Below are positions 1 to 64,000 of a stretch of DNA of 64,000 nt, piece after piece; position 1 is the first letter of the stretch, and each line of letters opens with the position of its first letter. Under the pieces are notes generated by a model. The model had not been told where the DNA came from, searched no databases, and worked only from the letters and a program-made list of their open reading frames with translations. This DNA comes from Polytrichum commune. Taxonomy: Eukaryota > Streptophyta > Polytrichopsida > Polytrichales > Polytrichaceae. The stretch covers positions 31,049,501-31,113,500 of the forward strand of contig OX485805.1 of the NCBI GenBank assembly GCA_950295325.1, read 5' to 3'. The position numbers and the translations under genes are program-made.

Positions 1-539
1 ACCTCTCTTCTTCCTCTGCAAGTGTGTACAAGTGATCCGCTTGACCCAACTCTGAGGTTGTTGGTTCGGAGGAGGATTAAGTTAACCTCTCTTCTTCGCA
101 CATTCAGAGGTTGTAGAGGAAGTGAATGGTACAGGCAATCAGTCATCCTCGGTATATATTATTTGTGATCCACTATTCTAGTCTTTGAGTAGAGTACTCT
201 TTTATTTCAGGCGATTCTTGAGGCGAAAAGTGAAACCTTCACTGCTCTCAGCCTCACTCCCTCATGCGTGGCGAGGATTGTAATTGAAAGCATCTTTTTT
301 TCTTCAGTTTTTGTCCTGTTTTTGGGAGCGAAGATTCTTGCGGATCTGATATGAAGTTATGTTCCCGTGAGTGTAGTGCTCAAGCCACCTTCCCCGCTTA
401 AATGCTGGCAACGGTCTTCCGTGGTGCTGCAGTGATTGAAAAAATCGCCTAAGTGGAAGACGGAAGGAAAGGAAGAAAGGAGTCTGATTGGATTTGTTTT
501 GTGTTGTGGAATGAAGGCTTTCAAGGATCGACGACTACT

Positions 540-3270
540 AGGAGGGTGTTGAAGTTGTGAACACCATTGCCATACCCATTTCTTATTCGATCTACCATGC
601 AACGACGACTCTCAAGCACAACAACTACGCAGTCCTTCCAGTGGTATGTCTGAAGGGTTTTTTTTTTTTTGGTAATTTGAGTTCATTCTGGATGACTTTA
701 TATGTATTTGCAAATAAGATTGTTGCCCAATATGAATAATGCATGCCCTTCCTGCAGGTAAGTACCGTGCGCTTTTGCAGTTCTTGTTAGATGTTTTTGT
801 TGCAGCTCAAATGCGACCTTATGTAAAGTATAGATTGTATAGAGATAGAATGGCACATTCTAGTTCATGGATGTTTGCTCTCTGCCCATTTTTCTAGAGA
901 AAATGAGGCAGATGAAGAGTTCCAATCAGTGCTATATTCCCCCTGGTGACAAAGTTACATTTCAATATAGACAATTTCCACAAAAAGGGCAAGCCGTCAT
1001 TTCGCAAACAGTTAATACTTCTGATTCCTCAATTTGTCTCCATCCATTTGAGCAGGTAATGGTCAGCTCACAAACTGGAGGTGGCATTCCACATCTGCGC
1101 CAAGTTCTTGCAAATTTAACGGTACCTTTGTAGTTGTGCTTCTACAACAATATGGAAGGTATTAAAAAAACACCCACCTTATACATATCTCCTGATAATT
1201 GGATTTTTGACATCAGTTAACAGTGACAGAAATTTGGGAAACACCATTGGGCAGGGTGGTCCTCCCCTCAGGTACGCCAGGCCAGTGATCGGGGAGATTT
1301 TTGGGCATAAGTGGTTGAGATCAGAGCATTTTCAAGTCCAACCGCTTACAGGTTCAGGTTACATTGGTGGTGAGATTGAACCAATTCTTGGGAGTATCTT
1401 TCTCATAAGTGGTTTACAACCCTGTCCTGGAAACCAACAATATTATTACTACGACTCAAGTGTGGTCCCAAGTCCCTTGGGAATAAGATGCAATAGAAGT
1501 AGTATCAGTTGCATGCATTTGCTCGCAAAATCTAAAAATTGCCTTTTTAGCATATACAACAGCAAAGAAAGTAAGTAAATGCTGGGAAAACATTTTTGAT
1601 TGATTTGAATTAGCTCTGTTACTCCAGTTTCAAACAAGTTTTGACTCATTGTCATAATGTGTTAGGACCCAACCCACGACATCTTCTGGAGCTGCAGAGC
1701 ATCCGGCACAGCCAAGCTTTCTCTAAGTATGGACATCTTCCTCTCATAGCTCTCTTGTATTTACATTCTTTTATTGTCCTCATTGCCTTGCTGGTTACAT
1801 GGGCGCAGGTTTAGCCTTGACTTGCATATTTCAAAGATATATGTCATTGGGTGCAATTTTTGATCTGCTTGTTTGTTCATGGTATGGCTATGTGTAGAGG
1901 AATAAGATGTATGGGCGGGCTATTTGGTTTTATTGGCCATGCCTCGACTTACTCTAATGATTATTTCATAACAGTGTCTCTTCATTCTAGCTTGAGTCAC
2001 TGAGTTGAGAAGGGACAAATTTGAGAGTAGTAGTTTTAGAAGTATGATGATAGCAGGTTTGTGATTGCACAAGAATCTTAACCTGGATCCCAGGAAACCT
2101 CTTAAAACCTAAACCCCTAACCCCTAAACCCTGCCCGTTTCGGGATTACATTTAGACTGTGACTAACATGAAGATGAAGCAAACACCATATTTCATGCCC
2201 ATGGCACTGTTTGAGTCATTTATATTTTATTTTCCTATGTATGATTGATGCACTTCCATTTTTGAAAAGAATGTTGAGGGTGAATCCTTAGCTGGAGTGT
2301 TGTTATATGATGTAGGTGAGAGTTGTGAGTGCTGAGGGCTCATCATTTTGCCGCTCATTGAGTGTTGTCGCTGGGAAGCTTGGTGCTGAAGCTGGAGGTA
2401 TGAGCTCCTACGTCCCATTGCCTCATGTAACCTAGTAGATTGTGTGTTGTGCAATCATTTTGGTAATTTCCTCAGAAAAAAACATGAATGCCATCAGTGT
2501 GTCCCTTGTGAAGTTGAGTGGTGCATTGCAGAAACTGAGTAATGTGAATTCAGTTTTACAATTTGCAGAAAGATTTGTGTCTCCTTTTGTGGCTATGAAG
2601 ATGATGTTGTGAAGGCGGTATTTGTGAGGCAACAAAAGACCTTCAGAGCCTATCTGGTTCTCATCTGTAGGGTTACCAGAACTGATTAGTGACAATCTTT
2701 GTGGCTGGCTGCAGAATGGCTTAGTGCTCTTGTTCCCTTAGACTGGTCCATATTTATATTCTCTAATCATGTTGGTGATGGAGGAGCCAGTGATAACAGA
2801 GAGTTGATGTGAGCTTTTTGAATAGTAATTTATGTCCTCTGGTTTAAGATGTTTCATCATTGCTGATGATTATTGTGATCTGCAGCCTTGGAGTTCCTTC
2901 ATACACACAAAAGATTGCTGACCTTTTGGAAGCCGCTGCAAAAGATACACCTGATGTGCGCACATATCTCTCCTTCCACAGAAGCCTACGCCGCGAGTAT
3001 GTTTTTCTTCCCTTGCTGTTGGCATGAGGCTTGCATTTGCAATACATAGACTAACACTCGTCCATATAAGCTATTCCTTCTATGAAGGTAGCAATTTGAT
3101 TATAATTGGTCATGGTTGTACAGGGTAGAATGCTCTCTGTTTGGTGTAAGGTTTGAGAACTTCAAATTCAGCAACATCGTCAAAGCTAACCGTTCTTCAT
3201 AATTCACTTGTTTCAAGCAATAAGGGCTCAAGCAGAGGGGAGGAGCTTGCAAGTGTCATCTGACCCAGGT
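540..3270 (+). other. possible multi-exon gene, unrecognised
   Basis: Several stretches look like exons but I cannot assemble them or name a family. A long open stretch at about 897-1056 follows an acceptor-like ctag and reaches a CAG before GTAATG. Another open stretch lies at 1210-1495. A short one at about 2315-2397 lies between a TAG acceptor and a GTATGAG donor. The best is about 2887-2996: it follows ctgcag, is open for about 37 codons including SYTQKIADLLEAAAKD and RTYLSFHRSLRR, and ends at a GTATGT donor. A further candidate ends at a GTAAGG donor near 3270. Codon content of the 2887 segment looks genuine. The rest could be decayed paralogue or non-coding transcript. I infer a plus-strand gene or pseudogene; function unknown. 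Confidence 0.3.
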
Positions 3271-3279
3271 AAGGCTACT

Positions 3280-4490
3280 TCTGATCTTTGTAGGAGGAGC
3301 TTTTAATGAAACTTTTAATGAAGAGTTGTAGGGTGATCAGAGCTATCACTTGGTTAGAATGTGAATCTCAACCTGCACCCAGGAATTTTGTACAAATCGA
3401 CATTTCAGGACACTTGCGGCAGAAATGTTGATTGAAGTTTCCCGTTATGTATGGAGGTTTGTGGTGGTTGGTGTTAAAATTTATCATAGTTTTGCAGAGA
3501 GGATTGATGAAGACGATGTTTTTTTTTTCCTTCTCAAGTTACGGGTTGAATTAAACTATCTGGTACATTGGAGTGTAGAAAATGCAACAACCCTTTGATT
3601 TCATCAAGCATTCTAGCGATGTGCATTTGAGGGAATTTTCAGAAAACAGAATAGATTTTGGATTATTAATTCACCATTGTCCACCTCAGTTCTGTGAAGT
3701 TGCTTCTACATCAATTGTGATTAGATCCAACAACCTGATGTTATGGTTGAATTGTGTACCTTGGATGGATACAAAGTAGGGCTACATATTGATTCAGGGC
3801 CATGTGGACATGGGCAAATTCAATCTTTGTTTGAAATATATAATGTTTAGTGTAACATGTCGCATGTTACAATCTTCTTGTTGCATCTTTATTCTATTTC
3901 CTCTTTAGTTGTGACATGGCAGAGTGCATTTGTGTGTAATCACTTTGTGGCCTATGGTGGGCATGGCCATTGACTTGCATTGCCGTTTGCAGAATATGGA
4001 CCGCCGGCCATTGTCATATATATGTAGTGACGTTTATTTTTTAAATGTGTAACATGACAACATGCACAATAAAATTCAAATAAATGAAAGCTTTGGAAGA
4101 CACAAAATTGGCATTCACTAGATAATATATCTGAGAATACCTCAAATGATACCCTTCACAAAAAGAAGTCAATGGCACCTTTCATAAAGTTATTGTAACG
4201 AGGACTGATCACTCCATAATTGTTCAATCTGTCGTTCAACTGTATGACAATCTTGCCGGCCATGTGGTCATCGACCAACTCGAATTCTCCAATGTAACAT
4301 GTTGCACACAATATTGTTCCCCTTGAGTGTTGAGGAAATTTACATCGATCGTAATTCGCTTATTTCAGACACAAAGCAGAAGACCAAACGAGTTGCATTG
4401 ACCACTGTCTGCAAGCATTGACAGGATGTCTTGAACAAAGTCCTTCATCTCATGATAGCAAAGGTGCGTCTACTTTTCTCGAAGTACAAA
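3280..4490. other. gene-free stretch
   Basis: I see no convincing coding segment, RNA gene or bounded repeat here. The sequence is moderately AT-rich with short open frames only. Its right end runs into the tandem repeat array. Confidence 0.4.
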
Positions 4491-4494
4491 AATA

Positions 4495-5165
4495 AATCTG
4501 CACTGACAAGAATGCGCCTCACGCTTGAGGGCGCACTGAAATGCGCCTTCCGTAATTTGCACCTAGAGCTGCTCACACCTGCATCAATGGTGATTACAAT
4601 GAACAACTGATTCAAAAGAGGACATACAGACACATCTGAACCGAAAACACCTGAAAAATTGGACAGCATTGACAAGAATGCGCCTCACGCTTGAGGGCGC
4701 ACTGAAATGCGCCTTCCGTAATTTGTGCCTAGAGCTGCTCACACCTGCATCAATGGTGATTACAAATGAACAACTGATTCAAAAGAGGACATACAGACAC
4801 ATCTGAACCGAAAACACCTGAAAAATTGGGCAGCATTGACAAGAATGCGCCTCACGCTTGAGGGCGCACTGAAATACGCTTTCCGTAACTTGCGCCTAGA
4901 GCTGCTCACACCTACATCAATGATGATTACAATGAACAACTGATTCAAAAGAAGACATACAAACACATCTGAACCGAAAACACCTAAAAATTTGGGCAGC
5001 ATTGATAAGAATGCGCCTCACGCTTGAGGGCGCACTGAAATGCGCCTTCCGTAACTTGCGCCTAAAGCTGCTCACACCTGCATCAATGATGATTACAATG
5101 AACAACTGATTCAAAAGAGGACATACAGACACATCCGAACCAAAAACACCTAAAAAATTAGGATG
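4495..5165. repeat. 166-167 bp tandem repeat, four units
   Basis: The start of the unit, aatgcgcctcacgcttgagg, recurs at 4511, 4677, 4844 and 5010, so the period is 166, 167 and 166 bp. Each unit contains the same blocks in order: a GC-rich palindrome-like start, agctgctcacacct, gattacaatgaacaactg and catacagacacatc. Units differ by only a few substitutions. The period is close to a nucleosomal repeat and to many plant satellites, but four units is a short array. Reverse-strand frames give repeated peptides only because of the tandem structure; the period is not a multiple of three, so I do not call a protein. Confidence 0.9.
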
Positions 5166-5169
5166 AGTC

Positions 5170-7780
5170 AGTGACATGCTCTAGAACACCCACATCCGAC
5201 TTTCAAAACCCTAAAGAGGAGCTAAGCAACCTTCAACCCTACTCAACAAAAGAATTCCTGGACAGCGGCTTATGGCACAACAACTGCCAATGACATTGGT
5301 AGAACGGCGTTGACATTTCTGATGGGATCTCTGATGAAAGAACAAGCCACAACAATGTGATATAGTGCGGCCGCACTCAGCATAAAAAAAAACCTCTAAA
5401 CCCTAAACCCTAAACACCGATGTTCAATCATCTTCTCTACAATGGTCTTCTCTACAATGGTCTTCTTTACCCTTACACAAAAACATCAGCTAAACCAGCA
5501 ACCCTAAACCAGCATGCTTGTTGTGACTACTTATTTTCCATGTGAAGTTGGATTTACATTTAGTAACTTTAGTAACACTACAAATGGCAGCACAACTAAT
5601 ACATAGAAGACAGTCCATTTTGGCAGAAATCTACAGTCTTTGCTAAATGCCTACGTTACGATCCCTTCAGCGCTTCATTGTTGCAATCGCATCACTTCAT
5701 GCAAGACAATCCATTGCGGCAGAAATCCGGAGTGTGCAGGTTACAATGATTCCCTAAACCATGGCTGGATGGAGGTCTTCCAAACCCTAAACCCAAAACA
5801 CAGTCCCCGAGGGTGATTAGGTTACCTGGGTGGATGGATGTCGGCCATGGGCCACATGGTCCTCATGGCATGGGGATGCCATGATGGAAGGTGATGTGAT
5901 GTGAAGTTGGGCACGGGCAGCTTGACGTGCCAGCCTGGCGCGGGCAGCTTGGCGTGCCACAATGTCGTTACAGCCCAGGCCAGCAGAGGCTCTGCTGCAG
6001 GCAGACCAGGACCCGACCCCCGAGGGGCTGACCCACTGCCATGCCTTGATTTCAGCACAGCATTTACCTCCTTTGGGCTGGATAATGTTAGGGCATAGAT
6101 CACACCTATCCAACTTCTCATCCATCCACTTTCTTTAACCTTGGACATCTATTCATATTTGTTCCATCAACTTAATTTTTTTCATTTTTCAGTTAATTTG
6201 TTATAGGCAATCTAACCCCTACTACTTGTGTTTATGGTCGATTCATTCCCGCCCTATTTCTTAAAGAACCAAGGATGTTTTGTAGGGGTGATTCTCAAAA
6301 ACATGCCACCCCTTGGTTTTTGGACTCCATCAACAAATTAATGAGTGATATTACCAACGGGTTCCAATCAAAGTTGTATGAGACTTTTGTACTTACAATG
6401 GGAAATAACACATATGCATTCCATGTCAAATATGCAAAATTGTCATTGTTACAAAATTGAAGTTTCAATGTTTGAGTAGAGGTTTCAAAAAGTTGTTTCC
6501 TATTTTGGATAATGGAATCATGCTATATAAAGATGGATTACATTAACCACAACCATTTTAGGGGTAGTTTTACCGGACCCCGTAAGATAGGTGCCACAAA
6601 TCCTAAACGGTAATGACATCTTTCAGTACCATTTTTGATACCTAGTACATATTTGGAAACGCATCCTTTATAGAAATTTCATGGTATCACCAACATAACC
6701 TTAAAACATTTCATGAATATTATGTTTATTATTTTTGACATGTATCAATTTCTATGTTTTTTTTGTTTTTTTTTTCTCAACTAGTATCAAGGATTGATAC
6801 CCAATTGGCCTTTTTGCTTCCCGGACTTTAAAATCAATTTCATTTCATTTGTCAATATGAACTTGGAGGAAAACTTGATACATACCAAACTTAGTTATGG
6901 TGTTACATTGATAATTCGGGTATCACTTTTTGCATGGAATTGTGAGTCTTGTTACTAGTTGAACATGTTCTCACATAACATTGAACCCTACTTAAGTGAG
7001 ACTGTGCATACTTACAAAATATTGGTCTACAACCATGACCATAGCAAGGAACCATTAGAATTCAAATGATACTCTACTTTGTTGTATGTGACACATGTCT
7101 TTTTGGTGTCCCTTATTGGCTATAAGCCTTTGGGATATACCATTCAAACATCCAAATCACTTGATTAAGTAGAATGACCACATAAGGCCCACATACCTTC
7201 TACACAATTGGTGGTGTCTATTTCTCAAAAGCATGGCTCAAACCTAGACTCCATTCTAAGATAGATGGGTCCTAAATGGCTCATTTTCTTGATTGGACCC
7301 TTAAATTTGATTGGTATGTGGTTCAGTGAGGATCAAAGAGCAAACATCATAAAGACACATGTTTAAAAGAGATTAGAGTATGTCTTCAAATATTAATAAC
7401 TACTCCGCACTCAATAGTGAGTGCACAATTGGGAGGCCCTATATATCCAATTAAGAAATCAACAAAATGCAATTCCAATAACCATAACTAAATAAGGGGA
7501 GGTCTGATTTTCAATCCAATTTTTGTAGATATTTCTTCATAGATTTGCTAATGTAACACAAGTTTTGTTGTGTAAATCTAATCAACAGAAGTTGGAGATC
7601 GTGAAAAACGAACCAAATGACACTCACATACCTTCACTCGAACCTCTATCCACAGATATAATTTGGATCAAAGCATTGTGTCTAATTCACGTAGGTAACA
7701 TCATTCACCACCAACCCACATGAGTTGTTATGCAATCATTATGGGTGACCACAGGGACACATGAAGAATCATAGAAAATT
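5170..7780. other. gene-free AT-rich stretch
   Basis: No gene is recognisable. A GC-richer island at about 5820-6070 has overlapping open frames on both strands with no family resemblance. From 6150 on the sequence is strongly AT-rich and looks like decayed transposon or intergenic DNA. Confidence 0.45.
5390..5412. repeat. interstitial telomere-like motif
   Basis: Three consecutive partial copies of the plant telomere motif CCCTAAA occur here. Similar degenerate runs lie near 2104-2133 and 5786-5800. Short interstitial copies are common in plant genomes, so this is not evidence of a chromosome end. Confidence 0.6.
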
Positions 7781-8265
7781 ACCTAGGCTACCCTGCTTAT
7801 GCCCCCTTCTCACCTGACTTTAGCTAAGACCCAAAGTATTTCCTAAAAACTGGGTAAAGCTCCCTCAGTCATAGCGGAGGCATCTAACTATCCCAATGCA
7901 CCTACAAGAACTTGCTCCGGAGATTTTCAAGTAGGTTTTAGTTAAGTAGCTTTCACACATGTTCATTGTTTTATCTACCAAGCAATGACATGTTGTGTAG
8001 TTTTTGTCCCATCCCCAAATGCCTTACTACTCACCTATCTTACCATCGGTTTTTGTTAATGGAGCTCCTCGTGGCCTCATAGCTAAGACTAAAAAGCAAC
8101 CACTCACAAGGGTGGGAGGCGACACTTTTAAAGCTCCTATATGCTTGCCTCATGTTTAGGTACCGATGGGAGGGTCAGTGGTTGAGGCTTAAAACCTCCA
8201 CTTTTAAGCCATGCGACATCATTTGCCAACTAGGCTCGGCACTAGATAATGTCGATGGTGTGAAG

Positions 8266-9306
8266 CAGGGTTAATTTTTGCACCCGTCACAGCCCGTCAC
8301 ATGTCAAATTTCCGTCGAATTTTACCACAACTCGTCACAAGACAGAAAAATGTAAGACTGAATCTGTCAAAAGACATAAAGCTTTTAAAATGCCTGTCAA
8401 ATGACAGGACCCAGTCTGAGATGACCTGTCATAGATTTAACTTTACAAGTTCCCTACATTCATCTACTAATCATCTTAAATTCCCAACAGGCATTCATTC
8501 ATGCTAGGGCTCCCGTAAAGCACGATAGAAGCCGCCACGACAAGTTAAACATTGTTTCATAGACAACAGCTTATTAGCCTTATCTGTTGAGGTTTGCTTC
8601 TCTCAGCTCGTCAAGTTGGGATCTGTTGAGTACCCGAGGTATGTTCTTATGCATTTTTCGTAGCGTATCTGCGGTTGCCATAATGTCCTGCAATGTTGTC
8701 TCTTTGAGAAGCTCGCACATCACTTAACGTAGAGCAGTAGACTCAGTGGAGGACCAATTGGCCCAATCTCACAAGATTATGGCAGAAGGTGCTTGTAATA
8801 CCATCGAGTATTGCAATATGCGAGAGGGGATTTTCAAAGCAAAATTTGGTGAAGAGTGCATTGCATTCTCGACTTCGATTGAATACATTGGACGCGTTAA
8901 TGCGCGTATCTCTATGTGGCATAGATGTGGGAGATATTGATTGGTTAGCTGTTATGCAAGAATGGAGAAATATGCGAGATAGACGTATTCTAGCATTGGA
9001 TTGAGTGATCCCAATTTTTTTGGGTTGAGGTTGTGGATAGTGGACATTTACATATAAATGTTTTTGATATAAGAGTTTATTGGTATTTTAGTACAAGAAT
9101 TTATGATGTATTGCAAAGGGACTTCATTCTTTGAATACATGTTGAAGTTTACTTTGTAAATGAGCATTAAATAAATTCAACCCGTCAAATGAGAATTTTG
9201 CCCGTCAAAAAACTGGTTTATATTGGATGAACCCGTCACAAAAACAGGTCAAGAAATTACAGCCCGTCACAAGATAGATGGGACCCCTTGTCAAAAATTA
9301 CCACTG
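8266..9306 (+). mobile_element. hAT-superfamily transposon, internally deleted
   Basis: The element is bounded by an 8-bp target duplication, GTGTGAAG, at 8258-8265 and 9307-9314. Its ends are inverted: the left begins CAGGGTTAATTTTTG and the reverse complement of the right begins CAGTGGTAATTTTTG. Both ends carry many subterminal copies of cccgtcaca and ctgtcaaa-like motifs (8280-8440 and 9180-9290). An 8-bp duplication and CAG-starting TIRs are diagnostic of hAT elements. At 1,041 bp it is too short for a full transposase, and only a C-terminal remnant survives, so it is non-autonomous. Confidence 0.9.
8789..9004 (+). pseudogene. hAT transposase C-terminal dimerisation remnant
   Basis: The translated segment contains AICERGFSKQN, LNTLDALMRVSLCG and EWRNMRDRRIL. 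These match the conserved hAT C-terminal dimerisation region, where an S-x-x-ERxFS block is followed by a leucine-rich helix and a terminal tryptophan helix. Only about 70 residues remain, ending at a stop codon. The catalytic DDE-type core and the BED zinc finger are absent. It lies inside the bounded hAT element and is certainly non-functional as a transposase, though it could still be transcribed. Confidence 0.8.
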
Positions 9307-9314
9307 GTGTGAAG

Positions 9315-9817
9315 GCCGGTTTGTTAGAACCAACTTTTAGTCTTAGCTAAAGTCAGGTGGGAAGGGGGCATTAGCGTAATCAAGGCAACTAAATAAGACC
9401 AAAAGTGAAATCACAAACATAGGACCCCTACAATACTGTAAATATTATTGCCTCTCCTGGACTCTAACTAATTACATTGTATGTTACATATTCGAAGCTC
9501 AGAGTTTTTGCATCATAGAATACCATGAGATTCACATCCTGAATCACAAGATTCCAGTGCACAACACATGTGGATGGATGAAGCTCAAGTCAACCGCATA
9601 CATGATGTTTGTGAATGTGTGAAAAATAACAAGACTGGAGAAACAGAAGACATATGACACAAGAAGTACGGTAAGAAAATTTGAACAAATTACCACATGT
9701 ACATGAAGGTCTCCTATATGAAGGGTGCAACCCTTGCCTTCTCTGAGTGAATTGTTAGGTGTCATCCTGTTCATGAACCCCTGATCGAAGCTAAAATGTT
9801 TATTGGCATTTAGTTGA
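9315..9817. other. 3' flank of the UMP1-type gene
   Basis: No separate gene is seen. The part next to 9818 should include the 3' untranslated region of the minus-strand UMP1-type gene. I see no unambiguous polyadenylation signal. Confidence 0.4.
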
Positions 9818-11952
9818 CTAGAAGAAAGAGCGTGAAACAGGTCCCTTTGAAAGGCCAAGGCGAACTTCCATTGCTTGATGCATATCCACAGGAACAAATG
9901 TCTCTGACTCTCTTGGATCTGGAAAAAGAATCAACCATAGAATGTGAATAAAAGAAAGAATACTGGAATCAAACTTCTCACCTTTTTGCACTGATGATAA
10001 CCAGAATAAGCAAATCCAAAGTCTCAATCCTGCTAAGGTACAAGCAACACCTAGGTTCTTGAAAAACACTGTAGAAAAAGGTGTCATTCAGGATGAGATC
10101 CCAATCCATGCAGTAGGCACTATGTATGAAACAAGTATAACAGATACTTACCGTTTAAAAAGTCTTCAAAGCCAAATTCATCTAGCTCTCCAGTCAAGGA
10201 TTCAAGGCCAAGCATAGATGAAGGTATAAGACCCGCTGGACGCTGGCATCTGCAAATTCCAACCACCACATGGTCGTTCTGATTAGAAAACATATTTTCT
10301 GATAGCTCATAATGAAATATTTAGGAGAGGATGAAACAAGATCATTGTTGATACATCAGTAACAGAGTGACTTATGCAACAAAAGTGCATGACCAGTTTC
10401 ACCCATGCAAATGTTGGTAGACACAGTTTATTCAGGAGATCAGAATATTTATAGCCCCTCCAAACAGAAACACATGGAACAAAACTTGACCTCATCTTCC
10501 ACATCAAAATGAAATCTGCAAGCTTTGGCTTTTAAATTTGGTGCTGCTAGGTAAGGGTCACAAACTGTAACAGACACAGAAGATAAAAGCCACTTAACTG
10601 CAGGATACCAATACGCATCCCTTGATCCAGAAGATAATGCAGTTCTACATGAACAATCAAGAGACTTCATGAAACATGGATAGAGAACTAGTTCGTACCG
10701 TGACAAGATCTGGCGCTCAATATCCATCTTCATGGGGAATGCTGACCCATAAGCCTTCTCCATAAGACTGCGCTTGGTTTGCATCTCGTACTTTTTGGCC
10801 TACACAAGAGACACCCAGAGATGGAGGAGATCACTGCCAGTTCCTTGATGATTGTTATATGCAGATCTCTACTCAATATTGATTCCCCTCGGTCACACAA
10901 GCAATTGAGCTGTTAATGATGGTAGCAGCAATCACAAAATCCTAAAAAAGATGCAGGAGTGATGTGCGCTACCACTTGGCTTTCAAATCAAGTCATATTA
11001 ACCTTCAAAAAATGTGTCACAACAGCATACTGGAAGTATTGCTACACACAAGAACTTTAAGAACAGAGAACCAAGTTAAGGGAAATTCCTCTTAAATTGT
11101 AGAAGTGTTGCACATTGGAGACTAAGACCAGACAAGAACCAAGAGACTTAAGTGGGAAAAGCTTACAGTGCGTTGGATGACCTCCACAGGGTGCACGGGC
11201 AACACATCATTCTTGAAATTGGGAAGGCCATGACGCAAAGTATCATGAGACCCGACTACATCATGTTCCAACTGAATTCCTTCCTGAAATACGAACAGTT
11301 CCAAAATCAGTGCACTCTCAACAGCTGCAATCTGCAAATAGAACCCCATTCAAGGAACGTAGAAATTCTAGAGCTAACCCTAAGAATTCATCATGCGACC
11401 AAAACTGGTCAGGTCAGATGGACTTATTGTAAAATTGGACATTCCAACAGCTCATACGTATGATGAACTGAAAGCAAGAGGACAATGAATGAAACCCTGG
11501 ACAACCATAACCCTTAAGTGATAACACCAAGGGTGACAAGGGGATTTAACATGTGAATGGCTCACGGCCAGCTTGAAAACCGAGCTATGAGCGATTTATA
11601 CATAAATTCCAAATCAGTACACTCTCAACAGCTACAATCTGCCAAAAAAAACCCCGATTCATGGAAAAAGGAAATGTTGGAGCTAGCCCTAAGAACATGT
11701 TACGGGGCCATAACAGGTCAGGACCGATGAGCTCATTTACAATTGGACGCTGCAACAGTTCATGCATACGTACTGACCATGAATTGAACGCAAGAGGACA
11801 ATGCATGAAACCCTAGACAACCACAACCCTAAATTGATTACCCCAAGCGCGACACGGGGACCTCACATGTGAAAGGCTCACGGCCGTCTTGAAGATCGAT
11901 CTGAGACCAAGATCAGAGGATCGTGGGAGGATTGAGAGTCCGCACTTACCAT
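9818..11952 (-). CDS. UMP1: proteasome maturation factor, UMP1/POMP family
   Basis: UMP1/POMP is the short-lived chaperone of 20S proteasome assembly: it sits inside half-proteasomes, helps dimerisation and is degraded as the first substrate. Five coding exons join in frame: 11950-11952, 11167-11283, 10699-10799, 10152-10249 and 9818-9918, all complement, giving 139 aa against about 141 in Arabidopsis. All introns are GT-AG. Hallmarks are DVVGSHDTLRHGLP near the N-terminus, EKAYGSAFPMKMDIERQILSR, GLIPSSMLGLE, DEFGFEDFLND and the C-terminal VDMHQAMEVRLGLSKGP. The first coding exon is just the ATG, in a CCACCATGG context immediately before GTAAGT. The gene looks intact and likely functional. 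An upstream non-coding exon or a different short first exon is possible but not needed. Confidence 0.95.
11299..11910. repeat. tandem duplication in UMP1 intron 1
   Basis: About 300 bp of intron 1 is present twice, offset by about 307-315 bp. The segment starting ttccaaaatcagtgcactct at 11299 reappears as ttccaaatcagtacactct at 11606, and the gagacaatg-containing part near 11480 reappears near 11795, ending with ggctcacggcc in both copies. Divergence is roughly 15-20 percent with small indels, so it is not recent. The exon 2 acceptor side is not duplicated. Confidence 0.85.
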
Positions 11953-12855
11953 GGTGGGCGTGGCGATGGCGGTCGAGGAAAACCAGAAGAGCTATGGCGA
12001 TGGCGAGAGAGGAGCGACTTGCATTTCGAGCCATTCGGAAGCGTTTTGCCCAAGTACTTTATAATGGATGAACATTATGAATGATAATAATGGATGAAAG
12101 TTTTTGTATGTCAAAATAATGAAAACTGTGTAGGGAAAAGAAAAAAGGTAAGAGGGCCTTAAACTCACACTTTTCTTTCTCTCTACACCCATGTCTCGTA
12201 ATATACCACTATGTCACATGCAATTAGTGTGAGATAATTAGCATATCCAAATCATGACTTTCCTTTTAACTTATGGAGCTTGTATGAATATTTCATTCAT
12301 TGACAATTATTGATAATATATGATTTAGGTCGTAGAAAATAAAAACCAAATAATATTGCTATATTTATATAGAATTTTATGGTTTTTATTGTTAGATGTG
12401 TTATTAACTCAAATTCTAGATATTGAGACCGTTTATATTTCTTTATTTGAATATCAACATGTACCATGGGGGGCCAGTGAAAATTGTCCCTTGGATGTTC
12501 ACTTTGAAGAATCAATTTCATAACATTAATTAAATATCGATTTATGTGATATAACCCTATATGAACTCAAATGAAGGAATTTAAGGGCAAAATGACCATC
12601 TAAAAGCGTTGGGGTTCCAAGTCAAATTGAAGATGTATTATAAAATGTGATTTCATATAAATGCTTGCTTCGGAGTGAACATACAAAAGAAAGTTGTACA
12701 AGGTGAATTTTGAACTACATCCATACAGTTGGAAGTAGCAACATCATTGTTGTTTTTATGAAGAATTTCTAATAACATTGGATTGCAAATAATGAATGCT
12801 AATTGATATGGCCCCTTTAGTAAGATTGAAAGATGGGTAATATTTATTGCCTTGC

Positions 12856-12922
<67 letters not shown>

Positions 12923-13266
12923 ACCTTCAATCTTGTTCACAACTTACTTATGTTGAAAACCATAGAAAGAATAAGTTGCTACCTATTAAGCTTCAACCAT
13001 TTAAATTTATTCAAATATCTACAATTAAATTTACAACACAAAACTAGGACGGGGGGGCCTTCAAATGAGCATGAAAACAATGTCAGTTGGATGATGACAA
13101 GCTATCCCAAAGAGAAAGATATAGAATGTGGAATTGATTCATGATATGGTCTAACTAAGTCAAGAAAGCACTCAAGCTTGGCAACTAGGACATTACAAGC
13201 ATACTAGAAATCGAGGGATTATGCTCTATGATTGCCCAATTCTAAATAAATATACCAATATTATTT
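11953..13266. other. UMP1 5' flank and gene-free stretch
   Basis: The first 60-100 bp upstream of the UMP1 start should hold its 5' untranslated region and promoter, with GC-rich sequence up to about 12050. The remainder is AT-rich. Part of 12226-12300 resembles 42850-42930, so a dispersed repeat is present. No gene is seen. Confidence 0.45.
12861..12918. repeat. (CT)n microsatellite
   Basis: About 29 uninterrupted CT dinucleotides. The long serine-leucine or arginine-glutamate frames through it are artefacts of the dinucleotide repeat. Confidence 0.95.
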
Positions 13267-15268
13267 TGTCATTTGTCTAGAGTGATCTCTTGTACCTTTG
13301 CTTTTATTTTTTACTAAGTTATCTCTTGGCACTTGCAAGTTAGTATGAGGTTTCAAGCTTGTTATCGTGTAGTTCATTATCAGACATGCTCTTTTATTGA
13401 GTTTGTTTGTTAAAGTTGAAGGTGCATACTACAATTAATATGGCCAATGTCTTGTTTGGAGGTTAATTGGAGATATATTGCACAAATGTGTTCTTTTTGA
13501 AATGAATAATAGCCAATGTCACCTTCACTATGTCATCCAGATTCACTTTATTTTGTTATTATGCTCATCATATTCCTCCAATAAAATAAAATAAAATAAT
13601 ACATGCATCCACAAATTTATGAAGATTTCAATATTGTCAATTTCAATATTTTGTAATCTTCACTCAATGCAACCTTTTATCTGATAAAAATTAAAAGATA
13701 TGGGGTACCCATTTGATATTGAAAGAAAAGGGGGAAAAAAAGGTGTGGAAGCTCTTGGAAAATGATTCTTGTGTTTGACAAGGATCAACTATAATGTCAA
13801 TTGTTTTAACAATGCATTATTGTGTTGTAACAATTCAAGTGTGACCTTCCTTCTAGGCGAGTTCCCTCTTTGTTTATATATAGAGGAGTTTGAATTGGTC
13901 TTGGACCCTAGTATGAACCCACTTTGAAAGTGCCCACAATAGGACTACACACCTTAAAGTTATTGAATTCTTAAGCCCAACAAAGCTCAAACAATCCGAA
14001 GTGTTAAGGGTGGATCTATGTCAAGGCATGGACTTAGATGGAACTCTTAAATCTATCAAAATTCAAAAAAATTGAAGTGTTAGGAGTGGATTTATGTTAG
14101 AACATGGAATTTAACTCAAGTGTCGGGGGGAGGGGGGTGTTTCATTAGGATCCGGGTCCCAAATCCCCCTTAATGGACCTTGCTTTGGGAATCGAGATTG
14201 GACCCAAGCTTGAGGTTTGGTTTCTCAAATTGAATGAAGCATTTTCTTGAGTTGAGATCACCAAGATTTGGCAGGATAGTGATGCCACAATAGCGCCAAT
14301 TCGAAGTGGAGATTCATCTGGTCTTTAAGTGGTTATATTGGTCTCCCCTAGTCGCATTGACTATTGAACCTAGAATAGTTAACATGTCTTGAGCACTTAT
14401 CCAATCTCTTTTGAACACATATCTTTCTTGGTGTCCATTCTCAGATCCAGACCTAACCGCGTACCACTCCAATATAATAAGTGTCCATATTGTTGTTGTG
14501 TTGTAATTAGGCACGTCTACATTGAATCGATGAGATGGCCTTGAGTAACGCGTGAAGCACTTGCAGTCCCAAAGGCCAACAGATCTGCTTCGTGTAGATT
14601 CACGGCTGTGACCTGAAATTTTGAAGCCGTGGTGCATCCACGGCGAAAGGCAGCCATAAAGAGAGAGAGAGAAGACTCGAGACTGCCGCCAGTCGGTAAT
14701 CGAAGGGAAGAAGCGCAAGCAACCTCGACCGCCCGCGGAGTCACGAAATTTCCAAAGCTTTTGGATCGACGCAATGCGGCCCGCCGCCGCCGATCCTATC
14801 GACGCACACTCACACAATCGGCCAACAAAAATCAAGAAACTCCACATTCACAGCGACTCAGCCATCGGTCACCCTCGCCACGGGTGCAGGCAGCAGGAGG
14901 GTGTGGGGTCCAAAGGTAATCGAGAGGGATCGCATCCGAGGAGGAATTCGGTGGCAGGAGTTGTGTTTGGGTTCGGATTCTCTGTCTAAAGAGGCTCTTT
15001 CGGTGTAGCACTGAATTTGGAAATTCTGTGTTTTGTTTGGTGGTGAGAGAACGAGCGGGGAAAGGCGCGTGAAGGGAGCTTGAGTGGAAGGAAGGAAGGA
15101 AGGAAGGAAGGAAGGAAGGAAGGATCCATGTGTGTGGGTGGGAGTTGGTGAAATGGGGATGTTTGTTTTATTTTTTGAGGTTTGCAGGTTTGGTGTTGTG
15201 GTAGGAGAAAGACATTGAGATAGTGAGTGAAGAAGCAAGTGTGGTGTTGGGGTATGACACTTTAGGGT
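13267..15268. repeat. segmental duplication, copy 1
   Basis: Two homology blocks, 13267-14122 and 14548-15268, match 18466-19345 and 19815-20538 in the same order and orientation, about 5.2 kb downstream. Blocks are similar over their whole length but diverged, with indels. The middle part (14123-14547) has no counterpart in copy 2; part of it belongs to a dispersed repeat also found at 43003 and 60630. Block B contains a small GCCGTGG / CCACGGC hairpin at 14623-14641. No convincing coding sequence is present. Confidence 0.8.
15088..15124. repeat. (GGAA)n microsatellite
   Basis: About nine GGAA tetramers. The equivalent position in copy 2 (about 20383-20396) has only two or three, showing expansion after the duplication. 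Confidence 0.85.
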
Positions 15269-15408
15269 TAAAATCGGCCTCGTCATTTCACATGTGACAA
15301 GGTTGGGTCCAAAAAGAGTTCATAAAGTGGGGCTGGATTGAGGGCTTAAAGGACATGAATGGGGCCAGTGCTCATGCCGGCCCTAAGTCGTGTGTAAAGT
15401 GGCCCTAA

Positions 15409-15728
15409 GGGGGGCTTTACACTAGGAGTCAAGGCCGTGAAAGCTTGGGGCCAACTTAACCAATATTTGAGTTCTTTTGAAGCTCGAGTCAGCCTCAAGT
15501 TTGTGCAGTCGTTGGCACCAAGGCTCTTAGTTGACCCCCCAATCCATAAGGGTTCCTTTCGTGCCTTGGGGGCCATCTCAAGGCCAACATTTTATAGATG
15601 AAAATATTCAATTAATTGTTGGCCTTGACTCCTAGTATAAAGTTCTTTGGGTTGGCCTTAAGCTCTCAACCAATAGGTTCGCGAGATTTCCCTCGGCCCT
15701 TGGCCTCGACTCTTAGTGTAAAGTGGGC
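15409..15728. mobile_element. possible Harbinger-type MITE
   Basis: The left end, after TAA, reads ggggggctttacactaggag. The right end reads cttagtgtaaagtgggcc before TCA. The ends are imperfect inverted repeats and continue into AGTCAAGGCC / GGCCTCGACT. The end sequence resembles that of the bounded element at 57827-58415. A further gtgtaaagtggccc end lies immediately to the left at 15391-15405, suggesting two abutting elements. The TAA/TCA target site is imperfect, so boundaries are tentative. Confidence 0.5.
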
Positions 15729-16788
15729 CTCAGTGTGGTGTAGAAGTAAGTAAATCTATGTTTTGTGTAGATTCATTGTTGTCACCTGAAATCTCGAACC
15801 CTTGGTACATCCACAACAAAAGGCAGCCATGGAAGAGAGAGTTGGGCATTTCTTGAGAGAAGCTAAGCTTACTTTCAAGCATAGTTCTTTTCAAATAACA
15901 TCCTCTTGGCAAGAGGCCATACCATTCTTCCATATATCTATGTATCTATCAAAACCCGGGAGGGTGGGTGGGATCATTCCCCCATCCCATTGCAATGCAA
16001 ATGTTAAAACATAACACTTTGGAGCTTCTTACAAAGATTTTTGTTACAAGTAAAACCTTGGAGTATTCCATAATACTAAGGTTTTCCAATGTAAACCCTA
16101 TCAAAGTCTCCTTACAACTTAGCTCCAGTAAATCAAATGTAAAATGGTAACACCAATCGTATGCTCAATTACTTGCAATGTAGAATAAAATTGGTCATTG
16201 CATATGTTTTATGTAACCTTCATCTACACACACTATTTTGCAATCAGATGGTATACAAAACCTAATGTAGCCGTCATATTTGTGAAGGGTCTGCCTCACC
16301 TGTGCCCATGCCACCAACCAAATCCACGGAGAGGGTTAGTAACGTACACGAGGTGAATTACAGCAGAACCCAATTGTTATCTATGTCACACAAACTTATA
16401 CGGCATAATCATACATTTAGTATCCCCATCATACACAATACTCAATACTTTCAATGAGTATTTTACATGTTCTTTAGCCATTTGCTTCCTTTGACATTCA
16501 AAGCTTGAAGTCAATCATTTCCACTTCCTACAAACTCACGTCACGTTTACCCTAATCCCATAAGTTACTTAGGGTAAACTGCTGATGCGGTTTACACTTG
16601 GAAAGGAAGTACTGAGGTTGGCTTCCTCTTATTATAAGATTAGGTAAACTTTTATGACCGTAGATGCAAGTTTTGGATCTACGGCTAAGCCTTTTTTAAC
16701 CTCCCTTTGCTGGACCCCTAAGGTGGAACCTTACATAGGGTCATTATACAAAGTGTTATAGTCTTTTAATGGCATGCCAAGAACTAAG

Positions 16789-16794
<6 letters not shown>

Positions 16795-16840
<46 letters not shown>
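16795..16840. repeat. (GA)n microsatellite
   Basis: About 23 GA dinucleotides inside a third fragment of block B. The related positions near 14659 and 19930 have short or interrupted GA tracts. Confidence 0.95.
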
Positions 16841-16842
<2 letters not shown>

Positions 16843-18048
16843 ATGGAGTCACAAAATTTCCAAATCTTTTCAATCGACACAATGTTGCCCACCTCCGACA
16901 ACCCTATCGGTGCACACTCATAATATCGGTCAACAACAATCAATAAACTCAACATCAATTAATAATCCAAATTCAAGGTGGTTTGCCTAGTGTGGTTTGC
17001 ACATTTTGGCATGAGGAGTTGTGAAGGTGTTCAATTGTTGAGTTGTTCCCATCTAGTGGATCACACAAGCATTATGTTAATTTTCCAAGTGAATTTGAGT
17101 TGTCAAAGGTATTTTTTGGGGAACAAACATGGCGTTTTCTTGTGGACCCCTTCCTTCATTTGTTATAATCTAAAAACTCAAAGGATTATTCATGCCCATT
17201 TTCCCCTCAAAATAGTTCATCTCCCATGTTTCAAGATTCAATCCACTTGTCCATAAAAATTCCACAACCAAAATTGAGCAAAATGGACTCAAATCAACCC
17301 TTTGAGAAACTTGGGAAATTAAGGGTTAAACATGTTGTGTATGAATAACCTTGGTGTTTCTTATGCTTAAAATGCGGTCATTGTGGCTAATTATTGAGCC
17401 ATCTTGACATGGGTTGGAACAATTTTGGGATCCATTTGCAGTGGAAAAAAATATGGATTTAGGGAGGGATTCATGACGCTTGGGGTATGCAGAAGCACGT
17501 CTCTTGAAATGTAAACACTTCATGAGTTACAGAGAATAACTTATAATCATTGACCCTTTGGAAGTGATAGGTCATCAATTGTGACCTATTATTAGCATTC
17601 ATATAATGTTGGCGATAAATGGGGAGAGCCAACCACTAGTTACAAATGAACTTGTTGAGTTTGAGAAATAACCGATTGAAGTTCAAGACTTGAGGCAACT
17701 TACCAATCATTTTAGAAAAAATATGTAGAATATACCTCCAATTAATAAAGAAAACCCAAAAGATGCCAACATGTAACTAGTTGGACTTGGAAACACTAAG
17801 ATCTCATCCAACATTGAATGATGGTTGTCTCTTGGACACCTAAAGGGTGCAAAGTGCATTCTCTTTGGATGAAATAACTATGCATAATTATACTTTTTGC
17901 CAAAACGGAAACAACAATATCCACTTTTATCACAACTATTTTGCTACCTCTAGGTCCACACTTGGAGGAATTTAATGGCTTGGAACTAAGGACTATGGAG
18001 ACAAACGCCACCATCAAACATTCTATAGTACTTGCCTACATTAAGTAC

Positions 18049-18050
<2 letters not shown>

Positions 18051-18077
<27 letters not shown>
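18051..18077. repeat. (AT)n microsatellite
   Basis: About 13 AT dinucleotides within AT-rich gene-free DNA. Confidence 0.9.
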
Positions 18078-18079
<2 letters not shown>

Positions 18080-18465
18080 CATTTGTATGGTAGTTGATGG
18101 GATTGTAAGACCTCCATGATGTTGCATTGTTGCAAATGTGCACTTTCACAACTCTTGTTTTCATAGTACCTAGTTAGACTACTTTTCTCTTGGTTGCAAT
18201 GTTTATTGATTTGGTTCATGAGGTTAAGCAAGATCTTGCATAAGTTAGTCTTACTAATTAGCTTGATTCACACGGATGATTTCATAACCTATTGTCATTT
18301 GTGATGACTATTATCATTTGCCCCCCGTCCCCCCAAAACACACACACACACATTTGCAACTATCACTAAATTAAATTACAAGTACTAGACATGTGTCATG
18401 GCTCACCTCATGATCAAGAATAAGCAAACAAGTTTTGCTTATTTCACGTCGAATTTGTATCCTTG

Positions 18466-20538
18466 TCATTCGTCCAGAGTGATCTCTTGCACCTTTGCTT
18501 TTGTTTTTGCCAAGTAATGTCTCGAGACTTGCAAGTTAGTACGAGGTTCCAAGCTCATTCTCGTGTAGTTCATTATCGGACATGGTCTTTTATTGAGTTT
18601 GTTTGTTCAAGTTGGAGGTGCATACTGCACCTAATATGGCCGATGTCTTATTCAAGGGTTAATTGGATATCTATTGTGTAATGTCAAAAATGCATTATTT
18701 TTAGAATGAAAAAGCTATTGTTACCTTTGCTATGTCATCCGCATTCACTTTATTTTGTTATTATGTTCACCATGTTCCTCCAATAAAATAAAGTAAAATA
18801 AGGCAAGCATCCATTCATTTATGAAGTTTTCAAGATTGTAAATTCCAATATTTTGTGATCTTCACTCCGTAATTCTCAATATGCGACCTTTTATATGATA
18901 AATTTTAAAATATATGGGGTACCCATTTGATATTGAAAAAACAAAAACAAAAAAAACTGCCAAAAGAAGGTGTGGAGGCTCTTGGAAAATGATTCTTATG
19001 TTTGACAAGGATCAACCATAGTGTCAATTGTTTAACAATGCATTGTTGTGTTGTAACAATTCAAGTTTGACCTTTCTTCTAGGCGAGTTCCCTCTTTGTT
19101 TATATATAGAGGAGTTTGAATTGGTCTTGGACCCTAGTATGAACCCACCTTGAAAGTGCCCACAGTAGGACCACACACATTAAAGTTACTGAACTCTTAA
19201 GTGTAACAAAGTTCAACTAATCTGGAGTGTTAAGGGTGGATTCATGTTAGGGCATGGACTTAAATGGAACTCTTGAATCTAGCAAAATTCAAATAGTTTG
19301 TAGTGTTAAGAGTGGATTCATGTTAGGGCATGGAATTTAACTCAGGCATATATAGTTGGAAAAATAACTATAGTTAACAAGATTTTTTGGAATACATTTT
19401 AGGGAACAACTATAGTTGACTAGAAAGTTTTAAGACCAGATTCAAGAACAACTATAGTTAACTAGAAAAAATCCAAGTATTATTTTGTATTTGAAGAAGT
19501 TCGCCTCTTGATTTGCTTCAGTGAGGATCTTTAATATGCTCGGGTCACTAAGGATCATCAAGAAACACCTTTATACGATTACTCACAGTGTTGGGTTCCA
19601 GAACAACCTCCATGTACACCACCAACACAAATAACACATTAGTAACACTACAATAAAATTGCGTGAACATGTTGTGCTCAAGTTTGGTTAACTAGATTTT
19701 TTGACAGGCCAAATTTTAGAACAACTATAATTAACTCCCTTTTTTGGTAGGTCAAATCACGAACCACTATAGTTACGAAAGGCAACTAGTTAACTAATAG
19801 TTGAATTAGTTGTCCAAGGTCTGAAACACTTGAAGGCCCAAAGGCCAACAAATCTACGACCTTTGTAGATTTACTGCTGTGACCTGAAATCTTGAAGCCG
19901 TGGTACATCCACAGCGAAAGCCAGCCATGGAAAGACGAGACAGAGAGACAGAGAGACAGAGTGCAGACTCGAGACTGCCGACAGTCGGTAATCGAATGGA
20001 AGAAGCGCAAGCAACCTCGACCGCCCGTGGAGTCATGAAAGTTTTAAAGCTTTTCAATTGGCGCAGTGCGTCCCGCCTTCGACGACACTATCGATGCACA
20101 TTCACACAATCGGCCAACAAAAATCAATAAACTCAACATTCACAGCGACTCAACCATCGGTCTTCCTCGCCACGGGTGCAGGCAGCAGGAGGGTGTTGGG
20201 TCCAAAGTTAATTAAGAGGGATCGCATACGAGGAGTAATTCGGTGGCAGTATTGTGTTTGGATTTGGATTCTCTGTCTGAAGCGGCTTTTGGTGTAGTAT
20301 TGAATTTGAAATATGTGATTTTTTTTTTTTGTGGGTGAGAGAACGAGCGAGGAAAGGCGCGTGAAGGGAGTTTGAGTGGGGGGAAGGAAGGAAGGATCCA
20401 TGTGTATGGGTGGGAGTTGGTGAATTGGGATGTTTGTTTGATTTTTTGAGGTTTGCAGGTTCGGGGTTGTGGTAGGAGAAAGACATTGAGATAGTGAATG
20501 GAGAAGTAAGTATGGTGTTGGGGTATGACACTTTAGGG
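18466..20538. repeat. segmental duplication, copy 2
   Basis: Direct-orientation partner of 13267-15268. The homologous blocks are 18466-19345 and 19815-20538. Block B runs up to the 5' side of the 841-aa gene, so its promoter-proximal DNA is shared with an upstream copy that has no gene. The unique middle (19346-19814) holds a cluster of AACTATAGTT palindromes. Confidence 0.8.
19365..19775. repeat. cluster of AACTATAGTT palindromes
   Basis: The decamer AACTATAGTT or a one-base variant occurs at about 19369, 19407, 19447, 19724 and 19762, mostly as gaacaactatagttaac. The cluster lies exactly in the part of the duplicated segment missing from copy 1. It may be the subterminal repeats of a small inserted transposon. 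No target duplication was identified. Confidence 0.6.
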
Positions 20539-20894
20539 TGCGAGGGTTTTAGGGATGGAAGTGATGGGAGGATGTCAGGTTATGTGGTTGGGCATCAATT
20601 CACTTGTGTGGTGGTTTAGTTTTTGGTTCTTCCTGTTTTGAGGAGGAAGTGAGGTGAGGAGAAGGGAGAAATGTTGATTTGAGTGCGTTGCTGTCGAAGA
20701 GTGAAGATTGCAGGAGAGTCGAGTGTAGTGAATTGACAAGTTTGCGGGGGTTTTGTTATTTTGTTTGGTTTCATCGAAGGTTGGTAGAGTTGGTGAATTG
20801 GTGTGTGTGTGTGTGTGTGTTCAAATTTGTTGTGCGTTTGGGGGTTTGGGGTCGTGGTAGGAACCCAACAACTTAGGTCTTTGGTACATGGATC

Positions 20895-21095
20895 ACTTTG
20901 AAAAGGAAATTTATAGACATAGCCTGAGCTTTGGAAAGGAGATTTATCGACATAGCCTGCATTTCTGGGAAGAATTTTCGTCGACATAGCCTGCGTTTTG
21001 GGAAGGAGGGTTGTGAAGAAGATCTGTCGACAGAGCCTGAGCTTTGAAAAGGAGATTTGACGACATAGCCTGCGGTTTTGGGAAGGAGAATTGTG
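20895..21095 (+). repeat. 33-37 bp minisatellite upstream of the 841-aa gene
   Basis: Five units of about 33-37 bp carry the core cgacatagcctgcgttttgg followed by a purine-rich gaaggagatt stretch, ending about 120 bp before the predicted start codon at 21213. The array probably lies in the 5' untranslated region or proximal promoter. Units differ by several substitutions. Confidence 0.8.
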
Positions 21096-21212
21096 GGGGA
21101 GAGAAAGAGGAGTTAAAGAATTAGGAATTGAGCATTCTGATTGTGTTGTTGTTACTGGAGGAGGATTGATTACAGTAAGTTGCGGCATTTGAGTCTCTCT
21201 CCAAATTGAGAG

Positions 21213-24200
21213 ATGATGATGATGTTGAAGGGGAAGAGAAGGATGGGCACTGTGGATGGTGAGGAGGCGGAGACCATCATAACCTCGGGCGTGGCAGCTC
21301 TGAGGTTGGATGTGCAGTTGAATACGAGCAATACTTTCAATGAGACAAGAAGGAGCATGATAGATCGAGAGGAGCGGGTGCAGACAGAGTTTGCAATCTG
21401 GGTGCAATCACATCCGGAGGCAGAGACTCAATTTGGAGGGCAACCATTCGGACCGCAATTCAACCATCCACCATCGCTTGTCTTCGGTGATGGACAGTCC
21501 GATGTCAAGGTGGGGTTGGGCGATTTGACATGGCTGATCGATTTGCCATCTTCCTACGGAGGGAAAGCACCAAAGAAATTCCGTAGAGTGAAACAAGCAC
21601 AGGTTAATCCACTGCTTGCCACAGAAACCAACCCAAGGTTAACCTCATTCCAAGTGCAGGTTGCAGGTCCTCGCAATGTGGATTTCACAAGTTTGAATGT
21701 CTCCCCATCACATCCACATGTGGAGCACATCTTGGTGGAATTGCTTGGAGTTGATGCCTCGACCAACCAAGCCCACCAATTGGAAGCCCCACTTGCAGAT
21801 TGCATGTGGGGAGTGGTTGGTGCGGATGACTTGCCCCAGTTGTTGGACTGCTTGCTTCTGTTTTCCAGGCATTTTCGCAAGCACGAGCTTGCAGTCCGTG
21901 ACTTGCAAGAAAGCTGGAGCTATGGCGAGCAGCGAGTTCATGTGGATCCTGACCAAAGGGTGTGGGATGAATATGTGGCTAGCACATTAACAGCAGCTGT
22001 GGTCATCCACAAACGTTACAATATGAGGGTTGCAAGAGGGGAGGAGATGGCCATGGCTGAAGAAGCCAGAGAATCGAATTTCCTGCTGCGTTTCATTCAT
22101 GGAGTGGAAACTGTAAGCGTGACATGTGATGTGGCGAGGCAGGCAGTTCTTGAAGCGGGGAAAGCTGTTGCATTCATGTTGTGTGAAATTTTCAAAGAGT
22201 ATGAGATGGTGGGCCAGCTCAGTGTGATGATGATGGATGTTGTCCACCTTGAAGACGAATGTGAGTCAAGCTGCTCCTCCCCCCGAGATTTTTCGCAGCA
22301 TGGAGATGATTCCGGGTTTGAGTTTGTGGAGTTCAAAGACAAGGAGGAGAGTTCTTCTGATGATTGGGAGGTTCTTGAAATGCGAGATGGTGTTCTAGAC
22401 ATCGCCAAGCTTAATCTGGAGGATGAGATCAATTCATCATCACAAGTGGAGTCCAACGAAGTTCATTCTCAGATACATGTACCTGTGGCTGAATTAAGCC
22501 AAGAAGGCAGAGAGAATTCAAAGGTAAGACTCTTGATATTCTTGAATGCTGAAACCTGGAAGAATTGGAAGCATGTTATCAAGAATTGTACATTTATGAT
22601 GTAGGAAAGGCAGCTACTTCGTCAATCTTGAATTGCTTGTTAATGTGAAGTCAATAGTTGCACTTGTGGTAATTCAGAGGTAAGACTCTTGGTATTTCCC
22701 TGCGCAGAAACCTGGAAGAATGGGAAGTATGTCATCGAGAATTGTCTGTTTATGATGTAGGCACGGCAGCTGCTTCAGTAATCTTGACTTGCATTTTAAT
22801 GTGAAATCAGTGCTTACACTTGTAGGCATTGGTGTGCTTTGAAACAGGAGGCAGGGGAGTCGACGAAGATCAACTCAGCAACTGGGCTGCTACAATCTGT
22901 TGAATCTTCAGAGCCAGAACTCTACCGTTGGTGGGGACACTTGGACTGGGGCCTCCTACAAAAGGCGATCCACAGTGGTGACGTGTTACAATGGTGTTCT
23001 GTAACACTGCGACAAGTGAAGGAGAGTGGGTAAGTAGCTCTACTATGACACGCATCAAGTTTGAAAAGCTGTGTATTTTTTAAATTCTCAATCCCTTCAT
23101 CTCAATGCTGACTCCTAAACCCTTTTCGTAATTTTCCACCTGACAATGATGCCTTCAAGTTGCAATGAATTTCTAATTCTGCATGGCACGAATGATGTGA
23201 TGTGAAAATGTTCGATTAGTTTCTTTCATTCTGCAGGATTTTCTCAGTTTCTGAATCCCTTGAATACCAACCCTACTTTTCCACCTGACATTGATATTTT
23301 CCAGTTGTAACAGGTTTCTAATTCTGCATGGCATGAGTGATGTGATGGGGGACTAGTTTGATGAATCTCTCTCATTCTGCATGAATTTCCTCATTTTCTG
23401 AATCCCTAAGCCCTAACCTGCTTTTCCACTTGACAATGATACCTTCTAATTGCAATGACTTTCTAATTCTGCATGGGACGAGCGATGTGATGGAATGTAT
23501 TTGAGGAATTTCTCTCATTCTACATGACTTCCTCATTTTCTGGATCCCCAAACCCTAATCCTGCTTTTTCACTTGGCAATGATACCTTCCGGTTGCAACC
23601 AGTTTACTAATTCTGCATGGCACAAGTGATGTGATGTGAAACTATCTAATGAATTTCTCTCATTCTGAATCCCTGAGCCCTCAGCCTACTCTTCCACTTG
23701 ACAAAGATGCCTCCCAGTTGCAATGTGATTTTGCATGGCATGAGCAATGGGATGCAATGTTTTGCAAAACTAATCAATAAATTAACTCCAGATTTACTTT
23801 GTGGGGGTGTTGGAACAGGTGCTGTGTTGTGTGCACACTTGAAGTGGGCGAGTTCATTGAAAATGATGAGTCGGCATGTTTGATAGGGCTCCTCCCTCAC
23901 ACACCCCTGCACATTGAGATTCACCTCAACACAGAGTCCAAATTTCCCCTGGTGCGTGGAGTGACGGCGTTTCAGGAGGTTCTGGGTGCGGTGCAACCAC
24001 CTGTCCCTGTGAAATTTGGTCTCAGATGCTACATACCTCATCTTGTGAACCACTACTTTGCAAACAACATCCAAAGAAGTACTTCAAGAAGATGGCCAGC
24101 ATGCCCACATGAGGATTTCGTAGGCCTTATGAAGCACTTGGTTGCATGCTTGTCTCAACTCCGCACCATTTGCTGCAGCTGTTTAAGATCGTTAAACCAA

Positions 24201-24851
24201 ACATCATCACAAGGTGTGCACATAGGTTTGTGCAACGCACCATCTTGTAGGTTTACCTTGGGGTTGTGGACACAGGTTTCCCCACCCGTATGTTTCAATT
24301 ACCTCGCCTACAAGACATGGATCACTGCGAAATATGGTCCGCGAGAACGCCCAAATCATGCAGAAATTCGCCAAGCGCTGCACATGGTGCACAATTTCGA
24401 CAAGTCGATGAGCAGCAACCCAAGCTTTGACGAGTTTGTTCACTTGCTTGTCCGCTTCCTGCTGACACGAGAGGGTCGGCTGACGCCTTTGGTTCAAATT
24501 CTGAGCGACGACAGATGGACTGTGTGTGCACCTCTTAATCGGGTGCGATTTGTGGAACCAGAAGGGTATGGGGTGTGTTTGTGGCCTGGAATTGGAGGAC
24601 CTGTGCACCTCGGTCTTCACCGTTTTGACCAGACTATGAGTTGCTTGAATCCCTTGGAACTCGCTGACCAAAAAGCCTACAACCCATATGGTTATGGCTA
24701 CGTATCTTTCCCCCCGCCTTCCAGTCCATTTGAGAGGATGTCCACAACATTCACACAGCCCTTTGAAACGCACATGATCCCTCCTTCACATGCAGGTTCC
24801 TGTGTCGACGTTCCTTCAGATAGCTCGGATGTTATTCAATGGCAGTTCTAA
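21213..24851 (+). CDS. uncharacterised 841-aa protein, three exons
   Basis: Exons 21213-22523, 22848-23029 and 23819-24851 join by GT-AG introns into one frame of 842 codons including the stop. Phases are 0 after exon 1 and 2 after exon 2, which supports the model. I do not recognise the family. The protein has no signal peptide, transmembrane segment or familiar catalytic motif that I can see. An acidic, serine-rich region lies near residues 350-405, with SSSDDWEVLEM. Exon 2 encodes a short aromatic block, ELYRWWGHLDWGLL. The C-terminal third is rich in cysteine, histidine and proline. The four leading methionines make the exact start uncertain; 21213 is the longest choice. It may be a lineage-specific gene. 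Confidence 0.7.
22516..22840 (+). repeat. intron 1 tandem duplication with doubled splice donor
   Basis: Intron 1 consists of two diverged units of about 156 bp. The donor context aattcaaaggtaagactctt at the exon 1 boundary reappears as aattcagaggtaagactctt, giving a second GTAAGA donor at 22680. Both units also contain acctggaagaat and tttatgatgtag. Use of the second donor would extend exon 1 into a stop codon at 22602-22604. Confidence 0.85.
23130..23760 (+). repeat. intron 2 tandem array, about 145-bp units
   Basis: Most of intron 2 is built from about five diverged units starting near 23140, 23286, 23428, 23570 and 23696. Each carries taattctgcatggcacgagt-like and tgatgtgatg blocks. The last unit is partial. 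The array stops about 60 bp before the exon 3 acceptor. Confidence 0.85.
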
Positions 24852-25430
24852 AGTGGGATACTCACCTTGAGCTCAACAATGCCGTGACTCTTTACAAATG
24901 ATGAACGATCCTCCTGTATGTATAGGTTTGAAAATATTGTCCCTTTCTTCATAGTAATGAGCGATTTGTATATACTGTAAAAGGGCAGGTGGACAGTGAA
25001 GAAACTTCCGTCCACACTGAAATCCCACAATAGGATTTTGCTGATAAATAATAAGGTCCGAGAGAGTTCTTGCGAGAGAGATGCACATGCAGGTGAGGTA
25101 AGGGCTGATTAAAGACCAATTTTTTCCAGAAATTTCAGCTTCATATTGTAATTTTGAAATGCTCAAGATCATGCTCAGATGACACACATTCGTCCATATT
25201 CCATAATAGTGAGCAATTTGTTAAAAAGGGTTAATCTGGACTTATATAATGAAGTTGTGTTTCATGACTCATATTGAAGTGACTTTTGTACAACATAGTT
25301 TGAAAGATGCAGACAAATACAACCATGTATAGAAATGATCGCTCCAAGAACTAAATATAGCAGAGATTTGTAAGCTAGATTTTCTCACAAACTTGATTGC
25401 ATTTGCAACCTAATGCCAATTTTATTTCTT
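24852..25430. other. 3' flank of the 841-aa gene
   Basis: No gene is seen. The proximal part should hold the 3' untranslated region of the 841-aa gene. Weakly similar segments near 24950 and 25200 (sites containing catagtaatgagcgatttgt and aatagtgagcaatttgtt) hint at an old duplication. Confidence 0.4.
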
Positions 25431-26230
25431 TAATTGGAGAGCCTCATCAGAAGAATAAATTATTAAAAGAGGAATTGTCTTTCTACGAAATGACTTAGCA
25501 TTATCAACAACTTTTAAAGAAAACAAAAAAAAAACAAAAAAATATTTTAGGTCTTCAAGGCCCCATTCGGGTTTAGTTGATGTTCAAGGGATAAAATGCC
25601 ACCGCATCCAAACTTTGTTAATTATGTTGCCATTTCCGCATGTCTTCATACAATGCTTCATCTTGTATCCAAGAGCTTGCAACTTTGCCAACACCTTTTG
25701 AGTGGCATCCATTTGTGCCATCTTCCTTGGCAAGGTGTTGGCAGATGTGCCCTTCAAAACAACTCCCCCTAGAAGTTGAACTTCATACCGATATTGTACA
25801 TAGTGATACTCGCCCCCTTTTGATATGTAGCCATTGGTACTGTCATTTTTGTTGATGATGATGACATTCATGTAGTATCCCTTTGCCATACATATTTCTC
25901 ACAGTTCAAAGACATAGTCCATGACCAACGTTTTTGGGGTTGCAATGGGCAACAACAAGGGCTTCATTACATCCCACACCACATTTGTATCAAACCTAGA
26001 ATACACCAAAATGGCGCTTGAGATGCTTTCCATAAAGTTGGCAAGTTGTTTTGGGGCTTTAAGCCCATCCATTCCGAATGCGATTTTGGAGGGGTCCAAT
26101 TCTTGGGGTGGCCCAACCTTCTCAAGGGATTTTGTGAAGGTTGTAGTATTGCAATGCAAGTTGTTTGACTCTTTGCAACGTAAATATGTGTGAATTATGC
26201 TTCACCATTATTTGTGCAAATCTTTTGTTG

Positions 26231-26269
26231 TTCACAGACATTGTTCACAGACATTGTTCACAGACATTG
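26231..26269. repeat. 13-bp tandem repeat, three units
   Basis: The unit ttcacagacattg occurs three times in a row, at 26231, 26244 and 26257, immediately before the inserted exon fragment. Its position at the junction suggests slippage during break repair. Confidence 0.9.
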
Positions 26270-26426
26270 AGTGACGGAGTTTCAGGAGGTTCTGGGTGCG
26301 GTGCAACCACCTGTCCCTGTGAAATTTGGTCTCAGATGCTACATACCTCATCTTGTGAACCACTACTTTGCAAACAACATCCAAAGAAGTACTTCAAGAA
26401 GATGGCCAGCATGCCCACATGAGGAT
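26269..26426 (+). pseudogene. 158-bp copy of exon 3 of the 841-aa gene
   Basis: This segment matches 23959-24116 over 158 bp with a single mismatch (gacggagttt here, gacggcgttt in the gene). The source is internal to exon 3, with no splice site or transposon end. The copy lies inside the DCL relic, in place of about 95 bp. The near identity shows the event is much younger than the relic around it. It can encode only a short out-of-context peptide. Confidence 0.95.
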
Positions 26427-26595
26427 CAAATGTTGTGATACAAGAAAATCTAGAATGCATCTCCAAGGAACTCATGGTGTTGGTAGCTATTAATCTCATC
26501 AATCTTCTTCACTACACAAGATGAATGTGTCACAACTTTCAACAACAAACCTTCATTATGAAACGTTTAGCCTACAATTTTCTCTAGATCTCGGA

Positions 26596-27480
26596 GAGGT
26601 TTCCCACTCACTAGACACAGAAATCCTCGCAAATTTCCAAGGCAGGTCTGCAAGAGTCCATTATTACAAGAAGCTGGGAATCCGGCTTGAATGACACATA
26701 GAGGAATTGCTGTTTGGATTTTTTGTCCTCAGTTTGCAAACGAATGTATACATATGTGGCAAGGAAGGTGTAGAAATCATGGAAGCAGAAGATGGGTTGA
26801 AAGGTGAAGGGGCTTAGAGTTTACCACTTGCTGGATACAGAAGCCTTGCAAATCTCCAAGACTAATCTGCAACAGTCCATTACTTACAAGAAGCTGGGAA
26901 ATCCAGCTTGAATGACACAGAGGAATTGCTGTTTGGAATTTTTTGTTCTCAATTTGCGAAAGATTGCATGCATATGTGACAAGGAAGGTGTAAAAGCCAT
27001 GGAAGCAGAAGATGAGATGAAAGGTGAAGGGGCTTAAAGTTTACCAGCCGCTGGACACAGAAGGCCTCGTAATTTTCCAAGATAAAACCCTGCAAGATTC
27101 CATTAATTACAAGAAGCTGGGAATCAAGCTTGAATCACATATAGAGGAATTACTGCTTGAGTTTTTTTATTCTCAGTTCACGAAAGAATGCATGCATATG
27201 TGATAAGGAGGGCGTAAAAGCCATGGGGAGCAGAAGATGGGATGAAAGATGAATGGGCTTAGGGTTTACCATTCGCTGGACACAGAAGTCCTTGCAGTTT
27301 TCCAAGACAAGTGTGCAAGAGTCCATTATCACAAGAAGCTAGGAATCCAACTTGAATGACACACAGAGGAATTACTGCTTGGATTTTTTATTCTCAGTTC
27401 GCGAAAGAATGCATGCATACGTGACAAGAAAGGCGTACAAGCCATGGAAGCAGAAGATGAGATGCGTCTTGCTCATCTCG
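26596..27480 (-). repeat. tandem copies of the 3' end of the membrane-protein gene
   Basis: A unit of 219-224 bp recurs four times; its gaggaattactgcttg motif falls at 26701, 26920, 27144 and 27366. The unit nearest the gene contains the real last 31 codons (27372-27465). In the other units the same stretch is frameshifted: for example 27150-27240 reads LLLPMAFTPSL instead of LIFCFHGLYAF. All units keep the sequence past the stop, so both coding end and 3' flank are copied. The array touches the DCL relic on its left. Confidence 0.9.
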
Positions 27481-27848
27481 GTGCCTAAACCGTAGACGCT
27501 GGCAGCAATCCAGGCAATGGTGGCCATGTGAAAGAGGCCGAAGCTGAAGGCCACCCCTCGAGCCAGCTCCCCCAGGACGACGTTGTCGTTATTGTTGTTG
27601 TTGTTGGTGGTGATGTTGTGGTGTCTTTCTTGGTGCAGAGGGATGTTTCGGAACAGCCAGAAGACGAGGAGGAGGGGTGCAAGGAGTACACTCTGCCCAC
27701 GAACGAACATCTGGGCCACGGGGTCCCGGGCTTCGGGAGCCAGAAGAGGAGGATGAAGCCAGCCGATCACGTCCACCAGCTGCAGAATTGCATTCGAGGT
27801 GTACGCCCAGTAGATGATTCTTGCCGAGGAACAATTCGTAGGTGCCAT
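27372..27848 (-). CDS. putative four-helix integral membrane protein, 158 aa
   Basis: I do not recognise the family. The single open frame predicts four hydrophobic helices at about residues 12-34, 50-67, 91-115 and 125-147. Between helices 2 and 3 lies a hydrophilic loop containing NNNNNNDN, encoded by a short (GTT)n tract on the plus strand. There is no obvious signal or transit peptide. The start at 27848 follows the gene's only in-frame ATG before the first helix. A location in an organelle or endomembrane is possible but not shown. The 3' end of the frame is the head of a tandem array of partial copies. Expression is not shown; the intact helices argue for a real gene. Confidence 0.65.
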   Translation of the reverse strand: MAPTNCSSARIIYWAYTSNAILQLVDVIGWLHPPLLAPEARDPVAQMFVRGQSVLLAPLLLVFWLFRNIPLHQERHHNITTNNNNNNDNVVLGELARGVAFSFGLFHMATIAWIAASVYGLGTEMSKTHLIFCFHGLYAFLVTYACILSRTENKKSKQ

Positions 27849-27859
27849 GACGAAACAAA

Positions 27860-28380
27860 AAACCTCGGAACTGTGACTCTGTTAATGGCTATGGCCACAG
27901 ATGTGTCAAAGCCCGTTGAATGGCGCTCTCTATCTAGAAAGAAGGGTCATGAAGCAGAGAATTAATAAAGAACAGGATACTTAAACAATGTGGAAGAGGA
28001 TGGAAAATTCAAAACCTCCCACGAAGTGACCAATGTAGCACACAACTTGTACGCATTGAGGAATGCCGCAAAGCATTAGGGAACTGCGTGCATAGGACGA
28101 TGTTTGACAAACTATAAAGAAACTCGGAACTGTCACTCCGTTTATGGCTATGGCCACAGAATTACTAAGCATGATCGATGAATGGCGGTTGGTATCTTAA
28201 AAACAAGGGTCATGAAGCAGAGAATTTGAGGACAGGAATACTCGAACAATGCGGAAGAGCATGGTAATTTCAAACCTGCCAGGAAGCGAACAATGCAGCA
28301 CACAACTTGTACGCGTTGAGGGAATGCCCAAAGGGTTAAGGGAACTAACTGCTTGCATAGGATGATGCCAAGCACATACA
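27860..28380. repeat. 255-bp tandem duplication upstream of the membrane-protein gene
   Basis: The segment from about 27862 (tcggaactgtgactctgtt, ggctatggccacagat) is repeated from about 28119 (tcggaactgtcactccgttt, ggctatggccacagaa). The two units also share agggtcatgaagcagagaat and cacacaacttgtacgc. The duplicated DNA covers the presumed promoter and 5' region of the minus-strand gene ending at 27848. Confidence 0.85.
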
Positions 28381-29320
28381 ATCGGCGGGTACAATGAAGA
28401 GATGTATCGAAGCAAGGCAAGCAAACCACACTACTAAGAAGTTTGGCAAGAAAATCAACAAGAAAGAAAATTTACGACAACGAGAAGAGAAGTGAGTGGC
28501 GATGGATTAGTTAAAAATGCAGCGACAAAACACAGCTAGTTTCAATGCTAACAACGGCAGAAGAAGGCCAAATCGATGGTAGGGTGGGAACAGCAGCACA
28601 GACACCCACCACAAGTAAGCGAAGGGGGACAAGAAATGAAAGCGCACGCAATCTCGGCCAACCTCCAATCAATGTCATGTCAGGTCATGTCAGAGACGTC
28701 CTTTTGCAACATACAGTTATAAGTATGGCATGTCAGCAGCAGTATGTGAGTGACAACTTACAGGGCTAACTTAAATTCCAAAAAGGACAAATGATCTACT
28801 TATTTCAATTGACAAGGGCCAACAACCAGCCGATGAATTAATAACTGTCTTCTCAGGAGTTTCAACATATTCAATGCAGGCTGATCTAAGTCTTTGTCAA
28901 CTCCACGAAAATCATCGCAACATACGTACTACAAAAATCTGGGACTGCTAAGTTCTAATTCGGTCCACATCGTTTACAAGAACATCGATCTTTAATGTCG
29001 TGTTGGGATGCTGAACTTCACTCCCATTTTATAAGTGAAATTTTTACAGGGTTAACCCAGCTCGTGGTTGATGCAAGGGTGGACATTGTCGGACACCGCA
29101 TGATAATAACTGTTTGTGGGTTCATAAGAAAATTGTTGTTGTCCTCCGATGAGTTAGAGCTACAACCGCAAATCGTGCACTGTTGTCGTCTTCGTCATTC
29201 TGAGTGCCGATGCTCCCGCTTCCATGGCCGCGACGCTCGATGTTATCATTCCCGTGACTGCAACTTTTATGTGCTTCACATGGCCCCTGCAATGATTCAA
29301 TCACGATTGTAGCATGAGCA
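28381..29320. other. gene-free stretch
   Basis: No recognisable gene, RNA gene or bounded repeat. Short frames exist on both strands without family resemblance. Confidence 0.4.
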
Positions 29321-30230
29321 TTGAAACTTACTCGTCATCATCAACTCCGAGAAGTTTTTGCGAAGTCCGTAATTTCAAAGCACAAGCTCATGTGCACCAT
29401 ACAAGGACGAGAGAAATCCACCACAAACTAGCCGAAGTTGTACAGTGATGCTTGCTCGCCGAGCATCATTTGAACGGTCGAAACATCATCAACAGAAAAC
29501 TAAACAATGATAATACTATTGAAACTTATGCGTTATCCGAGAAATTCTTGCAAAGTCCGTGGTATTCGAGGTCAACTATAAGCGTGACCATATACGGACG
29601 AAATTCATGAAAACGATGACCGCAGTGGTTTGACCGGTGGAATCATCAACTTCAAATTAAACCATGATATTATACCATCGAAAGTTATGCGTGACACTTC
29701 AACTCCAAGAAATTCTTGCAAAGACCTCGGTGTTGAATTAGGACAAACATAAGCGTGTCAACCATATGTAGACGAAGTTCATCAAAAGGATAGGTTAATC
29801 GTGGGAAAGCCTTCCTCGCCAAGCACTTGAGCGGTGGAATCATCAACACCAAATTAAACCATGATATCACCGTTGAAACTTATGCAGCTTATCATCAACT
29901 CCGAGAAATTCTTGCAAAGTCGCGGCATTGAATTAGGACAAACATAAACGTGACCAAATACAGAAGGAATTCATTAACAGGATGAATGCAGTGGTGGGTG
30001 GGTCATTAAAGGTGAGAAGAAGACTGACTCGCCGAGCATTTCAGCGATGAAATCATCATCCACATCAAATTAAACTATGAAAACACCATTGAAGCCTATG
30101 CATCGTCAACTCCGAAAATTTCTTGCACAGTCCACGGTGAACATATACGGACGAAATTATTCGTTAAAGGATAAATGCAGTGATGGGTGAGTTTATGGTG
30201 AGAAGACTGACTCGCCGAGCATTTGAGCGG
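29320..30230 (-). repeat. tandem copies of the 3' end of the serine-rich-protein gene
   Basis: A unit of roughly 165-215 bp recurs about five times. Its landmark ctcgccgagcatttgagcgg occurs intact or diverged at 29455, near 29620, 29815, 30028 and 30211. The last is the true 3' end of the coding sequence (reverse complement encoding DDSTAQMLGESVF). All units also share aactccgagaaattcttgca and catatacggacgaa-type blocks from beyond the stop codon. Units are well diverged, so the array is old. Confidence 0.85.
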
Positions 30231-30822
30231 TGGAATCATCAACAGCATCCGGATGATCGGCCACATTTTCAGCATTTGTAGCAACCACGACGGTCCGCAG
30301 CCTACTGAGCCGAGTAGCTCCAGGCCGGGACATGGAAAGCGAACCCGGAGTTGGGGCATGAGGCATGGTGGCTTTGGGCCTCGCAGAACCATCAGGCAAT
30401 TGCAAGGCCGATGCGGAACTGGATGCATTGCAGGATGTTGTGGAGCTTTGTTGCAATTTCAACAATCGTCCGCCCCAATGCTTTTGGCTCACCCTGTGCA
30501 GACGGCACCTGAAGGACCCCGCATGCTTGGTGGGAGCACATAAGCAGGCTGTCCGCTCGGGGACCGTGATGATTTTCTTCGGGGTTAGGGTGGTGGACGA
30601 AATTGCATTGTCGGGGATGAATGCTCGTTTCCCCCTTGCTGTTCCTGCACCGGATGTGTCTGATGTGTTGGACGAGGAATTACTCGCTTGGTCGTTTGCA
30701 TTTGTGGAGTTGAGTGTCCTGGGCTTGAGCACGCCCTTGAGTAGTTTGGACGCATGCATCTTAGGAAAAACTCCTGATCCGCTACTCTGGTCTCTTTGAT
30801 TCTGTATCAGCATCATCATCAT
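30193..30822 (-). CDS. plant serine-rich protein with CLCxPTxHxGSFRC motif
   Basis: The 209-aa frame carries TACLCAPTKHAGSFRCRLHR at residues 91-110, the signature of a plant-specific small protein family usually annotated as 'serine-rich protein-like'. The biochemical role of that family is unknown to me. The motif's cysteines and histidines could bind metal; that is inference. Flanks are low-complexity: serine, threonine and asparagine from 39 to 58, serine-rich around 126-139, and a basic patch after the motif. The start at 30822 begins with four methionines from an (ATG)-like tract, so the true start may be a few codons later. The last coding stretch is the head of the downstream tandem array. 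Confidence 0.8.
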   Translation of the reverse strand: MMMMLIQNQRDQSSGSGVFPKMHASKLLKGVLKPRTLNSTNANDQASNSSSNTSDTSGAGTARGKRAFIPDNAISSTTLTPKKIITVPERTACLCAPTKHAGSFRCRLHRVSQKHWGGRLLKLQQSSTTSCNASSSASALQLPDGSARPKATMPHAPTPGSLSMSRPGATRLSRLRTVVVATNAENVADHPDAVDDSTAQMLGESVFSP

Positions 30823-31894
30823 CAGTACATGAGGAGATTGATCAGTCAGAATAATACAGATTCTATCAACAAGCCACTTGATGATTCAAGCAACTCCGTA
30901 CAGAATTAGCCGCAACTAATCTTTCTTTGGCCCAATGCAATGCCGCCCGCCTTTTACTAATCTGCTGCCAGCATGCGAATATGCGATGAGTTGCAGGCAT
31001 CTCCATTTTTCGAGATATGCAGAACACCTGTATATCTCTCTCTTAGCATCCTAATTCGAGGCATGGCAAATTGGTTTGTATATCCGAAATTTGTCGCTGC
31101 TGTTTCCAAAAGTGGGCGGTGAACCTTGTGTGCGATCATTTACACGAAGTGATGATGATTCCTTTCCGAAGTTTATTGTTCTCAACCACGGCTGTGATGA
31201 ACACAAACGCAAGTGGTTTTCAAAGAAGTAGAAATTTTCTTCAAAACCATGATGCATATCTTCCTGAATGGAAGTTGGCATGCCAATCAACCTCGAAGAC
31301 ATATTTCGAAAAGTGGTGGTTCTTAGAGGGAGGGAGGTTGAACCGCAAGCCCCCAAAATTCAAATCAATCACCATCACAGTCCAGAGTAATTATTCCTTC
31401 ATACAGATTCTTCGCTACATTTGGTGGTGATGGATAGGTAATTCCCATCATCAACACCCCTGCTGACATAACCTCGAGAGTCTAAGTGAGGAAGGAACTT
31501 GTAGGTTCTGTTACCGCATGGAGAGGATAAACATTCGGTCGCGTTCGAGCCATTGTTGTAATTCGTGCCAAGCCGCACCATCACCCAATTGTCTTACGAA
31601 GGCTAGCTGTGACATCATCACCAATACCAACAAATTGTGGCCAAGAATCTCAAATTACTCGACCAGATCACGTGATGACTCGCCAGTGCTTCTTCACATC
31701 CATGAAATATTACTGTAGGAAGTTAGGACGCTACGACACGAGATGATGATTCCGAATGTGGACCTCCGAAACTGTAGCATATACTCTAACACCACATAAA
31801 TGCATGCAATCTTCATCACGAGTATCCACATCCAATTCGTCACTCATTGACGACTCCAAGCAAAAAAATGTGATCAACGCCTGGAATGAATTGG

Positions 31895-31928
<34 letters not shown>

Positions 31929-33340
31929 AACCTAGGCTGAGAAATCGGTGCTTGGGTCGAAATCTAAGAACCCCACCAGCGGCAGTTAATGTCCAGATTA
32001 CTAAGCTCGGAGCCTCCAATGCTCCTTTTCCAACGTGGCTGGGGCTTGAACCTTTCATATGAGCAACATACATGATATATGCAGTCGGAACATCCAAGAA
32101 ATGTCTAACCATGACCAGACGAAATGCTCTAGAAATTTTGTGGCATGATCCATGATCCACGAAACGTCATGGATCACGAAAATAGTTGAACGAAAATAGG
32201 GGCGAGGATGTTGTAATAATATTGTGCAGGATGTGGGCTTACCGGAACCCCGCTCCCTCGCTCGCACAGCTTTTGGAAGCAAGAAACCGCCTAACCCTCC
32301 ACGAATGGCACCAATGGCATCTATCCCGAAGTAAAATTCTCAATGCAAATGGAAATGGGACAGGACAGGCCTTCCTTAAATACAGAAACCTCCTCTCTAA
32401 TTCGTAAACGTATGCAAGAAAACCTGCCCTCGATCTCAACTACAGAGAATACATCTTCTTAATGCCAAACTGGTGTTAACCTAAACTTTCTCGACAGCAG
32501 TTCCCCGAAGATTTATTCCTGACGAACACTATAAAGACTAGTTATCACTTCATATGAATCCTCCTAACACTTTGCCACAGTTACTTTGACCATTCCTCCA
32601 CTCACCTACCGATGCATCCAATCAAACCTAATCCACTCCTCCCATATTCTGATCCTATACCTTCAAGACAAGAAGGGCAGTACATGGTGATCAACCCCAA
32701 CAACATCACAAGCTAAATGAATTTTTCCAAAGATTTCCTGAAATGCACTCAGCCTGCAGATTTTATTTTATTTGAAAAAAGAAAAAAAGAAAAAAAGACT
32801 CCTCTACAGCAGACTACCTGAAGAATCCTAACCTCTCACAACATCATATTCCGTCATCAAACCATGTGCAAACACCACATATGAATCTATGAAACAAAAT
32901 GTCACCACTCTGCTATCTTCCAACCCAATTGCAACCATAACCTCACAACCTCACCCTCATTTCTCTTACCACGACCTGCTCCAAGACCTTCATGCATTCA
33001 GCGGAGTGAAATTGCTACAGAAGACGACTCTGCTCAGAAATCTCGGAGCAAAAATGGGAAGCAATCAGAGTGATGCATGAATAACATTATGGCACATGTG
33101 CCGATGATCACTCCGTTAGTGCGACGGTGAGAATTGATGACGTTGCTTCCCACAATGCCCATGAACATGCCCTTTCACAAATTCACCCCTTCACCCACCT
33201 TGCCTCTCTCAATGTCTCTCCTGTTTCCGGAGGGAAAGCTTGATTCTGATGTTGCTCTCTATGCATCCATCCATGCCATGCCTGGCCCGGCGGTTGAGAG
33301 TTGGTTAGTTAGTTGAGCCCTCTTAACCCTTTCCTAACCC
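30823..33340. other. gene-free stretch
   Basis: The first few hundred bases should contain the promoter and 5' region of the serine-rich-protein gene. No further gene is recognisable. A (CAT)n microsatellite lies at 31888-31928, a T/A-rich tract at 32760-32800, and several short frames have no family resemblance. Confidence 0.4.
31888..31928. repeat. (CAT)n trinucleotide microsatellite
   Basis: About thirteen CAT units. The methionine or aspartate runs in frames through it are artefacts. Confidence 0.95.
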
Positions 33341-33346
33341 TTGATT

Positions 33347-33831
33347 AGGTTACCAATGGAAATGAAATTGATTTGATTATAAAGTCTAGGAAGCCAAAAG
33401 GATTATGTACATCAAGATGGTGTCAATAAGGCTAATTCCCTAGAGTAACGGAGTGCAGTGGCTGCCCCAGTAAGATATAGGCTAATTTCAAGTTGATGAT
33501 CCAATTGGAAGAAAGACTTGAGGTTCCTTAGCACTACATCCTGAAATAGGGAAGGGAGCCTAACTTTATTGGGATTGTAGGAGGGGCACTCCAACACAAA
33601 GTGTGTCTCATTTTCAGTTGCATTTTCATAGTATAATTGGCATAATCTTTTATCTCTAGGAATTGGCACACTAGTCAACCACCAGCCAGTTTCAATGGCA
33701 AATCTATGATTTGAGATGCGGTAAGCAACGATGATTTTGTGTGAGGATGGTGTCAATGGTTGCTCTAAGTACGATACACATTCATAATTGCGAAATCCCT
33801 TGAGGTGAAGGTACTCTAATTTCATTTGCAT
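33347..33831 (-). pseudogene. LINE-like C-terminal fragment
   Basis: The minus-strand frame 33831-33412 (139 aa) contains RISNHRFAIETGWW, CQLYYENATENETHFVLECP and FQDVVLRNLKSFFQLDHQ. The C-x-x-x-x-E-x-x-HFVLECP block resembles the zinc-knuckle region after LINE reverse transcriptases. A related, more decayed copy lies at about 59221-59665. The family seems to be a multicopy repeat; no reverse transcriptase core is present. I read it as a truncated 3' piece of a non-LTR retrotransposon, with moderate confidence. Confidence 0.6.
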
Positions 33832-33897
33832 GAGGTGGAAAGAGTCAACTCTTTAGCAAGAAAGGCATGTTTGATAGCATCAAATGAGTGTAGAGGT

Positions 33898-34467
33898 CTC
33901 GGGGGGTGGACTCTTTGTTGGAAATCTAAATGATGTGCATTGGTGACTATGAGATAAACCCCCCTAACAAGAAATTTATAGAGAAATACAAATGTATGCA
34001 TAATAATAATAGGCTAGAAAATGGACTCAAGTAATTTAACTAAGATTTTCAGTTTAATGTTATAAATGCCTCAATTATATACACAAAATATAGAAATCAT
34101 GATATAATTATGCCTTTATTACATATACAATCCACTTTCACTTTCCAATGAGAAAGTCATTGAACATGTTTTCATTCATAAACTATAACTCATAATAATT
34201 TGACTCTAAGACACACATCATTTGGAGGAAATAAGGTGAATTGGATAAAACTAGCATACATATTGCCATTTTTTCTCTAAACCTTAGGATCCCATTCTTT
34301 ACATCTATCTAAACTTCAAAATTTTGAATAGCCTTTTAAAATGTACTACACACTAGAGAAATACAATACCTTTCCCATATGTATATTATGTACACTAATG
34401 ACTCAAATAATGCCCCTTTTTACACTCATGTTACTGCGTACATGGTATGAAGAGTCCACCCCCTAGG
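33898..34467 (+). mobile_element. hAT-type MITE, copy 1
   Basis: 570-bp element with inverted ends: left ctcggggggtggactctttg, reverse complement of right cctagggggtggactcttc. It is flanked by GTAGAGGT (33890-33897) and GTAGAGCT (34468-34475), an 8-bp target duplication with one mismatch. The interior is AT-rich, has no coding capacity, and is clearly related to 34775-35381. Confidence 0.85.
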
Positions 34468-34774
34468 GTAGAGCTTGCCTAAGTGAACGACACATGGCTA
34501 ATATAAACTTGCTAAAACCAACCACACATTATGTTGTCAATTCACAATTCTTGTGCACAGGAGGGTATCTTGTGCCAACACATGTACCCTAAAGTTTCAT
34601 CATTTTTGTCCCAATATATATCTATGATAATGGCATATGTACCACATTCACTACTCATAGTATGTTGAAATTTAGTTATGAAACTCATATATTAGCCAAT
34701 TAAAGATTGCCTAATTAACAATGATCCTCATTGCTATTGATCCTTATTCCACTTGTATGGATAGGACCTAAAAG

Positions 34775-35381
34775 CCAGGGGATGGACTCTTCATTGGAAA
34801 CCTAAATGAAGTGTGTGGGTGCCTATGAGATAAAACCCCCTATATATGCCAAATTTATAAAGAAATACAAATGTGTGTGTTTCAATAGTAGGCTAGAAAA
34901 TGGACTCAAGTATTTATACTGAACTTTTCAATTTAATGTGATCAATGCCTTCACTACATACACAAAACATAAATCATGATATAAATAAGTCTTCATGACG
35001 TATTACAATCCATTTTCACTTCCCAATGAGAAAGTTATTGAGCAGTTTTTCATTCATATAATATAACTCATTATAATCTGACCCTAAAACACACGCCATT
35101 TGGATGAAAATTGAAATATGGTTAAGTGGATAAGACTAGCACAAATATGGCCATTTTTTTCCTCTAAACTTAAAGGCCCCTTTTTTACATCTCCTTTTAC
35201 ATCAAAATTTCTTAATAGCCTTATTACATGTGCACACTAGAAAAAGAAAAGAAAAAAAGAAAAAATTAGAACAAGAACTCTCCAATATATATATACTATG
35301 TTTGCTAATGCCTTTAAAAAAATACCATTTTCTACATGCACATTAGTTCATATATGATATGAAGAGTTCACCCCCCAGGCC
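34775..35381 (+). mobile_element. hAT-type MITE, copy 2
   Basis: 607-bp element with ends ccaggggatggactcttc and, reverse-complemented, cctggggggtgaactcttc. A perfect 8-bp target duplication, CCTAAAAG, lies at 34767-34774 and 35382-35389. It is the same family and orientation as 33898-34467, sharing agaaatacaaatgt, aggctagaaaatggactcaa and further blocks. The perfect target duplication suggests it inserted later than copy 1. Confidence 0.92.
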
Positions 35382-35786
35382 TAAAAGATTACCATTGACC
35401 AACCTACATATCCGCCCATCTATCTACCAAGACCTCACAAGTGTTTTGTGCATGGGCCAAGATGAAAGGTTACTAAGAGACTTCGTCGTGAAGTTTAGAC
35501 ATGTGTCACACATGCAAGTAGTGGAAGGTTATTATGATAATTTATGAATATTAGACTTGAAATGAAACATACCAAGTACGTACTGAATTAAAATCTAGAA
35601 GTAGGTCTCAAATTTTAGTCCATAGTTACTAAGGTGATTATAAATGTCTATATGTGGATTACTAATTCCTTTAAGATGGGGTTGAGATATTCTTGATGAA
35701 ATCTAAGTGTCTAAGTTAATAATTTTAATTGACACAAGTTTTAATAGTGGGCAATAATTGCAAGCCAACTATGAACATGTATTCAT

Positions 35787-37400
35787 TTGACTCAAAATAT
35801 ACATGTATTAAGGATTTTGGAAGCACTAACACCATGCCGATGCCAACAATACTTCAATTTGGAGGCATTGGAGCTTTTTGGTGACTTGTTCTTGAAATAT
35901 GTTCTAAGTTGCATTTTGTTTTTGGAGCCAACTAAGCATAATGATGGAGCTCTCAATTATGAACGCACTTTAAGAAGTTCAAATACCGAACTATTTTGGC
36001 TAGCAAGAAGGAGAGGTATAGCTTCGTAAATTCAAGATTGCCAATTTGATGCAAAGGGTTGGGTTGCACCGGGCATGTTGGATAGAAAACAAATACAACA
36101 CAAAAGCATTTCCAATGAAACCCACGATGTTATAGAACTTAACCGATCAAATCTAGTTGATGTGTTTGGCAACTCCCATAGAAAACGCCGTCATTTGGAG
36201 TCAAACACTTTAGCTAATGTTTCAGAAGCTCTCATAGGTGCCTACCTCGTCAAAGATGGTCCAACAAAAGTGATGGAGTTCATGGCATGGGCATGAATTA
36301 TTGCTCTACAAAGTTTGATCCATTGCAAGTGAGTTCCACACGAGAATGCCAATGTCATATGCAAGGGGGCTTGTGATTACAGGGTGAATCTCCAGGATAT
36401 CGAGAATACCTTTTCGTAACATAACAAAGGTCTGTTGTTGGAAGTTGTGACTCATTCATCTTATTGATTGAACAAGAATGATGAAATTAACAACTACCAA
36501 CGCCTTGAGTTCCTAGGAGATGCAACCTTTAATTTTCTTGTATCGCAACATTTATTTGGGGCTCACCCCAAAATAACTCCAAGTTTACTTACAAAATTAA
36601 GCTAGGATTTGATGTCTATTAACAACTAAAGATTCACACAAGTAGTAGCACAATTTACACACATTTTTACGTTGCAACAAATTGAACAACTTGCATCACA
36701 ATATTACAACCTTCACAAAATCCCTTGAGAAGATTGGGCCACCCCAAGAATTGGACCCTTCCAAAATCGCATTTGGAATGGATGGGCTTAAAGCCCCAAA
36801 ACAACTCACCAACTTGATAAAAAGCATCGCAGGCGTTGTCTCGATAGATTTTAGGTTTGATACAAATGTGGTTTGGGATATAATGAAGCCTTTATTGTTG
36901 CCCATTGCCACCCCGTATATATTGGTCGTGCACCTTGTCTTTGAACTACAAGAATTATGTATGGTGAAGGGATATCATATGAATGTCATCAGCATCAACA
37001 AAAATGACAGTATCAATGGCAACATATCAAAAGAAGGTGAGCATCACTATGCACAATATCGATATGAAGTTCAACTTCCAGGGGGTATTGTTGTCAAGGA
37101 CACAACCACCAGTACCTTGCCAAGAGAGATGGCTCAAATGGATGCTGCTCAAGAGGTGTTGGCTAAGTTGCAAGCTTTAGGATACAAGACAAAACATTTT
37201 GTGAAAGAAATGCACAAGTGACAACTTAACCAATAAAGTGTGAAAGTTGAAGGTGGTGATACTTCATCCCTTAAACATCAACTAAACCCAGATGGGGCCT
37301 TCAAGACAAAAAAACGAAATGTTGTTGATAATTTCATGTTTAGTCATTTTGTAGAAAGACAATTTATCTTGTAATAATTTATTCTTCTGATGAAATAAAA
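35787..37400 (+). pseudogene. Dicer-like pseudogene, RNase IIIa to C-terminus (copy 2)
   Basis: Segments in order: RNase IIIa start (ILEALTPCRCQQYF, LEALELFGDLFLKY) at 35811-36026; WVAPGMLDRKQIQ and ANVSEALIGAYLV at 36060-36290; RNase IIIb (GLLLEVVTHSSY, NYQRLEFLGDATFNFL) at 36430-36560; then PPQELDPSKIAFGMDGLKAP through TLPREMAQMDAAQEVLAKL at 36740-37190. This is the catalytic tail of a plant Dicer-like enzyme, with helicase and PAZ parts absent. Stops occur near 36028 (a TAA where tyrosine is usual), 36294, 36419 and 36602. Homology runs on without introns, unlike ordinary plant DCL genes, so I infer a retrocopy. The acidic residues of LEFLGD survive, but the frame does not. The last 179-codon frame (36682-37221) is open and might be translated. 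Confidence 0.9.
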
Positions 37401-39390
37401 ATTGATATCAGGTGGAAAATACAATGAAGTTCATGAGAGAATCTAGCGCATCTATCAATATCTAATTGTAAGAGCCACCATTCCAATATATGGTTGTATT
37501 CTTTTGTGTCTTTCAGATTATGTTGTACATAAGTTGATTCTAAGCCATGGAACACAATTTCATCAAATAATAGCTTGCTAAGAATTGTTATCAACACACT
37601 TGATAAAAATTTGGGAGGCGAGGTCCAGACAAACACACACAAAGTATGGATACCTATCCATCCCCAAACATCGCAAGTTATCTACAAAGATGTAAGAGCT
37701 TGCAGGATTTTACAAGATTGCACAAGATTTCTACAAAATCCCGGAAACTTTACAACCGTCACAAATCTTGCAGAATAAAATGAGGCTCAAACCGCTAGAC
37801 AAGCATGTGTTGAATCGTCAGTGACTGTAAACTTTCAACCTCCAAAGTCGAACACCAAAAATACACAATTGTTCTAATTATCACAACCCTCTCGATGCTT
37901 GGTGGAAATACTGGACAGGGATCTGCACTTAAACCTTCAAATCTTACAACCTAACGATGACAGCATAATGATTAAATCTCAACAAGGTCACATACGCCTG
38001 AGTTCCGAGAACTGATCCACATGCCCGCCCAAGAGTTTTGCAAGGCATCCGTTGTTCCAAGTAGCATTAGCAGAAGTGCTCACTATAGCGCCATAGCAAG
38101 CGGAAAGAGAGAACAACATGCCTGAATGGAAGCTATTCTCTAAAAGTCGACCACTGTAAGATGATCAAAATTTGCATCTCTTGAAATATAATCACAGATT
38201 CAAGCCGCTTTGATCCTTGCGCTAGCGGTCTCGTGATTGAGAGGCGTGCTTGAAACGATGCAACTCAATTATTTCAAGACTGGAGCATTTCGCAGGTCCT
38301 CGACTACGTTAATAACAAGACCTTCTATGCTCTGACTCCTCTCCCGATTGTGGACAAATGTTGATTCACTTTGTCAAATGCCAGGATGACTTTGTCTTCT
38401 ACTTAACTGGCACCAGAGGTTCTCCAAAATGCTTTTCTACAAACTACCCTGAATCCATTCCTCGCGCCTCGCTCGTGCGGCAGGAGTAAGAGTTAGAAAG
38501 ATTTTGGATCTGTACATCATAGCTTCCAGACTGTCACAGCTGCAACGATAAACACTCTCCATAGCTGTATGAAGTGATATTTTTATACCAAATTTGGTGT
38601 ACCCCGACAAACTCAGACAGAGGGTTGCAAAGCTCGATCTCGAATTCATCAACACTCTCCCCAGATCCTCCCCCAGCTGCCTCCAAACTTATAAGCTTGG
38701 ATTGACTCCGTCATACAACAACGATACATGCGCTACACTGTCTACCACGCTCTCGGAATGGCTCGCTTGTGCAGTCACCGGATCAATGGTGATTTAAGAT
38801 TGAGTGTGGATCAATGCGCAATCACTCGCAAACCAAATCGGAAACTGCACAATATACTACAAAGAAGCAGTAACGCTGGAACCCGCATCAATGCGCAATC
38901 TCTTCCTTACGAAATCGAAACTCCACAGCACATTACAATTCATTACAACACATTGCAACTAATGGTGTCTCAGTTGGGCAGTGGGTGCGCGGTAGTTGAC
39001 GGTGGGTACGCGGTCATCTGGGCGATCAAGGGGGAGTGCGCAGTAATTGGCATGTCTACCCTATGTGCACCTTTGAACTGCTGAAGCAAAGCTGGTCCCA
39101 TTCTCATGTTGATCTGATTCATACTTGACCCTACACCTTGGACCACATGCTAATGTCGCTTAATCCATGTGTCGCCTGCGTGAGTGTGCAACAATTCCCA
39201 TGTGCGTCTGTGAATTGATTGAGCAAAGGTGCTCCCATAATATTCGGCTCGTTACTGGAGAGTAATTGACGCATTCATAATTTCCAAATACTCCACAAAC
39301 TCAAACCCTAAACCCTCGGTGAAGAGCTTGGTTGCATAAATTGTAGAGACGGTCCACGGCACTCTGCATGCATTGAGAGCAACATTTGCA
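37401..39390. other. gene-free stretch
   Basis: I see no gene or bounded repeat. The first part continues the 3' flank homology shared with the other DCL copy for a short distance. Confidence 0.4.
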
Positions 39391-40800
39391 AGGCTAAGGT
39401 CAATATGACAATCCTCGAACACTTGCACGCCGGGAAAAGCTTCAAAGATGACCATGACTTTGTAAATGGTGCAACTGCAGTTGCCTATCTATCTACACAG
39501 AACAAACACCGCAAGATTGATTGCTCTCACATCACAGGAGGACGGCACGGCATTGTACTTCTTTGTTTCCCAACTCAGCTGGCCAGTTTGCAGGCATCAA
39601 TGAAGAGGCAGTAAGTGAACCCCATCGTGAAATTGCTGACGAGGGCCATGGGGAAGGAAAAATCCAAGTCACCATCACAATCTTTACGCCCTTGCACGAT
39701 CAGGAAAGCTTCGAAGAGGTGGCCGGAATCGTGATGCTATGGATGGTGGACCTGTGGTTGCCTGTCCATCTCCACACACTGAAAGATGGGTTGTTCTTCC
39801 CATCACAGGAGGACGGCACGGCATTGTGTTGTTTTGTTTCTCGACTAAGCTGGCCAGTTTGAAGGCATCAATGAAGAGGCCGTAAGTGAACCCCATCTAG
39901 AAATTATTGACGAGGGCAACGGTTGCCCATCTATCCAGACACAACGAAAGATTGATTGTTCTTCCCTTCCCATCACAGGAGGACGTCATGGCATTGTACT
40001 TCTTTGTTCTCAACTGAGCTGGCCAGTTTGAGGCATCAATGAATATGCAGTACTTGAACCCCATGTTCAAATTGTTGACGAGGGCCATGGGGAGGTGAAT
40101 TTCCAAGTCATCATCACAATCCCCACGCAGTTGCACGCAGAGAGAAGCCTCAAAGATAGTGATGGCCATGGCCATGATGTTGTAAATGGACCACCTGCGG
40201 TTGCCTATCTATCTACATAGCGCACACACCGCAAGATTGATCGTGCTTCCCATCACAGGAAGACGGCCCGACATTGGGCAGTTTTGTTTCTCAACTCAGC
40301 TGACCAGTTTGAAGGCATCAATGAAGAGGTCGGAGGTATACCCCATCTTGAAACTGTTAACGAGGGCCATGGGGAAGGGAACCTCCAAATCACAATCACT
40401 ATCACAATCTTCACGCCCTTGCACGTCGAGAAAGCTTCAAAGATGGCCATGGCCATGGTGTTGTAAATGGTGCACCTGCAGTTGCCTATCTATATACAAA
40501 GCACACACGCCGCAAGGTCCTTCCATTACAGGAGGACGGCACGGCATTGTATTGTTTTGTTTCTAGGCTCGCCAGTCTGAAGGCATCGATGAAGAGGCCG
40601 TAGGTAAACCCCATGCTCAAATTGTTGACGACGGCCACGAGGATGGAAATCTTCAAATCACGATTACAATCTCCATACCCTTGCACACCAAGAAAACCTT
40701 CGAAGATGGCAATAGCCAGAAATCGTGATGTCGTAGACGGACGTACGAAAGATTGTTCTTCCCATCACAGGAGGACGGCACGGCATTGTTTTTAGTTTTC
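39390..40800 (-). repeat. tandem copies of the 3' end of the Ycf20-like gene
   Basis: Five partial copies lie downstream of the gene. The landmark ggcatcaatgaagag occurs at about 39595, 39866, 40033, 40316 and 40583, and the real one at 40826. Spacings are 271, 167, 283, 267 and 243 bp. Each copy contains the reverse complement of the last 25-30 codons; for example one near 40600 reads VVNNLSMGFTYGLFIDAFRLAS. Each also contains 3' flank with the shared block caggaggacggcacggcatt. Two copies keep the stop after the terminal serine, two read through it, and one is frameshifted. A sixth remnant lies near 39400. Confidence 0.92.
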
Positions 40801-40805
40801 TCTCC

Positions 40806-41396
40806 TCAGCTAGCCAGTTTGAAGGCATCAATGAAGAGACCGTAAGTGAACCCCATCTTGAAATTGTTGACAAGGGCAACGGGAAAGGAGATCTTGGTCC
40901 GAGTGCGGGTGTACCGGGTAATGTACTCCGTGAACAGCACGCACATGGCCGCGGCGATGACGTCGTTCACGCCCAGCGCTCCAAAAGAAAGCGAAATCGT
41001 CTGCGCAACGTAAAAGCCACCGAGAATTGCAATCCCGCCAAATAGCGCCCTGCGGAAGGGGCTCCGGAAGTATGCCCTCGCGATGCGTGGCAGACGGCGC
41101 ACCACGTCCACCAAACGCTTGTTGTTCTTGCTACTTGAACCTTCTCCTCCTCCCATGTCTTCCCCCATTCCCACTCCAGCCTGCGCAGCCCTAACCCCAA
41201 CCATCCGCATCCTCATCGCCTTCCCATTCCCATTTCCCTGCCCCATTGCTCCTGCTCTCAAACCCCACCCCTGGCTGCCACACCTCCATCCTCCTCCCCA
41301 TTCTAGATTCCTGCCTTTCGAAAATTGCATGCACACCATAGCCACCGGCATCGCCAGTATCGCCATCTTCCAAAAGAAACTGCACACCCTCCGCAA
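40806..41396 (-). CDS. Ycf20-like protein, plastid-targeted
   Basis: The 196-aa single-exon frame ends with RRLPRIARAYFRSP, ALFGGIAILGGFYVAQTISL and MGFTYGLFIDAFKLAS. This is the Ycf20 (DUF565) pattern known from cyanobacteria, algal plastid genomes and nuclear genes of land plants. Residues 1-100 are basic and glycine-rich and fit a chloroplast transit peptide plus linker. The conserved core is at 101-196, with hydrophobic segments at about 115-141 and 146-163 and near the end. An Arabidopsis member of the family affects non-photochemical quenching; the role here is inferred from that. The start at 41396 is the first ATG of the frame. The 3' end is followed by five partial tandem copies. It looks intact. 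Confidence 0.85.
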   Translation of the reverse strand: MRRVCSFFWKMAILAMPVAMVCMQFSKGRNLEWGGGWRCGSQGWGLRAGAMGQGNGNGKAMRMRMVGVRAAQAGVGMGEDMGGGEGSSSKNNKRLVDVVRRLPRIARAYFRSPFRRALFGGIAILGGFYVAQTISLSFGALGVNDVIAAAMCVLFTEYITRYTRTRTKISFPVALVNNFKMGFTYGLFIDAFKLAS

Positions 41397-41581
41397 AACA
41401 CCTCTCTCCCTCTCCCTCTTCTAAATTGGGGGAGAAATAAACATCATTTGGAATTTAATAAGCTGCCATTATCACTGGCGTAGCATAGATCCATGAACAT
41501 TGCCGCTCGTGTCATCGGCACTGGAATCGTCTTAATCTGCAAAAGAAACTGAAAAACGTCGGCAATTAACCAATCAATCAA

Positions 41582-41582
<1 letters not shown>

Positions 41583-41640
<58 letters not shown>
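41583..41640. repeat. (CT)n microsatellite, 5' of the Ycf20-like gene
   Basis: About 28 CT dinucleotides, read as GA on the gene's strand, starting 187 bp upstream of the Ycf20-like start codon. A second CT-rich patch lies at 42182-42210. GA tracts are common in plant core promoters and 5' untranslated regions, so a promoter role is plausible but unproven. Confidence 0.85.
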
Positions 41641-41642
<2 letters not shown>

Positions 41643-44600
41643 GCTTTTGCTTCCTCCCGAATTGCGAGAGAAACAAACAGCATTTGGGAATTAAAAAGCT
41701 ATGTGCGAAACGACTGTCGCTTCTACATTGTTCCAATAATCGAAAAACCTAACCTACGCTTTCTAAAGCTAAACCTCTCTGTCTGTCTCCGTCTCTCTGT
41801 GCCTCTTCCGCTTTGTTTTCCGTTCCCCCTCTTTTATTGCGAGAAGAGTAAGGCATCAATCAAAGACGCATCATGAATATATGTGAGAAAAGATGGCATT
41901 AGCACCCGTGTCACAGGCAATGCAACTGTCTCATCTCCATTGTCCACAACCTGCCACACCACTGCTCCCTCTCTCTGCTCTCTTCTCCCTTCCTTTATTG
42001 CGGGACACAACCATCATCCCTCAAAAATTAATTCCGTGAGAAAGAACCAATCAACACCTGAGGATGAAAGGGAAGGGAATTTGGCAATTGATAAGCACCT
42101 GAAGCCAGAGAGCGACGCTCTTGTTGTCACATAGTTGTTAAGTTATCCCGGACTCCGGTGCCGCCTACACATTTTGCAAAATCTCTCTCTGTCTCACTCT
42201 CTCTCTCTACATATATACATATATATACATTCATATATATCGTTCGATTGTGAGAAGGAAAGTCTGATTGAAAAAGGCGTTCGCGACGGATTTAGAGATG
42301 AGAGTGGAAAGAAAGCGAGGGATCGAGGGGTTTTGTCGTCGTCACGTGATTTGTGTGTTGCGAGGGCCGCAGTCTGCTATCGCCCGACGCCGAGGGAGAC
42401 ATTGCATTAGCATGGGTTTATCCACACAGAAAGGGCTCAAATCTAGGTCTCCTATACATTGGAGGATTGGAGACTTAGGGCGCTTGAGATGGGGTCCAAG
42501 TGGGGGGTCCAACAAAATGGAGCAATCCTATTGGTTGAGAGGTGTAAATTGGATCAAATTAGGGTTTAGGATCAAGAAGAGGTAAACTGAGGTGTCTCGT
42601 ACATGACATCATTTTGGAGGAAACACTATTGGTCCGAACCAAGAAATGAAGCTTAAAGAAGATTTCATGTTTTGAAAAACCAGTTTGGAAGGTAAAGCCC
42701 AAGGGATGTTTGGTTCAAGGGTTTAATTTGCCTCAAATTACTTCAAATTGGTCCCTCTATTCTTGGACAGTGTACCCCCATTCAAAGCAATCCTTAGAGT
42801 TGAATCCCCACATAAATTAGTTGTGTGCGTCCCAGCCTCTACAAATTAATACGAGATGATTAGCAAATCCTAATCAAGTCCATCGCCACTTTCCTCATAG
42901 TTTGCAAGCTTGTATGAATACCTTATTCATATCAAAGTGAAGATTCTTGTGCTCATAATAATGGTCATATAGGTCCTCCACCCCCACCCCCCCCCCCCAA
43001 TTATGTTGACTATTCAGCCTAGAATAGTTATCTTATTTTGGAGCATGTAGTCCAATCTCTTTTAAGCAAAGAACTCTTTGGCCTCCAATGATCTTGGAAT
43101 CAAATCTAACCCACATACCACTCAAATAAAGGTGTCCAATTAAAAAAAGCAACCGAATAAGGCGCGTCTACTGTGAATTAGTGTGGTCGGTTTTCTTAAA
43201 CCTCAATCTTGTTGTTTCGATACTCATCAAAAAGTGAGCTCCAACATACTTCACAAAACTCTGATCATGTTGAATTCTCTCACCAAGTAATTCATGGCCC
43301 AACCTTAGATTGGGTAGCCAACCCATGATTAGGGTTCATATTCCCATGTTGGTATGATAAAGACTCGAACAATGTGGTTAAATTGGAAACATATGTTGGC
43401 ATGTGTAAGGGTGCATCCTTATTGTCCAAGATTAAAAGTCTAAAAGAGCAAGACCACTAGTTGTTATATTTCATATCCACAAAACCTTCCACATCCATCC
43501 ACTGTTTGTTTTTTTGATACAAATGTGGTTGCATTCCCCCCACCATTTGCCATATCCATGTCCACCTTCGGGATTATTTTCTTTGCATTTCTCATTGCCA
43601 TTCAAAACAACATAGGAAAGAGCTCCATAAGTTCAAATGCTCTAAACTATTTTAGGCGATCAATCGACATTTGATGAAAATCCGAGACAAGATTAGGTCA
43701 TTTGTTGTTGGTCTCATTATGGTGTTGAGGGTTTGTGCATGTGGCAAGAAATGGGCTAGATATTTGGGAAAAGTGGATGATATTTTGACCTCTACTCTTT
43801 GAATTCAAATGTGGATACAACAATGGGTGAGAGCAATCTCAACATACTTTTCAATAAAACAAGTAGTTTGCATCTATTTTAATTATTTGTGATGAATATG
43901 GATACATCAACCATTGGGCATGCATTATTATTCTAAACCTAAAGGTAACTCAAGTTCAAAAGAATTGGCAACTATATCTATATTGACACACCTTACATGA
44001 AATCCATAAGATATTGCACTACATAGTTTGTATAGAGAGAATTCCATTGGTGAGGATGAAGGAATGGTGGAAATAAAGTGCAATCTTCATGTCTCCAAGC
44101 CAAGAAGCTAGAAAACTCAAACTATTTGCATGTGGCATATTGTTGTAGAAGATTTAGATTTGCAATAGAAAGCTACGTATAATTTTTTTACACCTTGATA
44201 CCCATATTTAACAAGTTTTGCAGACATTTTACAACCTACAAGTGCCATACGAGGATGCATGGTTCAACACAAGATAATTATTTTTTGAAATAATTTTGTT
44301 ACATGTCATGTCCACATTGGTCAAGACCACGCTCAATCCAACCTGGAATTTAGCTTTGGCACTCCAAAGTGCTTCAAATAATTTGGTATCGAAGCAATTT
44401 GTAGAGCTTTATACTTATTCAACATAGGTCTCCAAGAACAATAATGTGCACAAAACAAGATAACACGACCAGGACTAGGAACTCCATAATTACTAGGCTT
44501 TATAAATGCTTTAGAATGAAATGTTGATGCTTTGTGACCAACCCAACTAAGTCAACTCTACTCACATGTTGAAACTTGTGGGTCAATCTCCCAGAGACAT

Positions 44601-46013
44601 GTGAACAACAAACTCTGAAGTCCCACCTTGAACATGAAACTTTCTTAGAAGTATAACTCCATTCTTAAATTTTATCAAGACTTTGTAGTAAGCCATAGAA
44701 CTAGCTTGCAAAATGTCTCTCCATAGCACTATTAATTTAATTGGAATTTAAATTATTCATCACCTTCCGCCAATTCCCCTAGGTTGGGGATGTCCTCAAA
44801 AAATTTCTGCACAAACAAAGGTTTGCGACATCATCACCACTCACCACTCATCCATTCATAGCATTGGTAAGCTCAACCTAACACATTGTAGGCGTGATAG
44901 TAAAACGGGCAAGGGTTGGGGGTATGTATGTTTTGATTCTCAAAAAAGGACGGTTACAATTTTAGTGTCGAGACAAGATCTTCAAGGAACCTCCAATATT
45001 TACGATGGGTGAGGGAGCATGATTTTTAATAATGTAATGTTGGGCACCATCATCATGCCACATTCTTGTTTACAACCTACATTGACCACAAACATTGCAA
45101 GCTAAGTAATTATACACACTATGTAGCTCCAGAGAAGAGGAGTAGCTTACCCCTCGATTGTTAGCCTCCCAACATGAGTTGACAAAATTTTCAACCATCT
45201 GCAACCATTGTGCACATCCTCATAATAAGTTATCAAGTTATCCCATGCAAAAGCATTGAAAGTGGTGGCCAACAGAAGACAATAAGGCATTGCCAATTGC
45301 AATAATAATGTTGTAATACACTATGCCAACATCCTCAAGAGGACTTTTTGTTGGGAGTTGGTGGGCCCCCTCTGAGTTCCAATTGGTTGTTTTGGATATA
45401 ACAATCAAGCATTTATTTTCAATTGCAGGCAGTCTTTGAATTCTTTATGAAAGGCGACATGTTTTGGTTCATTGAGGTCAAAACTCGTTTCAACACTTCT
45501 TGGCATGCCAAAATGACTCAATTGGTTTGACCCTCAATGAATCATAATATAGAGTTTATTGTTCAAACCCAACATGGAAGGTGTTGTATGCAAAACAACC
45601 AACTTCCAACCAAAATCCCATCGAGTTAAAGGATACTTAACTCTACTATGCAAATATGTTGCAAGGTTAAAATCCACATGTATGGTTGAAGACCATCATG
45701 ATTCAATCTTTGAATGTAAGTGCATGACACTGGAAAAATGCATTCATTAACCTAAAGACTTTTAGCATGTTCATGCTAATTGTGTATTTTCTCTTTGTAT
45801 TGAATGGCATGAAATCTTCATCAACCTCTTTTCAAGTTACTTTGTGTGGATGTCAAGTAGAATAACCTTGCAAGACAACAAGGTATCACTATCTATCAAA
45901 AAGGCACATCAGAATCTCTTTTCATGCTGTACAATCATAAACTACAGTATGTTTGAGAGGTCCAAATCAACCTTCAAAAGCATTTAGAGTCAAGTAGAAG
46001 AGCAGACACATAC
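41641..46013. other. gene-free stretch, repeat-derived
   Basis: No gene is recognised. A C-rich run lies at 42969-42999. The segment 43003-43140 matches 14352-14490 and 60630-60760, and 42850-42930 resembles 12226-12300, so dispersed repeats are present. I searched this stretch by eye for the missing second exon of the QCR9-like gene and did not find it. Confidence 0.45.
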
Positions 46014-46121
46014 CCTCTCACCAATGATGGCACCCACCATGATGAATGACACATAAAGTGGGTTCTTTCGCGTAAGAGCACGGTAGATTGTCTCCGCAGC
46101 ACTCTCTTGTGGATATGCCAT
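46014..46121 (-). CDS. QCR9-like cytochrome bc1 subunit 9, first exon only
   Basis: QCR9/UQCR10 is a small single-helix subunit of mitochondrial complex III. The exon encodes 36 residues, MAYPQESAAETIYRALTRKN followed by PLYVSFIMVGAIIGER. It then meets a GTATGT donor in phase 0. The arrangement of a basic RKN before one hydrophobic helix ending in GER matches plant QCR9, where the next residues are usually a VDYG block. That second half, about 30-35 residues, was not found downstream on the minus strand, so the gene is either truncated or has a long intron. An acceptor-like tattag about 40 bp before the ATG suggests a 5' untranslated exon. It lies 940 bp beyond the RPN1 stop, on the same strand. 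Confidence 0.6.
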
Positions 46122-47058
46122 TACTCCCCTCAAAGAGACCCACCAAGAATCACCCTAATAAAAATAAAGGTCACAAGTTTCGACTGAGGTGACAATGCAC
46201 AGATCAGGTGAAGTGCAAGAAGCGAAAGTAGCCGAATCAAAGGAAGAGGGAAGACGCATAGGGCAAGGCAAAGTGAGGAGGACAATGAGCACTTCAGAAA
46301 GCGGTTAAGCCAGTTGGTTAACCTGGGACATGGGAACCAACCGGGAGCTTCAGTGAGCACTTCAAGCTTTTTCCAAGACGTTCTTGGCATCATTTCGAAG
46401 TGGATGGGACCGGATGGACCTGCAGTGCATTGAATCATCATCCTAGGCGAAATTAAGTCTATGTATGATTCAGACCAACAATTCCAACAAGGTTTGGGAA
46501 TCCTGTCAACTTTTGAAACTGCTTCAGATGGTAACGCCTCATTTCAATAGCACTATTAAAGCAGTCTGTTAACCTGTGCACATTCAAGACCAAGAGATCT
46601 CACGAAATTTAAAGCACAAATTTATCTACCTATTACCACAATATTTTAACAGTTGTCTAGGTTTTCAACGCAGAGAATAGTCCACCTGCATCTTAAAAGA
46701 CCTCAATAGTGCACATGAGTACACATGAGTGCCCCAATCTGCAGCAGAACTCCATTGACCTTTGTTTGAGGACTGAGAGAAGTTCCCGACAACCCAGTTT
46801 GTTTACTTAGATTCAAGGAGCTGATTGCCTGTGAGTACAAGAATGTCCGCAAAGACAAGGTTTCTGGTAGCCCCAGTAAAAGGAGGGCCATCAAAAATGG
46901 AAGGAGAGAGTGAAAGCAGCAAATACAATTCATATACACTCAGCCTGGCAACAGTACGCCTCCACCAATGGAACGAAGAATGATGGAGAACTTCCGAAAG
47001 TTGTGGGCTTTCAAAGATGATATTATTTGTATCTGAGGAAATATCGGATCCTACCTAT
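46122..47058. other. RPN1 3' flank and QCR9-like 5' flank
   Basis: No additional coding sequence is supported. The stretch should contain the RPN1 3' untranslated region and the promoter and 5' untranslated region of the QCR9-like exon. Confidence 0.45.
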
Positions 47059-50000
47059 CTAACTACTCAAATGGTCGTGTTGGTAGTCAGGATTGAGCTT
47101 TAAGATCACAAAGCCTTCCAACACTGATGACAATGGGATATACCTGCAAAATTCAACACCCATAGTATATCAGCACTGTAGCATTGCTAGTTAGGCAGCC
47201 AAATATAAATTAGATTGGTGACCAGAGATCACTACAATATGTTAAGCTTAACCTTGGTTACAGGATACTTGCATTGATGTTGGTTCAAATTTCTGCTGTT
47301 ATTTTCAGGAATCTCCAAATTAACAAACACAGAGTGTCACTAATAGGTATGTAGTTACATGCCTATATTCAACATGGAGACCTAAGACATTATTTAGTGA
47401 CCAATATTCAGATAGATAGAAGATAGATAGAAACTCCGGTCCCTTTTTAGCAAGGGGCCGGCGTGAATAAAGTGTCTACCAGTATTCAATAATGATTGAG
47501 CACAATCACAAAATGCAGCAAAATTTTGCTGACTAGATTTCTACCATGACAATTTCATCTTCCAAGAGATTATATATCACTGTTATTTATCCTTCGTGCA
47601 TGACTTTCTAAAAATTTACATTCCTAAACGTTTTCATTTGAACTTCTTTGGTCTTTCCTTTGGTGGTAATCTATGGATAAACATGGGAATAAAACTATTT
47701 TTACTGTTCCTCTACATATAAGCCAGAATTTTAAGGCAGATAAACTTCACTGTCAGTTCCTCCAGTACTTATATCATGCATATGTACATGTCAAATTATA
47801 ATACAAGAGAATGTGGAAAGTGTGCCAGTGCCCTTGTAACCAAGCCATGAGAACTTTCTTGTGTAGGTTTTATGTGTCAATATTCACCGATGTAACAGAA
47901 ACAAAAGCCTGTGCACCAAAAAAATTCAAATGATAAATGCCAAGAAAACTTACTTTTCTGTGGCCAGCTCTGCTCTGTCACCAGTGGCCAAAATGACAGG
48001 AGTTGTGTGGGTCTGGAAGCCTGTTATGGTCTTTGGTCGACCTGCTTGACCAACTACATCCACAGCTTGCCCAACTCTCACTGGCACGGACAGTGGTTTC
48101 AAGTTCTCGTCTAAAGTTATCAACATACGAGGCTGCAAATCCATCCACGTTGAATTAGTCCTAATACCAGAATTTGAAATAAGCATCTGGAGAGAGAATT
48201 TCAATATGAACTCAACATAAAAACAAAACAACAAGTTGTGATAAGTGCACATCTTAAATGCTGACAGAATACGAGAGAAACATTACTACAGAAATTCAGA
48301 AATCACCTGCATTGCCAAGACAAGGAAGTACAACACATAGTGGTATTTCCCGAGAACAACAGACTTCATGTCTAAGCTACCATGCAAGAATGTTATAAGT
48401 CCTGCCAGTGCCACACTGCATCCCACAAAGACTGATCATCAGTATCAAATCATATCAGAGCATTCATGACATAAATGTCATACCCTCAAGTAAAAGTTCT
48501 TCCAAAATAGCACCTGTGATAACATTTCTGAAGAGAAAGCTCTGGCCAGCAAACTATTCATGGCATAACTCCACCCATTAAAGTATGAGAGGATAGAGAG
48601 ACACCACAAACAGAAACTCTTCCAGATTGACTGTGCCTATATGTTTGGGAATCCCCTGAGAGGGCGGGGATGTATGAAATGTTCTCATACTTATGAGTCA
48701 GAAGACTTACTTAGACAGCAAAAATCTGTCGGAATGGTAAGGATTGAGTGTCAGCAAGCCCTTGCCCATGTGCACAAGACCCTGTGCAATCCTGACCTGC
48801 ATGTCCCCAACATGTCAATACACATGTTTTATGCATTTGAGAATGGTAGGAAGTAAAATATTCTGAGAAAGACAGAAATGGAACCAATACTTCAATAAGG
48901 GACTAGGGGCAAAGTATCTTTAGAAAACGCATCTGTATGATGCAAAAGCAAGGAAGCAGAGACATACACAGAAAAGAAGGCTGGGATCCTTATAATAGTA
49001 GCTAGATAAATTGCGAAGCATGCCAGCAATCCTAGCATTGTTGGTCCCTGCTCCTAATAGACCCAATGAAATTGTGGCAGACTGCACAAGAACCACATAA
49101 ATGGTTAGCTCTCTACAACATAAGCTAGATAGCACTTTGCACAAACCACATAACTCTAAGAAAAGATCCACAAATTAGAGACTTTGCAACAACAAAACCT
49201 CCAAGACAAACAGCAGAGTGGACATACCATAGCTACTTCCGAGTCACTGTCATGGCTAAGACGGCTCAGTGTATCCATGACACTGATCTGCAATCAGAAC
49301 AACAAAACACCTCAGCAGGTCAGTTCTGGATGTACTTCCCTATTCAATGTACAGTACACAAATCAAATGAAGACCAGCATCAAACAATAAGTTTGTAGCA
49401 TGACTATCTCAATGCAACTTAAAACAAAATAGTTACATGTCTAGGTTTCTGTACACTGTGAAGTTATGATTCAACATAAATAGATCCCCATTTTTACCCA
49501 CACTTACAGGATACCTTGACCTCACCTTGGGATTAGAGATTGAAAGAATGCCAAGAGCAAGAGGGACAGCTCGCCGTATGTTTTGTTCACCATACTGGAG
49601 GAGATGCTCAAGGGATCGAATAGCCATGTCCAAGCCCAACTCTTCAGCCATAGCCACCAAGGCAATGCCCAAAACTGCAGGAGCTTGGTGGTTGTCACCT
49701 TTCTCCAAGTGGTCTGCGCACATAGTCAGCAGTGCTTGCACCTGCGCCCAATCACCAATTTACATGAATCCCACAACTGCATCCCATGTGGCATTCCATG
49801 TAGTAAAATTATTAAGAGTAGAAAGTTCCCAATGATAGAGAAAAGTCATCAGACATACCACACCATATTTACTCCAGATTCATCCAGGAATAACAAAGTC
49901 CTGACAAGTGTTGGTCTAGTTTACATGGAGCATAATTTCAAACAGGCTTAGAAATAGTTACAATATACAGCCAGAAAAATTTGAAAGTGACATACAGAAC

Positions 50001-53000
50001 ATGGAAGACACCAGTGGAAGACATACCTTGAGCACATTACCAGTGCCTGCATATGCACATGAATCTAGGGTTACAAGACAATACTTAGAAATCTTCTCAT
50101 TGAAAGTCTTAGCCACCTCCATGGTTGCATCTGCAGCATCCTGTAACCGTAATTTATTATCAGGAGACATAAAAACAGTAGAAGGCAACTAGATTATATG
50201 ATTTGCTAACTTTCATACCCAGAAATAGCCCCACAACTAAAGCATACCTGCTTGCCAAGATACAGGAGACCAAGTCCAAGGCAAAGAAAACGAGCCAATG
50301 GTTCTCCAAGATCTGCCTCACTGCGCTCCATCAAGGCCAGAATAATTGATTGTGCAACATCGTCATTACAGGAGCCCACATAGACAAGACCCAACGCTAC
50401 TGCAGCAAATCCTGCCAAATCGATTGGGGACTTTGAATCTTGCACTATTGGTGTGAGGAGATCCAAAACCTGTTTGTAAGAGAAATAGTCATTCCTTTGA
50501 ACATGCCATTTACACCTACCTTCAGTAAAATCCAAAGCCCACACAAATCTACAGTGCTAAAATGTTGTCAAGGAAGTGAATGTAGTTTGCATCGTTTGGC
50601 TTGCAAGCACCTGGCCAAAAGAACTTTGGAACAAACAGTAGTTCAGGGACCTATTATATGGGAAAAAGTGACAGGAGGTATCCCTTGTCGAATTCCACCC
50701 TCGTACACAAATTCCTATGCCTACAGCTTGCACACTTTATGTCACAATCAAGTAACTATTACCTCTTCCTTTTGAGAGCCAGCATAGGCCAACCCAAGAC
50801 CCATGATGGCACCAATGCGAGTTGTTGGGTCTTCTTTTGTAACAGAGTCGTACAAAAGAGCATAAGCCTGCAGCCAGAATGAAATGACAATTGGATCAGA
50901 ACTTGCACATCTAAGAAGGCCAACAATTGACAACTAGCATGTGAAACATTGACCTGTGAAATAGACATACTATGAACTTACAAAGGAGAAAACTTCCAAG
51001 ACTTAGGATCTTACAGGGTCACATTCATTGCGAACACCACAATTGATGATTCCAACTGCAAGAAGAGCCCCAGCAACAACATGATTGTCACTGCTGTAAA
51101 GGTACTTGTCCACAAGCGGGAGTCCACCATCCACATCCCATAGCATGATAAGACCCTGGCACAAAGGAAAAAGTATTTATGTAAGAAAATGTGATTAACA
51201 TTTTTGTAGCAGAACTTGAAACAAATACATTCCCATACAGCATAATTAATAGAGAACTCGTTCTATACCAGGCTTGCTGCTGCACTGGCCTTTCCATGCT
51301 CTTTGTTCTTGAAGAGCCAGCCACCAGAGCTGGCCCCTGCTGAGGACTCTGTTGTTGGAGCAGTCATGAGCTTATCCTGCAAGGATATTGAAAAATGCAT
51401 GCATAGTAAGACTCCAAATACACAGAAATTTATAAGGAGTCATTAGTAGTTGAGAGCTTATAATATTGATATTGAACGGAGTAGCAAGGAACTTGAATTT
51501 CAGAAAGTCCTTAATGTGTCCCGATGAGGACAACATACCACACCAAAGCCAGCATTGACAAAACCATTCACAAAAGTGGCAGCAAGATTCTGACGAGCAG
51601 AATCTACACCCGCTCCTGCAGTTGCACGCCCATCCACCAAGTGGGCCTGTAACATAGTAAGAGACAAAGTTGTTATTGACTTCATGAACTTAAAACAACC
51701 TGTGATACCACAAATTGAAGCTTCTCAAAACACCTGAAAAACACTCTTGCAAGAATCTGTTATAGAGTCCCATCTCACTTATATTCTTTGAAATGATACC
51801 GACCAACCCATCCCCTGTCACATTTTCAACTAAAAACAGCAAAAAGGATCTTACCAGCCTCTCTCAGAAAACCAAGGTTTATGGTACACACCTTATAGAG
51901 ATCATCTGGAGTTTTGGGCTCCATGACATCTAGGTCCCGAGCTAGAGTAAGGTAGCCCTCGCTCAACTTGCTATTATTAATAAGTTCCTGGAGTAGATCT
52001 CGCTGGTCGGCATTCTCAATCATATCCTCATCAAGCTCAAGAGATATTCCCTGCATTCAGAATTTCAAAATCAGAAAAACAACTCTATACCAGAAGAACC
52101 GTACAATGCAGCACCACAAGCACCATATGTGCCATTCTATGTTGCAATTTCAGATTTTTGCTCACACATCAAATTTGTAGAATAACTACTGGTGCCAGCT
52201 GTTTCAAGCCGCATTATGAACACCAGCCAATTTGGTGGGTCAAAATACATCACCATCCCAAGACTTTGCTTGAGGTAGACTGGGCTATAGAAAATGAGTA
52301 GAAATATGAATGGAAGCACTGAAAACAAATACCTCCAAATTCTTTAAAAAACAACACCAATCAGCCATGACTAGGTGCTTACTTGTCGGCCCAAGATGTA
52401 GCAAAGCTGCTGCTTTTCCAGTGGATCTTCACATGCCCCAAAGGTGGCTTTTACATACTGCAACATTCATCATGCACATCTCTGTCAATAATCTTGATAT
52501 CATTAGTTGAAATTCAACAGAATGTACATTGCAAGACACATAAGAGCATGAAGACATCAACGACAAGAACTAACCCCAATCACTCTATAGTTCACTCAAC
52601 CTGTGACAGTTGGTTATAATAACTGGCACAACCATGCAGATACCTGAATATTATCCATACGCAGAGCTACTCTCAAAGCATCTGGATATTTGTCGAACTT
52701 GCAGTATAATTTATAGGCAATATCCAGCACCAATCTATCATCTGGCTCTGGGACATAACTGCATGGAACCAAAGCCACAAACATTTGAAGGCCATATATA
52801 AGATGCAGAACTCCAGGTTTAATAGTCAAAAACGGAACTAGATCACAGTTCCAGCTAGTTTTGGGTGGTATCCGACACTAACACATGGAGTCACCTTCAA
52901 CTCGAATGACAGAGGTTTGCAAACTTGACATTTTCTGAGTACTGAGCTTAAAGTCAAACTACCAGTCATCAGATTTACATTTTGCAGGTCCATCAACTTG

Positions 53001-56000
53001 TCAAGAACAATGTTTAGAAAATCCATTGCAGATTTAAAATTATAGAACTAAAGATTGCTAGAACACACTATTGCTTAAGAGAAAAGACAACATTCCAGGA
53101 GGATGTACCTGGCAAAACTGGTAAGATAAGAACAGGTACGCTTGTAATTGGCCTTGTCAATGTGTTCTATCAGCATCTCAAGCTTCTCCACCTGTAAAGG
53201 ACATACAACTTGTGAACAACACTCCTTCCTGCACAGCCTTGTCATATCTTTGCTAGTAAAGTCTCTCTGTAGCATACCAAGCAGCGCATCCCACCAATCC
53301 TTGCAAGAACTTCTACCAAAAGGAACGTGATCGGCAGGAGGTATCAGATGACTAACACACAAAATAACCTCCAAGAACATGGATATGAAAGAAAATTTGG
53401 TCAAATAGCAAGATCTTTTCATCCTCTGCATTCCATACCTCCATTAGGAGATCAACAGCCTCAGGTTCTGCATTATGCTGAAACAAAACAGCCCATGAAC
53501 TGGTTAGACACATTGTTTCCTCTAGACAGAAAGCAGTAGCAACTGGAAGATAGATAGAAAGTATTAATTGTAGCTGAAGCTTGAGGGCAGTCAATCTAAG
53601 TATGTATATCAGGGGAGAGATCGTGCCATACCTTCACATGGAAGGGAACAATTTGCTTAACAAGATCCATGAGGTCATCCACATTCACCGGTTCATTGCT
53701 CTGCCAAATAGTACAACCTTTGAATTCAACAACTGCTATAAACAAATGCTGCAATATGTAAAAGTAGCAAAGAAGCTCTACATAAGTAAGAAAGCAGAAA
53801 GTCCCCCATTTTGTGCTCTAAGACACCTTCATTACACTTTCATTCAAGCTTTATTGACAAGACACAAAGTATATGTGACATGTAATGGAAAATGAAATCA
53901 ATGCCAAAGTACACAATACAGCAATTTGAATAAGCTTATTTACATATGTATGTGAGTATATTTTTAAGATAGTGTGAGGGAAATACCTGTCGTTGCTCTT
54001 GACGTTGTTGGAACTCATTGCCTATCTCTCCAGCCAAGTTTCTACAGAAGAAAACAAGAGAACAACACAATCAGTGACCTATAATACCCAAAAGAAACCA
54101 TGATCTAAAAAAGGAACAGAGATCCAATTACAGCTCCTAAAGTGATTTGAGCTGTACAGAGCACTGCTAAGGCACAGGGATGTATATCAGAGTCTCATAC
54201 TAAAGTGAGTACTTCTAATGAAACACACCTCACATATTCATGGCCCCAGGATCCAATATCTCCAATTGTACCCTGCAACCTAAATCGCAGACTTTCCTGC
54301 AGGCAACAAAAGGAAAGAATAAATGCCACTTGAAATGTAAGACATGAATTTTGGCAGAAAGCAACATCCAAGTCAACATGGGCCTGAACAATGTCACCTC
54401 TATATTACCAACATAACCAGATGCTATTTGGATCAATCGAAGGACACATAAATACTCAGTTGCACAGCGACTAGAATCAGTTGTAATCAGAGCCTAGAAG
54501 TTTGTACATATGTGCAGTAACTGCTGCTACAATTGGACTGCTAATGTGGACAAGTCCAATTAAGGTGGGTTTGCAAGAGAGACGCAGGTGCTTCAAAGAC
54601 ACAACCGTTCACAAACGAGATCTAAAGGACCTAATTCAGTTGTACTGCACCAATTCCCAACCCACAGTAGAAGAGGTACAGGGTGTAGTTGCAATTCAGT
54701 GAAAACTGGCCCTCTATAACCAGACTTCAATCAGTCTGTCACAGATCAATGCCGAATCAAAATAATAAAGTGAATATAAAGTAACTCAGATGCCATATCA
54801 TCTGAAAATCCTTGGTAAAGTTGAGTCACTTGAAGATACAAATGCCCAATAATTTCTGGCAGTAAAAATATGAAAGCATTAACAGGAAATGCCTTACCCT
54901 GTCTCCTTCCTCTGACATAGTGAGGGCAAGGACTGATATGATGTCAGCCATAAATCTCTGCAAAAGAACAAGAGACAACCCCGGTCAGCTTGGAGAACGC
55001 GTTTCTATTTGATTTTAGAAACCTAGTTAACTCTGAAGAGAGTGACCATCAACAGCGTCAAATAGAACCCATTTATTACTCACCTTAAGTTCAGAATCTG
55101 ACATTTTCTCATAATGTGTCTTCAATGTCTTATAATGTGGTCTAAGAAACTTCAGTGGCTTGGGAACAGATGTCATGGAGCTTGTAGCAGTCCTGATTTC
55201 TTGCCTGCAAAAGATTTCCGGAACTCATTTGTGGTCATCAATTACAAGAGGCACCGCATAATTGCTGCTCCTAACTGCTCATGAGGCCACTGACCTATTT
55301 AAACCAGCAACTACATCTGCTTTCCATCTCTGGAGCAACTTCAGAACACTGATGGCAGCTATGCCATTATGATTTTGTACCTCATTGCCTCCAACGCCAC
55401 TCTTTGAATTCCCTCGTCAACGTCCTGAGCTCTTTCGACGTACAACTCCAATTGCTGCTTGAGAGCGAGATCCTCTTCTGACTGGTGAACAAACCCACTC
55501 CATACCCGTCAACTGCTGCCCGACTATGATTCAACTGCCCATACTGGAGGAGGAGATCACTGCCATTTACTAGCTAATGTCATGGAAATTACACCATGAT
55601 ATTAAGATAGATTAATCCAGGTCACGCACTACGACTGGATCAATCATAAACTTGACTACAGTCAGAATCAGCAGACTTATAAAACTCGCCACAAACTCAC
55701 TCAATTTGATCATCACCCCTTAATAGTTCCATGGTCCATGCATATCAATTCAGTTCAACCGGACTGGGTCTAGGGTTTCTTGCACCCACCACCAGTCACA
55801 CACTGCATCACTTGATCATAATTTCTCATCGAACCTCTTCAAATTACATAATCAGCTACGACCACAGACCACAGCACGTGGCAGCGAGGTCAATTGTGCC
55901 AACAATCATCAAGGCTCTCCCACTCAATTATTTCCTAGGGTGCCGGACAAGCTACCTCCGAAACTGACATTTCATCAAATAAACTCATAGAGCTGCGCAA

Positions 56001-56419
56001 GAACTGAGCTAGAAACACAACCTTCCCCACAAGCTAAACTACCACGCCATCCTCCCCTAAAAACAAAAACTAGGGTTTCATGCCGATCACTCTCTCCGAT
56101 GAATGCAAACGCTCCCCTCCCGTCACCTAACCCCTCGCGGAAACCTGCGGCAGTCTACGGGCATCCCCCAAGCTACCATCTCCCATCCACTCCCATCAAA
56201 CTCCTTCGTAGCTCCGAACCCTAACCCTCTCCCTTAATACAATCAAAACCCCAGTCGGACTCCAACTCTGACCAAACTCACCAGGTCCTCGTCTTTGTTC
56301 TTCTCGTCCTTCTTCTTCTTCCCTCCTGCCTTCGGTGCTACCGGCTTGGACGGCGGAGGCACGGCATCGTGGTCCATCCGCTCCGGCACCACACCGTTGT
56401 CCTTGGGATCCGGTGCCAT
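47059..56419 (-). CDS. RPN1: 26S proteasome regulatory subunit RPN1
   Basis: RPN1 (PSMD2) is the large scaffold of the 19S base that binds ubiquitin-like domains and shuttle factors. Twenty-five coding exons with GT-AG introns give 909 aa (Arabidopsis about 891). Complement exons: 56282-56419, 55381-55481, 55084-55204, 54898-54957, 54229-54296, 53987-54041, 53632-53700, 53439-53477, 53109-53191, 52644-52758, 52383-52457, 51892-52050, 51539-51646, 51269-51376, 51015-51155, 50763-50867, 50248-50469, 50027-50140, 49526-49741, 49228-49287, 48968-49081, 48711-48796, 48307-48415, 47954-48132, 47059-47143. The N-terminus has a lysine-rich [18 protein letters not shown] repeats cover roughly residues 434-720 ([28 protein letters not shown]). 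The C-terminus has [19 protein letters not shown]. No stop or frameshift is seen, so it should be functional. Confidence 0.97.
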
Positions 56420-56750
56420 ACCTCAAAAATCCCCCTCGCTACTGCACCAAAACGATGTGAGAGACCACGGCAGGAGTGGAGCGCGCGCGATGACAGCCAC
56501 AGTTTTCGGATGCGTGAGCGACGATGTGCGTGAGCATGCAACGAGGCCTTGAACACACTCTGGATGAGTGAGCTCCTGCAATGCTGTCTGTGCGTCTCCT
56601 CCTCCGACGTCGTCGATGTCGTCGTCTTCCCTTCTCTTTCCTTCCCCCCCACGTTCCCAAATTCAGGTCTCAGTTCCCATTCCAGGTCTCACGCTCCCAT
56701 TCTAGGTGCCGTCCAACTATCCCAGGTTCATTTTGGTGTTCAAAGAAATC
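56420..56750. promoter_or_regulatory. RPN1 5' untranslated region and promoter side
   Basis: The GC-rich sequence directly upstream of the RPN1 start should hold its 5' untranslated region and core promoter. I see no clear TATA box and no other gene; open frames on the other strand are low-complexity, serine- and valine-rich, and not supported. Confidence 0.4.
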
Positions 56751-56826
56751 CTCATAAGAGCACCCCCAACCATGACGCCACATCTCCCTCCAACACTACT
56801 GTAAAGGGACCACTATTTAATCCTCA

Positions 56827-57523
56827 TAAGAGCATCCCCAACCATGCCGCCACATCTCCCTCCAACAAATAATAACAACTTCGGTCTCCTTCGGAGACCG
56901 ATGTGAATTAAGTGTTTGTTCGATCTACCTTCAATCCCAAGCCCACATGACAGAGGTATGAAGGAGAAGATCTACTCCCCCCTTTTCCCTCCAACACTAC
57001 TGTAAAGGGACCACTATTTTAGAGGGAGGCGGAGCCATAACGATCACCACCACATCCCCCACATCTCCCTCTACATTGGTCAACATAGATTTTGACACCT
57101 CCAAATGCAGAGGGGGCTCTATGTAGTGTTCCCTATACCCCATCCAAACCCACTACTGTAGAGAGAGAGGCCCGCACATAACAATCACCACTGCATCCCA
57201 CCATATCTCCCTCTCCAATGGTGGATGTAGATTTTGACGCCTTCAAATGAAGAGGGAACTCTATGTATTCAAACCCATTTTAATGTTAGAAAGTGTTTTT
57301 TCCATAGCACTTCATATTTTATAATAGAATATAAATCATTACCTTATTGATGTTAGCATATGTCCATTATTGTTTTACATGTTTTAGGATTATAATATTA
57401 TGTACATAGTAGCAAATGATGTTGTAGCATGGTTTGACACACTCCACAAGCTCCTTTATCGTTGTTTTAGAGTGAGAACTTAGAAGTGGAGGAAGATGTG
57501 GTGACATGGTTGGAGATGCTCTA
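56827..57523. mobile_element. TIR element with agagcatccccaacc ends
   Basis: The left end agagcatccccaaccatgcc is repeated inverted at the right end (tggttggagatgctct, 57508-57523), and the inverted match extends to about 37 bp. An extra partial left end lies about 70 bp further left at 56757. Internal direct duplications share cactactgtaaagggaccac and agattttgacacctccaaat. There is no coding capacity. 'GAGCATCTCCAACC' ends are common in plant DNA transposons; the superfamily is not assigned. Confidence 0.65.
56881..56922. repeat. repeated hairpin motif, copy 1
   Basis: The sequence tcggtctccttcggagaccg is a near-perfect inverted repeat with a TTC loop, followed by gtgtttgttcg. Related copies in opposite orientation lie at about 59803-59852 (gaacaaacacttcattcacg then a gaccgaag arm) and 60429-60480 (aaacaaacactctactcact then ccagagaccag). 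The stem is kept by paired changes in copy 3, so the structure itself may matter, for instance as a transposon end. Confidence 0.65.
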
Positions 57524-57826
57524 AGGTAAGTGGGTAGGGAAACTTTTACAAATGCTATGCCCTTCCTTTCCCTCAATTTCTCACTCCACATATTTTGTTC
57601 CCGGTTTAGGTGTCATCCAATTAACCCATGTCCATGTCCATTTGGGTGTTGAAAGAGAATTGTGTGAAGTAAGTGGGCCTAAATGGAGTCTTTTAGATCT
57701 ACTCCCCCCCCCCCCCCCCGGCACATGGTTCATGTTCTAAGTCCCACATTCTCAATTCAAGTAGTTTGTTCCTGTTCTAGGCGTTGTATCATTAGCCCCA
57801 AGTCCATTTGGGTGTTGGAAAAATAA
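57524..57826. other. short gene-free stretch
   Basis: No gene. A C-run occurs at about 57704-57719. The phrase 'aagtgggcctaaatggagtc' recurs here and near 59098, marking a dispersed repeat. Confidence 0.4.
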
Positions 57827-58079
57827 GGGCCACTTCACACATGAGCCAAGAGCCGTGACCTTGTAATGATGAGGACCCTTGACTCTTATCCAAAGGCCGT
57901 ACCATGGGTGTTGGGAAAGCCATTTTATGTAGTCTTTGGCCCTCAAGCATAGTGTGAAGTGAGAATGAACCATGTTGCGGGACCATTGCATATTTTGTTG
58001 GCAGAAAAGAGGGGAGGATTTGGTTTAATATAATATGTCTCCAAGTTTATTAATTTAAGATAACTACTTGGCGGTGTTT

Positions 58080-58138
58080 GTCTGTCTTGGAATCTGTCTT
58101 GGAATCTGCCATGCAATCTGTCCTGAAATCTGTCCTGT
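58080..58138. repeat. short tandem repeat, aatctgtcttgg type
   Basis: Five diverged copies of a 12-15 bp unit, gtcttggaatctgtc and relatives such as catgcaatctgtcctg, inside the Harbinger-type element. Confidence 0.75.
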
Positions 58139-58159
58139 TGGAAAAAATATTAAAAAAGT

Positions 58160-58230
58160 CATGGTCTCCCGGAATTTGCGTCAAGCCCACCTCTTGGAGG
58201 TGGGTCTGACGCAAATTCCGGTAGACCATG
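58160..58230. repeat. 34-bp stem, 3-nt loop hairpin
   Basis: Arms 58160-58193 and 58197-58230 are complementary over 34 bp with three mismatched positions and a TTG loop. The left arm starts catggtctcccggaatttgc and the right arm ends gcaaattccggtagaccatg. It is far stronger than chance and could fold as a near-perfect RNA stem. Position within a MITE favours a transposon-derived structure, but a small-RNA precursor is possible. Confidence 0.85.
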
Positions 58231-58418
58231 CACCCTTATCCACAACTAGCCATGTAGGACTCCATGTAGACTTTTCATCCACGAACTTTTCTTTGGGCCT
58301 TTAGGCCTTCACCTCCTAGTGTGAAGTGAACTTGGACGGTCTCCGCCTTTTCGACCAATGAGAGCTCTTACATTGCCATGGTCAAGGGCCTTCAGCCTTG
58401 TGTGTGAAGTGGCCCTAA

Positions 58419-59220
58419 GTAGTGTGTTACCACACTGATCAGATGAGAATGCCACTATGGCAATCATTGGGGGGAGGACTAATGATATTGGCCAGGAGAG
58501 GGGGGCAAGGAGTTGTCGCTTTTGTGAGGGCTACAAATGACATGTCCTTGGTGTGGTTAAAAGGGGAACGTAGCACATTTGGCAAGATATGGGTTACCAC
58601 TTATCTTGGGAAGGCGACAACTAGGCAAGTATTAAGAGGGAAGATGTATAAGTACTTGATTTTGGGTTTGTGTATCTATGTCTTTATGTTTGTGTTTGGG
58701 TCTAGGTTTGTTTCGTTCGGCTACACTCTTTTTTTGCCTACTAAAACATGGTTCCATGGCATTGGTGATGTGTGTTTTTAAGTTGGCATCTTTTGGTCCT
58801 TGGATATGCCAAATAAGCAAGTAAGCAGACCTAGTGATGTATTGACCCAATGTTGTATTGTAAGTGGGCTTAAACATAGACTTTTAGCTTTGCTATTTTG
58901 AGTGCCATCCAAATCCATTTGGGTGTGGAAATGGTTAATTAAAATGTAAGTAGCCTAAACGGAGTATTTTAGCTCTACCCTAGTCCTCACATCCCCATGC
59001 TAAATCCCACATTCCCGATTCATGTTTCTTGCTCCCATGTAATTGTTGTCCAATTAACTTGGGTCTACTTGGTTGATGACATAAATCTTCATAAGGTAAG
59101 TGGGCCTAAATGGAGTCTTTTAGCTCTCCTCTGCCTTTCCCCCACATCCTCATTCCAGTTGTCATGTTCCCAAATCATTTATTTATATTCTTGCTTTAGG
59201 CCTCGTATGCATATTTTAGG
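58419..59220. other. gene-free stretch
   Basis: A 119-codon plus-strand frame at 58422-58781 has no recognisable domain and I do not call it a gene. Repeat phrases shared with 57650 and 59100 mark this as dispersed-repeat DNA. Confidence 0.4.
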
Positions 59221-59665
59221 GTCATCCAATGAAATGAAATTGATTCTAAAGTATGAGAAGCCAAAAAGGCGAATGGGATTAAAAAGTATATCATAATGGT
59301 TTCAAACCAACTGGTTTGAGATGACCCTAAACTACTGGATAATTGTGGAGAGGTACCCAAACCGAACAGAGTGGTTGGCGGTTCGATTCCCGACCGTGAA
59401 ATGGTCTCTCTACTTGACGGGAAATTAGTTAGGTGGTCAAGCGCCTCCAATGTTCCCAAAAATAAAATGATGTCAAACCAACTAATTCACTAGAGTGGCA
59501 TAGTGCGGTAACCTCTGTAAAATAAAGGCTAATGTCAACTTGATGGTCCAATTGAAAGAAAGACTTGAAGCTCCCTAGCATTACATTCTCAAATAATGAT
59601 AAAACACTTAACTCTAATGAAGTTATATAGGGGACATTCCAGCACAAAACATGCCTCCTTTTCAA
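59221..59665 (-). pseudogene. second LINE-like fragment, interrupted
   Basis: This is the counterpart of 33347-33660: shared segments include gaaattgatt near the left end and ggctaatgtcaacttgatgg. The protein side keeps GSFKSFFQLDHQVDISLY. Reading frames are broken. The copy is split at 59313-59472 by a SINE-like insertion absent from the 33-kb copy. Confidence 0.6.
59313..59472 (+). mobile_element. SINE-like insertion with tRNA B box
   Basis: A 160-bp segment is flanked by direct repeats of tcaaaccaact (59302-59312 and 59473-59483), exactly where the homologous repeat at 33.4 kb has no extra DNA. It contains ggttcgattcc at 59380-59390, a perfect RNA polymerase III B box, and a weaker A-box-like tgtggagagg about 35 bp upstream. 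The right end is A-rich. Together this fits a tRNA-derived SINE. The A box is poor and the spacing is short, so the class is tentative. Confidence 0.65.
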
Positions 59666-62273
59666 TTACATTATATAAAAGCAAAAATGGCATAATATAT
59701 TATCTCCAAAGATAAGAATAGTTGTCCATCGTCCAATTTCAATTAACCCAAACATTTGGGTGTTCATATAGAATTTTGTAAAATAAGTGGACCTCGACAA
59801 TGGAACGAACAAACACTTCATTCACGTCGGTCCCCTTAACCAGAGACCGAAGTTTCTTCTACTTGTAAAGTAAGTGGGCCTCGACAGAGTCTTGTAGTTC
59901 TACCCTTCCTTTTTCCCCACGTCCCCATTCCAAGTCCCACGTTCCCAATCCAGGTCTCGTATTCCCATTAATTCCTATCACCCGTATCCATCTGAGTGTC
60001 AAGAATATATATACGGTAATTGGGCCTAAAGTAGAGTCTTTGAGCTTTGTATATATAAAACTTATATAAATGGTCATGGGTTGGAGACTCTTTTTTTAGC
60101 ACATCATTTATGTCAAGGAGAAAAGGACAAAGAAAGGGTTATATGGGACATTGATGACAATATATCAAGTATGTAATACTATCAAAATAACACCTAAATT
60201 ATGTAATTGAAGTCGGATCTTTTAACTTATTTGTTTGCAATTTCAGTTCACCAAGTTAGTGAACTTCTTTAAAAAGTGCACTTGACCGTTTAAGGTAGGG
60301 TCATTCTTGACACAATAAGGTTTGGTTAGAAGCATTTAGTTCAAAAACATCCTTTGTGCACATCAATGTTGTATGCAGCTTCTTGGATACTTAAGAGTTA
60401 AAGTTTGGGGTGTGGCTAAGGATGTTTTACAAACAAACACTCTACTCACTCTGGCCTTCTCCAGAGACCAGAGTTCTTCTTCTCTTCTTTAGGGGTTAAA
60501 CATTTGATATGTGCAAGATGGTTAGTAAACCCATATTTATAATTTACCTAAATTCCTTATGAGATTTAAAGATTGTATGACATTTTCATTTGTCTTTCTC
60601 ATCAAATTATCATATAGACAATATGATCTATGTTAGTTAATACATTTTTGAGCACATAGTCCAATCTCTTTTAGATACATTTATTTTTGGTGTCCATTCT
60701 TAGATACACACCTAACCATGTATCAAATGCCACTATGTAGGTGTGTGATAAAGTTAAGGAACTGAATTAGGTCCGCTTGCCTTAATTGAGTATCCGACCC
60801 AACTATGTATTGCATTGTCAAAATTGTGCAAGGGTATTAGGGGTCCCAAGTGTGAGACGGGAGTTTCTTAAACATGAGGAGACTATAAGTGAGTTCTTAA
60901 TGTTTATTTTAATTCTTATTGGTCAATGGTTCCTTTAACCATGCCAACCACAAGGAGAAAGCACCACTTGCAAATGAACATGAAATGGCATGTGGATAAT
61001 TACATGTTAGGGGTACTAGAAATGATCCATATGTTGCCATCAACAATGTCCCCTTCAACTATGCATCTCCATTTCCGAGTCCCACACTCGAAGTCTTATT
61101 TCAAGGAAAGAGTAAAGAAGCTATCAATAAAATACTTTTGAAGAAGATAATATAAATTCAAGTGGAGTTGGTTGTTTGTGAAAAATTAACTTTGAGTTAT
61201 TAACTTGCCATAATTTTGTGAAGAAATTGTTTTTTTGCCAAAAACATAAGAACATAAGGTTTTCAACCAAATAAAATTGACGAGACAGATGATTATCTAT
61301 ATTCTTCTTGATAATTTTTAGTTAAATATTCTAAATAATTAAGTTTGCCTCCCGTCAATGCAAATTACCTCATTGCTTTTGGTTCTTTCTGTTGCCTTCT
61401 CAAGGTCCCACCTTTCAGAAGCCCCCAAATAGGGGTTCTTTCACCCTACTCATTTTTTGGCTTTTGGGGTCTCCCCTGAACGTTAACTAGATAGAGCGAG
61501 ATGACATCAATTGTAAGTTGACATGAATTAGAGATGCAAACTTGAGGTGGGTTTACAGAGCACAGTGAGGACAAGACGTATTGTTGTTGAAGGAAACCTT
61601 GCAAATGGTTCCCCAATTGTTCATAATATTGACAAAATGTCCAATGATACATGGTAGGAGGTTTTAATGTGATATGGGCTTTTATTCATATATAAAATAA
61701 AAAATTGGGACGTATTAGAAACAAAGAAATTCACAATATTTTATCACTCATCGGTTCACCTAACCATTTTGACTACATGGAGGATATGTCACTTCCAAGT
61801 GAACTCGAGTCGACATGTGGAAAGTTGCTTGTAGCGATTAGATGCTATTGGCCCGTACCTTTGAAGTGTTGAAAGAAGACCTCTCATTGTATAATTGGTT
61901 ATTCTTACTATTCAAAGTGTTACCCAAGGGTACATGTGGTCTCAATGGGAGGTACTAGAAGCACCCAAAAAAAAACAAAAAAAACAACAACAACAAACAA
62001 ACAAAACAAAACAAAACAAATCTTTTATGTGTCCTTGATTCATTTAACCATGTCAACCATATGGAGGAAGTGTTAACTTATGGATAGATGCATGTAGTTT
62101 CCATAATAACACTACACCTTGAAAGGCTCCGCCATCTCAGCTTTTGTGATCAAAGTTATCAAGGCACTAAAGAACATCCAACAAGAAACTGATATAGTAG
62201 AAAAGTAAAATTGTAGTTGGTGTTGGATTGGTATTGTCTCTTCTTAATACCATTCAAGTATATAACCATTCAA

Positions 62274-62310
<37 letters not shown>

Positions 62311-64000
62311 ACAAGTAGGGTACGGGCATTTGAGGATATTTTTGTTGTTGATGCCACTTGGGTCTATATACCATCTAAAAATCTTCATACCTAGGTAAAA
62401 TCACCCTAGTATTCGTGCGGTTTAGAATGGTGTTTGACCCAAATAATAACTTGGGTATACAAAGAACATGGTATTTGTGAAAACGTCACATGGCACACAA
62501 AATATCACAAATGACATTTTCATGAATACAAGGAAGGCCGGCTTGAAATGGTCTTTGGAACTAGCCTTTGCCAACTACATCTCGATGTACTTACAAAATG
62601 CTAGTAGCATGTACAAATGATAACAAGGGAGGGCATCTTTTTATATCATGAATGATACGTTCTTCATTGTTACTTCAAACACTCTTGATAGCAATCAAAA
62701 TTGTGTAACATTCATGATATAAAATATCTTTGTCTTTACTCTATGAACTTGTAACATAGGTGCCAATACAAAATTAGTTTCAAAATGAAAAATATCCAAG
62801 GTTGGAGTACACTCCACGAGACTAGAAACCAAGTCAACCTTGAAAAATAAATCACATGTGATTATGACGTTTTCATGCATACTAAGTTAAAGATTCTCTA
62901 ACCTTGAGATACCACCAAATATCATTTTTGAATTGGTATTGCAGTTTTGATAGCAATCATGTAAATTCTTTGATGCCATTATTGGTATGCATAGCTAATA
63001 CTATCCATTCACCTATATATATATATATATTGCCCCAACATTAGTTGTAACCAACATACTAGATGAGTTATGTGATTTTTTGATCTTCATGCGAGTCAAC
63101 CTCTACACGTTTTGAGAGTTCTACACATAGGTGTTCATGCTTGAGTTTATTCCCTTCCCTTAGTTCAAGTTTTGTCTTCTATCTTGGGAATTATCATATT
63201 GTTGTCCTTTCAACCCATAATATAACATTGTTCAGATGGTGGTTGTTGTTCAAAGCCAATGGTCCACAAGCACAACATGTCGACCTAGAGTTAGCTCAGA
63301 TTTAGACTAAGTAAGTCCAAAGATCCAGATCCCAATAAAGATTCATGAACAGTACAAGGGAAATAGGGGTCCCACAAAACAATATCCTCTATCTGAATAA
63401 TCTAATGATCCAAAAAACAAATAGAACTAAGTTACATTTCCCAAACTTGAAGATCGATCAGTAGCCCAATAGCACGGGTAGGTCACTTAGTGCATTTTAA
63501 AAACGACGTGCGGCATAATATAGAGAGGATTAAAATCATTTGAAATAAAAATTATAAAGGAATTCCAAATAATGAAGGGGCCATTAAATGTAGACAATCC
63601 CATTATAAGTAAGTTAGATGAACATAAAATGTGAGCCATTATTTTTTTGTAAAATTAATATAGGGGCTGAAGATAAGGATCCTAGAAGGTATGTTTAGTA
63701 TGTTTGCTATGGTCTCCTATGTGTTTTCTTCATAACTTTGTTTGCAATGATATTACTGTTTGCACCCTTCTTTGTTTCCATGGTTTCCCTTAACACTCGT
63801 CAATGCGTTAGGAAGTAGATTAGCTTTTATTACTTAAAAGGAATATAGAGTACAAAAAATTGCAGTGACTTGGACAATATAAGTAATGGAAGGGTGCAAA
63901 CTAATGGGCCATTTTTGAAATTTAAGTATTATAGGGAGGCTTTAATTCAGCCCTTGAAGGTAAATAACCCCAAAACAAAAAACCCCCAGCCGCACGTGGT
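59666..64000. other. gene-free, AT-rich, repeat-derived stretch
   Basis: No gene is supported. It holds hairpin-motif copies at about 59803 and 60429, a dispersed repeat at 60630-60760 shared with 14352 and 43003, an A/C-rich low-complexity tract at 61967-62020, and (AT)n runs. Frames are short and lack family resemblance. The window ends inside this stretch. Confidence 0.5.
62276..62308. repeat. (AT)n microsatellite
   Basis: About 16 AT dinucleotides. A shorter AT run lies at 63015-63031. Confidence 0.9.

Follow-up and report, generated by a model that had tools for sequence, protein, structure and literature searches.

The 3′ ends of three neighbouring minus-strand genes in the 64-kb window (the whole stretch of DNA that was analysed) recur as head-to-tail arrays of partial copies beyond the respective stop codons. 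These gene-end arrays most probably belong to a class of local tandem duplications that recur at many sites across the genome and that selection probably tolerates where they extend outward from the end of a gene.

Gene-end arrays and their surroundings in the window

Self-BLAST and unit alignment place the partial 3′-end copies beyond the stop codons at 27372, 30193 and 40806, which belong to the genes termed B, C and D here and are contained in arrays B, C and D, respectively:

27372..27848, minus strand: gene B, a single-exon frame of 158 aa (codon score 68.1) with hydrophobic stretches recognised by eye
26599..27464, minus strand: array B, the end of gene B and three extra units of ~220 bp, spacing 220 (TRF, self-BLAST, unit alignment)
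30193..30885, minus strand: gene C, a terminal coding frame that stays open as far as 30885 (with a codon score of 31.1 between 30211 and 30741)
29451..30249, minus strand: array C, the end of gene C and three clear extra units of ~165–215 bp, pair spacings 160–410 (self-BLAST, unit alignment)
40806..41366, minus strand: gene D, a DUF565 (PF04483) protein of 186 aa (Pfam E = 9e-18; codon score 70.6)
39399..40895, minus strand: array D, the end of gene D and five extra units of ~165–285 bp, spacings from 165 up (TRF, self-BLAST, unit alignment)

The repeated unit consists in all three cases of the last 57–93 coding bases and 3′ flank, with the gene-proximal edge of the array lying 93 (B), 57 (C) and 90 (D) bases inside the reading frame. 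Counting the gene's own end, array B has four units, array C four clear ones and array D six; a candidate fifth unit of array C, ~58% alike, was left uncounted. The preliminary description of this DNA, in which the three genes were each said to be trailed by 3–5 partial copies, is thus borne out by self-BLAST, TRF and alignment, arrays B and D having been found by both TRF and self-BLAST and array C by self-BLAST only. Gene B returned no family from Pfam and no relative from the PDB, and gene C had no Pfam match. The coding evidence for gene C is weaker than that for genes B and D because the strand opposite gene C attains a codon score of 41.0 over 30362–30739, which is above the 31.1 of gene C itself.

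Pairwise identity of the units is 80–88% in array B, 74–79% in array C and 71–84% in array D, which corresponds to a divergence of ~12–29% between copies. In twenty surrogate windows generated with an order-3 Markov model, there were zero tandem pairs of at least 40 bases at the same E-value, so a chance origin of the tandem pairs is excluded. Furthermore, array regions B, C and D had no genome match other than their own place in a search that skips very common words and scores the best candidates only, and the array units are therefore local in origin.

By the same measure throughout, the window contains 14 arrays in total. The following lie near other features or stand apart from coding sequence:

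27857..28367, minus strand: two-copy array (259 bp) adjoining gene B on its upstream side, ending 9 bases before the start codon (TRF, self-BLAST)
20896..21092, plus strand: short array (spacing 113/146 bp) shortly before the frame 21210–22604
56747..57267, minus strand: array with 72–201 bp spacing, ~330 bases upstream of the presumed start of an RPN1-like gene (self-BLAST)
22515..22823, plus strand: two-copy array of 156 bp overlapping the end of the frame 21210–22604 (self-BLAST)
4500..5162, strand not given: four 166-bp units, ~94% alike, overlapping no coding-scored segment (TRF, self-BLAST)

The array upstream of gene B is a mirror image of the 3′-end case, at the 5′ side of the same gene. 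The coding-scored segment 56249–56419 is taken here to be exon 1 of the RPN1-like gene; the RPN1 Pfam match sits in the frame 53075–53443. Near the start of a unit of the array 22515–22823 there is a GGTAAG, a possible splice donor, and the end of the frame 21210–22604 may be an exon-intron border instead of a gene end; on account of this possible donor, we withdrew the frame as a fourth 3′-end case. Self-BLAST also showed that the segment 25242–26241 recurs in inverse orientation at 36612–37570.

Divergence and fate of the extra copies

The differences between gene D and its copies amount to 0.15/0.15/0.33 at codon positions 1/2/3. Because they fall mainly at third positions, the DUF565 gene looks as if it were under constraint and its copies unconstrained. 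The corresponding values for array B (0.10/0.15/0.16) and array C (0.24/0.32/0.22) display no clear pattern. When extra copies are compared with each other, the differences at the three positions are 0.16/0.19/0.20 in array D, 0.15/0.26/0.11 in array B and 0.25/0.46/0.18 in array C, so that none of the arrays has a marked third-position excess between its extra copies, in segments so short that weak constraint would be missed. The coding-derived part of array D is somewhat less diverged than its flank (0.18 vs 0.22); in arrays B and C the coding part is not less diverged.

These figures bear on the suggestion in the preliminary description that reiteration of gene ends could create alternative terminal exons and polyadenylation sites, and on the further idea that the extra copies are kept because they act as such. 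Three of the five extra copies in array D (u2, u3 and u6) and two of the three in array B (u3 and u4) are indeed open in the gene's frame across the coding segment. However, an open frame together with a stop at the gene's position is found in just 2 of the 11 extra copies, both in array D, and of the three extra copies in array B, two have a changed AATAAA-like stretch. Given the codon-position counts and the broken frames, retention as terminal exons is not favoured, and we consider it very improbable that the copies are kept in either role.

Tandem arrays in the genome sample

The sampled genome comprises 408 Mb in seven large contigs; the window lies in a 59-Mb contig. Our gene-end sample consists of 64 ends (50 P450, 12 LHC and 2 HSP20). 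The P450 ends represent 50 of 98 listed places, namely the 30 loci returned and 20 hand-picked from the other 68 with some clusters avoided. The LHC ends were reduced from 30 loci to 12 by excluding 15 near-identical loci (L033–L047) and 3 judged not to be gene ends (L057–L059), and the two HSP20 ends were hand-chosen from 26 places. Four P450 loci with in-frame stops within the domain match (L009, L010, L015 and L024) were retained. The control comprised 12 arbitrary 4-kb stretches at hand-picked round coordinates, in which 312 evenly spaced, non-independent positions were taken on both strands. Coverage and array counts refer to 30 P450 and 12 LHC loci, without the 20 later P450 ends and the HSP20 ends.

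Tandem arrays are present in all parts of this sample: 6 in 48 kb of arbitrary stretches, 12 in 110 kb of P450 loci and 8 in 40 kb of LHC loci, or one per 8.0, 9.1 and 5.1 kb, respectively. Across 40 arrays, the spacing ranges from 64 to 1173 with a median of 212.5 and a middle half of 142–297. Their median best identity is 79%, and most of the sampled arrays appear to be old. A perfect 140-bp tandem pair at L036 points to a recent event; no shared bases are visible at its junction, and no unduplicated relative or related flank was found among the sampled loci.

The stop codon lies within a tandem pair at 6 of the 64 gene ends and the same holds for 17 of the 312 control positions (p = 0.14), with an interval for the gene-end share of 3.5–19%. 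The positives are distributed over P450 (4/50: L009, L025, L031 and L077), LHC (1/12: L048) and HSP20 (1/2: L095); among them, L009 is possibly a broken gene or one read across an intron, and the tandem pair at L025 takes in only 9 coding bases. At L031 there is also an older pair, not spanning the stop, in common with the paralogue L076. A tandem pair of any position within −380..+1120 of the stop occurs at 9/50 P450 and 5/12 LHC ends and in 61/312 control windows. No clear array of at least three units over the stop was seen at the 62 P450 and LHC ends. At the HSP20 end L095, a three-copy array is present, in which the last 66 coding bases and ~60 flank bases recur twice downstream; its layout is that of the gene-end arrays of the window.

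The stop-codon rate is about equal to the base coverage by arrays of the following kilobase (3966/42000 = 9.4%). For the kilobase that precedes the matched domain exon, often intron or further coding sequence, coverage is 6.2% (2588/42000). Array DNA is present in the downstream kilobase of 10 of 42 genes and in the upstream kilobase of 7 of 42 (p = 0.59). Coverage of coding bases (P450 694/21930, LHC 68/5550) is exceeded by that of the kilobase after the stop (P450 1637/30000, LHC 2329/12000), the latter figure for LHC genes being 19% of downstream DNA vs 5% in arbitrary stretches. The sample fits a selective filter, as the coding interior is low in array DNA and the stop codon equals the flank.

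Origin and meaning of gene-end arrays

We propose the following route to a gene-end array. A tandem duplication would most likely arise when staggered single-strand breaks, or double-strand breaks that had been resected, were filled in and rejoined; once two copies were present, unequal exchange or further breaks could add units, and an increase to 4–6 units would probably involve unequal exchange. Selection would mostly purge duplications within coding sequence, which tend to break frames, and duplications over start codons would add upstream start codons. A duplication that extends from the last coding stretch outward could be tolerated because the frame and the stop persist in the first copy, with the rest located past that copy. 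Those outer copies would then decay as non-coding DNA. The copies in arrays B, C and D are local, direct and adjacent, and arrays at the sampled loci extend beyond one gene family, both of which are marks of break-repair duplication.

From the sampled rate, one would nevertheless expect fewer than three genes with such arrays in one window. At a rate of 5/62, three of the ~5 recognised genes of the window having multi-unit arrays over the stop corresponds to p = 0.005, and counting the frame ending at 22604 as a doubtful fourth gene gives p = 0.0002 to 0.0004; these values overstate the case, since the window was singled out as striking. Overall, arrays are ~1.7 times as dense in the window as at the other loci (p = 0.14 by Fisher's test, p = 0.05 by Poisson). 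We read the cluster as an extreme outcome of a common process.

The main alternative is a process that acts where transcription ends, through R-loops, nicks or conflicts with replication at terminators, and favours gene 3′ ends. Three affected genes within 14 kb of the window, a positive at one of the two sampled HSP20 genes, a count at gene ends (6/64) numerically above that of the controls and the 19% coverage downstream of LHC genes speak for it. However, the excess is non-significant and on a par with array coverage in the next kilobase, the difference between the downstream and the upstream kilobase (10 vs 7 of 42 genes) is likewise non-significant, and some arrays of the window lie immediately upstream of genes. 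We therefore consider a transcription-end process unlikely, and there is a similarly small chance that transcription ends are modest hotspots at which a sizeable minority of genes (3.5–19% by sample) have decaying arrays derived from their own 3′ ends. The preliminary description had invoked a local or genome-wide process on the grounds that the three genes are unrelated. That the cause is neither local nor peculiar to one family agrees with the positives in three families among the 64 ends, but the tie to 3′ ends, and with it a process that specifically reiterates gene 3′ ends, is not supported by the comparison with control positions (p = 0.14) or by the upstream arrays. The same description had proposed comparing gene ends with other positions; carried out here on a sample only, the comparison gives no significant excess, and a modest 3′ excess is compatible with 64 ends. 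In numbers, this sample leaves room for a true excess of up to ~3.5-fold.

Two further explanations concern the nature of the repeated DNA itself. Were the arrays pieces of a transposable element with captured gene ends, the presence of other duplicated pieces in the region, such as the inverted one at 36612–37570, would be in keeping with it, but array regions B, C and D have a single genome match each within the limits of that search, and transposon capture is not favoured and extremely unlikely. An assembly artefact, in favour of which nothing was found, is just as hard to credit: read or assembly errors could hardly produce copies that diverge by ~12–29%, on which ground this explanation is not favoured, and the arrays lie in a 59-Mb contig.

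Background tandem duplication under a selective filter, the reading we prefer, has counterparts in known systems. In plants, tandem duplication reportedly arises by patch-mediated repair of adjacent nicks, as is said to have been described by Vaughn and Bennetzen in 2014 and by Schiml in 2016. Multi-unit direct arrays able to grow by unequal exchange are also typical of minisatellites and young satellites, which consist of many homogenised units; unlike these, arrays B, C and D have only 4–6 units, which are 71–88% alike and not homogenised. In rice, tandem duplications are mainly shorter than 200 bp, their share being down to 5% by 200 bp (PMC7971508). The arrays described here resemble the patch-mediated repair products in being local and head-to-tail, in lacking a recognised transposon and in occurring in many parts of the genome, and the perfect 140-bp pair at L036, without visible shared junction bases, may be a further likeness (PMC7971508). 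In contrast to the rice duplications (PMC7971508), those found here are mostly old, often exceed 200 bp and in several cases have 3–6 units; the median spacing of 212.5 is longer than in rice, in a search that short old duplications escape. In mammalian cells, CST-guided fill-in by Pol alpha-primase at broken ends makes small tandem duplications (PMC8355091). The product, a direct local duplication at a break, is the same; that the mechanism would also apply to this plant is our inference.

A narrow search of open-licence papers, judged by title and the opening lines of the abstract, found no description of gene 3′-end arrays as a class. The main import of our analysis is caution, since three striking neighbours can be explained, within a sample of 64 ends, by background duplication and selection. 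If an excess at transcript ends were true, it would suggest that terminators are sites of breakage in plants and that the arrays are a readable record of that breakage. In either case, a gene-end array couples a constrained copy with others that are apparently unconstrained, which would make duplication and decay readable gene by gene.

Repeats within the window

Self-BLAST of the window returned further pairs of repeats, among them:

13266-15268 and 18463-20539, direct duplication in two segments (0.85 and 0.7 kb), about 5.2 kb apart, 83-84% identity
23959-24116 and 26269-26426, copies of a 158-bp stretch, 2.3 kb apart, 99% identity
25242-26560 and 36420-37570, inverse orientation, about 11 kb between copies, a segment of about 1.0 kb with a nearby 130-bp piece, 76-83% identity

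The 158-bp pair is a far closer match than the repeats around it. One arm of the inverted pair (36420-37570) contains an open frame, 36649-37221, for which a Pfam search gave no match.

Gene ends elsewhere in the genome

A tandem array of roughly eight copies, with units of about 64 bp, lies 3′ of the P450 gene at locus L089 and begins 72 bases past its stop codon. On contig C5, 14 chlorophyll a/b-binding genes (L032-L045) are clustered within 95 kb (1751760-1846160); their C-termini are identical, with equal domain scores across all 14, and the same C-terminus recurs in two further genes, L046 and L047 (C7:40324947-40327742).

A recurrent P450 fragment

Among the P450 matches listed for the sampled genome, a C-terminal fragment, identified by profile match, is found at five places on four contigs:

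C5:20414323, P450 C-terminal fragment
C5:50872886, P450 C-terminal fragment
C7:32168517, P450 C-terminal fragment
C3:20504208, P450 C-terminal fragment
C2:56399274, P450 C-terminal fragment

Its limits are almost equal throughout (profile positions 324 to about 456) and all five copies carry an in-frame stop; this recurrence suggests that the sequence is a dispersed gene fragment.
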